DNA from: Sphingobacterium populi
GTDB taxonomy: Bacteria > Bacteroidota > Bacteroidia > Sphingobacteriales > Sphingobacteriaceae
Assembly: GCF_001586775.1 (NCBI RefSeq)
Contig: NZ_LQXS01000002.1
Location: forward strand, 434,001 to 498,000
Reading direction: 5' to 3'
DNA: 64,000 bases
The notes under the pieces: model-generated
What the model saw: the letters and a program-made list of their open reading frames with translations, nothing else
Databases searched by the model: none
Told to the model about the DNA's origin: nothing
Made by a program: the position numbers and the translations under genes
Shown: in pieces, positions 1 through 64,000 of the stretch
How the letters are laid out: each line of letters opens with the position of its first letter
Numbering within the stretch: the stretch's first letter is position 1

Positions 1-361
1 AACCACTGGAGTCGCTGGTGCGTACTTTGATTAAATAACCATCATCTCCAGCAATATCGTGTACCTCTAATACTTCTGGTATTTTGGCCAGTAAAAGACC
101 TACACGCTGATCGCCGATATTGTCGTGTGATTTGATGAATATAAATGACAGCATCTTCTGATCTAAGGCATCTGGATTGATATGCGTGTGATAATCCAAA
201 ATAACACTTTTGTGTTCAAGCTTCTTTACTCGCTCCAATATTGCCGACGGTGCCATGCCCAACTCCCGCGCAATATCTGCATTATTCGTGCGGGCATTTT
301 GCTGCATGATCCGTAGTATTTGCAGGTCGATCTGATCTAAATTATATTCCACTTTTTCCAT
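1..361 (-). CDS. Lrp/AsnC family transcriptional regulator (C-terminus beyond window)
   Basis: Partial gene: I translated the minus strand from the ATG at 361-359 and it stays open for 120 codons to the left edge. The N-terminus (MEKVEYNLDQIDLQILRIMQ) followed by NARTNNADIARELGMAPSA is the typical AsnC-type winged helix-turn-helix, with a recognition helix ending in LERVKKLE. From about residue 65 the segment with LSFIFIKS and the later HDIAGDDGYLIKVR corresponds to the RAM/Lrp ligand-binding domain, where GDDGYLIKV is the usual effector/oligomerisation stretch. Lrp-family proteins bind DNA as dimers that stack into octamers and respond to amino or keto acids. The gene is divergent from the FAD/Fe-S dehydrogenase at 602, and the shared intergenic region holds a phased set of palindromes (387-489), so autoregulation plus control of the dehydrogenase is a reasonable inference. 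The ligand is unknown. Confidence 0.9.
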   Translation of the reverse strand, partial: MEKVEYNLDQIDLQILRIMQQNARTNNADIARELGMAPSAILERVKKLEHKSVILDYHTHINPDALDQKMLSFIFIKSHDNIGDQRVGLLLAKIPEVLEVHDIAGDDGYLIKVRTSDSSG

Positions 362-386
362 AGCGCCACAAAAGTAAATATTATCT

Positions 387-489
387 GAATATTGTTCGTT
401 AATTTATTGTAAATAGTGAATATTATTCCTTGTGTTGTGGTTTTTGAGAATATAAGACAGTGTGTTGCGGTTAGTTGTGAATAATATTC
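387..489. promoter_or_regulatory. Phased operator-like array between Lrp/AsnC gene and dehydrogenase
   Basis: The dyad GAATANTATTC occurs as a perfect palindrome at 418-428 (GAATATTATTC) and 479-489 (GAATAATATTC), and with one mismatch at 387-397 (GAATATTGTTC). A fourth half-site, GAATA, starts at 448. Motif starts are at 387, 418, 448 and 479, so the spacing is 31, 30 and 31 bp, about three helical turns each. This places all four on one face of the DNA, which fits wrapping around an Lrp-type octamer. Binding by the adjacent Lrp/AsnC protein is inferred. Confidence 0.55.
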
Positions 490-601
490 TTGAATGTTTT
501 TGCAGGTCATTTGTCAGCCCCACTGAGCTTATCGAGATAATCAGGCTGGTTTTGATTATGTTTGTCATACCACGCGCGTGGATGTGATTGTACAGAAGTT
601 T

Positions 602-3517
602 ATGAATAAAGAAGTACTGAGCTCGCTTTCTCCTAATTTAAACGGAAAGCTTTATTACGATCAGGATATTGCTGCTCATAAGACCATGCTTATGGCCTAC
701 GCAACAGATGCTTCGATCTATCAGGAGTTGCCTATGGCTGTTGCTATTCCGCAGGATGAAGCGGATATTCAACAATTGATAAATTTTGCCAAATCACATC
801 ATATGACGCTTATTCCGCGTACGGCTGGCACTTCACTAGCTGGACAAGTAGTTGGTAGCGGTATTGTGCTAGATATGTCTCGCTGTTTTCGCGATATTCT
901 CGAGCTGAACCTTCAGGAAGGATGGGTGCGTGTGCAGCCCGGTGTGATCCGTGATGACCTAAATGCATTCCTAAAGCCGTATGGATTGATGTTTGGTCCC
1001 GAAACTTCGACAGCAAGTCGTGCGATGATCGGTGGCATGGTCGGCAACAATTCATCAGGTTTGCATTCCATAGTGTGGGGAGATACACGGCAAAACCTGC
1101 TGTCGGCAACAATATTATTGGATGATGGCTCACGTATGGAAATCGAAGCACTTTCGCCAGCGCAATTGTTGCAAAAGCTCCATCTGAAAAACCGAGAAGG
1201 CGAAATATACCGTCAGCTGAATGATTTATTGACCGACAAAGCGAATCGCAATACTATTGCTAATGGTTACCCCAAAGAAACGTTGACCAGGCGAAATACC
1301 GGTTATGCACTAGATTTGTTAGCAGCGGAGGATCGGCCATTTGATCTTTGCCAATTGTTGGCTGGCTCCGAGGGTACATTGGGCATTATGCTCGAAGCAA
1401 AGCTAAAATTAATGCCGCTGCCACCCGCACAAGTAGGCGTGCTATGTGTGCACTTTGCCGATATGATTTCCTGTATGCACGGGAATATCATTGCGTTGCG
1501 GCATGCACCGCAGGCCTCTGAATTGATTGATAAATATATTTTAGATTTTACAGTAGGTCACCCTACTTATCAACACAATCGTTTTTTTATATCGGGCGAT
1601 CCAGCTGCGTTGCTCATCGTGGAGTTTCGGGCAGAAACGGCAGAGCAAGTGATGGCGAAGGCCGAAGCTTTAAAAGCTGATTTACAAGCTCAAAGTTTGG
1701 GCTATGCTTATCCGCTGGTGATAGGCGACCAAGCTAATTTGGTGTGGGATGTGCGCAAAGCAGGTTTAGGTCTAATCAGAAATCTTCCTGGCGACTCGCA
1801 GCCGGTGAACTTAATAGAAGATTGTGCCGTGGCGCCAGAAGATTTGCCTGCATACGTAACCGATGTGCAAGCGCTGCTGGCCGAAGAAGGTGTGCTTGCT
1901 TCTTATTATGCACACGCCGGTGCAGGCGAATTGCATATCGAGCCTTTTCTCAATCTTAAATCGCCGAAAGGCGTACAGCAGTTTAGACGAATATTAGAAA
2001 AAACCAGCGATCTCGTGCTCAAGTATAATGGTTCCTTAAGTGGCGAACACGGTGATGGTCGCCTGCGTGGCGAATTTATCAGCAAAGTGCTCGGTCAGGA
2101 CGTCTACGCTTTACTCCAACAAGTAAAATATATATTTGATCCCATGGGTATCTTTAATCGACATAAAATTGTCGATACACCACAGATGGATACTTCACTA
2201 CGCTATACAATAGGCAATACGCCCGAAGCGGTCAAGACGTATTTTGACTTTACAAAACAAGAAGGTATACTACGGCTTGCCGAGAAATGCTCTGGATCTG
2301 GAGATTGTCGAAAAACTGAGGTGAGTGGCGGCACGATGTGCCCATCTTTTATGGCTACACGCGATGAAAAGGATACGACACGTGCAAGAGCCAATATTCT
2401 GAGACAATTTCTAACCTCCTCTACACAAAAAAACCGCTTTGCACACGAAGAAATCAAAGAGGTGATGGATCTCTGCCTTAGCTGCAAAGCCTGTAAAAGT
2501 GAATGCCCATCTCAAGTAGATATGGCGAAGATGAAAGCAGAGTTTTTGCAGCATTACTATGATCAGTTTGGCGCTTCATTTCGTGCTAAGATGATCGCTC
2601 ATTTTACCACATTACAACGAATAGCCTCTTTGGCTGCACCACTTTATAATGCGATCGTGCGTTCGTCGCTGGCTTCAGCCATCGTAAAACGAGTCATCGG
2701 TTTTGCCCCACAACGATCGCTGCCATCGGTGGCCGATACCACATTGCAAAGGTGGAAATCGCGGCGATCCAGTATAAAAGTTGCTACGCGAAAGGTATAT
2801 TTCTTTTGCGACGAATTTACCAATTACAATGATGCCGAAATCGGACGAAAAGCTATCTTATTGCTCGAACACTTGGGGTACGAAGTTATTATTCCAGCTC
2901 ACAAAGAGAGCGGACGTACTTACTTGTCCAAAGGGTTTGTAAAAGAAGCGAAAGAATTGGCTCGCCACAATGTGCAGGCACTTGCTTCGTTAGTTAGTGA
3001 CCAAATGCCAATTATTGGTCTAGAACCATCGGCCATTCTGACGTTACGCGATGAATATCTCGACTTGGCTGATGCCGATTGGAAGCCCGCAGCACAGCAT
3101 TTGGCACAGTATGCATTGACGATTGATGAATTTTTGGATCAAGAGATGTTGCGTGGTCATATCGCCAAAACCGCCTTCACCAATACTGCAAAGAGCCTAA
3201 AGATACACGGTCATTGTTATCAAAAAGCGTTTCAGTTGATGCAGCATACCACGAGTATATTATCCTTTCCAGCCAATTATCAAGTGGAGCTGATTCCGTC
3301 CGGTTGCTGCGGTATGGCGGGTTCGTTCGGTTATGAAAAAGAGCACTATGAGGTTTCTATGAAAATTGCGGAATTGGTATTGTTGCCAGCGGTACGGGCG
3401 GCCGGCGAATCCATCATTGTCGCAGCAGGTACATCTTGTAGACACCAAATTGCTGATGGCAGCGGGCGACGTGCCTTTCATCCAGTAGAAGTATTATACG
3501 ATGCATTGATTTTATAG
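602..3517 (+). CDS. FAD-binding and Fe-S cluster dehydrogenase (D-2-hydroxyacid type, YdiJ/GlcD-like)
   Basis: A 971-residue fusion of a GlcD-type flavin dehydrogenase and an Fe-S/CCG electron-transfer module, the same architecture as E. coli YdiJ. The FAD-binding 4 domain is at about residues 45-240, with RTAGTSLAGQ near 73 and GNNSSG. The FAD-oxidase C domain follows, with LSGEHGDGRLRGEF. The Fe-S part has a cysteine group at 563, 569 and 580, then CLSCKACKSECP with cysteines 625, 628, 631 and 635. The C-terminal CCG domain shows GHCYQKAF and SGCCGMAGSFG. Such enzymes oxidise D-2-hydroxy acids (D-lactate, D-2-hydroxyglutarate) and pass electrons towards the quinone pool; the exact substrate cannot be read from sequence. 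I chose the ATG at 602 because an in-frame earlier codon at 578 adds only eight non-conserved residues. It is divergent from the Lrp/AsnC gene and probably under its control. Confidence 0.88.
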   Translation: MNKEVLSSLSPNLNGKLYYDQDIAAHKTMLMAYATDASIYQELPMAVAIPQDEADIQQLINFAKSHHMTLIPRTAGTSLAGQVVGSGIVLDMSRCFRDILELNLQEGWVRVQPGVIRDDLNAFLKPYGLMFGPETSTASRAMIGGMVGNNSSGLHSIVWGDTRQNLLSATILLDDGSRMEIEALSPAQLLQKLHLKNREGEIYRQLNDLLTDKANRNTIANGYPKETLTRRNTGYALDLLAAEDRPFDLCQLLAGSEGTLGIMLEAKLKLMPLPPAQVGVLCVHFADMISCMHGNIIALRHAPQASELIDKYILDFTVGHPTYQHNRFFISGDPAALLIVEFRAETAEQVMAKAEALKADLQAQSLGYAYPLVIGDQANLVWDVRKAGLGLIRNLPGDSQPVNLIEDCAVAPEDLPAYVTDVQALLAEEGVLASYYAHAGAGELHIEPFLNLKSPKGVQQFRRILEKTSDLVLKYNGSLSGEHGDGRLRGEFISKVLGQDVYALLQQVKYIFDPMGIFNRHKIVDTPQMDTSLRYTIGNTPEAVKTYFDFTKQEGILRLAEKCSGSGDCRKTEVSGGTMCPSFMATRDEKDTTRARANILRQFLTSSTQKNRFAHEEIKEVMDLCLSCKACKSECPSQVDMAKMKAEFLQHYYDQFGASFRAKMIAHFTTLQRIASLAAPLYNAIVRSSLASAIVKRVIGFAPQRSLPSVADTTLQRWKSRRSSIKVATRKVYFFCDEFTNYNDAEIGRKAILLLEHLGYEVIIPAHKESGRTYLSKGFVKEAKELARHNVQALASLVSDQMPIIGLEPSAILTLRDEYLDLADADWKPAAQHLAQYALTIDEFLDQEMLRGHIAKTAFTNTAKSLKIHGHCYQKAFQLMQHTTSILSFPANYQVELIPSGCCGMAGSFGYEKEHYEVSMKIAELVLLPAVRAAGESIIVAAGTSCRHQIADGSGRRAFHPVEVLYDALIL

Positions 3518-3615
3518 CGAGATAGCTTAAGGGATTGCGCAAAATAACTCGATAGCGCATTTCGAACTCAAACTAATTTTTTGCAGATTTGTTTAACGAT
3601 CAAAACGAAATAACT

Positions 3616-4266
3616 ATGAATATGAAATATACAGTCGTAGGGATATGTGCCTTGTTTGGTGCTATTGTAGGTTGTCAATCTCCGCAGAAGCAGGAGAAAG
3701 GCACTTCAGATGCGGATAGCAATCAGCAAGTGTTAGAAAGTAGGCCATTCGTCAATGATGAAAACGCCGCTAAGTTTAAGTTTTTTCTGAATATTGTCGA
3801 TACCGAAGAGACGGATTCGACGATGATTTACACGACTAAATCTTTGTTTAAGGAAGATACAGTCGGACTGAAGATCGAAGTGTTAAAGCAAATTGCTGCG
3901 GGCGTAACCGCTACAGGTGAGCCAGATCAAGATAATGGTTTTGTACCGGGAGCGATCCGATTCTCTTCTTTAGGAGCCAGCTCCGATCATTTTGTGCAGG
4001 CTTTGCAAGATCTGTTTGACCTCAAAGATACCGGAAAGATGACTGCTAGTACGATCGCACCACTAGTGTTTTCGTCCAATAACGAAGCCATAGATTTGGA
4101 CAAAAATAAGCAGGCAACGTACAGTTTTAAACTTTTCTTAGAAAACGATATGGGGGCCGAAGCAGAAGTTTTTGCCGTGTTGGATACTTACCGCAAGTCG
4201 TTTGAGATATCCGAAAAAGATAATTCCTATCGCGCGCAGTTGATAGCCGCTTTTGCTGCTAACTAA
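3616..4266 (+). CDS. Predicted lipoprotein of unknown function
   Basis: About 216 residues. The protein begins with a short lipoprotein signal: hydrophobic YTVVGICALFGAIVG followed by Cys, then a low-complexity linker rich in Gln, Lys, Ser and Asp. I do not recognise the mature domain; it is mixed alpha/beta in composition with one run of acidic residues and no clear catalytic motif. The earlier in-frame codon at 3589 would place a charged stretch before the signal peptide, so the ATG at 3616 is preferred. It sits alone 99 bases after the dehydrogenase and closely precedes a secreted protein gene at 4299, so it could be the first gene of a run of secreted proteins. Anchoring to the periplasmic or outer-membrane face is inferred from the lipobox only. 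Confidence 0.7.
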   Translation: MNMKYTVVGICALFGAIVGCQSPQKQEKGTSDADSNQQVLESRPFVNDENAAKFKFFLNIVDTEETDSTMIYTTKSLFKEDTVGLKIEVLKQIAAGVTATGEPDQDNGFVPGAIRFSSLGASSDHFVQALQDLFDLKDTGKMTASTIAPLVFSSNNEAIDLDKNKQATYSFKLFLENDMGAEAEVFAVLDTYRKSFEISEKDNSYRAQLIAAFAAN

Positions 4267-4298
4267 TATCATTTGTGTATCTCTGGCATCGCTATAAG

Positions 4299-5198
4299 AT
4301 GAAATTAATGTATGTGCGATTTAGCCTGATCTTGACGTTGATAGTATTTTCTATCAGCTTGATGCAGGCTCAGGTACATTCGGTAGAAAACCGACAAGTT
4401 CTCGGAAAAGTCAAACATCCTTCTTTACAGGAATTATCGGGCATTGTGCCATCGGTGGCTAATCCAAACTGTTTTTGGGTGCACAACGATAGTGGGGATG
4501 ATGCACATATATATTTGATTGATTCGGCTGCGAATCTCTTATGTACCTATATTTTGGAAGGTATAACTGCGAAAGATTTTGAAGAAATTGGATGGATGAT
4601 GCGCGATGGAAAATATCATTTAATAGTGGGTGATATCGGCGATAATCGGAGCAAACGCAAGCACGTTGCATTTCATGTATTTGTCGAGCCTATTTGGCAA
4701 AAAGGCGAAAAGCAGGCAACTGTTACGCATCTCGATTCCTACCAGGTTGTGTATCCCGATGGACCGCGCGATGCAGAGGCCTTTTTTGTAGATCCGCTAA
4801 CGGATCAATTGATACTCATTTCCAAAAGAGATTTTCATGTGCACGTGTATAGCGCTGATTTTTTGCAAAAGCACTCCACATATGATGCCGCCACGAGCAA
4901 ACCGTATCTTCTAAAAAAAGAAATAGAGTTACCGTTATTTTTTGTCACGGCGGCAGATATATCTAGCAACGGGCAAGATATATTGATTAAAAACCTTACC
5001 AGCATCTATCATTGGAAGCGTAAGCCCGCGCAATCGGTAGTAGCGGCTTTGCGCACATCGTTTAATGAAATTCCTTACGCACCAGAACCTCAGGGAGAAG
5101 GTATTGCGTTTGATCGCGATGGACGAAGTTTTTATACAATTAGTGAACGACCATTGGGTTTGGATTCGTACCTTTATCGGTATCAATTCGATAACTAA
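4299..5198 (+). CDS. Secreted protein, probable beta-propeller, function unknown
   Basis: About 299 residues with an N-terminal signal peptide (hydrophobic FSLILTLIVFSISLM ending in AQ). The mature part carries a set of motifs typical of a family of uncharacterised secreted proteins: ELSGI, WVHNDSGDDAHIYLID, DFEEIGW and VGDIGDN, then FFVTAADISSNGQDILIK and EGIAFDRDGRSFYTISE near the end. The repeating strand-turn pattern with DxDG-like turns suggests a propeller fold related in shape to phytase-like or SdiA-regulated proteins; no active site is evident. ATG codons at 4275, 4299 and 4308 are possible; 4299 gives the most regular signal peptide. Its stop TAA at 5196-5198 overlaps the ATG of the esterase gene by one base, so the two are very likely co-translated. 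Confidence 0.65.
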   Translation: MKLMYVRFSLILTLIVFSISLMQAQVHSVENRQVLGKVKHPSLQELSGIVPSVANPNCFWVHNDSGDDAHIYLIDSAANLLCTYILEGITAKDFEEIGWMMRDGKYHLIVGDIGDNRSKRKHVAFHVFVEPIWQKGEKQATVTHLDSYQVVYPDGPRDAEAFFVDPLTDQLILISKRDFHVHVYSADFLQKHSTYDAATSKPYLLKKEIELPLFFVTAADISSNGQDILIKNLTSIYHWKRKPAQSVVAALRTSFNEIPYAPEPQGEGIAFDRDGRSFYTISERPLGLDSYLYRYQFDN

Positions 5199-6028
5199 TG
5201 AAGCTACCCTATATTCTATTGTGCTTTCTGCTATGTTGCCAGCAACTAGTAGGTGCGCAAGTCGATACCGTTGAGGTGTTTAGTAATAGCATGCAGAAAA
5301 ACATTAAAACAGTCGTCGTGCAGCCAACAAATACGACTGAAAGTTCATTGCCAACTCTTTACTTATTACATGGTTACAGCGGCAAATACAGCGATTATAT
5401 TCAGCGTGTTGCGCAGCTTCAGGAGTTGGTAGATCGCTATCAAATTTTAGTCGTATGCCCTGATGGCGGATATGGTTCATGGTATTGGGATGTGGATGGT
5501 GATCAAAATTTTCAGTATGAAACATTCGTCTCCAACGAATTAGTAGATTATATCTCCGCAAACTTTCCAGCTAGCTCAGAAGCACGCTATCGTGCCATCA
5601 CAGGATTTAGTATGGGCGGACATGGTGCGCTTTATCTCGCGCTACGGCACCAAGATGTTTACGGAGCGGTCGCGAGCATCGCTGGTGGTGTTGATATTCG
5701 TCCATTTCCTAATAACTGGGATATGGCCAAGCGCTTAGGTTCTTATGCGCAAAATGCTTCAACTTGGGAATCGCACACCGTGATGGAAATGCTGCATCTG
5801 GTAGGTAGCAATCCATTGCCTATATACATCGACTGTGGTCGTGATGATTTTTTTCATGAAGTAAATTTACGATTGCATAATCGCATGACTTATCTTAATA
5901 TACCACACCATTATCAGAGTATGCCTGGCAAACATGATTGGGCTTATGTCTCCAAATCACTTGATTTTCAATTTGCTTTTTTTCACCAATTTTTCGGTGG
6001 TTCTAAAAAACAAGATTCACACAACTAA
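5198..6028 (+). CDS. Secreted esterase, alpha/beta hydrolase (esterase D/feruloyl esterase-like)
   Basis: 276 residues with a Sec signal (LPYILLCFLLCCQQLVGAQ). The family is the putative esterase/Esterase D family (PF00756): LPTLYLLHGYSGKYSDYI provides the oxyanion-hole HGY, CPDGGYGSWYWD is typical, and the nucleophile elbow is GFSMGGHGAL. The Asp of the triad is likely in YIDCGRDDFF and the His in GKHDWAYV. Such enzymes hydrolyse acyl esters, including feruloyl or acetyl groups on plant polysaccharides; the substrate here is not determined. The start overlaps the preceding stop by one base, and the TonB receptor gene begins nine bases after its stop, so transcription as one unit is likely. 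Confidence 0.85.
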   Translation: MKLPYILLCFLLCCQQLVGAQVDTVEVFSNSMQKNIKTVVVQPTNTTESSLPTLYLLHGYSGKYSDYIQRVAQLQELVDRYQILVVCPDGGYGSWYWDVDGDQNFQYETFVSNELVDYISANFPASSEARYRAITGFSMGGHGALYLALRHQDVYGAVASIAGGVDIRPFPNNWDMAKRLGSYAQNASTWESHTVMEMLHLVGSNPLPIYIDCGRDDFFHEVNLRLHNRMTYLNIPHHYQSMPGKHDWAYVSKSLDFQFAFFHQFFGGSKKQDSHN

Positions 6029-6037
6029 CTACTCGTG

Positions 6038-8358
6038 ATGCTTAGGATATTCTTTGCACTATATACGTTATTGCTTTTTACGGCAGTTGCTCAAGCACAA
6101 AATCGGGTTACCTTAAGTGGTTTCGTAAAGAATGCGGAATCTGGCGAAACCATGATTGGTGCGATGATACGATTTCCAGACTTAGATATTTCGGCAAGTA
6201 CCAATAGCTATGGTTTTTTTCCATACAAGTACCTGTTGGCACCCACCGTGTAGAAGTATCTTATGTGGGATATAGTACGTTATCCAGTACGGTGGAGCTG
6301 AATAAAAATGTGCAACGTAGTTTCGAAATTAGTAATGCGGAAAAAGAAATCGAGGAAATAGTTGTATCTGCATCTTCTAGACCCAACCAAGTTAGGAGTC
6401 CGCAGATGGGCGCCGTAAAGATTACCACAGAGGAGATTAAGAAAGTTCCAGTAATTTTTGGAGAACCAGATATTCTCAAAACAATTCAATTATTGCCAGG
6501 TGTGGCTACCGGCAATGAAGGTTCATCCAACTTTTTCGTGCGTGGTGGTGGTGGAGATCAAAATCTTATTTTGTTGGATGAGGCTATTGTGTACAACGCG
6601 TCTCACTTATTAGGCTTCTTTTCAACCTTTAATTCGGATGCGATCAAAGATGTCAATTTGTTTAAAGGCGGTATTCCAGCACAATATGGTGGACGTATCT
6701 CTTCTGTATTGGACATCAATATGTTAGATGGAAATAAAAAAGAATTTGGTGTCGAGGGTGGGGTCGGATTAATCGCCTCGCGATTGAAAATTGATGGTCC
6801 AATTGTCAAAGACAAAAGCTCATTCATGGTCAGTGGTCGCCGTACTTACGCTGATTTATTCTTAAAACTGTCTAACGACGAGAATATAAACCAAAGCAAG
6901 CTCTACTTTTACGATCTCAATGCAAAGATGAACTATAAGATCAATGATCGTAATACGCTTTATTTATCTGGTTATTTCGGTAAAGATGATTTGGGATATT
7001 CTGATCGCTTTAGTTTTGACTGGGGAAATGCGACAGCTACCTTGCGTTGGAATAGTATATTAAATGAAAAACTGTTTAGTAATACCTCATTGATTTACAG
7101 TGATTTTACATACAATGTACGTGTAAATAGTAACGACAATGATTTTGGTATTGCATCACAAATAAAAAATTGGAACCTTAAACAAGATTTTACCTACTAT
7201 GGTCTGAATCGGCATTCTATCCGATTTGGTGTGAATGTTTTGAACCAAAAGATTAGTCCAGCCAGTCTCAATGCAGCGGATAATAGTACAGTTAACTCTA
7301 TCTCGGTAGATACACGCCAAGGATACGAATCGGCGATCTATGCTTCAGACGAATGGAAAGTATCTGATCGCTTCTCAATGATCTATGGTTTGCGTCTTAC
7401 CAACTTCACGGTTATGGGACCGGGTACATTTTACGAATTCGATAGCGATGGCGAAGCGATTGGTGAAAAGCAGTACGGACGCGAAGTGGTAAAAAATTAT
7501 CTTAATCTAGAGCCACGGCTCTCGATGAGTTATCAATTAAATCGTAATAATAGTATCAAAGCGTCCTATAATCGGATTGTACAACACTTGCATCAATTGA
7601 CCAATACCACGTCGAGCTTACCCACAGATCAATATGTTATTAGCAGCATGAATATTAAACCGCAAATAGCCGATCAAGTATCTTTGGGCTATTTTCAGAA
7701 TTTTGCGAATAATGGGTACGAGTTCTCTACCGAAATCTATTATAAGGATATGCAAAATCAGATCGATTTTAGGAATGGGGCTGATTTGCAGGCTAACAAT
7801 CAGTTGGAAGGCGACTTGCTTTTTGGAAAAGGTAGAGCATATGGTATTGAATGGCTTTTGCGGAAAAATCGCGGTAAACTCAACGGATGGATAAGTTATA
7901 CACTAGCCAAGAGTGAACGCCAATTTGACCAAATAAATGGTGGAGAATGGTTCAATGCACGACAAGATCGTACGCATGATATCTCAATTGTCGCGATGTA
8001 TGAATTGTCAAAAAGATGGACTGCCGGTGCAACATTTGTGTACAACACGGGTAATGCCATTACATTTCCTTCCGGCAAATACCAGTTAGACGGAAGCACA
8101 AGGTTTTATTACACAGAACGAAATGGCTATCGCATGCCAGACTATCACCGTTTAGATCTTTCAGTAGTTTACGAACCTACACCAGAGAAAAAACGCTTTC
8201 GTTCGAGCTGGGCTTTTGGCGTCTACAATGCTTACAACCGACGCAATGCGTACATCATCGACTTCCGCGAGAATGAGGTGAATCCGAATATCACAGAAGC
8301 ATATAGGATTGCATTATTTGGCGCCATTCCGTCGGTTACTTGGAATTTTAAGTTTTAG
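6038..8358 (+). pseudogene. TonB-dependent outer-membrane receptor, split by a one-base frameshift
   Basis: The first part (start ATG 6038, signal peptide ending AVAQAQ, then the start of a carboxypeptidase-like regulatory domain) runs into a stop at 6251-6253. The second part is open from about 6221 to 8358 in another frame. Adding one T to the T7 run at 6214-6220 joins them: the restored peptide reads GFFSIQVPVGTHRVEVSYVGYS, exactly what this domain normally shows. Then come a plug domain (ILKTIQLLPGVATGNEG, FFVRGGGGDQNLILLDEA, GGRISSVLDI) and a 22-strand-type barrel ending in a phenylalanine (WNFKF). The length, about 773 residues, is normal for a FecA-like receptor. It is probably an energised importer, paired with the DUF4249 lipoprotein downstream. 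I label it pseudogene for the frameshift, but a sequence error is at least as likely as a true lesion. Confidence 0.85.
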
Positions 8359-8362
8359 CAAA

Positions 8363-9184
8363 ATGAAAAGATTTTATAGCTCCTTTTTACTTCTTCTTTT
8401 TTGTCATTTGCTATCATCATGTGAGGAAGTGATTGACATAAACTTGAATGATGCCGACCAACGCGTCGTAATCGAGGCCGATTTGAACAATCTTCCAAGT
8501 GCGCAGGTAATTTACGTGACCCGAACAGTACCTTTTAATGATGCTAGGCCACATGAAGTGGTGACTGATGCAGTTGTGGAGGTAACCGGACCGCGAAATA
8601 ATACTTCTAATTTTATCTATTCGCCCGAACACCAAGGTTATGTAAGTCGGAGTTTCAGCGCTCGAGAAAATAGTACTTACACGCTTCGCGTAATTGTTGA
8701 TGAGAAGGTATATGAATCTACCGAAAGTATGCCAGCACAGGTGCCAGTAGATTCAGTAGGCATGCTTCGAGAAAATATATTTAACGACACCTATTATTTC
8801 GCCACATTTCGCTTTCAGGATCCAGCAGGAGTACCCAACTACTATAAGTACAATGTTTCTGTAGATGGCAGACCTTTTAAATTTTTTAGCGTGTTTAGTG
8901 ATAAGTTCAATGATGGATTGTATGTCACGCATCAAGTGGGAAGTGTCGATAATGATATAGATATCAACTCCAAAGTCGTTGTTCGGCGCCAATCTGTAAG
9001 TGCTGCGGTTTTTAGATATTGGGATGAACTCCAATCGACAAATCCTGGATCTGCTGCTCCGGCAAATCCTACGTCCAATATTTCAAATGGTGCATTGGGC
9101 TATTTTGGGGTGAGTAGCGCCATGATATATGAGTTCGATTTCTCTACATATCAGGAAATAAGTATCCAAGATACCTTACAATAA
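8363..9184 (+). CDS. DUF4249 domain lipoprotein
   Basis: 273 residues. The start at 8363 gives a clean lipoprotein signal (RFYSSFLLLLFCHLLSS then Cys19 or so, followed by EEVIDINL). The N-terminal part EEVIDINLNDADQRVVIEA is the usual opening of DUF4249 (PF14054), a family of immunoglobulin-like secreted proteins that in Bacteroidota lies next to TonB-dependent receptors. Here it begins five bases after the receptor's stop, so it is presumably its surface partner, analogous to but unrelated in sequence to SusD. The last nine bases, including the stop, overlap the 3' end of the convergent deacetylase gene on the other strand. The ligand is unknown. Confidence 0.85.
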   Translation: MKRFYSSFLLLLFCHLLSSCEEVIDINLNDADQRVVIEADLNNLPSAQVIYVTRTVPFNDARPHEVVTDAVVEVTGPRNNTSNFIYSPEHQGYVSRSFSARENSTYTLRVIVDEKVYESTESMPAQVPVDSVGMLRENIFNDTYYFATFRFQDPAGVPNYYKYNVSVDGRPFKFFSVFSDKFNDGLYVTHQVGSVDNDIDINSKVVVRRQSVSAAVFRYWDELQSTNPGSAAPANPTSNISNGALGYFGVSSAMIYEFDFSTYQEISIQDTLQ

Positions 9185-9784
9185 AGCAAATTCGTATCCT
9201 TTTTTTCGGAGGCGCTCAATCATTCGCGGGAGTGCATATTGAACATTGGTGAAAGATTTTACATTATCATGGAATACAATAATACTTCCATTTTTAGTGT
9301 ATTTTACTGCATTTTTTAGACATTGCTCCGGCGATATTCTCGCATCATAATCACCTGTCAGTACATCCCACATGATGATTTCGTAGTGCTCCTTCAATAC
9401 CTTCAATTGTGATTTTTTGGCACGGCCATATGGCGGACGGAAAAGTGTAGTGTGCAGTAATCTCTGGCAATTTTCGACATTAGCTAAGTAGGTTTCTAGC
9501 GCAGTATCCCATCCTTTGAGGTGGTTCATGGTGTGGTTGCCCACTGCATGCCCTTCACGTAGTAAGCGCTGGAGAATAGCCGGATTTTTTTGCACATTCT
9601 CACCTACACAGAAAAAAGTGGCTTTTACATTTAGATCATTTAATACATCCAAAATCCATGGCGTGACCTCAGGTATAGGGCCATCATCAAATGTGAGATA
9701 AATTTTCTTTTCTCTCCGGGATTTATTCCATGTCGCTTCGGGATAAAAACTACGTAGTAGAAATGGCGCTTTGACGATGTGCAT
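9176..9784 (-). CDS. Polysaccharide deacetylase (NodB homology domain)
   Basis: 202 residues, almost all NodB domain. Motif 1 is YLTFDDGP (the two Asp serve as base and metal ligand), motif 2 is GNHTMNH (metal-binding His pair), motif 3 is FRPPYGR, motif 4 is MWDVLTGDYD and motif 5 is IIVFHDN. All catalytic positions are intact. Such carbohydrate esterase 4 enzymes remove N- or O-acetyl groups from peptidoglycan, chitin oligomers or xylan. No signal peptide or transmembrane segment is evident at the start, so it may act in the cytoplasm or be exported in another way. It is convergent with and overlaps the DUF4249 gene by nine bases. Confidence 0.9.
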   Translation of the reverse strand: MHIVKAPFLLRSFYPEATWNKSRREKKIYLTFDDGPIPEVTPWILDVLNDLNVKATFFCVGENVQKNPAILQRLLREGHAVGNHTMNHLKGWDTALETYLANVENCQRLLHTTLFRPPYGRAKKSQLKVLKEHYEIIMWDVLTGDYDARISPEQCLKNAVKYTKNGSIIVFHDNVKSFTNVQYALPRMIERLRKKGYEFALL

Positions 9785-9870
9785 GTATTGTGTACGTTAA
9801 AATTTTATCCCAAATTTAAGGATATAAATCGCCAATCAAGGAATTGTTGATCACCTAATTCTAGATAAGA

Positions 9871-10779
9871 ATGAAACGTTTGCAGGAGTTTTTCAATCTT
9901 ACGTACAAAGAACGCAACGGCTTTCTTGTATTTACAATTTTTATTGTAGTGCTGATGCTGTTGCCAAGTGTGTGGTCGTATATTCGCAAACCATACCCTG
10001 TATCTACATATGCTATACAAGTATTTCCGGAAAGCGAAGCGAAGCATTATACCACGCGTGATAGCCAAGCGAAGGTAAAAAAAGCTATTCATCTGCGACC
10101 ATTTAATCCAAATCGTTTGCCCTCAGAGGAATGGGCAAAATTTGGTTTAACGGAAAAACAGATTGCTGTCATTCATCGTTACGAAGATAGAGGAGGCGTG
10201 TTCGTCAGGAAAGAAGACGTGCGTAAGCTGTATGTCATTGATGAAGCTTTGTATCGGCAATTAGCACCATTTATTCGTATTCCGACCAAAGAAAATACAA
10301 GTAGTAGTAACAAGATTGACAATGTATCAGGCACACCATCCTGGCGAGTGGATACCAAAACGCAGCAAGATAAAAAGGCAATCCGAATCGATGTTAATGT
10401 TGCTGATACGACAGATTGGAAAACGCTCCGGGGTATTGGTAGTGTTTATGCGACGCGAATAGTGAGGTATCGAGAATTGTTAGGTGGTTTTTATCAAATA
10501 GGACAGCTTCGCGAAGTTTATGGATTACCCGAAGAGCGTTTGGAAGAGTGGCTACCACAGCTTTATCTCGAATCGCCGATATTTCGCAGACTTCGAGTCA
10601 ATCATCTCAATGCGCATGATCTACAAAAACATCCATACATCACTAAAGGCCAAGCTACGCATATCGTCAACTACAGAAAGCAGCACGGTCCATTTCAGTC
10701 GATTGACGATATGCGAAAAATAGTAACGCTGGATACAGATTTTTTTGTTAAAATTGAATCCTATTTAGATTTTCAATAA
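9871..10779 (+). CDS. Membrane-anchored helix-hairpin-helix protein (ComEA-like repeats)
   Basis: 302 residues. One N-terminal transmembrane segment (GFLVFTIFIVVLMLLPSVW, about residues 17-36) anchors the protein, leaving the rest outside the cytoplasm. At least three helix-hairpin-helix units follow: FNPNRLPSEEWAKFGL, IDVNVADTTDWKTLRGIG with LLGGFYQIGQL and VYGL, and a final VNHLNAHDLQKHPYI with QHGPFQSIDDM. This is the arrangement in ComEA-related DNA-binding proteins of Bacteroidota. DNA binding on the periplasmic side, for instance in DNA uptake, is plausible but unproven. Its stop lies three bases before the apt start. Confidence 0.85.
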   Translation: MKRLQEFFNLTYKERNGFLVFTIFIVVLMLLPSVWSYIRKPYPVSTYAIQVFPESEAKHYTTRDSQAKVKKAIHLRPFNPNRLPSEEWAKFGLTEKQIAVIHRYEDRGGVFVRKEDVRKLYVIDEALYRQLAPFIRIPTKENTSSSNKIDNVSGTPSWRVDTKTQQDKKAIRIDVNVADTTDWKTLRGIGSVYATRIVRYRELLGGFYQIGQLREVYGLPEERLEEWLPQLYLESPIFRRLRVNHLNAHDLQKHPYITKGQATHIVNYRKQHGPFQSIDDMRKIVTLDTDFFVKIESYLDFQ

Positions 10780-10782
10780 TAC

Positions 10783-11316
10783 ATGCTTGAACAAAAATTA
10801 AAATCACTAGTACGTGATGTCCCGAACTTCCCACAACCGGGAATAGTATTCAAAGATATAACACCAATTTTGCAGCATGCAGATGTTTGTAGTGAGGTCG
10901 TTACTGAATTTGCCAACCAATTGGAGAATATTGAATTCGATGTTATTGCAGGTATAGAAAGCCGTGGTTTTTTATTTGGTCTGATGCTCGCCAATCACTT
11001 GAATAAACCGTTTGTGCCTATTCGTAAGCAAGGAAAACTCCCGCACAAAACCGTGTCTGAATCTTATAAGCTGGAATACGGACAAGCAACCATCGAAATC
11101 CATGAAGATGCAATCGCGCCAGGTACGCGTGTACTGATACATGACGATCTTTTAGCTACGGGTGGTACAGTAGTGGCCGCGTCTAAACTGGTGGAAAAAG
11201 TGGGAGGGCAGGTTACTGGTTTCTGCTTTTTAATAAATTTAGCTTTCCTTCAAGCCAGCGGACGGCTGGATCGTTTTAGTAAAAATGTGGTTTCGCTGCT
11301 GTCGTACCATTCATAA
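10783..11316 (+). CDS. apt: Adenine phosphoribosyltransferase
   Basis: 177 residues, the normal length for Apt. It converts adenine and PRPP to AMP and pyrophosphate in purine salvage, in the cytoplasm. The opening VRDVPNFPQPGIVFKDITP is diagnostic, as are AGIESRGFLFG and PIRKQGKLPHKT. The PRPP-binding loop is VLIHDDLLATGGT at residues 117-129, with the two conserved Asp and the Gly pair present. It follows the HhH gene by three bases and is the last gene before a hairpin at 11323-11351. Confidence 0.95.
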   Translation: MLEQKLKSLVRDVPNFPQPGIVFKDITPILQHADVCSEVVTEFANQLENIEFDVIAGIESRGFLFGLMLANHLNKPFVPIRKQGKLPHKTVSESYKLEYGQATIEIHEDAIAPGTRVLIHDDLLATGGTVVAASKLVEKVGGQVTGFCFLINLAFLQASGRLDRFSKNVVSLLSYHS

Positions 11317-11322
11317 AAAAAA

Positions 11323-11351
11323 TCTCTATACGCTGTTAAGGCGTATAGAGA
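11323..11351 (-). terminator. Intrinsic terminator between convergent apt and a lipoprotein gene
   Basis: Perfect 11-bp stem TCTCTATACGC / GCGTATAGAGA with a 7-base loop (11334-11340). Read on the minus strand it is followed by nine Ts, so it should end the gpmI-lipoprotein transcript efficiently. On the plus strand the tail is only partly T-rich, so a role for apt is weaker. Confidence 0.8.
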
Positions 11352-11376
11352 AATCTTATAAAAGCGTTATCGATCA

Positions 11377-11949
11377 TTAATTCGTGTCGAATTTACCGAC
11401 AATTTGATATTGAGTAGTACCCAACAATAAAATATGTTGTTCCTTAAACAGCGTATAACCTTTACCTCTCAGGTAGGATAGTTGCTCTCGATTCTGGTAC
11501 AGGAAATTGTCTTCATTCTTCATAGCAGTGATAGTGGTCACTTGATGGGATTCATCGAACAAGATGGACAAGGATTGAATATCTACATCATCCGATTTTG
11601 CGGTATAAAGAATCTGCCTTTCCGTACTATCCACTTCGTACATGCCCGCGTAAGTAGCTTTCGTTAGATCAATCGCGAGAAATGCGCCTAATTCGGCCTC
11701 CCAGTTTTTAATATGAACAGTCTTCGTCTCTTCATCCGCGTCTTTACCTACCGTTTTCTGAACGGTAGGATTATGCTGTCGCAAGCTATCTACTTCTTTT
11801 TTGAAGAAAGCTTGTACAGGATAATAGTTGGACGTATTTGCATCAGTTGCTGCGTCATGCGGTTTACTGCAGCTCACTGCTACTGCTAGTAAGCTGCAGA
11901 TAATAATCATGTTTGCAGAATGAGCCAATTTAGTTTTATACCAATACAT
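11377..11949 (-). CDS. Predicted lipoprotein of unknown function
   Basis: Up to 190 residues. The lipobox LLAVAVSC lies after the hydrophobic NMIIICSLLAVAVS; the mature part has an N-terminal Ser/Asp/Thr-rich linker and a predominantly beta-strand body (GMYEVDSTERQILYTA, LSILFDESHQVTTITA, HILLLGTTQYQIVGKF). I do not recognise the family. The start at 11949 lies inside the end of gpmI and overlaps it by 14 bases; an internal ATG at 11910 would give a shorter signal peptide and no overlap. Translational coupling to gpmI is likely. Confidence 0.7.
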   Translation of the reverse strand: MYWYKTKLAHSANMIIICSLLAVAVSCSKPHDAATDANTSNYYPVQAFFKKEVDSLRQHNPTVQKTVGKDADEETKTVHIKNWEAELGAFLAIDLTKATYAGMYEVDSTERQILYTAKSDDVDIQSLSILFDESHQVTTITAMKNEDNFLYQNREQLSYLRGKGYTLFKEQHILLLGTTQYQIVGKFDTN

Positions 11950-13468
11950 TGCCAGTCATTTCCTCCGGAATAGGTAAATCCATCAAGCGTAGAATCGTTG
12001 GCGCTACATCTCCTAACTTACCATCATTGATCGTTTTGTAATATTGGTCGATCAAAATGCAGGGTACTAAATTAGTCGTATGTGCTGTATTTACCGAACC
12101 ATCTGCATTAAGCATAAACTCCGAGTTGCCATGATCTGCAAGTATAATAAAGGAATAACCTTTCGATAGCCCTTTTTCGACTACTTGTTTAGTACAATTG
12201 TCCACCGTTTCTACTGCTTTCACCACTGCTTCAAATACACCAGTATGGCCAACCATATCTGGGTTTGCGAAGTTCAGGCAGATGAAGTCTGGATGGTTAT
12301 CGTCCATTTCTTGCGTGATCGCATCGACTATTCCTTGCGCGCTCATCTCTGGCTGCAAATCGTATGTGGCAACCTTCGGAGAAGGCACAAGCAAACGGCT
12401 TTCATTTGGAAATGCATCTTCCTGACCGCCGGAGAAAAAGAAAGTAACATGCGGATATTTCTCTGTTTCGGCGATGCGAACCTGTGTTTTTCCTTCGCCG
12501 GCTAAGATCTGACCCAAGGTATTCGTCAGATTGTCTTTTCTAAAAACAACTTCAATGCCTTTAAAAGTATCGTCGTACGAGGTAAGCGTTACATAATGCA
12601 ATGGCAATGGTTTCATATCGTACTCTACGAATTCTTCTTGCGTTAATGCAATCGTAATTTCACGACCTCGATCGGTACGGAAATTAAAGCAAATAACAAT
12701 ATCGCCAGGCTGGATAGTAGTCACTGGTTTGCCGTCGGCGCCTGCAACCGCTAAAGGCTCTATAAACTCGTCGGTAATGCCTTCCGCGTATGACGCTTTT
12801 ATGGAAGCCACAAGATCAGTCGTTAGCGTCGCTGTGCCATGAACTAATAAATCGTATGTTTTTTTGACGCGCTCCCAGCGATTATCTCTATCCATTGCGT
12901 AGTATCTACCGATTGCAGAGGCTAGCGTCCCTACTGAATTCGTCAGATGCTGTTGCAAATCTGTCAAATATCCCACTGCACCATTAGGATCGGTATCGCG
13001 CCCATCCGTGAATGCGTGAATAAATACGTTTTCATTGGTAAGGCCGGCGTGTTTCGCAGCATCGCACAAGCCTTTGAGATGTTCGATATGTGCATGCACA
13101 CCTCCATCGGAAACAAGGCCAATAAAATGTACATTTTTATGATTAGCTTTCGCAGTTTCAAATGCTTTCTGGATCACTGGGTCACTGTTGAATTCTTTTT
13201 CGCGAACCGCCTTATTAATTCTTCCCAATTCTTGATAAACAACACGGCCTGCGCCAAGGTTCATATGGCCCACTTCAGAGTTGCCCATTTGCCCGTGCGG
13301 CAAACCGACAGCTTCTCCAGAAGCTTCTAATTTGGAATGCGGATATGTTGCAAACAGTTGGTCTAAGAAAGGCGTTTTGGAAGCCAAAACTGCGTTGGAT
13401 TCATCATTCTTACCGTAGCCTAATCCATCTAAGATTAAAAGTGCTACCTTTTTCGTGTTTAAGCTCAT
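11936..13468 (-). CDS. gpmI: 2,3-bisphosphoglycerate-independent phosphoglycerate mutase
   Basis: 510 residues, the usual length. It interconverts 3- and 2-phosphoglycerate in glycolysis and gluconeogenesis in the cytoplasm with two Mn ions. The phosphatase-like domain opens with VALLILDGLGYG; the catalytic Ser64 is in HGQMGNSEVGHMN; GLVSDGGVHAH, AFTDGRDTDP and RYYAMDRD are further signatures. The metal-binding end is LADHGNSEFML and TAHTTNLVPCIL. A more upstream in-frame codon at 13507 would add a hydrophobic tail that the family lacks, so I start at the ATG at 13468. Confidence 0.96.
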   Translation of the reverse strand: MSLNTKKVALLILDGLGYGKNDESNAVLASKTPFLDQLFATYPHSKLEASGEAVGLPHGQMGNSEVGHMNLGAGRVVYQELGRINKAVREKEFNSDPVIQKAFETAKANHKNVHFIGLVSDGGVHAHIEHLKGLCDAAKHAGLTNENVFIHAFTDGRDTDPNGAVGYLTDLQQHLTNSVGTLASAIGRYYAMDRDNRWERVKKTYDLLVHGTATLTTDLVASIKASYAEGITDEFIEPLAVAGADGKPVTTIQPGDIVICFNFRTDRGREITIALTQEEFVEYDMKPLPLHYVTLTSYDDTFKGIEVVFRKDNLTNTLGQILAGEGKTQVRIAETEKYPHVTFFFSGGQEDAFPNESRLLVPSPKVATYDLQPEMSAQGIVDAITQEMDDNHPDFICLNFANPDMVGHTGVFEAVVKAVETVDNCTKQVVEKGLSKGYSFIILADHGNSEFMLNADGSVNTAHTTNLVPCILIDQYYKTINDGKLGDVAPTILRLMDLPIPEEMTGNVLV

Positions 13469-13623
13469 TAGGACAAATATACTTGTTATGATAACAAAAC
13501 CGATCAATCAACTGTAAATAGTACCTGCAAATGTGGTTGGCACAAAAGTTGATAGGTGTGTGAACATACGTTTTATCTATCTACCATATTGTTTAAATTT
13601 TTTTCTGAGGGATTTCAAGTTCA

Positions 13624-14001
13624 ATGACGTTACTTACACCTTTATTTACGTTGCCTATAGCGCTAATTATCTCCCTTAATATACTTGGCCAAGCGGAACG
13701 AGAAATTTATGTAGGTCTTAAAGAGGGGGATTCTAAGAAAATTGCGCCTTACTTCACCGATAACGTATCTATCACACTACGCAAAGAGACTGGTTATTAT
13801 TCCAAATTTCAGTCTGAAATGATTTTGAAGGATTTTTTGAGAAACTATCGCGCGATAGAGGTAAAACAGGTGCCTGTTAAAAATGATAAGCAGAATTATC
13901 GCATTTACGAATTTGTAACCGCTTCTAACACTTTTCGAGTTTTTGTACAGTTTGATATGGTGAAGGAAAAGGTCCAAATAAGTGAATTACGCATCGAATA
14001 G
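13624..14001 (+). CDS. DUF4783 domain protein (secreted)
   Basis: 125 residues with a hydrophobic N-terminus (LLTPLFTLPIALIISLNILGQA) that looks like a signal peptide. The rest (GLKEGDSKKIAPYFTDNVSIT, KDFLRNY, YEFVTASNTFRVFVQF, QISELRIE) matches DUF4783 (PF16022), a nuclear transport factor 2-like fold that in Bacteroidota is frequently located just before nadC, as here. Function unknown. The nadC start lies 73 bases after its stop. Confidence 0.8.
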   Translation: MTLLTPLFTLPIALIISLNILGQAEREIYVGLKEGDSKKIAPYFTDNVSITLRKETGYYSKFQSEMILKDFLRNYRAIEVKQVPVKNDKQNYRIYEFVTASNTFRVFVQFDMVKEKVQISELRIE

Positions 14002-14074
14002 AGCAATATTTTTTTGTGCATTACTTTCGATTCAGCCAAATTTTTTCCATATTCGCTTAAATTATCAAGGTCAT

Positions 14075-14935
14075 ATGGATAGGAATTTTCGGGAACGGCT
14101 GCATCAATTTGTGGCGTTGGCGATGAAGGAGGATGTTGGTGAAGGAGATCATACGACACTTTCCACTGTTTCTGTAAGTCAATCCGGCGAGGCTAAATTG
14201 TTGGTGAAAGAGGCGGGCGTACTCGCAGGTGTTGAGGTTGGACTCGAAATAATACAGCAAATAGATCCAGCTATGCAAATCGAACAGCTTTGCAATGACG
14301 GAGATCTGGTATCGGTTGGCGATATCGTGCTCTACATGCGAGGCAAGATCCATTCTATTCTGAAAATTGAAAGGTTGCTATTGAATGTGATGCAGCGTAT
14401 GTCGGGTATTGCTACACGAACTCGAGAATATGTTGAGCTGTTGCGAGGTACTGCGACCCAGGTTTTAGATACTCGCAAGACTACTCCTGGCATTCGTTTT
14501 TTGGAAAAGGAAGCTGTGCGAATTGGAGGAGGTGCAAATCATCGTTTTGGATTGTACGATATGATCCTTATTAAGGATAATCATGTAGATTACGCAGGTG
14601 GAATTGCTGCTGCACTTGATAGCGCTTTTGCGTATCGCACTGCGAAAGGACTTTCTATCCCGATAGAAATCGAAGTACGAAATGAGCAGGAGTTGAAAGA
14701 GGTTCTTAATTCATCTGAAAGAGTTGACCGCGTGATGTTGGATAATTTTACCCCGGAAGATACTCGCAAAGCCGTTGACATGATAGCGGGAAGGTTAATT
14801 ACAGAGTCATCGGGTGGAATTACATTTGACACCATACGATCTTATGCGCTGGCTGGTGTAGATTTTGTATCTGTTGGTGCGCTAACACATTCTGTCAAGA
14901 GTTTGGACTTAAGTCTAAAAGCCAAATTAATTTAA
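14075..14935 (+). CDS. nadC: Nicotinate-nucleotide pyrophosphorylase (carboxylating)
   Basis: 286 residues. It makes nicotinate mononucleotide from quinolinate and PRPP, a step of de novo NAD synthesis. Signatures: ALAMKEDVGEGDHTT at the start, ERLLLNVMQRMSGIATRT, LDTRKTTPGIRFLEKEAVRIG (substrate-binding Arg and Lys), GGGANHRFGLYDMILIKDNH, VMLDNFTPED, ITFDTIRSYALAGVDFVSVGAL. The ATG at 14075 fits the family start; an in-frame codon at 13982 lies in the DUF4783 gene and adds a segment not seen in NadC. Confidence 0.95.
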   Translation: MDRNFRERLHQFVALAMKEDVGEGDHTTLSTVSVSQSGEAKLLVKEAGVLAGVEVGLEIIQQIDPAMQIEQLCNDGDLVSVGDIVLYMRGKIHSILKIERLLLNVMQRMSGIATRTREYVELLRGTATQVLDTRKTTPGIRFLEKEAVRIGGGANHRFGLYDMILIKDNHVDYAGGIAAALDSAFAYRTAKGLSIPIEIEVRNEQELKEVLNSSERVDRVMLDNFTPEDTRKAVDMIAGRLITESSGGITFDTIRSYALAGVDFVSVGALTHSVKSLDLSLKAKLI

Positions 14936-14948
14936 TACATTTATTAGC

Positions 14949-15596
14949 ATGATTTCCCTTTATTTGTCAGGCATCGTCATTTTGGCTTATCTCTTTGGTT
15001 CTATACCGACAGCGGTTTGGTTTGGGCGTGCGTTTTATGGGGTAGATGTGCGCGAGTATGGAAGTGGAAATGCTGGAGCGACCAACACCTTTCGAGTATT
15101 AGGTGGTAAGGCAGGATCTGTCGTCATGTTGGTAGATATTTTGAAAGGTTGGACCGCTACTAATCTTCCCTATTTATTAGATTCGTCGGTCATCGGAAAT
15201 GCGAATGCTGCTACATTTGTCAATTTTCAACTTGCTTTGGGCGTCATTGCAGTCATTGGGCACTTATTTCCGATATTCGCCGGTTTCAGAGGAGGTAAAG
15301 GGGTTGCTACCCTGTGTGGGATGGTACTTGCGATCCATTTATACGCTGCACTTTTGTGTGTGAGCGTTTTTATCGTGATTTTAGCCCTAACTAATTATGT
15401 TTCGTTGGGATCCATTATGGCTGGCTTTACTTTTCCTTTAAGCATTGCATTTATATTTAAAACTAGCGTTCCGTCGATATTACTATACGGAATCGCAATT
15501 TGTGCACTTATTTTAGTGACACATCAAAAGAATATCGAGCGTCTCTTAAAAGGCCATGAATCGAAAATATATCTTTTCCGGAAAAGGTCTGGATGA
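14949..15596 (+). CDS. plsY: Glycerol-3-phosphate acyltransferase PlsY
   Basis: 215 residues with about five transmembrane segments. PlsY transfers an acyl group from acyl-phosphate to glycerol-3-phosphate, the first step of phospholipid synthesis. The three family motifs are visible: GSIPTAVWFGRAFYGVDVR and YGSGNAGATNTFRVLGGKAG, then HLFPIFAGFRGGKGVAT, then a late THQKNIERLLKGHE. Starts 13 bases after the nadC stop. Confidence 0.95.
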   Translation: MISLYLSGIVILAYLFGSIPTAVWFGRAFYGVDVREYGSGNAGATNTFRVLGGKAGSVVMLVDILKGWTATNLPYLLDSSVIGNANAATFVNFQLALGVIAVIGHLFPIFAGFRGGKGVATLCGMVLAIHLYAALLCVSVFIVILALTNYVSLGSIMAGFTFPLSIAFIFKTSVPSILLYGIAICALILVTHQKNIERLLKGHESKIYLFRKRSG

Positions 15597-15670
15597 TTTT
15601 AGGCATAGCATTTGTGTTTACATAGCGTACTACAGATACCAGTAATTGTCAAACACATTTTTATAGTATT

Positions 15671-16474
15671 ATGAAGAAATTTTTAAAGTATATACCATTA
15701 GCGTTAATCTTTGCCGTAGTAGTTGGTTGTGCCACATCGGCCATTACTGGACGCAGATATCTTCGATTAGTCGACTCGGAGACCATTAACCAGCAAGCTT
15801 CAGTGGCTTACAAAGAATTCTTGGGGACTAATAGTTCAAAAGTAGTAACCGGTACAGCGCAGGCAACAATGGTGAAAAATGTAGGTAATCGCATTGCGAC
15901 AGCTACACAGCAGTTTTTGACCGAACGCGGTATAGCTGATAAATTTAATTTTAATTGGGAATTTAATTTAGTAGAAAGTCCAGATGTAAATGCTTGGTGT
16001 ATGCCCGGTGGTAAGGTCGCTGTTTACACAGGGATTCTTCCGATAACTGCAACTGAAGCAGGTTTGGCTACTGTGATGGGGCATGAGATCGCACATGCGA
16101 TTGAAGAGCATTCGGTGGCACAAATATCGAATCAGATGGCACTGCAATTGGGCGGTGCTGTGATTGGCGGCGCAGCGCAATTAAGTAGAAACAAAAGTAT
16201 CGGGATTTTTAACCAAGTTTATGGTATCGGTGGTAACATTGGTATGTTGAGCTTCTCCAGACAAGATGAGTTAGCAGCAGATCGTGCCGGCATCATTATT
16301 ATGGCATTGGCAGGTTATGATCCAAACGAAGCAGTACAGTTTTGGAGTAGAATGGCGAATGCAAAATCGGGACAATCGCAGCCAGAATTTTTAAGTACTC
16401 ACCCTAGCGATGCCAGACGTATCAGCCAATTGGAATCGCTACTTCCAGAAGCTATGAAATACTATAGAAAATAA
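15671..16474 (+). CDS. M48 family zinc metallopeptidase lipoprotein
   Basis: 267 residues. The lipobox FAVVVGC puts the acylated Cys at residue 20, so the enzyme faces the periplasm, like LoiP/YcaL of E. coli. The zinc motif is HEIAH (138-142) within MGHEIAHAIEEH, and the third ligand is Glu200 in SRQDELAADRAG. The family segment TGRRYLRLVDSETI and the end STHPSDARRISQLESLLPEA agree. It probably degrades misfolded envelope proteins. A strong terminator follows at 16497. Confidence 0.93.
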   Translation: MKKFLKYIPLALIFAVVVGCATSAITGRRYLRLVDSETINQQASVAYKEFLGTNSSKVVTGTAQATMVKNVGNRIATATQQFLTERGIADKFNFNWEFNLVESPDVNAWCMPGGKVAVYTGILPITATEAGLATVMGHEIAHAIEEHSVAQISNQMALQLGGAVIGGAAQLSRNKSIGIFNQVYGIGGNIGMLSFSRQDELAADRAGIIIMALAGYDPNEAVQFWSRMANAKSGQSQPEFLSTHPSDARRISQLESLLPEAMKYYRK

Positions 16475-16496
16475 ACTTTCGATAAAAAGATAGATT

Positions 16497-16531
16497 AAAG
16501 GAAGATCCGTGAAGGTTCTTCCTTTTTTTTT
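16497..16531 (+). terminator. Intrinsic terminator after the M48 protease gene
   Basis: Stem AAAGGAAGATCC (16497-16508) pairs with GGTTCTTCCTTT (16514-16525) with one T-T mismatch and a 5-base loop, followed by a run of Ts to 16531. Confidence 0.85.
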
Positions 16532-16577
16532 GTAACAAAATATGGCCAATAGCTACTAATATTAAAAAACTAACAAC

Positions 16578-17462
16578 ATGGAATTGCGAATTAATAGCCT
16601 AACTAAAACTTATGATAATGGCGTGAAGGCGCTAGATGGCATCGATTTGGCGATACAGCCGGGCATGTTTGGATTGCTTGGCCCTAATGGTGCTGGCAAG
16701 TCGACCTTGATGCGTACTATCGCTACTTTGCAGCGGCCGGATGAAGGTACGATTACATTTGGTGATATTGATGTGCTCAAAAATCCAATGCAATTGCGGC
16801 AAGTGCTTGGTTATCTTCCGCAAGAGTTTGGGGTTTACCCGAATATGTCGGCAGAAGATCTGTTAAATTATTTTGCGCATCTCAAAGGTATTTATAGTCG
16901 TGCAGATCGTAAGAAAATTGTACACGAAGTGCTGGAAATTACCAATCTATCTCAAGTGAAATCCAAAAGCGTTAGCGGATATTCTGGCGGTATGAAACAG
17001 CGCTTCGGCATAGCCCAACTATTGCTGAATAATCCTAAACTCATTATTGTGGATGAGCCAACTGCGGGCTTGGATCCGGCAGAGCGGCAACGCTTTCTCA
17101 ATGTGTTACGCGAGATTAGTACCAACCATACCGTTATCTTTTCGACGCACATCGTGGACGATGTACGTGAATTGTGCCACGAATTGGCGATCGTAAATGG
17201 CGGGAAAGTACTTTACCGCGGTAGTTCGCAAGCAGGAGAAGATGCGCTTCAAGGTAAGGTATGGACCACCAATATAGCGCGAGAAACTTTTGAAACGATC
17301 AATAATCAATATCATGTGCTTTCGTCCAGTTATAATCGAGATAACTCGCTGAATATTCGTGTATTCGCAGAGCAAAGCCCGGGTGAACAGTTTGTAGCAA
17401 CTCCACCTATTTTAGAAGATGTTTATTTTGTTTCACTCAAGAGAGATAGCGCTCATGTTTAG
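16578..17462 (+). CDS. ABC transporter ATP-binding protein
   Basis: 294 residues, one nucleotide-binding domain plus a short C-terminal extension. Walker A is GPNGAGKST, the signature is YSGGMKQR, Walker B is LIIVDEPTAGLDP and the H-loop His is in FSTHIVDDV. The pattern with QEFGVYPNMSAEDLLNYFAHLKG is typical of CcmA/DrrA-type exporter ATPases. It overlaps the permease-peptidase gene by eight bases (17455-17462), so the two are translationally coupled and form one transporter. The substrate is unknown. Confidence 0.93.
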   Translation: MELRINSLTKTYDNGVKALDGIDLAIQPGMFGLLGPNGAGKSTLMRTIATLQRPDEGTITFGDIDVLKNPMQLRQVLGYLPQEFGVYPNMSAEDLLNYFAHLKGIYSRADRKKIVHEVLEITNLSQVKSKSVSGYSGGMKQRFGIAQLLLNNPKLIIVDEPTAGLDPAERQRFLNVLREISTNHTVIFSTHIVDDVRELCHELAIVNGGKVLYRGSSQAGEDALQGKVWTTNIARETFETINNQYHVLSSSYNRDNSLNIRVFAEQSPGEQFVATPPILEDVYFVSLKRDSAHV

Positions 17463-20400
17463 TACGATATTTACTTTTGAAATCAAACGTTGGCTACACA
17501 ATCCCGTTTTTTATGTGTATTTCGCGTTGTTTTTCGTCATCTCGGTGTTCACTACGATGTCATCGTTGGGCGCATTTGATGCAGTGACTGTTACTACGTC
17601 CAGTCCGACCTTTATCAATTCGCCGATCAATATTGTAGGCTTTCTCAATGCTTTCTCTACTTTAGTTTATTTCCTATTACCAACGATTATAGGCGCTTCG
17701 GTATTTCGCGATTATCAATATCAGGTACATCAGGTACTGTTTTCTTATCCCTTGACAAAACCAGCGTATCTTTCTGCCAAATTTCTAAGTAGTTTGCTCA
17801 TTACCTTACTGATTCCCATGGCTTGTATACTGGGTTTTTTGGTTGGGCAGTATATGCCGAATGTAAATAAAGATTTGATAGGGCCTAATCATGTGATGGC
17901 GTATTTTCAGGCCTTTGTTGTCTTGATTGTTCCTAATATGGTGCTGTTTGGCTTGATCGTATTTGCGGTGGTCAACTATTCGCGCAACATTTATGTCGGT
18001 TTCATCTTTGTGTTATTGTTACTTGTGCTGCAGACGGCGCTGGATACCATGACGCGTAATATGGATAATCTCTATACCGTCGCTTTATTGGATCCATTTG
18101 GCTTCAATCCGATCACGTACTATTCTAAATATTGGAGTGTGGAGGAACAAAATATCCGATTTTTACCACTTTCGGGCGTGCTATTGTATAACAGATTGAT
18201 TTGGGGCGCGGTAGCCGCGATTATCGGGACGGTGATCTATCGGTCGTTCGATTTTTCGTACTTGGGGCATCAGCTTACAACTAAGCGCCAAGCTGGCACG
18301 CGACTGGTAAAGGAAAATTTTGGTAGTGTGATGAAGATCGATTTGCCAACAGTACGGCTCTTTTACGATTTCTGGAGTCGCTTAGTAGTAGCCTTTCGTT
18401 TGTCATTTTATGACTTGAAGGCGATCGTGCGCAACTGGACTTTTATCGTCATCATGGTTGTCGCTGTGCTAATGGTGCTAATCGTTAGCGAGTCTGTCGG
18501 TAGTATTATGGGAACCGAAACTTATCCGCTAACCTGGAAATTACTTTCTACTATTGGATCGGTATATAGTTTTTTCATTGTTATTTTGATTTTCCTGTTC
18601 GCTGGAATCTTGGTGCAGCGCGCACGCATGTCAAAAATGGATCTCTTGATGGATTCTACTGCGATCCCAAATTGGGTACTTTTTCTGTCCAAAGCCTTGG
18701 CATTAGTGCAGATGACGATGTTGATTCTACTTACTAGCATGCTTACCGGTATTGGGTATCAAATGTATCATGGTTTCTTTCACTTTGAGATCGGCCATTA
18801 TTTGATGGAGCTTTATGTATTAGATTTGCCCAAATACTTGGTGTATATTCTTTTTGCCTTGTTTGTACATACTTTCTTTAAGAATTACTTTGTTGGCTTT
18901 ATCGTTTGTCTGATCGTATTTATCGGATTGCCATTTCTTTCTAAAGTAGGAATTGAACAGATCATATTCAAATTCAATATGGCTCCTAGTTACGACTATT
19001 CGGATATGAATGGCTATGGAAGTTTGCGTGGTTACTTCTACTACAGATTATATTGGTTTCTTTTTGGTATTGTATTGTCGGGTATTGCATTGCTATTTTG
19101 GCGTCGCGGATTGGTGGATAATCTTAGAGCCCGATTCAGTACATTGCGGCAGCGCGCAACAGCTAGCTTGCTTATACCTACCTCATTGGCTGCTATCGCA
19201 TTTGTAAGCCTAGGATATGCGATTTATTATCATAATAATATTGCAGAACCGTATGTGTCTGAGCAAGATAAAGAAAAGATCAGGGTGGAAATGGAAAAAG
19301 CATACAGCCACTATGGCGATAAGCCATCACCACGGCTGATTGATGTGAAACTTGATATGGATATCTTTCCCGAACAGCGGGACTATACAGCTTCGATACG
19401 TATGCGTTATGTCAATAAAACGAATGAGCCTATCGATACGCTGTTTATGTCGCATAGTGACAATATAACGGCAGAGCAATTTTCTATTGAGAATAGTACC
19501 ATAGTGGATGATACCGTGGCCAACATTAGGATATATGCGCTGGCAAGGACATTGCAACCGCTAGATACCATGGAAATGGAATTTTCTTTTGCTAATGAGC
19601 CCAACACGTTCCTCAAAGATAAATCGCCGATTTTGGCTAATGGTTCATTTTTGAATAGCAGCATGTTTCCGACATTTGCATATGATGCAAGAGCGGAACT
19701 GACTGATAACAAGGTGAGAGCCAAGTACGGACTTCCTCCAAAAGATCGGATGCCTGACCCGACAGATTCAGCCGCTTTGGGCAATAACTATATCTCACAC
19801 GATGCGGATTGGATCGATTTTGAAGCGACCGTAAGTACGTCGGGCGATCAAATTGCCATAGCACCAGGATATTTGCAAAAGGAATGGATCAGCAAAGATG
19901 GAAGACGGTATTTCCATTATCAGATGGATAATAAAATGCTTAACTTTTATTCGATAATCTCCGGTCGTTTTGAGGTCATGCGTGATTCGCTGAATGATGT
20001 GAATTTGGAGATTTATTATCATCGGGATCATACCTACAATCTCGAGCGCATGATGGCTTCGCTAAAGAAGTCGTTGGCTTATTACGAATCGAACTTTAGT
20101 CCCTATCAATTTACACAGTTACGCGTTGTTGAGTTTCCAAAAACGCACGGCACATTTGCGCAGGCATTTGCTAACACGGTGCCTTTTTCAGAAGCCATAG
20201 GATTTATTGCCAAAGTGGACGAGGACAATCCTAATGGAATCGATTACCCGTACAGTGTGATAGCGCACGAATTTGCGCATCAGTGGTGGGCGCACCAAGT
20301 AATTGGTGCTGGCGTGAAAGGTGCTACAATGATGTCCGAATCGCTGGCAGAATATAGCTCGCTAAAAGTGCTAGAACATACCTATGGCCATCATCAGATG

Positions 20401-21105
20401 CGGCGCTTTTTGAAAGAAGCATTGGATAGTTATCTCCGTGGCCGCTCTAGCGAACAGTTGGGAGAGAATCCGTTGATGTATAACGAGAATCAATCTTACA
20501 TTCATTATAATAAGGGTTCTTTGGCGATGTATGCACTCAGTGACCTGATGGGCGAGCAAGCATTCAATGCGCTGTTGAGCGATTATATTGATGCAGTTGC
20601 GTTTCAGTATCCACCTTATACGACATCACTAGAGTTTGTGGATCTATTACATGAGCATGTGCCAGATTCGTTGCAGTACGCGGTAAAGGATATGTTTGAG
20701 ACGATCACCTTGTATGATAACAAGTTGATCCAAGTAAATTCGGAAGCTCTGGCAAATGGTCAGTATGCGCTTGATGTACAATTTCAGGTATCTAAGTATC
20801 GGACAGATGCTAAAGGCAAAAAAAGTTTTGAAGATGCCGAAGGTACAGCATTAAAAAGCAAGGTCGGCAAAGCAGAGGTGCAATCACTCCCTTTGTCTGA
20901 TTACGTGGATATAGCCGTATTTGGCGAGCCAAAAAAGAACGGAACGTATGAAATTGATAATCCAATTTATATGCAACGCGTGAAGATCAATCAGATTAAT
21001 AATAAGCTGAAAATCATCGTAGATAGCAAGCCGGTAGAAGTTGGCGTAGATCCAAACAATAAATTGATAGATACCGATTCTAACGATAATCGGAAGAAGA
21101 TATAG
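17455..21105 (+). CDS. ABC transporter permease fused to an M1 family metallopeptidase
   Basis: 1216 residues. The N-terminal half (to about residue 600) is membrane permease with two sets of hydrophobic helices separated by cytoplasmic loops; it begins FTFEIKRWLHNPVFYVYFALFF, typical of ABC-2 type permeases, and the last helix is about residues 575-595. The C-terminal half (about 630-1180) is extracytoplasmic and has an M1 (gluzincin) zinc site: HEFAHQWW at about residue 938 and a candidate third ligand Glu in SESLAEY about 20 residues later. A Tyr near YIHYNKGSLAMY is a possible transition-state residue. The spacing between HEXXH and the third ligand is one residue longer than in classic M1 enzymes. 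Such fused exporters are known in Bacteroidota but their substrates are not. Translationally coupled to the ATPase gene. Confidence 0.9.
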   Translation: MFSTIFTFEIKRWLHNPVFYVYFALFFVISVFTTMSSLGAFDAVTVTTSSPTFINSPINIVGFLNAFSTLVYFLLPTIIGASVFRDYQYQVHQVLFSYPLTKPAYLSAKFLSSLLITLLIPMACILGFLVGQYMPNVNKDLIGPNHVMAYFQAFVVLIVPNMVLFGLIVFAVVNYSRNIYVGFIFVLLLLVLQTALDTMTRNMDNLYTVALLDPFGFNPITYYSKYWSVEEQNIRFLPLSGVLLYNRLIWGAVAAIIGTVIYRSFDFSYLGHQLTTKRQAGTRLVKENFGSVMKIDLPTVRLFYDFWSRLVVAFRLSFYDLKAIVRNWTFIVIMVVAVLMVLIVSESVGSIMGTETYPLTWKLLSTIGSVYSFFIVILIFLFAGILVQRARMSKMDLLMDSTAIPNWVLFLSKALALVQMTMLILLTSMLTGIGYQMYHGFFHFEIGHYLMELYVLDLPKYLVYILFALFVHTFFKNYFVGFIVCLIVFIGLPFLSKVGIEQIIFKFNMAPSYDYSDMNGYGSLRGYFYYRLYWFLFGIVLSGIALLFWRRGLVDNLRARFSTLRQRATASLLIPTSLAAIAFVSLGYAIYYHNNIAEPYVSEQDKEKIRVEMEKAYSHYGDKPSPRLIDVKLDMDIFPEQRDYTASIRMRYVNKTNEPIDTLFMSHSDNITAEQFSIENSTIVDDTVANIRIYALARTLQPLDTMEMEFSFANEPNTFLKDKSPILANGSFLNSSMFPTFAYDARAELTDNKVRAKYGLPPKDRMPDPTDSAALGNNYISHDADWIDFEATVSTSGDQIAIAPGYLQKEWISKDGRRYFHYQMDNKMLNFYSIISGRFEVMRDSLNDVNLEIYYHRDHTYNLERMMASLKKSLAYYESNFSPYQFTQLRVVEFPKTHGTFAQAFANTVPFSEAIGFIAKVDEDNPNGIDYPYSVIAHEFAHQWWAHQVIGAGVKGATMMSESLAEYSSLKVLEHTYGHHQMRRFLKEALDSYLRGRSSEQLGENPLMYNENQSYIHYNKGSLAMYALSDLMGEQAFNALLSDYIDAVAFQYPPYTTSLEFVDLLHEHVPDSLQYAVKDMFETITLYDNKLIQVNSEALANGQYALDVQFQVSKYRTDAKGKKSFEDAEGTALKSKVGKAEVQSLPLSDYVDIAVFGEPKKNGTYEIDNPIYMQRVKINQINNKLKIIVDSKPVEVGVDPNNKLIDTDSNDNRKKI

Positions 21106-21124
21106 TTTAATTTTATCTGTTGTT

Positions 21125-21161
21125 AAGACCTCGATGGCCAGTGGCCGCGAGGTCTTTTTTT
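21125..21161 (+). terminator. Terminator between the permease-peptidase and a convergent sensor kinase gene
   Basis: Stem AAGACCTCG (21125-21133) / CGAGGTCTT (21148-21156), with an inner GGCC/GGCC pairing, followed by a T run to 21161. The T run includes part of the stop codon of the convergent sensor kinase gene. Confidence 0.85.
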
Positions 21162-24100
21162 ATGAATTTGAATTGATGACCGACGTACGCGCATCCTTAG
21201 GAATGCGAAGAACAAAGGTATTAAGCGATGAATCGCCATTGTCATAAAATAATTCGCCACTATGCAGATTGGTGAACGAATAAGCTAAAGCCAGTCCTAA
21301 GCCAGAGCCGCTAACCTGATAATGTACGCTCGAGCGATGAAAAGGCTTAAATATTTCGACCACATCAGCAGCTTGTAGCTTTATACCATCATTTTTGATG
21401 ACGCAGCTAAATGTATCGCTGTCTGCATCTTCACTCAATGTGATGATCACTATACTATCGGCATATTTAACAGCGTTGGAAAGTAGATTGCTGATAATCT
21501 TATAGATCACCTCCACATCAATATAGGCTTCCACAGCTTCTTGCAGGCGTAAGCTTACCTGTAGCGATCTGTTTTCGATTATAGGATCAAATTCCGTCAC
21601 ACAGAGTCGTACAAGTGGAGCTATGTTTTGTAACTGAAGATGCAAAGACACTTCATCACTCTCTACTTTACGAAAATCAAGCAACTGCTCTGTAAGTGAA
21701 ATTAACCTATCCGTGTTGATCTGTATGGTATTCAGCCATTTGCTTGTTTTTTCATCATGTGGCAGCGTATGTATTTTTTCCAAAGGAGCTTTGATCAGCG
21801 TGAGTGGCGTCTTGATTTCATGCGTCACACGCATGAAAAAATCCATTTTTGCTCGGTACAGTTCACGTTCCTTGTGCGACTTTATCGTTTGTAATCGGCG
21901 TCGGTTTTTCTCTCGCACATGGCGATCGTAAAAATAGATCGCCAGGCTAATCGCAGCCAGAATAAATATACCGTAAAACACAAATGCAGGAAGGCTTGCC
22001 CATAGCGGCGGTCTGATGATGATTTGTAAGTGTTTCTCTTTCGAAATCGGTAATCCATTTGCATCGCATGCCAATACTTGAAAAGTGTATCTTCCGGGTG
22101 GAATTTTAGTAAAATTCGCTTTATTGTTTTTACGGAGAAATGTCCAAGCCGAATCCAGTCCAAGCAATCTGTATCGGTACGAAGTGGATTGCGCAGAAAC
22201 GTAATTAAGAGCAGCAAAATCAATGCTTATTGTGGATTCATCGTGCTCTAAAGTAATTGCATCGGCGTACGTAATCGATCGGGTAAGATCTCCAGGCGCT
22301 CCGCCAATAGTAAGCTCTCGTTGATGAGATTGTATGCCAGTAATGTATATCGGCGTCACCATGTTGGTGCGGTATAGCGAGCTTAACACTTGCGGATTAA
22401 AGCGAATTAGGCCTTTCGTGGAACCAAAGTACAGGTATCCCTGCGAATCTTTAAAGGCAGAGTTATAGTTGAACTGAAGGTCCAAAATTCCGAGCTCGGT
22501 ATCGAATGTCTCCACAGCTTTTTTATTGTATTCCATTTTTACCAAACCTTGCGATGTACTGATCCATATATTATGCATCACATCTTGTTCAAATCCCAAA
22601 ATCATATTGCTAGGAAGGCCATTTCTAGTGGTTATGCGCTCAAAGTTGTTGTTGTTTTCGTTCCAGAGTGCTATACCACTTTCGGTACCGATCCAAATCT
22701 GCCCGGTATGATCTTGAAATACACGATTTGCACGATTGCTGTTGATCGAATTTTTATCTTTAGGGTCATGCCAATATCGCTCTAGAGTGCCCTTACTGCG
22801 ATTGAGTTTGATCACACCGTTTCGCCAAGTAGTTAACCAGATATTTTCTTTTTTATCTTCAAAAATGGAGGTATAAAACACATGTTTGGGTGCATGCTGT
22901 ACATAACTAAAACGGTCGGCTCCCGCAAAAAATTGGTATAAACCTTTGGATGTTGCCAAGAGCACGCTCGAGTCACGAGTCTTATATATCGAATACACAA
23001 AATCGTCGCCTAACGCACCCTGAGTTGATGCGATGTTGAAAGATTTGAGCACTCGCTTGCTTCGTACATCCACTACGTCCATGCCCTTGTAGAATGTACC
23101 TACTAGCAGACTGTCGCCCACTAATGCTAGACCATGTACGTTACTGTGAGAAAGTCCAGAATTCGGATCCAACGTTTCGAACGTATTGCTTTTAGGATTC
23201 CAGCATGTCAGTCCTTCATCTTCCGTTCCTATCCAGATATTGTAATACTGATCTTCAATAATCTCTCTCGTTGCATGCCCTTGAATAGAATTCCTCGAAT
23301 AGCGAGGAAATATTTTCTCAAAAAAGTTGTGTTGCTGATGGTAATAGTTCAAGCCACCAAAAAAAGTTCCTATCCAAATGCCTTGTTGGTGATCCTTTAT
23401 GATGGTATACAAAGCATTATCACTCAAACTCCATGGATTATCCTTCTCATGTCGTTGAATAGAATACGTGCCATCTTTCTTATTATAAAGCAAGAGCCCC
23501 ATTTCTGTGGCAATCCATAGTTGATTTTGATCAACTTCTATAATATCTCGAACAAAAAGTGGCGTATTAGCTTGGATATTAGGAATCACGTGCGACACTT
23601 GTTGACTAGATCCCGACAATTTGTATACACCGTTACTAGATGTGCCTATCCATATATCATTTTGCTCATCCACGTATAATTTCTCGATGCGGTTATTCCA
23701 GTTTGGGTGAACCTTTAACGTATAGCGATCTTTCGTAGCGAGCGAAATGATGCTTGTTCCAGTGCCGTACCATATCTTATTGTCTCGATCGATACAGAAG
23801 TGCGCGACATGATCTTGCGTATAACTTACTTTGCAAGTCAACTTCCGCTCCTTAATATCGTAATGAAATAACTCATTATTAGCCACAAACCACATGTCTC
23901 CGGTACGATCTTTTTGAATTTGGACGATTTCTTTGGTGAGCGTTTCAGTTAGCAATGAAAAAGTTTGTCGGTACGGATCAAAAATGTACAGGCCTTGATC
24001 GGTGCCCACCCAAATTTCCTTATTATCAGCTACACAAAGGCTATGAATGAAATTACTCCCTAATCCACTTTGGCTGGTGGGATCAGCATAATAAGTTTTG

Positions 24101-24303
24101 AAATTATAACCATCAAATCGATTTAGCCCATGTCGCGTGCCAAACCACAAAAAACTATCCTGATCTTGGGCACTGCACAACACAGCATTGTTAGACAATC
24201 CATTTGCGACCTGAAAATTGTTGAAATAAAGCTGTGCAAAAGCACTACTTGTACTCAAAAATAGCCAACATAGCGCTATGCGCAGCCAAAGCCGAACCGA
24301 CAT
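21160..24303 (-). CDS. Propeller-type sensor histidine kinase (HTCS-like, without receiver or HTH domain)
   Basis: About 1047 residues from the preferred ATG at 24303, which gives a regular signal peptide (LWLRIALCWLFLSTSSAFAQ); ATGs at 24354 or 24423 would only lengthen the front. The periplasmic part consists of two-component regulator propeller repeats (e.g. QDQDSFLWFGTRHGLNRFDG, DNKEIWVGTDQGLYIFD) over about residues 25-680 and a Y_Y_Y domain (YRYRLLGLDSAWTFL). One transmembrane segment lies at about 767-792. The kinase core follows: HisKA with HEIKTPL (phospho-His about 828) and HATPase with SNLLSNAVKYAD, KNDG, FKPFHRSS and SGSGLGLAL (about 998). Classic hybrid regulators continue into a receiver and AraC-type HTH domain; this one stops after the ATPase, so it needs a separate response regulator, which is not in this window. 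It is divergent from two GH43 genes, suggesting it senses their glycan substrate. Confidence 0.9.
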   Translation of the reverse strand: MSVRLWLRIALCWLFLSTSSAFAQLYFNNFQVANGLSNNAVLCSAQDQDSFLWFGTRHGLNRFDGYNFKTYYADPTSQSGLGSNFIHSLCVADNKEIWVGTDQGLYIFDPYRQTFSLLTETLTKEIVQIQKDRTGDMWFVANNELFHYDIKERKLTCKVSYTQDHVAHFCIDRDNKIWYGTGTSIISLATKDRYTLKVHPNWNNRIEKLYVDEQNDIWIGTSSNGVYKLSGSSQQVSHVIPNIQANTPLFVRDIIEVDQNQLWIATEMGLLLYNKKDGTYSIQRHEKDNPWSLSDNALYTIIKDHQQGIWIGTFFGGLNYYHQQHNFFEKIFPRYSRNSIQGHATREIIEDQYYNIWIGTEDEGLTCWNPKSNTFETLDPNSGLSHSNVHGLALVGDSLLVGTFYKGMDVVDVRSKRVLKSFNIASTQGALGDDFVYSIYKTRDSSVLLATSKGLYQFFAGADRFSYVQHAPKHVFYTSIFEDKKENIWLTTWRNGVIKLNRSKGTLERYWHDPKDKNSINSNRANRVFQDHTGQIWIGTESGIALWNENNNNFERITTRNGLPSNMILGFEQDVMHNIWISTSQGLVKMEYNKKAVETFDTELGILDLQFNYNSAFKDSQGYLYFGSTKGLIRFNPQVLSSLYRTNMVTPIYITGIQSHQRELTIGGAPGDLTRSITYADAITLEHDESTISIDFAALNYVSAQSTSYRYRLLGLDSAWTFLRKNNKANFTKIPPGRYTFQVLACDANGLPISKEKHLQIIIRPPLWASLPAFVFYGIFILAAISLAIYFYDRHVREKNRRRLQTIKSHKERELYRAKMDFFMRVTHEIKTPLTLIKAPLEKIHTLPHDEKTSKWLNTIQINTDRLISLTEQLLDFRKVESDEVSLHLQLQNIAPLVRLCVTEFDPIIENRSLQVSLRLQEAVEAYIDVEVIYKIISNLLSNAVKYADSIVIITLSEDADSDTFSCVIKNDGIKLQAADVVEIFKPFHRSSVHYQVSGSGLGLALAYSFTNLHSGELFYDNGDSSLNTFVLRIPKDARTSVINSNS

Positions 24304-24504
24304 CAATGAGACGATTTTAAACGTTTTTGAGATAAATCGACAAATTTTTAACATGATTATTTCACACTTTTGCAATAGGTAGACGCGTGAAAATTTGCTT
24401 ATTTCACTTGCAATTATAAACAAAATAAAATAATAGATGCGTGCTTATTCAGGACGTATCGACTGTTATCGCTAACTATCATATTTATTTAAACTAGGTT
24501 TCTC

Positions 24505-24523
24505 GTGGTACTAGCTATACCAC
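24505..24523. promoter_or_regulatory. Inverted repeat upstream of the GH43 genes
   Basis: GTGGTA at 24505-24510 and its complement TACCAC at 24518-24523, with a 7-base spacer, in the 118-bp gap that separates the divergent sensor kinase and GH43 genes. It lies 19 bases before the GH43 start. It may be an operator or an mRNA-leader hairpin; no partner regulator can be named. Confidence 0.35.
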
Positions 24524-24542
24524 TAAATACTAATATTAAACC

Positions 24543-25637
24543 ATGAAACTACATCTCTTAATCATAGGCCTCCTTGTATTTCAGGTAGCTTGCAAGCAGT
24601 CTGTTTCAGAGCAGGTGCAGCCGAAAAATCCATTGGATGTACCATTTGGCGATCCTTTCGTGTTATATGACAAGCCTTCTGATCGGTATTACATGTATGG
24701 TACAGGCGGAGTAGATAATGGTTTTGTGGTGTATGTGTCTGATGATATGACCTCCTGGGAAAAAGAAGGCGTAGCCTATACTAACGAGCAAGAACACGCT
24801 TGGGGTGTCAAAGATTTTTGGGCACCAGAAGTTTACGAGTATAAGGGAAAATATTATCTCTTTTACAGTGCCCACTGGAAGGATAATCCTACTAATGAAA
24901 TTGAAAATTTCCGAATCGGAGTGGCAGAATCTGATAGTCCGTTGGGACCGTTTATAGACCAATCTTCGGGCCCTATCTTTGATCCTGGTTATCCAATAAT
25001 TGATGCAAACCTCTATTTCGCCGACAATGGGAAGGTATATATGTATTATTCGAGATGTTGCTATAAGCATGCTGTAGATTCTGAAATTTCGAGATGGGCA
25101 AAAAAGGAAGGAATGTTTGACTCGATAGAAGAAAGTTGGATATATGGTGTAGAATTAGCCGCCGATTTTTCCCGTGTAGTTGGTGAGCCTGTGCTTCTAT
25201 TACGTCCCCCAGTAAATATGGACGATCAACAATCGGAATGGGAAAGCCGCTCGGTGACAAGCGGTGAAGTGAACCGCCGATGGACGGAAGGATCTTATTT
25301 GTTTAAAGAAGGGAATACCTATTATATGATGTACTCTGCGAACTATTTTGGTGGAGAAAATTACGCAGTGGGGTACGCCACATCTACTCATCCTCTTGGA
25401 CCTTTTGACAAATCACCTAATAATCCCATTCTGCAGAAAAACACTACCGAAGGAGGAATCGTAACAGGAACAGGTCATAACAGCTTAGTAACCGATCGCA
25501 GCGGGACTACTTGGTGTGTATATCACGCTCGCACAAACAAAACTGGAGATCAGCGCCTGGCTTTTATCGACCGTTTGGTGATCGATAAACAAGGTAATCT
25601 TCGCGTGGACGGACCAACAGTAAATATCGAGGATTAG
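24543..25637 (+). CDS. GH43 family glycoside hydrolase, lipoprotein
   Basis: 364 residues. The lipoprotein signal is LHLLIIGLLVFQVAC (Cys17). The five-bladed propeller of GH43 shows all three catalytic acids: base Asp37 in FGDPFVLYD, pKa-modulating Asp154 in PIIDANLYF and acid Glu249 in RWTEGSYLF. Other typical bits are FWAPEVYEYKGKYYLFYSA and GTGHNSLVTD. GH43 enzymes act mostly as arabinofuranosidases, xylosidases or arabinanases by inversion; subfamily and linkage cannot be fixed here. It is the first of two GH43 genes, 29 bases before the next. Confidence 0.92.
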   Translation: MKLHLLIIGLLVFQVACKQSVSEQVQPKNPLDVPFGDPFVLYDKPSDRYYMYGTGGVDNGFVVYVSDDMTSWEKEGVAYTNEQEHAWGVKDFWAPEVYEYKGKYYLFYSAHWKDNPTNEIENFRIGVAESDSPLGPFIDQSSGPIFDPGYPIIDANLYFADNGKVYMYYSRCCYKHAVDSEISRWAKKEGMFDSIEESWIYGVELAADFSRVVGEPVLLLRPPVNMDDQQSEWESRSVTSGEVNRRWTEGSYLFKEGNTYYMMYSANYFGGENYAVGYATSTHPLGPFDKSPNNPILQKNTTEGGIVTGTGHNSLVTDRSGTTWCVYHARTNKTGDQRLAFIDRLVIDKQGNLRVDGPTVNIED

Positions 25638-25666
25638 CAATAAAAAGTATTTAAAAGCCATTAGTT

Positions 25667-26692
25667 ATGAATTTCAGTATGCTCTTGTACAGATTTCTTG
25701 TGCGCCTTAGTACGGTCATGTCTTCTGTAGTACTAATATGTTGCAGTTATAGTAACGAATCGCCGATGAAGAACAAGCAACACCTGGCAGATTCTCTTTC
25801 CATTTTTGCAGCAGATCCCACGATTTTTGAAGACAATGGCGTCTATTATCTGTATGGCACCGATGGAGATCAGCCCAATCAAGGATTTCGCGTTTATCGA
25901 TCATCAAATCTTACACATTGGGAGGGGCCAGTAGGAGCTAATAATGGGTTTGCGTTAATTAAAGATGATGTCTTTGGCGACAAAGGATTTTGGGCACCAC
26001 ATGTATGGAAGGAAGGAAATATTTATTATATGGCATATACAGCTAATGAAAATATTGCCATTGCACAAAGTTCATCGCCACTTGGTCCATTTAAGCAACA
26101 GCAGCAGGCACCTCTTATTACAGAGGGTAAGCAGATCGATCCATTCGTTTATCGTGATGACGATGGTAAAAAATACCTTTACCATGTTAAGTTGCAAAAT
26201 GGCAATCGCATTTTCGTCGCCGAGCTGAATAACGATTATGCATCTATCAAATCAGGAACATTAGTGGAAATATTGGATGCCTCACTACCTTGGGAAAACA
26301 CCGATAATGTTTCTTGGCCAGTCGTTGAAGGTCCAACGGTGATCAAACGGGATAATAAGTATTACCTCTTTTATTCTGCAAATGATTTTCGAAATCCGTA
26401 TTACGCAGTCGGGTTAGCAGTAGCCGACCGACCTAGCGGGCCTTGGGTTAAATATGGTAATGAGCCACTTTTAAGTGTGAATCACACGTCGTGGCCTGGT
26501 ACAGGGCACGGGGATGTTTTTCAGAAAAATAATCAATGGTTTTACATATGCCATACCCACAACTCGGCTACTGCAGTGGGTCCACGTCGTACCGCTATCG
26601 TTCCATTTGATTGGAATTTAGAAGACGAAAATGGGATCAAAAAGCCTGTGTTTAGGGGAGAAAGTATTCAGTTTCTACAGATTTATCCATGA
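25667..26692 (+). CDS. GH43 family glycoside hydrolase, lipoprotein
   Basis: 341 residues. The signal MSSVVLICC gives a lipobox with Cys25 or Cys26 as the acylated residue. The catalytic acids are Asp50 in AADPTIFED, Asp158 in KQIDPFVYRD and Glu221 in VVEGPTVIKR. Middle motifs GFWAPHVWKEGNIYYMAYTA and GTGHGDVFQKNNQWF are typical. It is clearly a different subgroup from the preceding GH43, so the pair may cleave two linkages of the same arabinose- or xylose-containing glycan. After its stop there are 287 bases without a gene before the oxidoreductase operon. Confidence 0.92.
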   Translation: MNFSMLLYRFLVRLSTVMSSVVLICCSYSNESPMKNKQHLADSLSIFAADPTIFEDNGVYYLYGTDGDQPNQGFRVYRSSNLTHWEGPVGANNGFALIKDDVFGDKGFWAPHVWKEGNIYYMAYTANENIAIAQSSSPLGPFKQQQQAPLITEGKQIDPFVYRDDDGKKYLYHVKLQNGNRIFVAELNNDYASIKSGTLVEILDASLPWENTDNVSWPVVEGPTVIKRDNKYYLFYSANDFRNPYYAVGLAVADRPSGPWVKYGNEPLLSVNHTSWPGTGHGDVFQKNNQWFYICHTHNSATAVGPRRTAIVPFDWNLEDENGIKKPVFRGESIQFLQIYP

Positions 26693-26979
26693 TATTTGAC
26701 TTTTCCATAGTATTACGTTAGTGATACAAATTGAAATGAATTTGATCGGATATGGTACAATTTACACTATAAAATGGTTAACTTTGGGATAGCAGTCCTT
26801 AAATAAACTATTTATGGTAAGGCATTTTTTCAGGGTTTAATTCGTGAAACCATTCTGAAACGGCCATCGGTTACATGCAAAAATCTCTAGCGAGGGTCAG
26901 GCGGACTGCTTAACTGAAGCTTATTTCTGCAAGAACACCAAAAATCGAAGCTTTTCGTAAAGAAAAAGCAACTAACCAA

Positions 26980-28260
26980 ATGGACAGAAAAAAATTTATT
27001 ACCAATACAGTACTATTAGCGGCCTCCATTACAAGTTGGGGAGCATTTGCCCAATCGTATACTGCAAAAGCGGTGCGCGTTGGCGTAATCGGCATCCACG
27101 GTATGGGCTGGTCCAATTTGAAAGCTATCCTACGAGATAGTCGGGTGCAGTGTACCGCACTCTGCGACGTAGATAAAGAGGTGCTCGCACAGCGCGTTGC
27201 TGAGTTAGCCACTCAAAATATAAACGTAACAACGTATACAGATTATAAAGAGTTGCTAAAAGATGCGAATGTTGATGCCGTAATTATAGGTACACCAGAT
27301 CACTGGCACTGTTTGCAGATGGTAGATGCTGTACACGCAGGCAAGCACGTGTACGTAGAAAAACCGATTGGAAACTCTATCGTCGAATGCGAAATCATGG
27401 TGGCAGCAGCACAATCACGTAACGCTATCGTGCAAGTTGGGCAGTGGCAGCGTAGCCAGCAGCACTTTAAAGACGCAGTCGACTTTGTGCATTCGGGTAA
27501 ACTAGGGAAGATTCGGCAGGTAAAAGCTTGGTCTTACGTTGGCTGGAAAACACCTATTACGAAAAAGCCTGATGCAATAGCACCATCCTATGTTGATTAT
27601 GAAAAGTGGCTCGGCCCAGCTGAAAAGAGAGCGTTCAATCCCAATCGTTTCCATTTCGAATTTCGATGGTTTTGGGATTATGCCGGCGGTCTGATGACCG
27701 ATTGGGGCGTACACATGTTGGACTATGCGTTGCTAGGTATGAAAGTATCAGATCCAGTATCAGTGATTGCGGCAGGAGGTAAGTTTGCCGCGCCAGATGG
27801 CGCTTCAGAAACACCCGATACGTTGACGGCAGTGTACGAGTTTGAAGATTTTAATATCCAGTGGGAGCACACAGTGGGTATTAGCGGCGGACCTTACAGT
27901 CGTGATCATGGCGTCGCTTTCGTCGGTGATAATGGCACGCTAGTACTCAATCGTGCTGGGTGGGAAGTCATTCCCGAAGGAGATCGTATGCCAGCTGTAG
28001 TCTTCCAAAAAGCGGTCGATGATGGCTTAAATAAGCATATGGTGAACTTTGTAGACGCCATCGTACAACAGAAACCGCAAATATTGAATGCTCCAATAGA
28101 AGCTGGTGCACATATCGCCATTTTTGCACAACTGGGCAATATTGCGTACCGATCGGGTCAAAAATTGTATTGGGATAAACATAAACGCAAGTTTACAGAC
28201 AAACAGGCAAACAAATTACTTGCTACTCGTTATCATAATGGGTACAGCCTGCCAAAATAG
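26980..28260 (+). CDS. Exported Gfo/Idh/MocA family oxidoreductase
   Basis: 426 residues. The N-terminus RKKFITNTVLLAASITSWGAFAQ is a signal sequence, so the enzyme is exported. The Rossmann fold begins VGVIGIHGMGWSN (nucleotide-binding Gly at 38-43) and the family signature EKPIGN is at residues 127-132 (catalytic-type Lys 128). The C-terminal domain has the motif FEFRWFWDYAGGLMTDWGVHMLDYAL, shared with other exported sugar oxidoreductases. Family members oxidise or reduce sugars with NAD(P), often tightly bound. It starts the operon Gfo - DUF1080 x2 - Gfo - GH2, with gaps of 56, 25 and 68 bases. A near paralogue lies at 44327-45612. The reaction is most likely oxidation of a hydroxyl to a keto group on a glycoside, by analogy with glucoside 3-dehydrogenases. 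Confidence 0.9.
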   Translation: MDRKKFITNTVLLAASITSWGAFAQSYTAKAVRVGVIGIHGMGWSNLKAILRDSRVQCTALCDVDKEVLAQRVAELATQNINVTTYTDYKELLKDANVDAVIIGTPDHWHCLQMVDAVHAGKHVYVEKPIGNSIVECEIMVAAAQSRNAIVQVGQWQRSQQHFKDAVDFVHSGKLGKIRQVKAWSYVGWKTPITKKPDAIAPSYVDYEKWLGPAEKRAFNPNRFHFEFRWFWDYAGGLMTDWGVHMLDYALLGMKVSDPVSVIAAGGKFAAPDGASETPDTLTAVYEFEDFNIQWEHTVGISGGPYSRDHGVAFVGDNGTLVLNRAGWEVIPEGDRMPAVVFQKAVDDGLNKHMVNFVDAIVQQKPQILNAPIEAGAHIAIFAQLGNIAYRSGQKLYWDKHKRKFTDKQANKLLATRYHNGYSLPK

Positions 28261-28316
28261 AAAAGGTTCTTTTAACACTAATTCAATAAACTAGAATTAT
28301 CAAACAAAAGCTAAAG

Positions 28317-29726
28317 ATGAGTACAAAATTGATGATAGAAAGAAAAGTAAAATCTTGGTGTCAAGTAGCAACCATTGCCGGTGCTGCTTTATTAATTGGC
28401 TTGCCGACACAAAGTTTTGCACAAAAACGTGGTTGGACGGATTTATTTGACGGACAAACGCTACAAGGCTGGAAAGCAGTCGGTGGCAAAGCGCCTTACC
28501 ATGTCGCAAATGGGGAAATTGTCGGAACCATGACCAAAGGTACGCCTAATTCTTTTTTAATCACAGAGCAGGAGTACGGTGACTTTATTCTTGAGTTGGA
28601 TATTAAGCTAGAAGGAGTGGAAACCAATTCTGGTGTACAAACGCGCAGTCACATCGATATGCAGGCAGATGGCGGTAGAGGTCGTGTATATGGCCGCCAG
28701 GTAGAAGTAGATCCTAGCGATCGGGCTTGGACAGGTGGTATTTATGACGAAGCGCGGCGCGGTTGGTTATACCCATTAGATCTGAACGAAAAAGCAAAGT
28801 CGGCTTATAAGAGAAATGAATATAATCACTTACGCATCGAAGCTATTGGTGATGAGCTACGCACTTGGGTAAACGGTGTACCCGTTGCCTATGTAGTCGA
28901 TACGTTGGATCAGAAAGGGTTTATCGGATTACAAGTTCATAGCATCACCGACGATCAGGATGGCAAAAAGGTGTATTTCAAAAATATACGCATACAGACC
29001 GAGAACTTGAAACCTTCTTCTTTTGCCAAAGAACAACACATCGTAAACCTTAAGCCGAACCACCTCAGTGCAGCCGAAAAGAAAGCTGGCTGGCATCTAT
29101 TGTTTGATGGAAACTCCGCCGATCAGTGGCGCAGTGTGCGCGATCAAAACTTCCCTGCACAAGGTTGGAAAGTAGGTGATGGCATTATCAAAGTGCAAAA
29201 ATCGGATGGCGGTGAATCTACCAATGGTGGCGACATCATTACGCGCGACAAGTATGCCGTTTTTGATCTTTCTTTCGAATTCAAATTGACACCAGGTGCT
29301 AACAGTGGTGTAAAATATTTTGTTACGCTCAAGGAGCAAACTGTAGGCTCGGCGATCGGTCTGGAATTCCAAGTGTTGGACGACGCACTGCATCCAGATG
29401 CAAAGATGGGACGCGATGGCAACCGTACTTTGGCTTCATTGTATGATCTCATTACTTCCAAACGCGATGACCGTGCTCGTAGACCAGTAGGGCAGTGGAA
29501 TCGTGGGCGCGTTGTGGTCGACGCAGACAATAACGTAACGCATTACCTAAACGGTGTTAAGATGGTGTCTTACAAACGCGGATCGCAAGAATTCAAGGAC
29601 CTAGTAGCCAAAAGTAAATACAAAGATTGGGAAAACTTTGGTGAAGCTAAAGAGGGGCATATTCTACTCCAGGATCATGGTGATGAAGTGTCATTCCGCA
29701 ATATTAAAATTAATAAACGCAAATAA
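28317..29726 (+). CDS. Exported protein with two DUF1080 (3-keto-disaccharide hydrolase) domains
   Basis: 469 residues. A signal peptide (VATIAGAALLIGLPTQSFAQ) is followed by two copies of the DUF1080/PF06439 fold, a concanavalin-like jelly roll. Domain A spans about residues 40-235: GWTDLFDGQTLQGWKAVGG, then NSGVQTRSH, ending VYFKNIRI. Domain B spans about 255-469: GWHLLFDGNSADQWRSV, then NSGVKYFVTL, ending VSFRNIKINKRK. The paired LFDG...W, NSG and terminal RNI patterns mark both as family members. Known relatives hydrolyse or eliminate 3-keto-glycosides made by Gfo-type dehydrogenases. The gene lies directly between two exported Gfo oxidoreductase genes, which supports that coupling. I cannot tell whether both domains are active. 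Confidence 0.88.
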   Translation: MSTKLMIERKVKSWCQVATIAGAALLIGLPTQSFAQKRGWTDLFDGQTLQGWKAVGGKAPYHVANGEIVGTMTKGTPNSFLITEQEYGDFILELDIKLEGVETNSGVQTRSHIDMQADGGRGRVYGRQVEVDPSDRAWTGGIYDEARRGWLYPLDLNEKAKSAYKRNEYNHLRIEAIGDELRTWVNGVPVAYVVDTLDQKGFIGLQVHSITDDQDGKKVYFKNIRIQTENLKPSSFAKEQHIVNLKPNHLSAAEKKAGWHLLFDGNSADQWRSVRDQNFPAQGWKVGDGIIKVQKSDGGESTNGGDIITRDKYAVFDLSFEFKLTPGANSGVKYFVTLKEQTVGSAIGLEFQVLDDALHPDAKMGRDGNRTLASLYDLITSKRDDRARRPVGQWNRGRVVVDADNNVTHYLNGVKMVSYKRGSQEFKDLVAKSKYKDWENFGEAKEGHILLQDHGDEVSFRNIKINKRK

Positions 29727-29751
29727 ACCCGCACCCTAAAATAAACGAACT

Positions 29752-31167
29752 ATGAATCATTATTTATCGCGCAGGAGCTTTATTTCTCGTACTGCTATGG
29801 CTGGCGGCGCTATGTTGCTATCGAATAGCGTTCTAGGTAACGTACAATTAGCCTCGGCTAATGAGCGTGTCAATCTTGCTTGTGTTGGTATTGGTAATCG
29901 TGCCGCTGAAATTATCAAAGAGCTTTATAAAACTGGCTTATGTAACGTGGTAGCGCTTTGCGATGTCGACATGGGAGCCAAACAAACGCAGGAAATTCTT
30001 CAAATGTTTCCAGATGCTCGTAAGTTTCAGGATTTTAGGCGGATGTTTGACGAAGCCGGAAAAGATTTTGATGCAGTATCGATCGGTACGCCAGATTTTG
30101 CACACTTCGCAGTCACCATGCTAGCCATCGATCAAGGTAAGCATGTGTATGTTGAAAAACCTATGGCACAGACATTCAACGAAGTTGAACTGATGATGCA
30201 AAAGGCAAAAAAACACCATAATGTCGTTACGCAGATGGGCAACCAAGGGCATTCAGAAGCCAACTATTTCCAATTTAAAGCATGGAAAGAGGCCGGGATC
30301 ATCAAAGATGTAACGCGTATCGATGCACATATGAATATGCCTCGGCGTTGGCATGGTTGGGATCCAAATATCAAGCGATTTCCAACAGCCGAAGCGATTC
30401 CTAGTACTTTAGATTGGGAAATATGGCAAATGCAAACCTTAGGACACGATTATAACAAAGATTTTGTGAACGGACAATGGCGTTGTTGGTTTGATTTTGG
30501 TATGGGCGCTTTGGGTGATTGGGGAGCACATATTTTAGATACGGCGCATGAATTTTTGGCGTTAGGTTTGCCAACGCGTGTGGAGGCAGTAATGTTGGAT
30601 GGACATAATTCCTTCTTCTTTCCGATGTCCTCTACACTAAAATTTAGCTTTCCAAAACGTAAGAATATGCCGAAGCTAGATATCAATTGGTACGATGGTA
30701 TCGATAATCTTCCACCTATTCCCGAAGGCTATGGCGTATCTGGGCTAGATCCCAATATCCCACCGCCAAGTACAGGAGCGATAGAACCTGCCAAACTGAA
30801 TCCCGGTAAAATCATCTACGGTAAAGATTTGACTTTCAAAGGTGGATCGCATGGCAGCACGCTCTCAATCATTCCAGAAGACAAAGCGAAGGAAATGGAA
30901 CGCCGCTTGCCAGAAGTGCAGGCATCTCCATCCAATCACTTTGCCAACTTCTTGAAAGCCTGTAAAGGAGAAGAGAAAACCCGTTCTCCTTTTGATATAG
31001 CAGGTCCGCTTAGTCAAGTATTCTGTCTTGGAGTAATCGCGCAAAGGCTTAATACCAAAATGGACTTCGATCCGGTACGGAAGGAAATCACGAACGATCA
31101 ATTTGCTAATGCTCTGCTAGTTGGTCCGCCGCCTGCAAAAGGTTGGGAACAATTTTATAAAGTATAG
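29752..31167 (+). CDS. Exported Gfo/Idh/MocA family oxidoreductase (Tat-type signal)
   Basis: 471 residues. The N-terminus SRRSFISRTAMAGGAMLLSNS carries a twin-arginine motif, so the enzyme is probably exported folded with its cofactor. The Rossmann motif is ACVGIGNRA, the signature EKPMAQ is at residues 135-140, and the body shows ARFPDW-type features PRRWHGWDP and GDWGAHILDTAHEF. It belongs to a different subgroup from the first Gfo of this operon, with a C-terminus of the kind found in large Bacteroidota paralogue families. Two different oxidoreductases in one operon suggest successive oxidation and reduction steps, or two substrates. Confidence 0.9.
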   Translation: MNHYLSRRSFISRTAMAGGAMLLSNSVLGNVQLASANERVNLACVGIGNRAAEIIKELYKTGLCNVVALCDVDMGAKQTQEILQMFPDARKFQDFRRMFDEAGKDFDAVSIGTPDFAHFAVTMLAIDQGKHVYVEKPMAQTFNEVELMMQKAKKHHNVVTQMGNQGHSEANYFQFKAWKEAGIIKDVTRIDAHMNMPRRWHGWDPNIKRFPTAEAIPSTLDWEIWQMQTLGHDYNKDFVNGQWRCWFDFGMGALGDWGAHILDTAHEFLALGLPTRVEAVMLDGHNSFFFPMSSTLKFSFPKRKNMPKLDINWYDGIDNLPPIPEGYGVSGLDPNIPPPSTGAIEPAKLNPGKIIYGKDLTFKGGSHGSTLSIIPEDKAKEMERRLPEVQASPSNHFANFLKACKGEEKTRSPFDIAGPLSQVFCLGVIAQRLNTKMDFDPVRKEITNDQFANALLVGPPPAKGWEQFYKV

Positions 31168-31235
31168 CTTCGCATTACAAACAGCTGTCAATCACGGATT
31201 ATACTATCAAGTAATACATCAGAAAAACATCTATA

Positions 31236-33071
31236 ATGAACAAACTACGCATTTTAGCTTGTGTGGTAGCGGTCGGCTTTGCCTCGGCCAAAGCGCAAGA
31301 ATGGAAGCCAGCAGGCGATAAGATCATGACCACTTGGGGCGAAAACCTCAATTATAAACAACCGCACCCCGAGTATCCGCGGCCACAGTTAGAAAGAACC
31401 GACAATTGGAAAAATCTAAATGGTCTGTGGAAATATGCTATTGTTGAGCAAAACGTATCGGCTGCACCGACGCAATGGGATGGAGATATCTTGGTGCCCT
31501 TCGCCGTCGAATCATCCCTTTCTGGCGTAGGTCGTTCACTTAGCAAAGACCAAGCGCTATGGTACAAAAATGAAATAAGCGTGCCCAAAAATTGGCAAAA
31601 AGGAAAAACCTTACTGCACTTTGGTGCAGTAGATTGGCGCTGCGATGTCTACATCAATGGTCAGCATATTGGCCAGCACGAAGGCGGATTTGACCCATTC
31701 TCTATGGACATCAGTGCAGCATTGAAAAAGGGAGAAAAGCAAGAAGTCGTGATTCGCGTATGGGATCCTACAAGCGATGGGCCACAACCTCGCGGCAAGC
31801 AGATTAATAATCCGCATGGCATATGGTATACACCAGTGTCGGGTATCTGGCAAACGGTATGGATCGAATCTGTGCCGAAAACGTACATCGTAGCAACCAA
31901 GCAAACGCCGAATGTAGACAAATCAACTTTATCGGTATCGGCGACTATCGAAGCGGCACAATCAGGCGACCAGTTGATTGTCGAAGCATTTGACGGTAGC
32001 AATAAAATCGCAGAAGCTACGGCGGCGGCCAACAGTACAATAGATCTGCCCCTACAAAATATCGAACTGTGGAGTCCTGATAAACCCAAACTTTACGATC
32101 TACAGGTGAAAGTACTGCGAGGTGGCAAAGTCGTAGATCAGGCAAAAAGTTACTTCGCTATGCGCAAAATCAGTATGAAAGCCGACGATCAAGGCATACA
32201 ACGTATGTACCTAAATGATAAGTTCGTTTTCCATTACGGTCCACTCGATCAAGGTTGGTGGCCTGACGGTTTGCATACCGCACCATCGGATGAAGCGCTA
32301 AAATTCGATATTATTAAAACGAAGGAAATGGGCTTTAATATGATTCGTAAGCATATTAAAGTAGAACCAGCACGATGGTATCGCCATTGTGATAGCTTAG
32401 GGATTTTAGTTTGGCAAGATATGCCTAGTGGAGATTTAGGAGGTAATACGTGGGATATGCAGCCCGGAAAAATATCCAATGGAAAGCACGATAAAGACCG
32501 TACGCCAGAATCGGAGGCAATCCATCGTAAAGAATGGAAATCCATCATGGATCAGTTACACAACTTTCCAAGTATCGTAATCTGGGTACCATTTAATGAA
32601 GCATGGGGACAGTTCAAAACGAAGGAAATGACCGATTGGACGATGACGTATGATCCATCTCGTTTGGTTAATAGTGCGAGTGGTGGCAATTTTGCCTATG
32701 TTGGTCATATATTAGATATACACAACTATCCTGATGCCGCCATGCCCGATCCACGGCTGTTTGGAGATCAGTTTATCCTTGCTTTAGGAGAATATGGTGG
32801 ATTTGGTTTGCCGATCGACGGACACACTTGGCAAGATAAAGATAACTGGGGCTATGTGTCGTTTAAAAATAAAGAAGAACTGAAAGAACGATATCAAAAA
32901 GCAATAAACGACCTCTCTAAGTTGATCCCTAAGGGATTGTCGGCAGCGGTATATACGCAGACAACAGATGTGGAGGTAGAAACAAATGGTCTGATGACGT
33001 ACGACAGAAAGGTAATCAAAATTCCAGAGGATACTCTCGAAAAAATGCACAGCGTTTTATATGTACATTGA
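31236..33071 (+). CDS. Glycoside hydrolase family 2 protein
   Basis: 611 residues with signal peptide (RILACVVAVGFASAKAQ). The three GH2 domains are recognisable: sugar-binding jelly roll (about 50-215, WKNLNGLWKYAI, HFGAVDWRCDVYINGQHIGQHEGGF split over 128-151), immunoglobulin-like sandwich (about 215-310) and TIM barrel (about 315-600). The acid/base is Glu455 in PFNEAWG and the nucleophile candidate is Glu519 in LGEYGGFG. Members include beta-galactosidases, glucuronidases and mannosidases; specificity is undetermined. It ends the operon and is followed by a strong terminator. Confidence 0.92.
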   Translation: MNKLRILACVVAVGFASAKAQEWKPAGDKIMTTWGENLNYKQPHPEYPRPQLERTDNWKNLNGLWKYAIVEQNVSAAPTQWDGDILVPFAVESSLSGVGRSLSKDQALWYKNEISVPKNWQKGKTLLHFGAVDWRCDVYINGQHIGQHEGGFDPFSMDISAALKKGEKQEVVIRVWDPTSDGPQPRGKQINNPHGIWYTPVSGIWQTVWIESVPKTYIVATKQTPNVDKSTLSVSATIEAAQSGDQLIVEAFDGSNKIAEATAAANSTIDLPLQNIELWSPDKPKLYDLQVKVLRGGKVVDQAKSYFAMRKISMKADDQGIQRMYLNDKFVFHYGPLDQGWWPDGLHTAPSDEALKFDIIKTKEMGFNMIRKHIKVEPARWYRHCDSLGILVWQDMPSGDLGGNTWDMQPGKISNGKHDKDRTPESEAIHRKEWKSIMDQLHNFPSIVIWVPFNEAWGQFKTKEMTDWTMTYDPSRLVNSASGGNFAYVGHILDIHNYPDAAMPDPRLFGDQFILALGEYGGFGLPIDGHTWQDKDNWGYVSFKNKEELKERYQKAINDLSKLIPKGLSAAVYTQTTDVEVETNGLMTYDRKVIKIPEDTLEKMHSVLYVH

Positions 33072-33088
33072 TTTTGTGTAAGCTTTTT

Positions 33089-33126
33089 AAAAGTCCCTTA
33101 AATGATAATTTAAGGGACTTTTTTTT
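33089..33126 (+). terminator. Intrinsic terminator after the GH2 gene
   Basis: Perfect 15-bp stem AAAAGTCCCTTAAAT (33089-33103) / ATTTAAGGGACTTTT (33108-33122) with a 4-base loop, followed by a T run. Ends the Gfo-DUF1080-Gfo-GH2 operon. Confidence 0.92.
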
Positions 33127-33197
33127 GTTTTGATACCAAAATGTTAAGCGTCCGCAGATTTAAATTTATTTAGATAGAGGGCTAATTTCTCTTTATC

Positions 33198-33800
33198 ATG
33201 ATGAAACGAAAAAGATCAACAATTACAAAAGCTAAAATGTTAAAAGGGATAAGTAATATCCTAATAGAAGAAGGTTGCGGTAAGGTCAATGTTGCCTCCG
33301 TCAGTGCCTACAGTGGTATAGATCGTAAATTACTTTATTATCATTTCGGAAATTTTTCGAATATGATTGCTCAATTTCTACAGCTGGACGATGTGCAGTT
33401 TAAGGAAGCATCGGTAGATCCAGAAGATGATCAAGCGATAGGAAACTTTGTAAAACAACGAATGAATACATTACTTGCTAACCCTTTACTAAGTCAGGTA
33501 CTCGTTTGGGAGCTTTCTGCAAAAATTCCGGCCTTGCAAGAATATGCTAAACTTCGAAATCAAAATGATCAAAATTTTATTCAAAGAAGAAGTCAAAGCT
33601 TAGATGACTCAGAGGTTAAAATAGATCTGGAAGCTATATTTGCTTTATTGGTAGGTGGTGTACAGTATCTTTCTGCATACTCGCACCATAATAAAAAACC
33701 ATTTTTTGGAATTAATTTTCAAAATGAGCAAGAGCGCCAACATGTATTGGATCTGTTTGATAGAATGTTAAGCGATATAGAGCAAACAGTCGAATTATAA
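33198..33800 (+). CDS. TetR/AcrR family transcriptional regulator
   Basis: 200 residues (ATG at 33198, or the following ATG at 33201). The N-terminal helix-turn-helix is visible: KAKMLKGISNILIEEGCGKVNVASV then AYSGIDRKLLYYHFGNFSNMI, the standard TetR recognition region with YYHFGN. The C-terminal part is helical and ends VLDLFDRMLSDIEQTVEL; it has no recognisable ligand motif. It is alone between a terminator and a convergent transporter gene (15 bases apart at the stop ends). A target cannot be assigned. Confidence 0.85.
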   Translation: MMKRKRSTITKAKMLKGISNILIEEGCGKVNVASVSAYSGIDRKLLYYHFGNFSNMIAQFLQLDDVQFKEASVDPEDDQAIGNFVKQRMNTLLANPLLSQVLVWELSAKIPALQEYAKLRNQNDQNFIQRRSQSLDDSEVKIDLEAIFALLVGGVQYLSAYSHHNKKPFFGINFQNEQERQHVLDLFDRMLSDIEQTVEL

Positions 33801-33814
33801 ATATACGAATGCTA

Positions 33815-34990
33815 TCAGGTAAAAAGTTCGAATAACGTCTGAACTCCCATGTACGCCATAATCATAGCGATAGCGATTCCAGCGTAAGTGAGCCAGATGG
33901 GTTGACGATACTGACCCACAATCGTAGTTTGTTGTGCGGCTATAAGCATTACCGCAAGAGCCAGTGGAAGAATAAACCCATTAAGTGCGCCTGCTACGAC
34001 CAAGGTCTGTACGGGGTTACCAATGCATGCGTATAAGATACAAGAGATCAGAATAAAGCAGACCGTTACCACTCGTAGATTGGATTGGATAACAGTATGG
34101 AAGCTTTTGATAAAGGTAATAGAGGTATAAGCAGAGCCAATAACAGAGGTAATAGCTGCAGCCCACATCACCAGTCCAAATATTTTGTATCCCAATGCGC
34201 CCCCGGCCCATCGGAATACCGAAGCAGGTGGATTGTTCGGGTCAATTAGATGACCTGCCGAAACGACACCCAGCGCCGCAATAAATAGCAGAATACGCAT
34301 TACCGAAGCAATTCCTATAGCACTTATTGCGCCGCGATCTACCGTACGTAGATTATCAACGCCATGTATGCCCTGATCCAATAGCCGATGTGCGCCTGCA
34401 AAGGTGATGTAGCCACCTACAGTACCACCGATTATCGTGACAAGTGCCGTAAAACTAAAGTGCTGAGGTGAAACAGTGCGCACTGCTGTTTCGAGTAAGG
34501 GTGGGTTGCTCTTAAATGCGATATAAAGCATGAGAAAAATCATCATAACACCGAGGATTTTGACAAAGATGTCCATCGCTCGGCTTGCTTCCTTATATAA
34601 AAAAATCCCAATCGCTATGATAGCGCTGCATACGGCTCCCAGGGTAACATCCATGCCAAATAGGACTTGTAAACCTAGGCCGGCACCTGCAAGATTCCCA
34701 ATGTTAAAAGCCAAACCTCCAAAAGCCACCATAGCAGCCAATCCATACCCGAGACCAGGTAATAATTTATTTGCTATCTCTTGAGCAGGTGATCCGCTTA
34801 CAGCTACTACACGCCAAATATTCATCTGAGCAACAATATCGACCAAGATAGAAGCAAGGATAATGAATCCGAAACTCGCGCCCAATTGTGAGGTGAATAA
34901 AGCGGTTTGTGTTAGAAAACCTGGTCCGATCGCAGAAATCGCCATCAGAAATGCTGCGCTCAACAGCGCTCCCCAATTCGATTTTTTCAT
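33815..34990 (-). CDS. Nramp-fold transporter in the 5-oxoprolinase operon
   Basis: 391 residues with about eleven transmembrane segments of the Nramp/APC fold. The first helix reads AISAIGPGFLTQTALFTSQLGASFGFI. Canonical Nramp proteins have DPGN in this place, which provides metal ligands; here it is IGPGF, so the metal-binding Asp and Asn are missing. In helix 6 the usual metal-binding Met-Pro-His is likewise replaced by GGTVGGYITFAGAHRLLD. The gene overlaps pxpA by four bases (ATGA), as for B. subtilis YcsG. A 5-oxoproline or related organic substrate is therefore more likely than divalent metal, but this is inference. Confidence 0.88.
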   Translation of the reverse strand: MKKSNWGALLSAAFLMAISAIGPGFLTQTALFTSQLGASFGFIILASILVDIVAQMNIWRVVAVSGSPAQEIANKLLPGLGYGLAAMVAFGGLAFNIGNLAGAGLGLQVLFGMDVTLGAVCSAIIAIGIFLYKEASRAMDIFVKILGVMMIFLMLYIAFKSNPPLLETAVRTVSPQHFSFTALVTIIGGTVGGYITFAGAHRLLDQGIHGVDNLRTVDRGAISAIGIASVMRILLFIAALGVVSAGHLIDPNNPPASVFRWAGGALGYKIFGLVMWAAAITSVIGSAYTSITFIKSFHTVIQSNLRVVTVCFILISCILYACIGNPVQTLVVAGALNGFILPLALAVMLIAAQQTTIVGQYRQPIWLTYAGIAIAMIMAYMGVQTLFELFT

Positions 34991-35751
34991 GATATAGGTG
35001 CGTTAATTTCTATGTTTTCTTTTCGGAGGTGGGTGTTTAGGTCTTCAGCAAATGAAAGCGCATGCTCTCCGTCTCCGTGAATACAAATGGTTTCTATGTC
35101 GCGAGGTATCTGTGTGCCATTAATACTGCGGACGGCTTTATGCTTTATCATCAGGATGGATTGCTCCAAGGCTTCTTCTCTATCGCTAATTATGGCCAAC
35201 GGGTTTTGACGCGAGACCAATGTGCCATCCGATTGATAACGTCGGTCGACAAAACCTTCCTGTACTACTTTAATACCTTGCTCTTTCGCAATATCCACCG
35301 TAACACTACCTGCTAAAGCATATAACTTAAGCGATGGATCAAAATCTACGATCGCGCGTACAATAGCCTCCGAAAGAGAGCGATCTTCGGCTACCATATT
35401 ATAGAGCGCACCATGGAGTTTTACATGTTTTAGAGTACCTTTTGCAACATGAACAAATGCCGCTAATGCGCCTATTTGATAAAGCACTAATTGATAAGCT
35501 TCTTTAGGAACAATAGGTAGCGGTTTTCGTCCAAAATTAGCTTTGTCATCTAGTCCTGGATGTGCGCCAATAGCAACGCCTTTGCGTAGCGCTGCAGCCA
35601 CGGTTATTTCCATGCGCATCGCGTCGCCAGCATGGAACCCACACGCAATGTTGGCCGACGAAACCAAGTTTAGTAAAGCTTCATCTTGTGTATTGGTCTG
35701 GCATCCCGGCGTTTCGCCCAAATCGCAGTTTATATCAATGCTGTACTTCAT
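34987..35751 (-). CDS. pxpA: 5-oxoprolinase subunit PxpA (LamB/YcsF family)
   Basis: 254 residues. PxpA acts with PxpB and PxpC to hydrolyse 5-oxoproline (pyroglutamate) to glutamate with ATP. Diagnostic sequence: IDINCDLGETPG, SSANIACGFHAGDA, VAIGAHPGLDDKANFGR, HVKLHGALYN and ICIHGDGEHAL near the end. Stop and start codons overlap the transporter gene by four bases and pxpC by four bases (35748-35751), so translation is coupled. Confidence 0.95.
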   Translation of the reverse strand: MKYSIDINCDLGETPGCQTNTQDEALLNLVSSANIACGFHAGDAMRMEITVAAALRKGVAIGAHPGLDDKANFGRKPLPIVPKEAYQLVLYQIGALAAFVHVAKGTLKHVKLHGALYNMVAEDRSLSEAIVRAIVDFDPSLKLYALAGSVTVDIAKEQGIKVVQEGFVDRRYQSDGTLVSRQNPLAIISDREEALEQSILMIKHKAVRSINGTQIPRDIETICIHGDGEHALSFAEDLNTHLRKENIEINAPIS

Positions 35752-36746
35752 TTGGTGTAGTATCGGAGGTCGATTGCTCTTCTTATTTTTTGAAAATAGT
35801 ATTGTTCATCAAGATATAAAACTTCAGCCTCTTTGGTCGAAATCTCCTGAAAGTAAATTTGATCACCCGGTTTTAATTGTCCGCAAAGCGGTAGATCAAT
35901 AGCGGCTACTTGCGCTATACGAGGATATCCGCCCGTGGTTTGGCAATCTGCCATTAGAAGTACCGGCCTTCCATTTCCGGGTATCTGTATCGTGCCTGGT
36001 AATACCGCAGTCGAAAGCAATTCTGCTTTATTGATCCGTTGGATATCATGTCCTTCCAAGATGTAACCCATGCGGTTACTATTGCGATCCACTTCAAAGG
36101 CCGAAGAAAGAAATTTATGCCAGCTTTCTGTACTAAACCAGTCGGCTTCCGGTCCACGTACTACACGAATGACTGGTATATCTGGCGTCGTCAAATTTCT
36201 ACCTGATCCGATATACCAAAGCGGAAAGCTGCGATTGCTTTGTTGCAACTGCGTGAAGAAAGACTGATGTTCCGTGGTCCACGCTGTGGCACACAGTATA
36301 TCGCCATTCTGAAGCAGCCGTCCATTTATACCGCCGATTTTGGCTTGCAAATAAGTGCTCCTGCTTCCCATAGCAATTGGAACATCCCATCCGCCGGTGG
36401 TGGCAAGGTAAGTTCTACATCCCATTCCGTCAGGGATTAATTTTAATCGTGTGCCTTTCACCAGTGCCAGTGGGCGATTAGCTGGTAAAGGGATTTTTCC
36501 GTTAGCCAACACAGCGCCTTGTCCAGCATACGCTAACAACATATCTGAAAGGATTTCTATTTCAGCCTGTGCATAGGTTAGTTCTATTACAGCGGCTTGG
36601 GCTGCATTGCGGAGAGCCTCGTTGGCGATACGAACTGATAAGGTATCCATCGCACCTGCCTTAGGCACACCAAACGACAGATAGTCCAGACGCCCTAGGT
36701 CCTGAATAGAACTGAATGGTCCTGCTTTAAGAAGTTTTATTGCCAT
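35748..36746 (-). CDS. pxpC: 5-oxoprolinase subunit PxpC (biotin-dependent carboxyltransferase-like)
   Basis: About 332 residues from the ATG at 36746, the start that matches the family (IKLLKAGPFSSIQDLGRLDY). An earlier in-frame codon at 36872 lies inside pxpB. Motifs: GVPKAGAMDTLSVRIAN, ELTYAQAEIEIL, VRGPEADWF, SNRMGYILEG, GNGRPVLLMADCQTTGGYPRIAQV. Related to the urea amidolyase C domain; together with PxpB it probably forms the ATP-using catalytic unit. Overlaps pxpB by 20 bases. Confidence 0.94.
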   Translation of the reverse strand: MAIKLLKAGPFSSIQDLGRLDYLSFGVPKAGAMDTLSVRIANEALRNAAQAAVIELTYAQAEIEILSDMLLAYAGQGAVLANGKIPLPANRPLALVKGTRLKLIPDGMGCRTYLATTGGWDVPIAMGSRSTYLQAKIGGINGRLLQNGDILCATAWTTEHQSFFTQLQQSNRSFPLWYIGSGRNLTTPDIPVIRVVRGPEADWFSTESWHKFLSSAFEVDRNSNRMGYILEGHDIQRINKAELLSTAVLPGTIQIPGNGRPVLLMADCQTTGGYPRIAQVAAIDLPLCGQLKPGDQIYFQEISTKEAEVLYLDEQYYFQKIRRAIDLRYYTK

Positions 36747-37485
36747 AACAATCTTGTCGATATGCGTCAAAATGGGAGTGATCCATAGCTTCGAAACGAA
36801 TTTCTTGACCGCTTCGCAGCAATATAGGTGATGCCTGCTCAGGATCAAAAAGTGGCAGGGGCGTACGCCCAATGAGTTGCCAACCGCCAGGACTCTCTAA
36901 AGGGTAGATGCCAGTTTGTGCGCCTGCGATTCCTACTGATCCTGCGGGTACTTTTTGTTGTGGTGTCGTTTTTCGTGGCGTCGCTAAAGATGGGTCGAGT
37001 CCACCGAGATATGGAAATCCTGGCAAAAAACCCATCATATAAATAAGATATGTAGTAGATGTGTGGCGTTTGATAATTTCTGATGCGCTAAGCCCTGTAT
37101 GTGCTGCGACATGCTCTAAATCCGGACCGTACTCACCACCGTAACATACTGGTATGCTGAGAACGTCGGTCATGAATTCCGTTTGTGAAGGTTGCTGCTG
37201 CATAAGTATACTGATATGGTCGAATATCCATTCAGCTGTGCTCTGCGCACCTATGTCGTACGCAGATTTTAGAACAAAAGGATCGTACTGTATGCACAGC
37301 GTCGTATACGCTGCTACGGTAGTCAGCAAGCCGGGAAAGGGGGCATGCTTTAGCAAATTTTCAACAAATCGTATTTTTGGAGGAATTGCGGGATCTATAC
37401 GGTCTCCGAAAACGATAGTAACCGCCTTTTCTCCCAATGCATAATATCCAAATAAATCATTCGCGTTAAGAGGTAGGGCATCCAT
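36727..37485 (-). CDS. pxpB: 5-oxoprolinase subunit PxpB (KipI/allophanate hydrolase subunit 1-like)
   Basis: 252 residues. Typical sequence: YYALGEKAVTIVFGD, IPVCYGGEYGPDLEHVA, HTSTTYLIYMMGFLPGFPYLGGL, PRKTTPQQKVPAGSVGIAGAQTGIYPLESPGGW split over the C-terminal half. Works with PxpC and PxpA in 5-oxoproline hydrolysis. Preceded eight bases upstream by a small membrane-protein gene and then panB, all on the same strand. Confidence 0.95.
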   Translation of the reverse strand: MDALPLNANDLFGYYALGEKAVTIVFGDRIDPAIPPKIRFVENLLKHAPFPGLLTTVAAYTTLCIQYDPFVLKSAYDIGAQSTAEWIFDHISILMQQQPSQTEFMTDVLSIPVCYGGEYGPDLEHVAAHTGLSASEIIKRHTSTTYLIYMMGFLPGFPYLGGLDPSLATPRKTTPQQKVPAGSVGIAGAQTGIYPLESPGGWQLIGRTPLPLFDPEQASPILLRSGQEIRFEAMDHSHFDAYRQDCYGNKTS

Positions 37486-37493
37486 AATGAATT

Positions 37494-38093
37494 TTACAAT
37501 AGGGGAAATAGAGAACGATGTGGTTTAACATCGAATCCATCTCGGAGTGTATCAAAGAAAAAATTGTTTTGTCGATTCTCACTTAGTAACGACGAAAGGC
37601 GGATTGATCCTTTTGTGGTCATCAATTCGTGATAGCCAAAAAACACATCTCGATTTTGCTGAATTGCACCAATGGATTTTACCGCTGTGATATCTCGGTA
37701 TATATTCACCGAGTAATTACCCTGTGCGCTGTCTTCAATCCACAAGTCGGAGGTCTGAGGATTGAACCATACTTTTCGTTTACGAATCGCATTCATGTGG
37801 TTGGCGAGCAAGAAGATCTGGCAAATGAGATACAGTGCTATAGGCAATAAAATGAGTAAGATCTTGATTTTTAATCCTAGTAGCAAGATGATAAGTAATA
37901 GGATGCCGCCCGTACCTACCGTTAGCGCTGTAGAGCGAATTGCCCGTTTGGTGTCTGTCGGATCTGCTTCTATCGAAATATATCCAGGACGGATTTTTTT
38001 TATTGAAGCCGTGCCAAAAGAGCGCTTCAAACGGCTGAAGCTGAAGTACAGTAACATGCCAAGAAGGGCGCCTATAAATAAGATCTTTAGCAT
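37494..38093 (-). CDS. Membrane protein of unknown function
   Basis: 199 residues with three hydrophobic segments (about 2-18, 56-74 and 76-97) and a soluble C-terminal half (100-199) rich in beta strand (KVWFNPQTSDLWIED, SVNIYRDITAVKSIG, MTTKGSIRLSSLL). The strand pattern resembles a PH-like fold, but I do not recognise the family. It sits six bases after panB and eight bases before pxpB, so it belongs to that transcript. No function is assigned. Confidence 0.65.
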   Translation of the reverse strand: MLKILFIGALLGMLLYFSFSRLKRSFGTASIKKIRPGYISIEADPTDTKRAIRSTALTVGTGGILLLIILLLGLKIKILLILLPIALYLICQIFLLANHMNAIRKRKVWFNPQTSDLWIEDSAQGNYSVNIYRDITAVKSIGAIQQNRDVFFGYHELMTTKGSIRLSSLLSENRQNNFFFDTLRDGFDVKPHRSLFPLL

Positions 38094-38099
38094 AGGAGA

Positions 38100-38915
38100 T
38101 TAATATTGCTCGGATTCATTCGGGTAGCTTCCAGATTTCACATCGTCGACATATTGCGATGCGGCTTTACTAATATCGCTATATAAATCAAGATATCTGC
38201 GCAGAAATTTAGGCTTAAAATCTTTGGTCAAGCCCAGCAGATCGTTCACCACTAACACCTGTCCATCACAGCCATTGCCAGCTCCAATTCCAATAGTTGG
38301 GATCCTGAGCAATTGCGACACCTCCTTAGCTAATTGAGCAGGTATTTTCTCCAGTACCACGGCAAAACAGCCTGCTTCCTGAAGAAGTAACGCGTCTGAT
38401 TTTAGTTTCGCAGCTTCTGCTTCTTCCTTCGCGCGCACCCCAAAGTCACCAAATTGGTAGATAGATTGCGGCGTCAGGCCGAGGTGTCCGCATACAGGAA
38501 TGCCTGCTTGTACGATCTTTCGAATATTGTCAATCACCTCCACACCGCCTTCCAATTTCAAGGCATGTGCGCCTGATTCTTTCATCATGCGCACAGCCGC
38601 GTTGTATGCATCATGTACAGCGCCTTGGTACGTGCCAAAGGGCAAATCGGCTACGACCATAGCGCGTTTTGCGGCACGTGCTACCGACGCCGCGTGATAA
38701 ATCATCTGATCGAGCGTAATAGGCAAAGTCGTCTCATGGCCTGCAAAAACATTCGCTGCTGAATCACCAATTAGTAAAACATCTAAGCCTGCCTCATCCA
38801 GCACACGCGCCATCGAATAATCGTACGCGGTGAGCATACTGATTTTCTCTTGGCGTTGTTTCATACTTTGTAAACTAGATGTAGTGACTCTCTTTATAAC
38901 GTTGTGGACTGACAT
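38100..38915 (-). CDS. panB: 3-methyl-2-oxobutanoate hydroxymethyltransferase
   Basis: 271 residues, normal PanB length from the ATG at 38915. It adds a hydroxymethyl group from methylene-tetrahydrofolate to 2-oxoisovalerate, making ketopantoate for pantothenate and CoA. Motifs: ISMLTAYDYSMARVLDEAGLD, LIGDSAANVFAGHETTLPIT, ADLPFGTYQG, ALKLEGGVEV, VCGHLGLTPQSI, PTIGIGAGNGCDGQVLV. An upstream in-frame codon at 38966 adds residues outside the family. First gene of the transcript running to the Nramp-like transporter. Confidence 0.96.
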   Translation of the reverse strand: MSVHNVIKRVTTSSLQSMKQRQEKISMLTAYDYSMARVLDEAGLDVLLIGDSAANVFAGHETTLPITLDQMIYHAASVARAAKRAMVVADLPFGTYQGAVHDAYNAAVRMMKESGAHALKLEGGVEVIDNIRKIVQAGIPVCGHLGLTPQSIYQFGDFGVRAKEEAEAAKLKSDALLLQEAGCFAVVLEKIPAQLAKEVSQLLRIPTIGIGAGNGCDGQVLVVNDLLGLTKDFKPKFLRRYLDLYSDISKAASQYVDDVKSGSYPNESEQY

Positions 38916-38970
38916 GTACTTGATGTGTTTAATGAAATAAATGCATAGCAGATTGGCTATGTGCACTAAG

Positions 38971-38978
38971 CAAAAGTA
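38971..38978 (-). promoter_or_regulatory. Possible Bacteroidota -7 box for the panB-pxp operon
   Basis: On the minus strand this reads TACTTTTG, matching the TAnnTTTG box of Bacteroidota promoters, about 55 bases before the panB start. A TTTT about 21 bases upstream could stand for the -33 TTTG. Short motifs like this occur by chance, so this is tentative. Confidence 0.3.
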
Positions 38979-39030
38979 GGTATTTTGGGAAGATAATCTA
39001 AAAGTCTCTGCTTATTTGTATTTTTGCCAC

Positions 39031-39774
39031 ATGATTCAAGCCGACGTACGTCTTTTCAAATTTCCGAAATTTGAAGATCTGATTATCCATGAAGATGAGA
39101 ATCTGATCGTCATCAATAAGCCACCCTTTGTATCGTCATTAGATCAGCGAGAGGGCGATGAAATCAATATTTTACGATTAGCGAAACGCTATCACGAGGA
39201 TGCGCAGGTGTGTCATCGTCTAGATAAGGACACGTCGGGTGTATTATTGATTGCCAAAAACCCAGAAACCTATCGTGCCGTATCCATCGAATTTGAAAGA
39301 CGACGCGTGCGCAAGGTATACCATGCCATTATCGAAGGTACACATACCTTTGACGATTTGTTGGTCGATCTTCCGATCTTAAATCAAGGCAATAAAAATG
39401 TATCCATCGATCGGGCAAATGGAAAGCGCGCAGAGACGTTCTTCAAAAGCATACAATACTTCAAGCATTACACATTGGTCGAATGCCGGCCAGTAACAGG
39501 TCGTATGCACCAGATTCGTATTCATCTGGCCACGCAGCGCGCTTCGATTGTAGGCGATGCGATGTACAAAGGCAAGCCTGTGTACCTGTCGCAGATCAAA
39601 AAGCGAGGTTTTACGCTTTCCAAAAGCCAAGAAGAGCAACCTATCATGAAACGCTTTGCCTTGCATTCCAAATCGGTAGCTTTCGCTATCGACGGTAAGG
39701 AATATGCTTTCGAAGCCGATTACCCAAAAGATTTCGCTACTTTGCTAAAGCAGTTGGAGAAATTTGATCTATAA
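39031..39774 (+). CDS. RluA family pseudouridine synthase
   Basis: 247 residues from the ATG at 39031 (an in-frame codon at 39016 adds five residues). The catalytic Asp is in HRLDKDTSGVLLIAKN; other motifs are NLIVINKPPFV, KVYHAIIEG and PVTGRMHQIRIHLA, then IVGDAMYKG. It converts uridine to pseudouridine in rRNA or tRNA. There is no S4 domain, which is like RluA and TruC. Target position not determinable from sequence. Confidence 0.93.
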   Translation: MIQADVRLFKFPKFEDLIIHEDENLIVINKPPFVSSLDQREGDEINILRLAKRYHEDAQVCHRLDKDTSGVLLIAKNPETYRAVSIEFERRRVRKVYHAIIEGTHTFDDLLVDLPILNQGNKNVSIDRANGKRAETFFKSIQYFKHYTLVECRPVTGRMHQIRIHLATQRASIVGDAMYKGKPVYLSQIKKRGFTLSKSQEEQPIMKRFALHSKSVAFAIDGKEYAFEADYPKDFATLLKQLEKFDL

Positions 39775-39779
39775 ACACG

Positions 39780-40397
39780 ATGACGATGGATAATAAGCCT
39801 AGATTTTCTTTAGGAAGTAAGATAGTATACGGTATACTGGTTGTGCTCATTTTGTTGATGTTTTGGCCTGCCAGCCGAGCAGTATTGCAACAGGGACTTA
39901 TGAAAATTGGTTTATTCAAACCAAAGATCGAAACAAATCCGGCAAGCAATGATGAGCGTGAGCGTACTTCCGATGTGGTTGCTAGCGCTGAAGGTCTTAA
40001 ACTGATGGATGTTGATGGTCAAATGATTCACACGAAGGATCTCAAAGGGAAAGTCGTGTTTATTAATTTTTGGGCAACTTGGTGTGGTCCCTGTGTGGCC
40101 GAAATGCCTTCAATTCAAACCATGATCAAGAACATCGGCGTGCAAGATGATATCAAATTTATGTTGGTAGAGGTAGACGGTGATATGGCTGTTGCGCAGG
40201 AGTTCTTGAAGAAGCAAAAGCTGGATTTGCCGATTTTTGTGCCAAGAAGTGCGATTCCTTCTACCTGGATGAGTGGCGCCATTCCTGCTACCGTCGTATT
40301 GGACAAACATGGACAGCGCGTATTTACGCATAAAGGAATGGCCGATTATAGTGACCCAGAGTTTGTTGATTATTTAAAAAAATTAGCCGCCGAATAA
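39780..40397 (+). CDS. Membrane-anchored TlpA-like thiol-disulfide protein
   Basis: 205 residues (ATG at 39780 or 39786). One transmembrane segment ([17 protein letters not shown]) puts a thioredoxin domain in the periplasm. The active site is FWATWCGPC, followed by AEMPSIQ and the cis-Pro region [10 protein letters not shown]. Such proteins reduce or oxidise periplasmic disulfides, for example in cytochrome c maturation. Lies five bases after the pseudouridine synthase and five bases before pyrF. Confidence 0.92.
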
Positions 40398-40402
40398 GTT
40401 GT

Positions 40403-41236
40403 ATGACTAGAGAATCTTTGTTTAAAGAAATTGTAAGTAAGAAAAGTTTTCTATGTGTCGGGCTTGATACCGACTTAACCAAGATTCCAGAGCATCTTCT
40501 GGGAGAGGAAGATCCTATCTTCGCGTTCAATAAAGAAATCGTGGCGGCTACCGAAGATTTATGCGTCGCTTACAAACCTAATATCGCTTTTTATGAGTGC
40601 TACGGCACCAAAGGATGGGAATCACTTCGTAAAACCTGCGAGATACTTCCAAAAAACACACTTCGCATCGCCGATGCTAAGCGCGGCGATATTGGCAATA
40701 CTTCTAAAATGTATGCGCAAGCTTTCTTCGACTCCAATGTTTCTGGTTTAGATTTTGATGCCATTACCATCGCGCCCTATATGGGAGAAGATAGCGTCAC
40801 GCCATTTTTGGAATTTGAGAACAAATGGGCAATCGTACTGGCACTAACCTCCAATGCAGGGAGCAAAAATTTCCAAAATTTTTCAGATAAAGCTGGCAAA
40901 CAGCTGTTTGAAGAAGTAATCGATCAAGTGAATACGTGGGGCAGTACCGATAATATCATGTATGTGGTAGGAGCCACTCGTGGCGAAGCTTTCCTGAACA
41001 TTCGCGCACATGCACCAGATCATTTTCTATTGGTGCCTGGAGTAGGAGCGCAGGGCGGATCGTTGGAAGAAGTATGTCAATACGGTATGAATGCGCAATG
41101 CGGTTTGCTAGTCAATAGTACACGCGCAATCATTTATGCTTCTAGCGGTCGCGATTTTGCGGACAAAGCGCGCGAGGAAGCGATTAAAGTACAAAAACAG
41201 ATGGAAGCCGAGTTGATTCGCAAAGGAATTATTTAG
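40403..41236 (+). CDS. pyrF: Orotidine 5'-phosphate decarboxylase (type 2)
   Basis: 277 residues, as in the longer PyrF subfamily. It decarboxylates OMP to UMP, the last step of pyrimidine synthesis. Active-site motif [10 protein letters not shown] at 91-100 with Asp91, Lys93 and Asp96; start [33 protein letters not shown] and GVGAQGGS further fit. Confidence 0.96.
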
Positions 41237-41304
41237 CGTTAAACTCCATTAAGATGATTTGGCACAGTATTTCGGTATGGTTGCGCATCACCTTAATTGA
41301 TTCT

Positions 41305-42033
41305 ATGAATAAGAATTTTCTTCTCTTATACCTGCTTGCTGCGTTCGTATTATCAGGATGTAGCTCTATCTACCAACCAAATGTACCTGCTACGCCTATG
41401 TTTGCTAATCAAGGAGAAGTATATGCAGCAGCGCACAGCAATATTAAAGGAAATGCCAGTGGCAATCTCGCTGTCGCTGTCGGCAAGCATGTAGCCGTGA
41501 TGGCTAATGGGTCGTATGTAGATAATTCATCAGGAAATCAGGAATACAAACAATACATGTACGAAGGCGGGCTGGGCTACTTCACCACTTTCGGCAAAAA
41601 ATCGGATCGTATTTTCGAATTATATGCTGGTTATGGATTGGGCAATGCGCGCGATGCAGATACACGTGCCACAACGACTGGTATGATGCCAACTGAGATT
41701 CGGGAGATGGATTTTGAAAAGATTTTTGTGCAAGCCAATATATCACGCAAGCGCGAAAACGTACGATTATTTGGCCGATCCCGAGAATTCAGCTACGGAA
41801 CAGCCATTCGCGGAAGTTTCATTCGTATGAAAGATTTCTGGATTGATGGGATAACATCGCCTATGGAGGAGAATTTGTTTATCGAGCCTGTCTTCTACAC
41901 TCGTATGCAGCTCAACAGATCATTCCAACTCCAATACACCAATGGATTTAACATTGGTGTGGTCGATAATAATTATTTGAAAGCGGGCAATGCTGTATTC
42001 ACCCTGGGATTGATTTATAAGTTTTCGAAGTAG
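41305..42033 (+). CDS. Predicted outer-membrane lipoprotein (beta-barrel-like)
   Basis: 242 residues from the ATG at 41305, which gives the lipobox LLAAFVLSGC. An in-frame codon at 41254 would put a charged leader before it. The body is a run of amphipathic strands with Gly- and Tyr-rich turns (YEGGLGYFTTFG, FELYAGYGLGNARD, SYGTAIRGSFIRMKDFWID) and ends in a hydrophobic strand (FTLGLIYKFSK), like small outer-membrane barrels. Family and function unknown. It is convergent with the next gene, 11 bases apart at the stops. Confidence 0.7.
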   Translation: MNKNFLLLYLLAAFVLSGCSSIYQPNVPATPMFANQGEVYAAAHSNIKGNASGNLAVAVGKHVAVMANGSYVDNSSGNQEYKQYMYEGGLGYFTTFGKKSDRIFELYAGYGLGNARDADTRATTTGMMPTEIREMDFEKIFVQANISRKRENVRLFGRSREFSYGTAIRGSFIRMKDFWIDGITSPMEENLFIEPVFYTRMQLNRSFQLQYTNGFNIGVVDNNYLKAGNAVFTLGLIYKFSK

Positions 42034-42044
42034 CACGTGCTATT

Positions 42045-43364
42045 TTATAGATCGGATATCTCCTCATCACGACGCTCCGATAGGCTAACACACAATTTAT
42101 CAATTCTGTGAACATCCATGTCAATGACCTCAAAGGTTAGGTGTTGGAACGATATTGTATCGCCTTCTTTTGGAATCTGGTCTAATAGTAGAAATACCAA
42201 GCCAGCCACCGTAGTAGTGCCTGCGAGATCATTTTGCTCCTTCTCTGAAGGAACGAGATGGAAGAAATGGAAAAAATCATCGATCTGATAACTTCCATCT
42301 ACTATGTAGGTACCATCTGTGCGCTGGCGAATGTGTTTATGGTCACTCATATCCTCGACCGCAAATCCGCCGACCAAATTGTCCATGATGTCATACATTG
42401 TAATGATACCTTGCGGGCTACCATATTCATCTACTACTGCAGCCTGAGTTACCTCTGATTGCCTTAATGATTCTAAGGCAGCATATGCAAAACTATTTTC
42501 GTGTACGAAAGGTATTGGCTTCATCAATTCTTCTAAATTCAACACACTGCCAGTGAGGTACGCCTTAAATAGTGCTTTGCTATGTACTACTCCAATGATT
42601 TTGTCAAAAGATCCATCGCACACCGGGTATTCGGTATGCTCTGCACTCAAGATAAACTCCCGGTGCTGTTCGAAACTATTATTGATATCGAGATACGTGA
42701 TCTTGCTGCGGTGCACCATCAAGTTGATAGCTTTCTTATCGCCTAAGCTTAGGATTCGATCTACCAGATCATGCTCAATATGCTCAATGATTCCACTGCT
42801 TACTCCTTCATCTACGAGTGCTTTGATTTCCTCTTCGGTAACGGTCTCACGTACGGTGCTGATTTTGAAAATAGCGCTGATGATATCGGTTGATTTATTG
42901 AGTAACCATGTAAATGGGCGGATCAATTTATTCAAAACCATCATGGGTTTGGCGATCCACGTAGCGTAGCGCTCGGGATTGGCGTTGCCCATGCGTTTTG
43001 GAATCAATTCGCCAACGACCAATGCCAGATACGTAGTCACCAAAACGATCATTGTAATCGCTACTGGTACACTATACGGTGCGAGCCACGTGATCTCTGC
43101 TAGACGATTAGCCAGCGCGGTGGCGATGTGACCGCTACTGATCACGCCTATAAGAATACCTATTAAAGTAATGCCAATTTGTATAGTCAGCAGAAAACGA
43201 TTTGGATTATTTTTTAGTAATAATACAGCGGCGGCGGTACTTCTATTTTTGCGGGCACCGACTTGCAGTCTTGATTTTCGACTGGCTAATATGGCTGTCT
43301 CGGATGCCGCTAATATGGCATTCAATAATATTAATAAGAGGATAATACCAACTTCTGTAATCAT
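42045..43364 (-). CDS. Hemolysin/CorC (CNNM) family protein with CBS domains
   Basis: 439 residues. Order: DUF21/CNNM transmembrane domain (about 1-180, with SETAILASRKSRLQ, IQIGITLIGILIGVISSGH and GELIPKRMG), a pair of CBS domains (about 215-345, HTEYPVCDGSFDKIIGVVHSKALF and AAVVDEYGSPQGIITMYD) and a CorC/HlyC C-terminal domain (about 360-435, GSYQIDDFF, TVAGLVFLLLDQIPKEGD). Members are thought to export Mg or Co/other cations; hemolysin is a historical name. Stand-alone gene. Confidence 0.94.
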   Translation of the reverse strand: MITEVGIILLLILLNAILAASETAILASRKSRLQVGARKNRSTAAAVLLLKNNPNRFLLTIQIGITLIGILIGVISSGHIATALANRLAEITWLAPYSVPVAITMIVLVTTYLALVVGELIPKRMGNANPERYATWIAKPMMVLNKLIRPFTWLLNKSTDIISAIFKISTVRETVTEEEIKALVDEGVSSGIIEHIEHDLVDRILSLGDKKAINLMVHRSKITYLDINNSFEQHREFILSAEHTEYPVCDGSFDKIIGVVHSKALFKAYLTGSVLNLEELMKPIPFVHENSFAYAALESLRQSEVTQAAVVDEYGSPQGIITMYDIMDNLVGGFAVEDMSDHKHIRQRTDGTYIVDGSYQIDDFFHFFHLVPSEKEQNDLAGTTTVAGLVFLLLDQIPKEGDTISFQHLTFEVIDMDVHRIDKLCVSLSERRDEEISDL

Positions 43365-43495
43365 AGGTTTCTATACCATGTATTTAGTAGGGACAAAGTT
43401 TCGTAAAGTTTGTTTGTTTCAAGTTTATAGAAAGCAGTGTATTAGTAAAGTGATTTGTATAGCGATTGGGGAAAGCAACTGTCGAGAAAAATAAT

Positions 43496-43520
43496 GGTCG
43501 TGAATTTTTCATTCACGACC
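43496..43520 (-). terminator. Terminator after the DUF1080 gene
   Basis: Perfect 9-bp stem GGTCGTGAA (43496-43504) / TTCACGACC (43512-43520) with a 7-base loop. Read on the minus strand the following bases are T-rich (ATTATTTTTC), so it should end the Gfo-DUF1080 transcript. Confidence 0.75.
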
Positions 43521-43543
43521 TAATGCTTGGTTGTTGAGTACGA

Positions 43544-44281
43544 CTACAATGGGCGAATCCAAATATTACGGAATCGTACCAAATCTCCGTGATCTTGTAA
43601 AATGATGGGGCCCGGTCCATGCGCTTTCATCACAGGCATTCCGATATATTCTGTTGTGCCTTCGATTTGTGTGTTATTTTGTACTAAAACACCGTTGTGT
43701 AGTACCGTGACGGTAGCTTTTGCGATTAGCATGCCATCTTTATTGAACTGGGGCGCTTTGAAGATGATGTCGTAAGTGTGCCATTTTGATTCATTGGCTC
43801 TCACTTCGACCAGTGGTGGACGCTGCTTGTAGATACTTCCTGCCTGCCCATTTACGTAAGTGGGATTATTATCGTTATCCAGCACTTGTATTTCATAAAG
43901 TCCTTGTAAGAAAATACCGCTATTCCCGCGCCCTTGACCATTACCTTTCACTACGGCGGGACTTTGCCACTCTACATGCAGTTGAAAGTTTTCGAATTCT
44001 TCTTTAGTCTGAATATCTCCGCTACCGGGTTTTACTTCGAGCTGTCCGTCTACGACCGTCCAGTCGGCTTTTGCTTGATTGTTTTTTTGACTAACCCATT
44101 GCTGCAACCCGTTGCCGTCAAAAAGGCTGATTGCATCGCTGGGTACGCCGTTTGCTGCCAGTGTTACTACGGGAGGTTTGGGCGTGTAAAATTCTGTATC
44201 CTCGGGTTTGAATTGTGTTTGAGCCATAAGTGATGATGTAGCTGCTATCATTAAGATCGTACAGATATAGCGTTTTTTCAT
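43544..44281 (-). CDS. Exported DUF1080 (3-keto-disaccharide hydrolase) protein
   Basis: 245 residues with a signal peptide (RYICTILMIAATSSLMAQ). One DUF1080 jelly roll: ISLFDGNGLQQWVSQKNN, then NSGIFLQGLYEIQVLD, VEVRANESKWHTYDIIFKAP, ending DHGDLVRFRNIWIRPL. The LFDG...W, NSG and RNI patterns are intact. It is the single-domain counterpart of the tandem protein at 28317. It follows the frameshifted Gfo gene by 45 bases on the same strand, giving an oxidoreductase-DUF1080 pair as in the other locus. Confidence 0.9.
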   Translation of the reverse strand: MKKRYICTILMIAATSSLMAQTQFKPEDTEFYTPKPPVVTLAANGVPSDAISLFDGNGLQQWVSQKNNQAKADWTVVDGQLEVKPGSGDIQTKEEFENFQLHVEWQSPAVVKGNGQGRGNSGIFLQGLYEIQVLDNDNNPTYVNGQAGSIYKQRPPLVEVRANESKWHTYDIIFKAPQFNKDGMLIAKATVTVLHNGVLVQNNTQIEGTTEYIGMPVMKAHGPGPIILQDHGDLVRFRNIWIRPL

Positions 44282-44326
44282 GTATTATAGTAGTTTAAAT
44301 TAGATGAATCATTTGATTTTTTTGTT

Positions 44327-45612
44327 TTATACTTGCGGGAGTTTGTAGCCATTGTTGTATTTAGCCACTAATAGCTCGTTGGCCGATTTGTCCGTAAAGT
44401 TTCTCTTTGATTTATCCCAATACAATTTTTTGCCTGTGCGATAAGCAATATTTCCCATTTGCGAAAAGATGGCAATATTGGCACCAGCTTCTATTGGAGC
44501 TTTCAGAATTTTGGGATCATTGCTTCGGATGGCATCTGCGAAGTTGACCATATGTTTTTCCAGTCCATTATCTTTTGATCGTTGCAATGCAATCGCTTGC
44601 ATTCTGTCTCCTTCTGGAATTACTTCCCAGCCTTCTCGGTTTAGTACCAACGTTCCTTTATTGCCAATAAATGATACTCCGTGATTGCGAGAGTAAGGAC
44701 CAAGATCAATGCCATTGGCATGTTCCCATTGAATATTAAAATCATCAAATTCAAAAACGGTTGTGAGCGTATCTGGGGTTTCAGCCGCATCATCAGGATA
44801 GGCAAACTTTCCGCCAGAAGCCATGATCGATTTTGGATCTGCCGCTTGCATTCCAATTAAAGCATAGTCGAGCATATGCACGCCCCAATCGGTCATCAAA
44901 CCGCCAGCATAGTCCCAGAACCAGCGAAACTCGAAATGAAAACGATTTGGGTTGAATGGTCGCCGTTTTGCCGGCCCAAGCCATTTATCATAATGGACAC
45001 CTGTCGGTACCGCTTCATCAGGTTTTACGGGAATGCTTTTCATCCAGCCCTGATAGGCCCAAGCTTTTACTAAACGGATCTTTCCTAATTTACCAGAGTG
45101 TACAAAATCGATCGCATCAGCAAAATGCTGCTGACTGCGTTGCCATTGGCCTACTTGTACAATGCTGTTATACTTTTGCGCCGCGGCAACCATGCTTCGC
45201 ATTCTTTGATAGAATTACCGATTGGTTTTTCCACGTACACATGCTTACCCGCTTTGACAGCATCTACCATTTGCAAGCAGTGCCAGTGATCGGGCGTAGC
45301 AATGATGACAGCATCTACCAGATCTCCTTTTAATAGTTCTTGATGGTCAATAATTCTTTTGACTTTGGTGGTTTGCAATTTTTCTACCTCAGCGATTCGC
45401 TTATCTAAGATCCGCTCATCAACATCGCAAAGAGCCGTACAGACAACATTAGGAACTTTTAGTAAAGCGGTCAGGTTGGCCCAGCCCATGCCATTTACGC
45501 CAATCAATCCAACCTTAATGGTTCGTTGGTTATTGGCAAATAGGCCAGTATTCCACATTGCTCCGGACGCTGCCAACAGGCCGGCATTTCGCAAAAAATC
45601 TTTTCTTTTCAT
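44327..45612 (-). pseudogene. Exported Gfo/Idh/MocA oxidoreductase, split by a one-base frameshift
   Basis: The first 140 residues (from 45612; signal RKDFLRNAGLLAASGAMW) reach EKPIGNSIKECE and then leave the frame near 45195. The rest, MVAAAQKYNSIVQVGQWQRS onward to 44327, continues in another frame. One missing base at about 45194-45195 reconciles the two parts: the closest paralogue at 26980 reads straight through the equivalent point (VECEIMVAAAQ). Rossmann VGLIGVNGMGWAN, EKPIGN, FEFRWFWDYAGGLMTDWGVHMLDYAL in the C-terminal domain and a normal overall length (about 428 residues when repaired) are all present. The DUF1080 gene follows 45 bases downstream. True mutation would remove one of the two matched oxidoreductases; an assembly error is likely. 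Confidence 0.88.
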
Positions 45613-45630
45613 AGGTTTATTCTATCATTG

Positions 45631-45647
45631 CGGAGCGGTGCGCTCCG
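45631..45647 (-). promoter_or_regulatory. GC-rich hairpin in the leader of the Gfo-DUF1080 transcript
   Basis: Perfect 7-bp stem CGGAGCG / CGCTCCG with a 3-base loop, 19-35 bases before the start at 45612 and inside a 255-bp intergenic region shared with the divergent SUMF1-Gfo-apbE genes. It stands out in AT-rich sequence. It could hinder or regulate translation; no family of riboregulator is recognised. Confidence 0.3.
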
Positions 45648-45867
45648 GTTCACTAATTGTTAGTCCATCTAAGATAGTCAATACTTTACTAATTTTCTAT
45701 ATCACATGCATTTCAAATGTAGTGGTGGAATGGTAATATCACGTCTTGTAAAGTAAAGATTTTGTTGGAATTGCCTGAAAGCAGATTTCAAACTTGCTCG
45801 TAGGAGCATTTAGTTTTAGAAATAACAAATATTCCCTATCTTGGATCATCTACATCAACCTATTGAA

Positions 45868-46848
45868 ATGATAACCAATATATTGAAGCAATCGTTAGCA
45901 GCGGTTAGTATAATGACAGTGTTTTGCGTTCAAGCACAAGATAAGCATGAGCGATATGTACAACAGTTGGAGGGTACTAGTCTACAATTTTCTATGGAAG
46001 CGATTCCTGGTGGAGAATTCGTAATGGGCAGTACGCAATCTGGTGTTGCCGACGAGCAACCAGCGCACCGTGTGCTTATTGCCCCATTTTGGATGGGGAC
46101 GTTTGAAGTTACGTGGGATCTCTACGAACCATTTGTGTACAAAGATCTTGAAGTGAGGCACAACAAGCAAGAAAAACTAGATCCTAATGTAGACGCAGTG
46201 ACTCGCCCAACCAAACCGTATTTGGACATGACGTTTGGAATGGGAAAGCAGGGACATCCAGCGTTGGCCATGACGCATTACAATGCGATACAATTTTGCA
46301 AATGGTTGTACGCACGTACGGGCGAATTTTATCGATTACCAACGGAAGCCGAATGGGAATATGCCTGTCGAGCTGGATCTACCACAGTTTATCCGTTTGG
46401 AGATGATGAGACAGCATTAGGTGATTATGCCTGGTTTGCACCGAATAGCGGCGGTAAAACGGCTGCGGTTGGAAAAAAGAAACCCAATGCTTGGGGACTT
46501 TTTGATATGTTGGGGAACGTGGCCGAATGGACTTATGATCAGTACGATGCTGATTATTACAAACAGTATGCTAACGGAGTAGCCGAAAATCCTGTATTAA
46601 TACCGACCAAGCTATATCCACATAGTGTACGTGGCGGATCTTTCGAAAGTGCTGCGCAAGAACTGCGATCAGCAGCACGCATGGCATCGGATCCGATATG
46701 GAAGCAACTTGATCCACAGATTCCAAAATCCAACTGGTGGTTTCCAGAAGCGCCTTTTGTAGGAATGCGATTGGTGCGACCCGTGACCAAGCCCTCGCAT
46801 GAGGAAATTATGGCCTATTATGATAAAGCTCCTATCAAAGACTTCTAA
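45868..46848 (+). CDS. Exported SUMF1/formylglycine-generating-enzyme-like protein
   Basis: 326 residues with signal peptide (NILKQSLAAVSIMTVFCVQAQ). The FGE-sulfatase fold is clear: IPGGEFVMGST, EQPAHRV, GTFEVTWDLYEPF, YRLPTEAEWEYACRAGS, NAWGLFDMLGNVAEWTYD, SVRGGSFESAAQELRSAAR and FVGMRLV. The cysteine pair of true formylglycine-generating enzymes is missing at the C-terminus, so sulfatase activation is unlikely, and no sulfatase is in the window. It may bind carbohydrate or another substrate. It starts the transcript SUMF1-like, Gfo, apbE. The in-frame TTG at 45841 is less likely than the ATG at 45868. Confidence 0.85.
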   Translation: MITNILKQSLAAVSIMTVFCVQAQDKHERYVQQLEGTSLQFSMEAIPGGEFVMGSTQSGVADEQPAHRVLIAPFWMGTFEVTWDLYEPFVYKDLEVRHNKQEKLDPNVDAVTRPTKPYLDMTFGMGKQGHPALAMTHYNAIQFCKWLYARTGEFYRLPTEAEWEYACRAGSTTVYPFGDDETALGDYAWFAPNSGGKTAAVGKKKPNAWGLFDMLGNVAEWTYDQYDADYYKQYANGVAENPVLIPTKLYPHSVRGGSFESAAQELRSAARMASDPIWKQLDPQIPKSNWWFPEAPFVGMRLVRPVTKPSHEEIMAYYDKAPIKDF

Positions 46849-46877
46849 CTATTATCTATTCTAACAATAAATCTAAA

Positions 46878-48194
46878 ATGATGAATAACTTTAATCGACG
46901 TGATTTTATGAAAGCGGGCACGACCTTGGCCGCGAGTACATTTTTAGCATCTTCCAGCCTAGGCCGCATATTCGTGGCAGGGTCAGACGAAATCAAAATT
47001 GCCCTCGTTGGCTGCGGTGGACGCGGAACGGGAGCTACATTTGACGCATTTGCTTCTGGTCAGAACATCAAGCTGGTAGCGATGGCTGATGCTTTTCAAG
47101 ACAACCTTGATTCTACGTACAATACACTTAAAGAAAAATTTGGAGATAAGGTCGATGTACCAGATAGCCGTAAATATGTAGGCTTTGAAGGATACAAAGC
47201 AGCAATCAAAGATGCGGATGTGGTATTATTGGCTACGCCTCCCGGATTTCGACCAATGCATTTTGAAGAAGCCGTAAACGCGGGGAAACACGTATTTATG
47301 GAAAAACCGGTGGCTGTCGATATTCCAGGTGTGCATCGAGTTTTGGCGGCGGCCAAAGAGGCAAAACGCAAGAAGCTCAACGTCGTTGTAGGCTTACAAA
47401 GACGTTATCAAAATAATTATAGAGAAGCGATCCAACGTATTCAAGATGGCGCTATTGGTGATATTCATTCGGGACAGGTTTATTGGAATAGTGGTGGCGT
47501 ATGGGTAAAACCACGCAAGCCAGAACAGTCAGAAATGGAATATCAAATGCGTAATTGGTACTACTTCAACTGGTTGTGTGGTGATCATATTGTAGAACAA
47601 CATGTGCACAACATCGATATCGCCAACTGGGTGAAGGGCAAATATCCCGTATCTATACAAGGAACAGGTAGCCGCGCACATCGTACCGACAAGGAGTATG
47701 GTGAGATTTACGATAATTTTGCTGTAGAACTTACCTACGATGATGGATCAGTGGTATATAGCCAATGTCGTCATTTTGAAGGTATCTCGAATCGGGTAGA
47801 CGAAACGTTTCAGGGTTCTAAAGGTCGCGTATATCTTTCGGCTGGCAATCAGGCAGTCTTGTGGGACGCGCGCGGCAATGAAATTTATCGGCACGATCCA
47901 AAAGGCAATCCCAATGCCTACCAGCAAGAGCATAAAGAATTATTTGAAGCAATTGCCAACAATGAATATAAGTTTGACAATGCCGAGTATGGTGCATACA
48001 GTACATTAACTGGTATTATCGGGCGTTTAGCATGCTATACCGGAAAGGTAATCCGTTGGGATGATGCACTACTTTCTCAGATTGATTTATCGCCAGAAAA
48101 GTATGCTTGGGATGCCAATCCAAAAGTGCTGCCAGATAGCAACGGTATTTACACCGTGGCTGTACCAGGCATCAATACTGAATTATACATTTAG
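46878..48194 (+). CDS. Exported Gfo/Idh/MocA family oxidoreductase (Tat-type signal)
   Basis: 438 residues. The N-terminus FNRRDFMKAGTTLAAST has a twin-arginine motif, so export with bound cofactor is likely. Rossmann VGCGGRGTGAT, then EKPVAVD at 142-148 and GLQRRYQNNYREA, CGDHIVEQHVHNIDIANW of the C-terminal domain. It belongs to a subgroup distinct from the other three oxidoreductases of this window. Located between a SUMF1-like gene (29 bases before) and apbE (3 bases after). Confidence 0.9.
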   Translation: MMNNFNRRDFMKAGTTLAASTFLASSSLGRIFVAGSDEIKIALVGCGGRGTGATFDAFASGQNIKLVAMADAFQDNLDSTYNTLKEKFGDKVDVPDSRKYVGFEGYKAAIKDADVVLLATPPGFRPMHFEEAVNAGKHVFMEKPVAVDIPGVHRVLAAAKEAKRKKLNVVVGLQRRYQNNYREAIQRIQDGAIGDIHSGQVYWNSGGVWVKPRKPEQSEMEYQMRNWYYFNWLCGDHIVEQHVHNIDIANWVKGKYPVSIQGTGSRAHRTDKEYGEIYDNFAVELTYDDGSVVYSQCRHFEGISNRVDETFQGSKGRVYLSAGNQAVLWDARGNEIYRHDPKGNPNAYQQEHKELFEAIANNEYKFDNAEYGAYSTLTGIIGRLACYTGKVIRWDDALLSQIDLSPEKYAWDANPKVLPDSNGIYTVAVPGINTELYI

Positions 48195-48197
48195 TAC

Positions 48198-49187
48198 ATG
48201 CGACAAGTATTCGCAGCTCTAATACTATGCTTCATGGTCTTTTGCAGTGCAGTAGCACAGCAAAAGACTTTTTTTATGGAAGGTAAGGCACAAGGCACCA
48301 CATATCAAATTCAATACCTAGCTGAACATGAAATTGTCTTTAAATCTTCGATAGATAGTGTGATGCATACCATTGATCAATCGATGTCGTTGTATCAGCC
48401 TCATTCACTCATCAGCATGTTTAATAGACAGTATCATTATGAACTGTTGATCGATACGCATATGCAGAACGTTCTCCGTGAAGCATTTCGCGTGCACGAA
48501 AAATCAAAAGGATTATTTGATATCACGGTGAAGCCGCTAGTAGATTTATGGGGTTTTGGATCAGAAGGAATAGATGACTACCCTAAGCAATCGGCGATCG
48601 ACACTGTATTATCATACGTCGGGATGAACAAAATTTGGCTTCAGGGAGACGTATTGCATAAGCAAGATTCGCGGATCGCCATTGATCTAAATGGTATTGC
48701 ACAAGGATATACGGTAGATGTGGTTGCGCAATTATTAGACAAATCGGGCATTGAAAGTTATTTGGTAGAAGTAGGAGGAGAAATCCGTACAAAAGGTACC
48801 AAAGTAGATGGGAATAACTATGAAGTAGCCATTGAAAGACCTGTTGGCGCGGAATCTTCCACTTTTGTTTTGCAACTTGCAGACCTTGCGGTGACCACAT
48901 CAGGCAATTACCGTAAGGTAGCAGAATACGAAGGCAAGAAAGTACATCATCATATGAATCCAAGTACCGGATATCCGCTACAAAATAATGTGGTTAGTGC
49001 AACTATTATCGCACCTACCGCTATGCAGGCAGATGCATACGACAATGTATTTATGGCATTATCACCGACCGAAGGAATTGCACTAGCCGAGACCCTGCCA
49101 GGTATAGAGGTTTATCTTATTTATGAGCAAGGTGGTGCTTACAAAGAAGCTTTTTCCGACGGGTTTATACCATATGTGAAGCCATAG
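48198..49187 (+). CDS. apbE: FAD:protein FMN transferase (ApbE family)
   Basis: 329 residues with signal peptide (FAALILCFMVFCSAVAQ). ApbE attaches FMN to a Thr of target proteins on the periplasmic side. Typical parts: EGKAQGTTYQIQY, DQSMSLYQPHSLISMFNR, FDITVKPLVDLWGFG, IDLNGIAQGYTVDVV, VEVGGEIRTKG, LAVTTSGNYRK and HHHMNPSTGYPLQNN, then APTAMQADAYDNVFMAL for metal binding. It follows an exported oxidoreductase by three bases. No obvious FMN-binding-domain target (DUF/FMN_bind) is in the window, so its client is unknown. Confidence 0.94.
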   Translation: MRQVFAALILCFMVFCSAVAQQKTFFMEGKAQGTTYQIQYLAEHEIVFKSSIDSVMHTIDQSMSLYQPHSLISMFNRQYHYELLIDTHMQNVLREAFRVHEKSKGLFDITVKPLVDLWGFGSEGIDDYPKQSAIDTVLSYVGMNKIWLQGDVLHKQDSRIAIDLNGIAQGYTVDVVAQLLDKSGIESYLVEVGGEIRTKGTKVDGNNYEVAIERPVGAESSTFVLQLADLAVTTSGNYRKVAEYEGKKVHHHMNPSTGYPLQNNVVSATIIAPTAMQADAYDNVFMALSPTEGIALAETLPGIEVYLIYEQGGAYKEAFSDGFIPYVKP

Positions 49188-49218
49188 TTTATGATACTAA
49201 CTTTAGCGTGTTTACAAG

Positions 49219-49250
49219 TAAGGCCTGAAAGATCACTCTTTCAGGCCTTA
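49219..49250. terminator. Bidirectional terminator between apbE and a SusD gene
   Basis: Perfect 14-bp stem TAAGGCCTGAAAGA (49219-49232) / TCTTTCAGGCCTTA (49237-49250) with a 4-base loop, followed on the plus strand by TTCTTTATC. It lies between two convergent genes. Confidence 0.85.
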
Positions 49251-49270
49251 TTCTTTATCGGATAGTACGA

Positions 49271-51154
49271 CTACTCGTATCCTGGGTTTTGTACCAATTT
49301 GGTATTTCGATTGGTTTCGTCGCGGTGGAAACACATGAAATACATTTTATCTTGCCATTGTCTGTTTTCGATACCCGGCTCTAGTTCTACCGGCGTGTAC
49401 GTATAATTATAATTGTCTGGATTGTACTGGTATGTGCGTACTTGCGCTCCTGGCTTTAGGGTGCCAACTACATTGATTAATCGGATTTTTGAGCCAGTAG
49501 TTTGCGGAGCGATCATCCACCGTCGGGTATCAAAGAAGCGATGCTCCTCGAAAGCGAGTTCGATGCGTCGCTCATTGCGGTAGCGACTACGTAATTGATC
49601 ACCTGCCTCTGTGATGGCTGGCATCCCTGCTCTAAAACGAATCTTGTTGAGCCAATTTTTAGCTTCTGCTTCTTCGCCCAATTCAATACACGCTTCTACA
49701 TAATTCAATACAGCCTCTGTATATTTCAATACCGGCCAAGGAATATATTGGCGAGTATTTTGATCGACCACAGCAGGATCTGGATCCGTAAATTTACGGA
49801 AATAGTAGCCTGTGTACGAGCCATTCCAATCTTCGATAGGGCTATTTCGTGTGTCCAATCCTTGATGTGTAACTACATCGCCAGCCGCGTTATTGATCTG
49901 ATAACGGCCAGTTTGGATTTGATTTGCTGGATCGCGGCCAGCTACATCAGATGTGCGAGGTTTCCAATCGGCGCCATCGTATAATATGGTGGCGTATAAT
50001 CGTGGATCTCTATTCTGATACGGGCTAGCCCTGTGTACACTATTCTCCCATGAGAAACGTGTTCCATCAATCATTTCATAATCATCAACAAAATTTTGAA
50101 TGGGGGTATTTCCTGCCCAGTTGTGGTATCCGTTAGGACCATTATTACGACCTATATAATTTCCTGCTTCATCTTTAAGATCAATGAAGTGGCGGGCAAG
50201 TAGCAATTCGGATACGCCATCTGCCGATACCGTTTTGCTACCACCTCCTAATGAGAGTATTTTGTAATGTTCTGTACCTTCTTCCGCGGTGGCTGGCGCT
50301 GTCAAATCCATTTGATAGCCCAAATTAGTCATACGTACGACCTCGAATGCCGCATCTTTTGCCTTTTGCCACCGTTCAGTACGGCTACCGCTAGTATATC
50401 CTAACAATTGTGGAGCATCGTATCCTGCCATAGTTGTCGCTTTGGAATTGGCAGTTGGGATATCGTGCAAATCGCTGGCGGCGTATAACAATACGCGTGC
50501 TTTGAGCGCTAAAGCCGCCACATCAGTAGCTCGGCCGGCAGCACGGCTTCCGCCAGTTAGGAGCTCTGCTGCGCGATCGCAATCATTAACTATAAAGTTG
50601 ACACATTCTTCGTAGGAGTTTCTCTCTGCCATATAGTCGTCTTCACCGAGCTCGTAGACCCGGTCAATCAGCGGTACACCGCCGTAAAAGCGTAGTAATT
50701 GTTGATAATAATAAGCACGCAAAAAATACGCTTGACCGAGTAGGTTATTGGCTCTACCATTATCTGTAAACAAGGGTTCGGTAAGATTTTCAATAGCAAT
50801 ATTACAAGCTCTAATACGGCCATACAGCGGGCCATAGCCGTAGCTATCTTTGATCATGCCTTGATCTGCGGGGTTAGAGCGAGATTCGGTGATTGTATTG
50901 ATACCTCGACCGGGGTGTGTAAACATCGATTCGTCGGTCAAAGAAGACTGCATTTCTTCGTCGAAACCACCTTGGCCTAATCCATTGTAGATCTCAAAAA
51001 CAAAGGCTTCTGCTAAAGCAGGGTCGCCCCAGGTCACTTCTTTGGGTACTTCTTCCAATGGTTGCGTACTCACAAAATCATCATTACACGAAATCAATGA
51101 TTGAGTAAATATGCAGGCAATTATATAAGTGAAAATTGATTTTTTATTGTTCAT
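49271..51154 (-). CDS. SusD/RagB family outer-membrane lipoprotein
   Basis: 627 residues. Signal SIFTYIIACIFTQSLISC ends in the lipidated Cys. SusD features: TQPLEEVPKE, the TPR-like helices (IRACNIAIENL, AYFLRAYYYQQLLRFYGGVPLIDRVYE), ALALKARVLLYAASDLHDIP, and the end VLNYVEACIELGEEAEAKNWLNKIR then RYRNERRIELAFEEHRFFDTRRW. It binds glycans on the cell surface and caps its SusC partner, whose gene ends ten bases upstream. Confidence 0.94.
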   Translation of the reverse strand: MNNKKSIFTYIIACIFTQSLISCNDDFVSTQPLEEVPKEVTWGDPALAEAFVFEIYNGLGQGGFDEEMQSSLTDESMFTHPGRGINTITESRSNPADQGMIKDSYGYGPLYGRIRACNIAIENLTEPLFTDNGRANNLLGQAYFLRAYYYQQLLRFYGGVPLIDRVYELGEDDYMAERNSYEECVNFIVNDCDRAAELLTGGSRAAGRATDVAALALKARVLLYAASDLHDIPTANSKATTMAGYDAPQLLGYTSGSRTERWQKAKDAAFEVVRMTNLGYQMDLTAPATAEEGTEHYKILSLGGGSKTVSADGVSELLLARHFIDLKDEAGNYIGRNNGPNGYHNWAGNTPIQNFVDDYEMIDGTRFSWENSVHRASPYQNRDPRLYATILYDGADWKPRTSDVAGRDPANQIQTGRYQINNAAGDVVTHQGLDTRNSPIEDWNGSYTGYYFRKFTDPDPAVVDQNTRQYIPWPVLKYTEAVLNYVEACIELGEEAEAKNWLNKIRFRAGMPAITEAGDQLRSRYRNERRIELAFEEHRFFDTRRWMIAPQTTGSKIRLINVVGTLKPGAQVRTYQYNPDNYNYTYTPVELEPGIENRQWQDKMYFMCFHRDETNRNTKLVQNPGYE

Positions 51155-51164
51155 GATTCAAATT

Positions 51165-54100
51165 TTAAAAAGTTACGGCTGCGCCAAAATTGATAACTCT
51201 TGCTTGTGGATAATATTGGCCGGTCTGCGTAACAGATTCGGGATCGTATGCGGTCATCTTACTGATGGTAAATAAGTTTAGACCATTGGCGTATACCCTA
51301 AAGTTGTTCATGCCTATTCTTTTTGTCCACTCTACTGGGAAGTTGTAGCCAATTTCGACGTTTTTCAAGCGTATATAATCGGTGCTTTCTAACCAATAGG
51401 TATTGCCGCTCGAGTAGTATTGATCGCTACGGTCCGTAATCCGTGGATGTTCGCTACTAGGATTATCCGGCGTCCATCTATTTTCATAAAATTGTAATAG
51501 GTAATTGCCGATGGCGCCAGATTCTTCCGTACTCACAGGAAGCTCCGCACCAGCCGCTCCTTGAAATAGGATCGTCAGATCAAAATTCTTGTATTGCAGC
51601 CCTATGTTCATCCCGCCTTGGAAAGTAGGAATATTACTTTTGTCTCGACGTACGCGATCGTCGGGTGTGATTTTGCCATCGCCATCGTAGTCTTTGAATT
51701 TCATATCTCCTGGGCGTAGGTTGTTCGTGATTGCGCTATAATCAAGTGTGTTGGCGGCAATTTCTGCTTCATCTCTAAATACGCCATCATGAATATAATA
51801 CAATCCAGCATTGAGCATTCTTCCGGTGGTGCGTTGCCATTCTGGTGCTCCAGCAGCTTCGTCCCAGAATAGAATTTTATTTTTGGCATATCCACCGTTT
51901 ACATTGACGTTGTAGCGCAATTCTCCTATACTACCATTGTATCCGATGTTGAGGTCAAAACCTCTATTTTCCATTTTACCAATATTTTCTGCCGGTAGTG
52001 TCATACCAGTACTTTGAGGTACAGATGCATTTCGCTGCCACAATATACTGCTACGACGGTTGAGGAACATGTCAAACTCGAAGTTTACCTTGCCATTAAA
52101 GAGTTGTCCGTCCAAACCAATATTGTAATTGTTGGCTACTTCCCATGTGATGAAGCTATTTGGTACGCGTGTTTCATACAATGACTTTACTAAATTGCCG
52201 TCTACGATGTATGTACCAAATCCATACGTAGAGAAATATTGATACTCCTGTAGTTCGTCGTTGAAGAAGATATTATCATTACCCATTTGACCATAAGATC
52301 CGCGTAATTTCAAGGAGTTGACAAAGGAAACATTATCCTTCCAAAAGTTCTCTTCGGAGATACGCCATGCAGCTAGCACACCAGGGAAAAATCCATATCT
52401 GCTTGCTTGTGGGAACATGTATGATCCGTCGTACCGCCACAAGAATTCTGCGATATATTTTTCTTGATAATTGTAACCTAAACGGCCGAAGTAATTGAGT
52501 CGAGCACGCTCCCAAGCGCCCCCGCCATTGTCTTTCTCGGCATCTCCACCGGCAAACATTTGATCAATAGCGGAAGAGATAAAGTAACGTCTGAAGGCAC
52601 TAAAATTGTCATTACGAATAGTTTCTCGGTTTACACCAGCCATTAAGTTAAAGCTGTGATTGCCAAAACTGCGGTCATAGTTAGCCATGGCTCCCAAGAG
52701 GATATTGAGTTGATCTTCATTTCCTTGGCTCAATGCTGGGTCAGGCCTTGGACCACGTAATCCTGGGATTAATTGTGGAGTTACGCCATCTGCTTCATAT
52801 TCTCCTTGCCATGTGTATAGATACCATGGAATCTCCCAACGTTTGGTTTGTTGAATGTATTTGTCCGCAGATGCCGTACCGGTAAATTTCAGTCCTTCTA
52901 CACCTGGCACTTTGATGTCGATCTGGCCATTGGTTTGGAAATAATACCGTTTGCTGCGGTCATAGCCGGTTTGGTCTGTTGTAATCACTACCGGATTTTC
53001 ACCATGTTCGATGTCAGGTCCTGGAAGTCCATTCGGCCAAAATGCAGGTTGAGTAGGGTTGCCACGCATCAGCATCCGAAAGATAGTGCCCGCGCTTTTT
53101 GTCGGAAAATTGCGATCCTCCTGTCTGCCCAGCACGCCAACGCGCACACTAACATAATCATTAATCTCGCCTTCTAAGTTGATACGCATATCGTATTGGC
53201 TATAATTGGTGGCCGAGTTCTTATAAAATGCATCTTGTGTTTGGTATCCGACGGAGGTGAGATATCTAAAGTTATCTGACCCGCCGCTTAGTTGTAGATT
53301 ATGCTGCGCTTGTGGTGTCCAATTTTTTAAGGTGGCGCCATACCAGTCGGTGTTTGGGTGACTCCACGGATTGGAGCCTTCTCGAAACAATTGAAAATCT
53401 TGTGGCGAAAAAGGCGCAGTTATCGTGCTCCCATTTGGTCGTTCGAAGAAACCCTGATTACGAAAAGCAGTATTTACAGCAGACCACTCACTTACAGGAA
53501 GCTTGAAGATTTCCAGTTCGTTACGCATTTCCGCGTATTGAGCGGCGTCGGCAAGTTGCGGAATATAAGTCGGCTGAGAGAATCCTTGGTTAAACGTGTA
53601 CGACAAAGATGGTTTTCCTTCTTTACCTTGTTTGGTCGTTACTAAGATCACCCCGTTGGCCGCGCGTGCTCCGTAGATGGCTGCTGCCGCATCTTTAAGG
53701 ACTGAAATATTGTCGATATCTTGAGGATTCAATCGCTCAAACCCACCTTGTCGCGCCGGTATACCGTCGATTACAATCAATGGCTCTGAGTTTCCAAAAG
53801 TATTCGTACCACGAATCCTGATATTGGAGCCGTCGTTACCAGGTTCTGCACTTCCTTGTGTCGCTGTAATACCTGCCATACGGCCTGCTAATGCATTAGA
53901 TACATTTAATGTTGGCGATTTTACTAATTCAGCACTTTTCACAGTAGCTACCGATCCAGTGATGGTTTCCTTTTTTTGCGTGCCGTAACCGACAACCACG
54001 ACTTCGTCCAAGTTCGATAAATCGTCTTGTAGCGAAATGGAAAGCGTAGTTCTTTGATTTACGGGCTCTTCCAGCGTTCTGTACCCAACCATTGTAAATA

Positions 54101-54392
54101 CCAGTGTTGCATCAGGAGCAACATTTTCTAAAGAAAAATAGCCCTCGGCATTTGTACTCGTAGCAATCTGAGTACCTTTCACAACGACTGATACACCAGA
54201 AAGTGCTTCATTGCCAGACATAGAATTTACGCGCCCTGTAATTGTAGATTGTTGCAGGATGGACAGATTGCTTCCAGCATGCCATAAGGGCACGGAAGAC
54301 TCTTTGGCCAATGAATCTTTTAGTGGAAAAGCTAAAAGTAACGTCAGCACAGGACAAAAAGTCTTTTTAAAGACTCGATAACGAATGTTCAT
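51165..54392 (-). CDS. SusC/RagA family TonB-linked outer-membrane protein
   Basis: 1075 residues. Signal peptide, then a carboxypeptidase-like regulatory domain (TITGRVNSMSGNEALSGVSV, EGYFSLENV, MVGYRTLEE), a TonB box region LDEVVVVGYGTQKKETITGS, a plug (GTNTFGNSEPLIVIDGIPA, NISVLKDAAAAIYGARAANG) and a long barrel. It imports oligosaccharides with SusD and TonB. No STN domain, so FecR/sigma-factor signalling through this protein is unlikely. Upstream lies the 1.1-kb gene-free gap. The next gene upstream belongs to the second SusCD pair. Confidence 0.95.
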   Translation of the reverse strand: MNIRYRVFKKTFCPVLTLLLAFPLKDSLAKESSVPLWHAGSNLSILQQSTITGRVNSMSGNEALSGVSVVVKGTQIATSTNAEGYFSLENVAPDATLVFTMVGYRTLEEPVNQRTTLSISLQDDLSNLDEVVVVGYGTQKKETITGSVATVKSAELVKSPTLNVSNALAGRMAGITATQGSAEPGNDGSNIRIRGTNTFGNSEPLIVIDGIPARQGGFERLNPQDIDNISVLKDAAAAIYGARAANGVILVTTKQGKEGKPSLSYTFNQGFSQPTYIPQLADAAQYAEMRNELEIFKLPVSEWSAVNTAFRNQGFFERPNGSTITAPFSPQDFQLFREGSNPWSHPNTDWYGATLKNWTPQAQHNLQLSGGSDNFRYLTSVGYQTQDAFYKNSATNYSQYDMRINLEGEINDYVSVRVGVLGRQEDRNFPTKSAGTIFRMLMRGNPTQPAFWPNGLPGPDIEHGENPVVITTDQTGYDRSKRYYFQTNGQIDIKVPGVEGLKFTGTASADKYIQQTKRWEIPWYLYTWQGEYEADGVTPQLIPGLRGPRPDPALSQGNEDQLNILLGAMANYDRSFGNHSFNLMAGVNRETIRNDNFSAFRRYFISSAIDQMFAGGDAEKDNGGGAWERARLNYFGRLGYNYQEKYIAEFLWRYDGSYMFPQASRYGFFPGVLAAWRISEENFWKDNVSFVNSLKLRGSYGQMGNDNIFFNDELQEYQYFSTYGFGTYIVDGNLVKSLYETRVPNSFITWEVANNYNIGLDGQLFNGKVNFEFDMFLNRRSSILWQRNASVPQSTGMTLPAENIGKMENRGFDLNIGYNGSIGELRYNVNVNGGYAKNKILFWDEAAGAPEWQRTTGRMLNAGLYYIHDGVFRDEAEIAANTLDYSAITNNLRPGDMKFKDYDGDGKITPDDRVRRDKSNIPTFQGGMNIGLQYKNFDLTILFQGAAGAELPVSTEESGAIGNYLLQFYENRWTPDNPSSEHPRITDRSDQYYSSGNTYWLESTDYIRLKNVEIGYNFPVEWTKRIGMNNFRVYANGLNLFTISKMTAYDPESVTQTGQYYPQARVINFGAAVTF

Positions 54393-54636
54393 AGTGTGAG
54401 GATGTAGATTTATAGAGTTAGTAGTTTATTAATCAATTAGTGTTTCGAGCTACGATTGAATTCGCAGTTCTGTTTTCATCGGTTGTCATAAACTTAGGGA
54501 TTGTCATTTAACAATACAACTATCTACGTAAAAAAACTAATCAACTTTTCCTTTGTGGATGAAAAAAATAAATCACATTCTTGTGTGAAATAGGTAGTTG
54601 TTCTAGTGGGGTGTATAGTATGTATGCGATGCTTAT

Positions 54637-54677
54637 ACATTCTATAAGGCATTAATTATATGTGTTTTATAGAATGT
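54637..54677. repeat. Perfect 11-bp inverted repeat with 19-base spacer
   Basis: Arms ACATTCTATAA and TTATAGAATGT, about 245 bases upstream of the SusC start. Possible operator or cruciform site. Confidence 0.5.
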
Positions 54678-54967
54678 TTTGTCAGGTGTTCCTGCACAAA
54701 CGTTATTGCGTCAATTGTCTAGCGATTCTATTCAAAATAGGACAAAAGTTAAATTGATGCTTCAGGTGTTATTTTTTTAATGCATTTGATAAAATATATG
54801 CACAGAAAGATGTCTGAAATATCGAGTGGTGATATATATGATTTAAATGCTAACTCATCAGTTTTACAAAAAGAAAAATGTCGATCGTTGCTAAAAGATT
54901 GCGAGATATAGCAGCCGATGTCAGCATATGGATCGATTAGCGAGGATGTTTAAACATAGTGATCGAA

Positions 54968-54988
54968 TGACCTTTGAATAAAAGGTCA
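54968..54988. repeat. Perfect 8-bp inverted repeat, operator-like
   Basis: TGACCTTT-GAATA-AAAGGTCA. There is no T-rich tail on either side, so an operator is more likely than a terminator. Confidence 0.45.
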
Positions 54989-55441
54989 CAAATATTTGGC
55001 GCGTAAAGAGTTAGATCTTGTAGAATTTGTTATTGCAAGATTGGCATTTAAACCTTTTCAGAGGTAGGAAAAACAGCAGTACCTTGACGGTTGATGATCT
55101 TGGTACTCGTATTATGTAATTACTTTGGCCACAGTGCGGGCATTTGTGGGCACGCAGACTTTCTTTATTACTCAAAATAAATAACTAGTGTGTGTTAAAA
55201 TCTTCGATCTTTTAAAGATTTTAAGTTTAATTTTTTTCTCAAATATAGTAAATAATTCTTTTATTGTCAATTTATTTTCTTATTAATGACAGTTGGTTTT
55301 TGTTTGCAAGGTAAATTTTGGTGTCCTCATGATGGATCTTTTTACGGGTAATAGCGTAAACATCTAATTGATTTGTTGCCTAATTTGCCGTAGCGCGCAC
55401 TATGCTTAAAAGAAGCCTTGCAGTTTTGTGCTGGATCACAG

Positions 55442-55475
55442 CAAAGCCCGTGAACTGGTACATCCACGGGCTTTG
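55442..55475 (-). terminator. Hairpin after the second SusD gene
   Basis: Stem CAAAGCCCGTG (55442-55452) / CACGGGCTTTG (55465-55475), a perfect 11-bp pairing with a 12-base loop, 19 bases past the stop at 55495. Read on the minus strand there is no long T run, so it may be a weak terminator or 3'-end protector. Confidence 0.6.
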
Positions 55476-55494
55476 AAGCAATGTTTTATGGACA

Positions 55495-56952
55495 TTATCT
55501 TTCCCACCATACCTTAGTATAAAACCCGTCTTCAGCGATGCGATCAACTACCTCGCGATAGTTATCAGGATTGAATCGCTGTACATCATTATGATACATA
55601 AACCTGGATGGCATGATACCATCGTTTAACATGAACTCCGTTTTAGGCAGTGCTGGAAATCCTGTACGGCGATGTTCGTACCACTGTTGGTAATCGTTAA
55701 AGAACAACGCTAGGTATTTCTGGTCAAGCACGCGCTCCAAGGTGCCATCAAAGGCAGCGGCTGGATTATCGAAGTAATTATCGGGCATCGTACTATTTGG
55801 CCATTGTGTCAAGGCAGCTAGTACACCTTTCTCATATGCTTCTCTAGCCTCATCTAATTGTTGGAAATGCAAGGCTACTTCCGCTTTGATGAACTCTACT
55901 TCGGCGTAGCTCATGATTACTTGTATAATCGGTGTACCGATCGCATCATAAATCATCAAATTGCCATTAGGCGTACTTGGTGAATAATCAAATTGTGACT
56001 CATTTCCAGAGTGTGCGCTTGGTATACCTCTGTATCCGATCGTTTCTTGTTTTCCGTCTACTAGACGGCTGGCTTGCGTCATAAATAGCGGCCTGCGCGG
56101 ATCTTCCAACTCATTCAACATGTCCACGAAGAAACTAGACATGGCTTCAAAATTGACATAATCTTGTCTTCGTGCCCAAGCATAGTTATAAGGTGCTACA
56201 CCAGTGATCGTGAGCAATGCGGCTTCTGCATTGGAAGTGAAGATAGGATAGGTCGCTGGGTCGGCCAATATCTCGCGAATACGACTGTAGCTGTCGAAAT
56301 CAGTACGTTTGGAAGTACGTAACAATAACCGAAGGAGTAGCGAATTATTAAACTTACGCCATTTTCCCTTATCATTATTGTATAAGATGTCGTTGCCATT
56401 CATGGTGGCATCGCTACTATAAATCTCATTGGCCTCCTCCAAATCTGCGATCATTTTAGCGTAAATCTCTTCCTGAGTATCAAATTTTGGTTGGCTTATT
56501 CCGTCTTCTGCTCGCAGAGCATCAGAAAATGGAACATCGCCAAAGGCATCGGTCAGTATGCCACCAATATAAGCTTGTAGAGTGGCAGCAACAGCATGAT
56601 ATGCCGGTTGGCCAAATGCATCTGCAGCTTCGCGCATTTCTCTTACATTGCGTAGCCAAGTATAGCAAGTATTCCAGGTTCCGTTTCCAGCTCCTGGTGT
56701 CAGGTCATAGCGGTGTACACCCAATTGTACACTCGGATTGGGCAATCCGACTTGCATAATCTGCCACGTGAAATCGTAGCTTCGCACGGTAAAATAATTG
56801 CTCATGCCATAGATGGTTGGCGTTACCAAACTACCTGGCGTAACTTGCTCGATACGATTGGGGTCAATGTTTAGCTCATCAAAATCATTGGTGCACGATG
56901 ATTCAGTAAACAAGATGGACGCTCCGAGGAATATATAGATAAGTTTTTTCAT
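55495..56952 (-). CDS. SusD/RagB-like nutrient-binding lipoprotein (SusD-like 2 family)
   Basis: 485 residues from the ATG at 56952, which gives the signal KKLIYIFLGASILFTESSC. An in-frame codon at 57099 lies inside the SusC gene. The start CTNDFDELNIDPNRIEQVTPGS (seen over 20-41) and LLLRLLLRTSKRTD, MSYAEVEFIKAEVALHF, KYLALFFNDYQQWYEHRRTGFP fit the SusD-like 2 family, distinct from the other SusD of this window. It pairs with the SusC gene 17 bases upstream. Confidence 0.93.
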   Translation of the reverse strand: MKKLIYIFLGASILFTESSCTNDFDELNIDPNRIEQVTPGSLVTPTIYGMSNYFTVRSYDFTWQIMQVGLPNPSVQLGVHRYDLTPGAGNGTWNTCYTWLRNVREMREAADAFGQPAYHAVAATLQAYIGGILTDAFGDVPFSDALRAEDGISQPKFDTQEEIYAKMIADLEEANEIYSSDATMNGNDILYNNDKGKWRKFNNSLLLRLLLRTSKRTDFDSYSRIREILADPATYPIFTSNAEAALLTITGVAPYNYAWARRQDYVNFEAMSSFFVDMLNELEDPRRPLFMTQASRLVDGKQETIGYRGIPSAHSGNESQFDYSPSTPNGNLMIYDAIGTPIIQVIMSYAEVEFIKAEVALHFQQLDEAREAYEKGVLAALTQWPNSTMPDNYFDNPAAAFDGTLERVLDQKYLALFFNDYQQWYEHRRTGFPALPKTEFMLNDGIMPSRFMYHNDVQRFNPDNYREVVDRIAEDGFYTKVWWER

Positions 56953-56969
56953 CGTTTTTTTGCTGTAAT

Positions 56970-59900
56970 TTATAGTGATAATTGTAGGTTGAAGCCGAAG
57001 GTGCGTGGCGTAGGCATTTGGCCCATTTCTACGCCAGGCATGATCACGTCGCCGTTCAATGCTGCTGTTTCTGGATCGTAGATCGGAAATGTAGACCACA
57101 TTGCCAGATCGCGACCGAATAGCGCTAGATTCACATTTGATACGCGTAGGCGTTTGGCAACAGATTGCGGTAGATTATAAGCAATTCTCAGTTCGCGCAA
57201 TTTCAAATACGAAGCATCAAAACTGTTTGTTTCTACATTGGCACGACGATAGTAATCTCCGTACCACGTATTGATCGGTGCAGCGGTGGTATTTGGTGAG
57301 TATGTGCCATCGTCATTGCGTACTACACCGTCGCCAATGATTGTCATAGTTTCTCTTCCGTAAAGTGTATGCGCCAGTTTACCTTGTTCGGTCATTTTGT
57401 GGTGCGTTTGCGAATAGATGAGGCCGCCGTATTGCCCGTCTAATAATATACCCAAACTCCAATTGCAGTAGCGAAACTCATTATTGAAACCACCACGCCA
57501 ATCGGCGTAGGCATTGCCAATTAATTGCGTTTGTGTTGGCCGCAAGGCAAGTCCAGTTTGTGCATTGTATACCACTTGGCCTGCTTCGTTGCGTACCAAT
57601 CCAAAACCATATAAATCACCTGTAGTGCCTCCTTCGCGTGCGATGATAGACACAGCACCGGCACCACTTTGGGCTATAATTTGTTCTTGAGTATCCAGAT
57701 CTTCACTCAAACTGAGAATTTTATTACGATTGCGAGCCCAGTTGACAGTCGCAGTCCAACTAAATTTTTCAGTTACTACTGGACGCCCGCTGAGTAAAAC
57801 CTCAATCCCACGGTTACGAATCTTACCTCCATTGATAAATGCGCTACTGTATCCTGTGGTTATATCTAATGGAACGCGTAAAACTTGGTTTGTTGACAGA
57901 TTGTTGTAATAATTTACATCCGCATTGATTCGGTTATTTAACAAAGAGATATCTATTCCGACTTCCCAAGATTTTGATATTTCTGGTTTTAAGTTGGCAT
58001 TATGCAATACAGATGGCGCATTCGCTGATCCTGCAAACGGTGAAGGTTGAAAATACTTGTTAATACGATATGGATCGGTATCGTTGCCTACCATTGCCCA
58101 AGACGCTCTTGCCTTAGCAAAAGATAAGATAGCAGGCAGCTCAAAGATTTCTGAAAGAATGTAGCTAGTACTTATTGAGGGATAGAAATAAGAACGATTC
58201 GCTGATGGTAGGGTAGAAGACCAATCGTTGCGACCAGTAATATCCACGAAAACTTTATTGTCCCAACCCAGATTCGCGAATCCATATATGCTATTTACTT
58301 GCCCTCCAATGGCGGTTACTTCCGATACGGCGACATCCATAGCATTGCTTAATTTGTAAATGCCAGGCAATGTGAGTCCGCGAGCAATGGCATTGTTGTT
58401 CTTGCTATCATACTTCCGGATATTTCCTCCTAGCGAAGCGGATAGCGTAAATCGGTCATCCCAAGAGTCGCGGAAGGTAAGTAATGCATCGGTGTTCGAT
58501 TCTAAAAAGTTGACATCTTGCTGTTTGTAATATCCCCTAGGAAAGTTTGCCGTGTCAAATGGCCTGCGGCTTTCTCTTTGATCTTGACGCAAGTTGAGAC
58601 CAGAGCGAAACATTAATTCCCACTTCGGATTGAAGGTATAGATACCTTGCAAGTTTCCGTCGATATTCATACTATTTATACTGTTTGTCATTTCATACAG
58701 AATAACATAAGGATTCTCGATGTAGGAGCTATACGGATGTATTTGTTGCAACTGATTTTGCCCACGTTGCCACCTTGGCTCATACACTGCAAGGTCAATA
58801 TTTGGGTTCTGAAAGATCGTAAAGTAGTTTATAGATTGGTTGTTGTATCCCGTTCCTGGTAGGTTGTCGCTCGTTTTGCTCGTATAGGCAAACTTCGCAT
58901 TGATTTTGAGTTTGTCGGAGATCTGCGCACTGGTATTGAGCGAGGCTACCAAACGCTCAAATCCGGTATTCTTTAAAATCCAATTGTTTTTCGTGTGTGT
59001 CAATGAAGCACGTGCTGAAAAACGATCTGTGGCACCATCAAGTGCGATGCTATTGGTCAATGTACTACCTGTTTGATATAGATCTCTAACATTATTTTTG
59101 TACGGTTTCCATGGTAACCGTTCGGTAGATTGAGCTTCCGTTGTTGGATCATACTGAAAGTATGATTGACCATCGAACTTTGGTCCCCAAGCACTTGAGG
59201 TGGATCCGGTATTTGGACCATCTTCTGATAAACCATAGGAATAGTAAAGTTCGCCGGCAGCATTTCGATTGTTGTTTCCCTGTCCGTATTCATACTGCAT
59301 ATCTGGCCAGCGTAGAATGTCGTTGATCGCTGAGTTGGAATTTATGGTTATACCTACTTTTCCGTCCCGATTCATGCCTTTCTTGGTGGTGATTATCAAA
59401 GCGCCATTGCTTGCGCGGCTACCATACAAGGCAGCTGCGGCAGGTCCTTTTAATACCGTTACCGATTCAATATCATCAGGATTAATATCACCTAAACCAT
59501 TCCCAAAATCGATTGGAATATCTTTGTCACCCGATGATACTCCGGCACCGTAAGCATCGTTTACTCCTGAAGTTGCACGTCCGGTGCTGTTGATCATTGG
59601 GATGCCGTCGATGACGATCAAGGCTTCATTTTTCGATGGATCCAACGAACGATCTCCACGTAGATTTATTCTTGCACTGTTCAGTGGGCCTGAGCCTGCT
59701 TGAGTCAGATTTAAGCCAGCGACCTTTCCTTTTAATCCATCGGCCCAGTTGGTTGGCATCGCGTTCGTTAATTCGTCTCCCTTAATGGTGCTTACCGCAT
59801 ATCCTAATTCACGTGCTTCGCGTTTGATGCCTAACGCTGTAACTACGACGGCATCGATGTTGGCAGAGCCGGTCGATAGGCTGATAAGCAAGTCGTTCTG

Positions 59901-60227
59901 AGCTTGATCTACCCGAATGGTAGCTTTGTCAAATCCAATATTCACAACAGTGAGCTCGCTGCCCGCAGGGACTCGTAGATCAAACCTTCCACGATCATCT
60001 GTTTTGCCCAATACTTGATTATTGATCATCATGGTGGCGCCTGCAATAGGTGTTTGATCGTTGCTGCTTCGCACAGTGCCCTTGATGCGGATGTATTCTT
60101 GCCACATTGCGGCAGTAGCTTCAGATGCATGACTTGTATGCGCAACACTAAGCGAGATCGCGAGCAATAGTAATGCATAACTGGTTTTTCCGATTTTTCG
60201 AAAAAAGACTGGTAGATTGAGATTCAT
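56970..60227 (-). CDS. SusC/RagA family TonB-linked outer-membrane protein
   Basis: 1085 residues. Signal SYALLLLAISLSVAHTSHAS; regulatory domain (IRIKGTVRSSNDQTPIAGAT, DDRGRFDLRVPAGSELTVVN); TonB-box region VVVTALGIKREARELGYAVS, which marks the ALGI(K/T)R type of SusC; plug (RINLRGDRSL, EALIVIDGIPMIN, VTVLKGPAAAALYGSRASNG) and a barrel ending FGFNLQLSL. It imports a nutrient with the SusD-like 2 protein. A minus-strand TACCTTTG at 60290-60283 may be its -7 box. Confidence 0.95.
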   Translation of the reverse strand: MNLNLPVFFRKIGKTSYALLLLAISLSVAHTSHASEATAAMWQEYIRIKGTVRSSNDQTPIAGATMMINNQVLGKTDDRGRFDLRVPAGSELTVVNIGFDKATIRVDQAQNDLLISLSTGSANIDAVVVTALGIKREARELGYAVSTIKGDELTNAMPTNWADGLKGKVAGLNLTQAGSGPLNSARINLRGDRSLDPSKNEALIVIDGIPMINSTGRATSGVNDAYGAGVSSGDKDIPIDFGNGLGDINPDDIESVTVLKGPAAAALYGSRASNGALIITTKKGMNRDGKVGITINSNSAINDILRWPDMQYEYGQGNNNRNAAGELYYSYGLSEDGPNTGSTSSAWGPKFDGQSYFQYDPTTEAQSTERLPWKPYKNNVRDLYQTGSTLTNSIALDGATDRFSARASLTHTKNNWILKNTGFERLVASLNTSAQISDKLKINAKFAYTSKTSDNLPGTGYNNQSINYFTIFQNPNIDLAVYEPRWQRGQNQLQQIHPYSSYIENPYVILYEMTNSINSMNIDGNLQGIYTFNPKWELMFRSGLNLRQDQRESRRPFDTANFPRGYYKQQDVNFLESNTDALLTFRDSWDDRFTLSASLGGNIRKYDSKNNNAIARGLTLPGIYKLSNAMDVAVSEVTAIGGQVNSIYGFANLGWDNKVFVDITGRNDWSSTLPSANRSYFYPSISTSYILSEIFELPAILSFAKARASWAMVGNDTDPYRINKYFQPSPFAGSANAPSVLHNANLKPEISKSWEVGIDISLLNNRINADVNYYNNLSTNQVLRVPLDITTGYSSAFINGGKIRNRGIEVLLSGRPVVTEKFSWTATVNWARNRNKILSLSEDLDTQEQIIAQSGAGAVSIIAREGGTTGDLYGFGLVRNEAGQVVYNAQTGLALRPTQTQLIGNAYADWRGGFNNEFRYCNWSLGILLDGQYGGLIYSQTHHKMTEQGKLAHTLYGRETMTIIGDGVVRNDDGTYSPNTTAAPINTWYGDYYRRANVETNSFDASYLKLRELRIAYNLPQSVAKRLRVSNVNLALFGRDLAMWSTFPIYDPETAALNGDVIMPGVEMGQMPTPRTFGFNLQLSL

Positions 60228-60282
60228 GTCCTTAATTTTTACGCTAATAGTTTTTACACGGTAGTGTTTTGTTTTTCGTGGG

Positions 60283-60290
60283 CAAAGGTA
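60283..60290 (-). promoter_or_regulatory. Possible -7 box of the second SusC gene
   Basis: TACCTTTG on the minus strand, matching TAnnTTTG, about 55 bases before the SusC start. No convincing -33 TTTG is seen, so confidence is low. Confidence 0.3.
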
Positions 60291-60519
60291 TCTCTACTAT
60301 ATATCGTGTACGTTAGGAGAGTATGACGAATATGTAAAATCATCGATCTCAGAAACTGATGGATTATTCATTAATGGGGATGTTGCACATATTTTGGAAA
60401 ATTGCGCAAACGATTGCATGCGTTGATTACTTCTATTACTCTATAGATTTTGTCATATTGCAGTACAAAAATGGGGAGACTTTAAACAATAGTTTCCAGC
60501 TAACTTTTCCGAAGTAATC

Positions 60520-61634
60520 ATGCAAAATGAAATAGAGCTTATACTGTCTATAGCGAAGCACTTTCGTACAGAAGGGGCTATTGTACAAGCTTATCGCTAT
60601 GGATCAGGTCATATAAATGATACCTATAGATTAGATACAGCACCTGAAGGCGGTACTTCTTATTTACTGCAGCGAATTAATCGTTTTATTTTTCCGGATG
60701 CTCAAAATTTGATGGAAAATGTGGATTTGGTGTGTCGTCATTTGCAAACCAAACTTGCACATTTAGGAAAAAAAGAGGTTCAGCGCAAAACGCTGACTAT
60801 TATTCCAACGCACACTAACCAACTGTTTTATAAAGACACTAATGGTGAATCTTGGCGTATGTTTTGGTTAATAGAAAATACCCACAGTGTAGATGTGGTG
60901 ACGACAAAGATGCAAGCTTATGCAGCAGGGATAGCGTTTGGCTCATTTCAGCGCGAACTCGCTGATCTTGATGCAAAAAAATACATGTCGTACTACCACG
61001 ATTCCACGATATTGAACATCGGCTGGAAAATCTACATAAAGCTTTACGCGCCCACCCCAAGGGGCGCGCGAAAGAGGAGGCGGTAGAAGTACTTCTGCGA
61101 GAAATAGCATCGCGTGAGACCGCCATGTGCCAAGATTTTCTACAACGCATTGTCAGTGCATCACCACTCCGCATTATTCACAACGATACGAAATTCAATA
61201 ATGTGTTGCTTGATCGCGATGATCAGCCGCAATGTGTTATTGACCTAGATACGGTTATGCCCGGATATGTTGCATTTGATTTCGGCGATGCTATCCGCAC
61301 GATCATTAATCGTGGCAGAGAAGATGAGCGAGATTTAAATAAAGTGAAACTTAATGTACCACTCTACGAAGCTTATGTGAAAGGTTATCTAGAAAAAGCC
61401 GGTGCATTTCTTAGCGATGGTGAGATTGAATCGCTGCTATATGGTGTATATTTACTTCCTTTTATGCAAGTTGTTCGTTTTTTAACAGATTACATTGAGT
61501 ATGATCCTTATTATAAGACTCAGTTTTCGAATCATAATCTGGTACGCGCTCAGGCACAGTTTAAATTGCTCACCGAGTTAGAATCGCAACGTGACAAATT
61601 GCGCAGTATTATTCAACACGCTATAACATCATAG
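60520..61634 (+). pseudogene. Aminoglycoside phosphotransferase-fold sugar kinase, split by a one-base frameshift
   Basis: The first part (60520 on: YRYGSGHINDTYRLDT, YLLQRINRFIFPDAQNLMENV) leaves the frame at the A7 run 60975-60981. With one more A it continues KKIHVVLPRFHDIEHRLENL and joins the second part, which holds the kinase core IIHNDTKFNNVLLD (catalytic Asp in HND) and VIDLDTVMPGYVAFDFGDAI (metal-binding Asp). The repaired protein has about 371 residues. This is the N-acetylhexosamine kinase-like subgroup common in Bacteroidota (NahK-like); the substrate is uncertain. The CBM9-like gene starts six bases after the stop. Sequence error in the homopolymer is the leading explanation of the split. 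Confidence 0.85.
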
Positions 61635-61639
61635 ACTTT

Positions 61640-62275
61640 ATGCTTTTTGTAAAATTTATTACAGCTCAGATCGGCGATTGGCAAAGCTATCATGACGCTG
61701 TGCGCGCTTTTGAGAATGTCGAATGGCAACCTATCGCTAATGCAAATTGGGCAGATCAATTCCCTTATACACCTCAAGTTCGTTTTCAAATAGCTTACAG
61801 TGCCGAAGCGCTGTTATTGCATTACGATGTAGCAGAAGAGTTTGTGCGGGCGAATGCGATACGGCACAACGATCCTGTTTATGAAGATAGCTGCGTGGAA
61901 TGCTTTGTTTCCTTTGACGGTGGAAAATCGTATTTCAATATTGAGTTCAATCTGCTTGGAACAGGTTTGATCGGTAAACGGAATTGCGATGGATCGGATA
62001 AAGTACGGATGGAAATTGACGACGTAAATCGTATCAGTACATTCACTCAGGTAAGGCATTTCGCAGGAAGAAGAGATTGGCAAATGATTTTAGCAATCCC
62101 CTTCGATGTATTGGGGCAGGACGGAAGCGCGCTATCACGAACATCTGCTCAGGCCAACTTTTATAAGTGCGGGGATCACTTGCCAAAGCCACATTATATG
62201 TCTTGGAAACCAATTCGGAGTGCGAATCCGAATTTTCATGCTGTTTCGTTTTTTGGAGAAATAACTTTCTTATAA
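61640..62275 (+). CDS. CBM9-like carbohydrate-binding protein
   Basis: 211 residues without signal peptide. It matches the carbohydrate-binding family 9-like fold: VEWQPIANANWADQFPYTPQVRFQIAYS, ALLLHYDVAEEFVRA, DPVYEDSCVECFVSFDGGKSYFNIEFN split over the middle, GLIGKRN, WQMILAIPFDVLG and the end FYKCGDHLPKPHYMSWKPI. Small stand-alone copies occur next to sugar-utilisation genes, but their function is not known. Six bases after the kinase gene; convergent with the next gene, two bases apart. Confidence 0.85.
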   Translation: MLFVKFITAQIGDWQSYHDAVRAFENVEWQPIANANWADQFPYTPQVRFQIAYSAEALLLHYDVAEEFVRANAIRHNDPVYEDSCVECFVSFDGGKSYFNIEFNLLGTGLIGKRNCDGSDKVRMEIDDVNRISTFTQVRHFAGRRDWQMILAIPFDVLGQDGSALSRTSAQANFYKCGDHLPKPHYMSWKPIRSANPNFHAVSFFGEITFL

Positions 62276-62277
62276 TG

Positions 62278-62625
62278 TTAATTCTTGTTCAAGGAGAATG
62301 AGCCAGTAGTGCCATATGCGGTAATGACAATACCAACAACTATAAAAAACAGACCAACAATTTGTAACCAAGAAAGTGATTGCCTGAAATAAAGCGCCAT
62401 ACCAAACTGCACTGTTACAAAAGTGCCGCCAGCGCACAGTGCGATCACAATGGGCTGTGGGAAATGACGAAAAAGCTGTATTAAAAACCAGCTTGCCGTA
62501 AGCAGAATTGCATTACCCGCGATAAGAGCATGCCAGTGGTATTTAGGATACAATCCACCATACTTAAATAACACACTCGATACTAACTGACAAGCCCAGA
62601 AGGCAATAAAATATAGCGCATTCAT
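62278..62625 (-). CDS. Small four-helix membrane protein (EamA/SMR-like)
   Basis: 115 residues with four predicted transmembrane segments (about 3-20, 32-50, 58-77 and 85-104). The shape and the last helix LSWLQIVGLFFIVVGIVITAYG resemble half of a DMT-superfamily transporter. The membrane Glu typical of EmrE-type SMR pumps is absent from helix 1, so classic drug/proton exchange is unlikely. Function unknown. Confidence 0.7.
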   Translation of the reverse strand: MNALYFIAFWACQLVSSVLFKYGGLYPKYHWHALIAGNAILLTASWFLIQLFRHFPQPIVIALCAGGTFVTVQFGMALYFRQSLSWLQIVGLFFIVVGIVITAYGTTGSFSLNKN

Positions 62626-62744
62626 ACAACAATATTTAGTGCGACAAATCTAAAATATTTTTGGAGATATATACTATTCCGAAAAATTGCCTATTGTAAT
62701 TCTATTCTTTCTTTATTAAATTACAGCAAAAGGATTATAACCCT

Positions 62745-63625
62745 ATGCACAACGAGCGATTTTTAAATTACCTGACCTACGAGCGGAGGTTTTCCAAACA
62801 TACCGCAGTAGCTTACAAGCTAGAGTTAGAACGGTTTGAAAGTTTTTTGGAAGAACAAAAAATGCCCGTTCATCAGGTTGATTATCGTACGTTACGCTAT
62901 TATATCAGTTTACAAACAGAATTGGGTAAGGCATCATCTTCGGTAAATAGAACTATTTCAGTGGTGAAGTCCTTCTTCAAATTTTTGGTCCGAGAAGGAG
63001 TGCTATCGCAGAATCCAGCTTCGGCGCTAAAATCGTTACGTACTCCGAAGAAATTACCAACTATAGTAGATAAAGAAAAGCTAGTTAGCCTACTCGATCA
63101 AGAAGATCATGATGAGCTGACGTTTCGACAGAGGCGCGATCTTTTGGTGATGGAATTGCTTTTTGGAACAGGTATTCGCTTAGCAGAATTACTCACCATC
63201 ACGACGCGGATATTGATAGCTACAGCAGACAGATCCGTATTATTGGAAAACGAAATAAGGAAAGATTAATTCCAATACATGATATGCTTTATGATCAGAT
63301 TGTTAGCTATCAAGCGGAAAAGAAATCTGTTATTCTGCAAAACATGTCAACCCATCTGATCGTTACTAATAAAGGAAAGCCTGCCTATGCATCTATGATT
63401 TATCAGATCGTAAAAAAGTATCTGACCACGATCACATCGCAGAGCAAAAGAAGCCCGCACGTGCTTCGGCACAGCTTCGCAACATCGTTATTGGATAATG
63501 GTGCTGATCTAAATGCAATAAAGGAAATATTAGGTCATGCGGGATTAGTGACTACACAAGTGTACACGCACAATTCGGCAGAACGTCTAAAGTTAATTTA
63601 TAAACAAGCCCATCCAAAGGCTTAA
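62745..63625 (+). pseudogene. xerC: Tyrosine recombinase XerC, split by a one-base frameshift
   Basis: N-terminal SAM-like domain (YLTYERRFSKHTAVAYKLEL, LRYYISLQTELGKASSSVNR), then the catalytic domain with first Arg in FGTGIRLAELLTI. At 63200/63201 one base is missing: with it the reading goes on HDADIDSYSRQIRIIGKRNKERLIPI and joins the second part with HVLRHSFATSLLDNGADLN, GHAGLVTTQVYTH. All six catalytic positions (Arg, Lys, His, Arg, His, Tyr) are then present and the length is about 293, normal for XerC. It resolves chromosome dimers at dif. Because the gene is close to essential and is next to hpf as in relatives, an assembly indel is more likely than a real loss. Confidence 0.9.
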
Positions 63626-63630
63626 AAAAA

Positions 63631-63635
63631 GGAGG
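63631..63635 (+). promoter_or_regulatory. Strong Shine-Dalgarno site before hpf
   Basis: GGAGG preceded by a run of As and followed by four bases before the ATG at 63640. Most starts in this window have no such site, as usual for Bacteroidota. Confidence 0.7.
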
Positions 63636-63639
63636 AAAA

Positions 63640-63981
63640 ATGAATATTACTGTACAATGCATTAAATTTGATGCAGATCCGAAGTTAGTTGAGTTCATTA
63701 ACAAAAAAGCAGAAAAGTTGAACCAGTTTCTGGACAACATTATTGATGGGCTATGCAATTTACGGGTAGAAAGTGTTGGCGGCGAAGCCGACAAATTTGT
63801 AGAATTCAAATTTAACATTCCTGGAAATCAGCTGTTTGCTAAGGCGCAAGCCAAGAGCTTTGAAGAAGCGGTTGATTTAGCATTGGAGTCCATACGACGA
63901 CAGATTAATAAGCATAAGACCAAGACGCGTACAAATGCCAGCAACCACAAAGAGGTGATCAATCAGGCCGATGAATTCTAA
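63640..63981 (+). CDS. hpf: Short ribosome hibernation-promoting factor (HPF/RaiA family)
   Basis: 113 residues. The beta-alpha-beta-beta-beta-alpha fold is recognisable: ITVQCIKFDADPKLVEFINKKAEKL, VESVGGEADKFVEFKFNIPG and AKSFEEAVDLALESIRRQINKHK. The C-terminal dimerisation domain of long HPF is absent. It binds idle ribosomes and dimerises or protects them in stationary phase. Fifteen bases follow the xerC stop, with a GGAGG ribosome-binding site between them. Confidence 0.93.
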   Translation: MNITVQCIKFDADPKLVEFINKKAEKLNQFLDNIIDGLCNLRVESVGGEADKFVEFKFNIPGNQLFAKAQAKSFEEAVDLALESIRRQINKHKTKTRTNASNHKEVINQADEF

Positions 63982-64000
63982 AGGTCGGCTATGCGATAAG

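Follow-up and report, generated by a model that had tools for sequence, protein, structure and literature searches.

A double-DUF1080 protein and its adjacent Gfo/Idh/MocA oxidoreductase: a candidate extracytoplasmic 3-keto-glycoside module in Sphingobacterium

An operon of Sphingobacterium populi, in which two Gfo/Idh/MocA oxidoreductases surround a protein with two DUF1080 domains, raises the question of whether its products oxidize a glycoside outside the cytoplasm before cleaving it, and whether the glycosidase and sensor genes around them belong to the same route. The operon was analysed within a window of 64,000 nucleotides (contig NZ_LQXS01000002.1, positions 434,001 to 498,000; window coordinates are used unless another locus is named) from a 3.56 Mb Sphingobacterium genome. 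We favour, with a probability of about 0.6, the reading that the operon encodes a 3-keto-glycoside module working outside the cytoplasm, to which a small cassette of furanosidases and a sensor is attached.

The gene order given in a preliminary description of this DNA was confirmed by the open reading frames, by Pfam searches and by folding of the terminator. Two Gfo enzymes, GfoA and GfoB, flank the double DUF1080 protein (DUF1080x2), a GH2 gene follows, and the operon closes at a strong terminator (−21 kcal/mol, z = −5.9 by folding calculation). The gaps between the four reading frames are 56, 25 and 68 bp. GfoA and GfoB matched PF01408 (75 and 64 bits respectively) and PF19051, and the GH2 gene matched PF02837, PF00703 and PF02836. 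The GH43 pair and the sensor kinase were also found upstream of GfoA as described, the kinase being divergently oriented. GfoA lies 287 bp beyond the second GH43 gene (GH43b) and may therefore be transcribed separately from the GH43 pair; a promoter search returned a single TAACTTTG, at 26779, with no −33 partner.

Export was predicted from the N-termini, which were read by eye. The leader of GfoB has the twin-arginine motif SRRSFIS and scored above the cut-off of TIGR01409 in a profile search, and TatC is encoded in the genome. Leaders of proteins of the GfoA clade have RK in place of RR. Sec-type leaders are predicted for DUF1080x2 and GH2, and lipobox-like leaders for the GH43s.

Features of the operon and its upstream neighbours (window coordinates)
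Feature	Coordinates	Strand	Description
Two-component sensor kinase	21160..24423	-	Reg_prop propeller, Y_Y_Y, HisKA, HATPase
GH43 lipoprotein a (GH43a)	24543..25637	+	PF04616; predicted lipoprotein
GH43 lipoprotein b (GH43b)	25667..26692	+	PF04616; predicted lipoprotein
GfoA	26980..28260	+	426 aa Gfo/Idh/MocA oxidoreductase; own clade; RK-type Tat-like leader
DUF1080x2 (double PF06439)	28317..29726	+	469 aa; N domain ~36-235, C domain ~244-469
GfoB	29752..31167	+	471 aa Gfo/Idh/MocA enzyme; twin-arginine leader; clusters with BT2158 (8tdf)
GH2 hydrolase	31236..33071	+	611 aa; NE acid/base and E nucleophile motifs present
Intrinsic terminator, operon end	33089..33122	+	15-bp stem, 4-nt loop, T-run

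The association between DUF1080x2 and a Gfo enzyme extends well beyond this genome. DUF1080x2 occurred in 68 of 395 sampled Bacteroidota genomes. A Gfo gene was located within three genes of it at 53 of 58 Bacteroidota loci, as compared with 2 of 346 distant genes, and at 75 of 79 loci in a set centred on the Sphingobacteriaceae, as compared with 0 of 385. For a Gfo at the +1 position p was ~3e-41, a value to be read with the non-independence of related genomes in mind. The Sphingobacterium partner is GfoB (43 loci fall in its cluster); in Pedobacter, DUF1080x2 is flanked on both sides by different Gfos. GfoA adjoined DUF1080x2 at 12 of 80 related loci, and in several other genomes besides. 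We conclude that the conserved core is DUF1080x2 together with an adjacent Gfo. A regular hydratase companion of the double DUF1080 protein was rejected: PF01261 TIM-barrel candidates lay near only 2/58 of the Bacteroidota and 8/79 of the Sphingobacteriaceae loci, in counts made with a small HMM of our own that may miss some. With the same HMM a TIM barrel was found at 4 of 12 BT2157-like single-domain loci (few, related genomes), and the contrast between the two kinds of locus (p 0.007) is only suggestive.

DUF1080x2 belongs to PF06439, named '3-keto-disaccharide hydrolase' in Pfam. The family matched two stretches of the protein (283 bits in all), each half scoring 142–146 bits against a gathering cut-off of 26.8. 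The closest solved structure was 4jqt, which aligned over the full length (E 1e-136). This putative glycosyl hydrolase likewise has two domains, both DUF1080 domains being aligned, and its entry name carries no assigned function; a literature search yielded no function for the double architecture. The C domain gave a clear match to BT2157-like structures, and it retains the BT2157 motifs ExQ, HPDAK, R, SLYD and QDHG. Structure 3osd is probably BT2157, since it and 8tda scored nearly the same. The signature of the N domain differs from that of the C domain and consists of QxE, GGIYDEARRGWLYP and QVH. Among 79 orthologues, 82 of 200 positions in the N domain and 104 of 226 in the C domain were at least 97.5% conserved. 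Neither domain therefore appears degenerate, and this conservation suggests that both are catalytic.

The two types of domain were also found as separate genes. At one locus (L351, 6916-9646, minus strand) unfused C-type and N-type DUF1080 genes follow a Gfo gene and overlap each other by 4 bp. Lone N-type domains mostly had no Gfo neighbour, L351 and L354 being the exceptions. Taken together, the unlike signatures, the conservation of both domains and the unfused pair suggest that the two domains carry out complementary steps, for example elimination and hydration. The arrangement would then amount to a minimal two-protein module.

The oxidoreductases were compared with characterized relatives. 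In the tree, GfoB grouped with BT2158 (8tdf) and with another Gfo of its own genome (support 99/98, long branches), the latter adjoining GMC and Gluconate_2-dh3 genes; GfoA belonged to a separate Sphingobacterium clade. NCBIfam equivalogs exist for BT2158, a glycoside 3-dehydrogenase, and for BT2159. The BT_2158_fam model (NF058561) has an equivalog cut-off of 750 bits, and GfoB and GfoA scored below it at 292 and 156 bits. Both carry an EKP motif (127–129 in GfoA, 135–137 in GfoB) and a D...H pair (D241/H245 and D256/H260 respectively); the EKP lysine and the D...H pair are residues expected of the Gfo family. By homology, GfoA, DUF1080x2 and GfoB bring candidate 3-dehydrogenases and a candidate cleaving enzyme together in one operon.

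Published relatives are the model for the chemistry that we propose, for its regiochemistry at C3, for the division of labour between the domains, and for substrate and regulation. A Gfo with bound NAD(P) would oxidize the glycoside at C3 in the periplasm, and the resulting ketone would acidify the C2-H. Cleavage of the glycosidic linkage would then fall to DUF1080x2, most likely through beta-elimination and subsequent addition of water, and its two unlike domains may divide these half-reactions between them. GfoA or GfoB would finally reduce the 3-keto sugar, which allows a cycle without net oxidation or reduction. Furanosyl decorations (arabinofuranosyl or galactofuranosyl) would be trimmed by the GH43s and GH2, and control of the gene set would lie with the kinase and an AraC-type regulator encoded apart from it. 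A division of labour between the domains of DUF1080x2 is not forced, because PF01261 has ten matches in the genome outside the operon, and several of these proteins carry export-like leaders.

The oxidise-then-cleave reading of the preliminary description draws support from the DUF1080x2–Gfo pairing, from the clustering of GfoB with BT2158 and from the BT2157 residues of the C domain. Its further claim, that the route is complete, did not hold: the operon has neither a hydratase gene of the PF01261 type nor a transporter gene, and both Gfos score below the equivalog cut-off. We also found no support for the idea that the substrate is a glycoside which normal hydrolases cannot open.

The same proteins could be read differently. 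DUF1080x2 might act directly on unoxidized glycans in the manner of THTE_1561, which is cited as a DUF1080 endo-xanthanase/lichenase, the Gfos acting separately on the freed sugars; DUF1080 genes have also been proposed to cut the xanthan backbone (PMC5673643). An independent glycosidase would, however, leave the near-constant adjacency of DUF1080x2 and Gfo unexplained. Moreover, the structures that the C domain clearly matches are those of BT2157 type, and in Price et al. (2022; PMC9007349) BT2157 appears as a 3-ketotrehalose hydrolase. We regard direct cleavage as quite improbable. The Gfo fold also includes GH109, chains of which (6t2b and 2ixa) were among the structure matches of GfoA. In GH109-like enzymes oxidation, elimination, addition and reduction take place in a single active site. 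GfoA, GfoB or both might on these grounds, and on those of the EKP lysine and D...H residues, be self-sufficient NAD-dependent glycosidases of that kind, with DUF1080x2 as an accessory binding or hydratase protein. Yet the GH109-type matches of GfoA were weak (34 and 32 bits, against 101 bits for 8tdf), and such chains were absent from the match list of GfoB. The position of GfoB beside BT2158 and the conservation of both DUF1080x2 domains, suggestive of catalysis, also speak against this alternative, which we consider very improbable.

The cassette around the candidate 3-keto-glycoside module was then considered through its GH2, whose nearest structure was the uncharacterized 7sf2 (708 bits). 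The nearest characterized structure was a beta-D-galactofuranosidase (9j6n/9j6m; 453 bits for 9j6n), with further matches to 7xyr (320 bits) and to other GH2 chains at ~90 bits or less. 9J6M is assigned to GH2_18, within group III, whose members act on arabinofuranosides and galactofuranosides (2025 subfamily study, PMC12243196). The catalytic motifs of the present GH2 are intact, including the FNEAW acid/base motif; 9J6M is only a distant relative (~450 bits, against 708 for 7sf2), and the enzyme is a candidate member of the GH2_18/19 furanosidase group. By sequence comparison, GH2 is nearest to furanosidases, not to beta-galactosidases. The sensor kinase ends after its HATPase domain, without a receiver or DNA-binding domain. 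It falls outside the definition of a hybrid two-component system (HTCS), in which kinase, receiver and AraC domains are joined in one protein. Orthologues of the kinase elsewhere adjoin an AraC-type response regulator, and the best match to that regulator in the S. populi genome (69% identical) lies ~208 kb from the locus.

Conservation of the wider gene set is uneven. The closest loci found were those of S. corticibacter and S. chungjuense, with DUF1080x2 93–94% identical; for S. corticibacter, the identities of DUF1080x2, GfoB and GH2 span 92–96%. Outside this genome, the complete set that includes both GH43s, GH2 and the kinase was seen only in two species very close to it. In another species, one locus (L309; DUF1080x2 identity 76%) has GH43a, GfoA, DUF1080x2, GfoB, an FAD oxidoreductase, Gluconate_2-dh3, GMC and GH2 in one direction, facing a kinase (53% identical) and its AraC-type regulator. 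Loci L304, L305, L312 and L313/L314 hold varied combinations of the kinase, its regulator, GH2, GH43s, GH92 and sulfatases. In several other Sphingobacterium species, a GH43a orthologue is often found ahead of GfoA. The recurrence of the set in L309, and of parts of it in other loci, supports the grouping first described as a recurring association. As a fixed operon the whole set was rejected, the core being DUF1080x2–GfoB and the rest accessory. The genes flanking DUF1080x2–GfoB also change from one species to another and include FGGY-kinase sugar genes, GH32 and sulfatase, which speaks against the favoured reading and for a module of broad use, not one with a single defined substrate.

It is conceivable, though doubtful, that the furanosidase cassette of GH43s, GH2 and kinase and a general DUF1080x2–Gfo module are mere neighbours with no common substrate. 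Most Sphingobacterium genomes have DUF1080x2–GfoB with no GH43 or GH2 nearby. The GH2 gene itself occurred in 56 of 61 genomes but was usually located elsewhere. Against chance proximity stand the recurrence of the set in L309, at the level of divergence given above, and the repeated linkage of GH43a to GfoA.

The proposed 3-keto-glycoside route has several precedents. The BT2156-BT2160 pathway of B. thetaiotaomicron reportedly proceeds by oxidation, elimination, hydration and reduction. The present operon shares with it a relative of the Gfo glycoside 3-dehydrogenase (8tdf) and a DUF1080 relative (8tda). It differs in that DUF1080 is doubled, no TIM-barrel partner is present in the operon, the Gfos are distant (below the equivalog cut-off), and GH43, GH2 and kinase genes are attached. 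In Caulobacter, DUF1080 genes are important for the use of lactose or raffinose, and such genes have been linked to cleavage of 3'-ketolactose; for the LacABC–DUF1080 system of Caulobacter and some Bacteroidota, periplasmic oxidation at C3 followed by cleavage by DUF1080 was proposed (Price et al., 2022; PMC9007349). Unlike that system, the operon lacks GMC and Gluconate_2-dh3 genes and so does not encode the LacABC subunits. GMC/Gluconate_2-dh3 pairs do occur in L309, where they resemble LacA/LacC, and at a second locus of the S. populi genome (L022). The latter cluster (L022 4518-10573, G000:C1) encodes an exported PF01261 TIM-barrel protein, a nucleoside/sugar symporter, a GMC oxidoreductase whose frame is broken near 7530, a BT2158-like Gfo (479 bits) and Gluconate_2-dh3; it is LacA/LacC-like and without DUF1080. 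The Agrobacterium GlycDH-AtOGE-AtHYD-Gfo operon (Bitter et al., 2023; PMC10628242) and the levoglucosan pathway (PMC7676230) likewise run from oxidation through elimination and hydration to reduction, with a Gfo enzyme. The Agrobacterium eliminase and putative hydratase, however, belong to the sugar phosphate isomerase/epimerase family, not to DUF1080.

Since oxidation, elimination, hydration and reduction in series have already been published, the pathway is not new in kind. What is new is the doubled DUF1080 protein with a dedicated Gfo, attached to a furanosidase/sensor cassette; the chemistry is known. A bolder version, in which a fused eliminase–hydratase and one NAD-bound Gfo serving both redox steps act on furanosides or furanose-decorated glycans, strikes us as unlikely, and we know of no report of 3-keto chemistry on such substrates. 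Widespread in Bacteroidota, the compact arrangement pairs a putative cleaving protein of two domains with a single oxidoreductase. Should those domains split elimination and hydration, two genes could do the work of four enzymes. Many loci would then be easier to annotate, and small biocatalysts could become available for glycosides on which ordinary hydrolases fail.

Further DUF1080 and Gfo genes were noted in passing. A second Gfo–DUF1080 pair lies at 43544-45612 (minus strand) in the window and comprises a GfoA paralogue followed by a single-domain DUF1080 gene. A 65% identical homologue of the BT2157-like protein is on contig C5, without Gfo neighbours. At L023 (5353-10023, minus strand) a protein of 1130 aa with HEAT repeats and two DUF1080 domains adjoins a Gfo and SusC/SusD-like genes, and large DUF1080 proteins of this kind were found in most Sphingobacterium genomes searched. 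An FGE-sulfatase-domain protein, another exported Gfo and an ApbE-like protein stand in a row at 45841-49187 (plus strand) of the window, beside two SusC/SusD-like pairs (49271-60227, minus strand). The frame of the GfoA paralogue is broken near 45150-45210, and intact homologues occur in relatives. Frames are also shifted near 61000-61100 in a phosphotransferase-like gene (60520-61634) and near 63200 in a tyrosine recombinase gene (62745-63620). These breaks and that in the L022 GMC gene suggest indel errors of the draft assembly, not gene decay. Just downstream of the operon, at 33815-37485 (minus strand), an NRAMP-type transporter and a PxpA/B/C-like 5-oxoprolinase set form an ordinary gene group.
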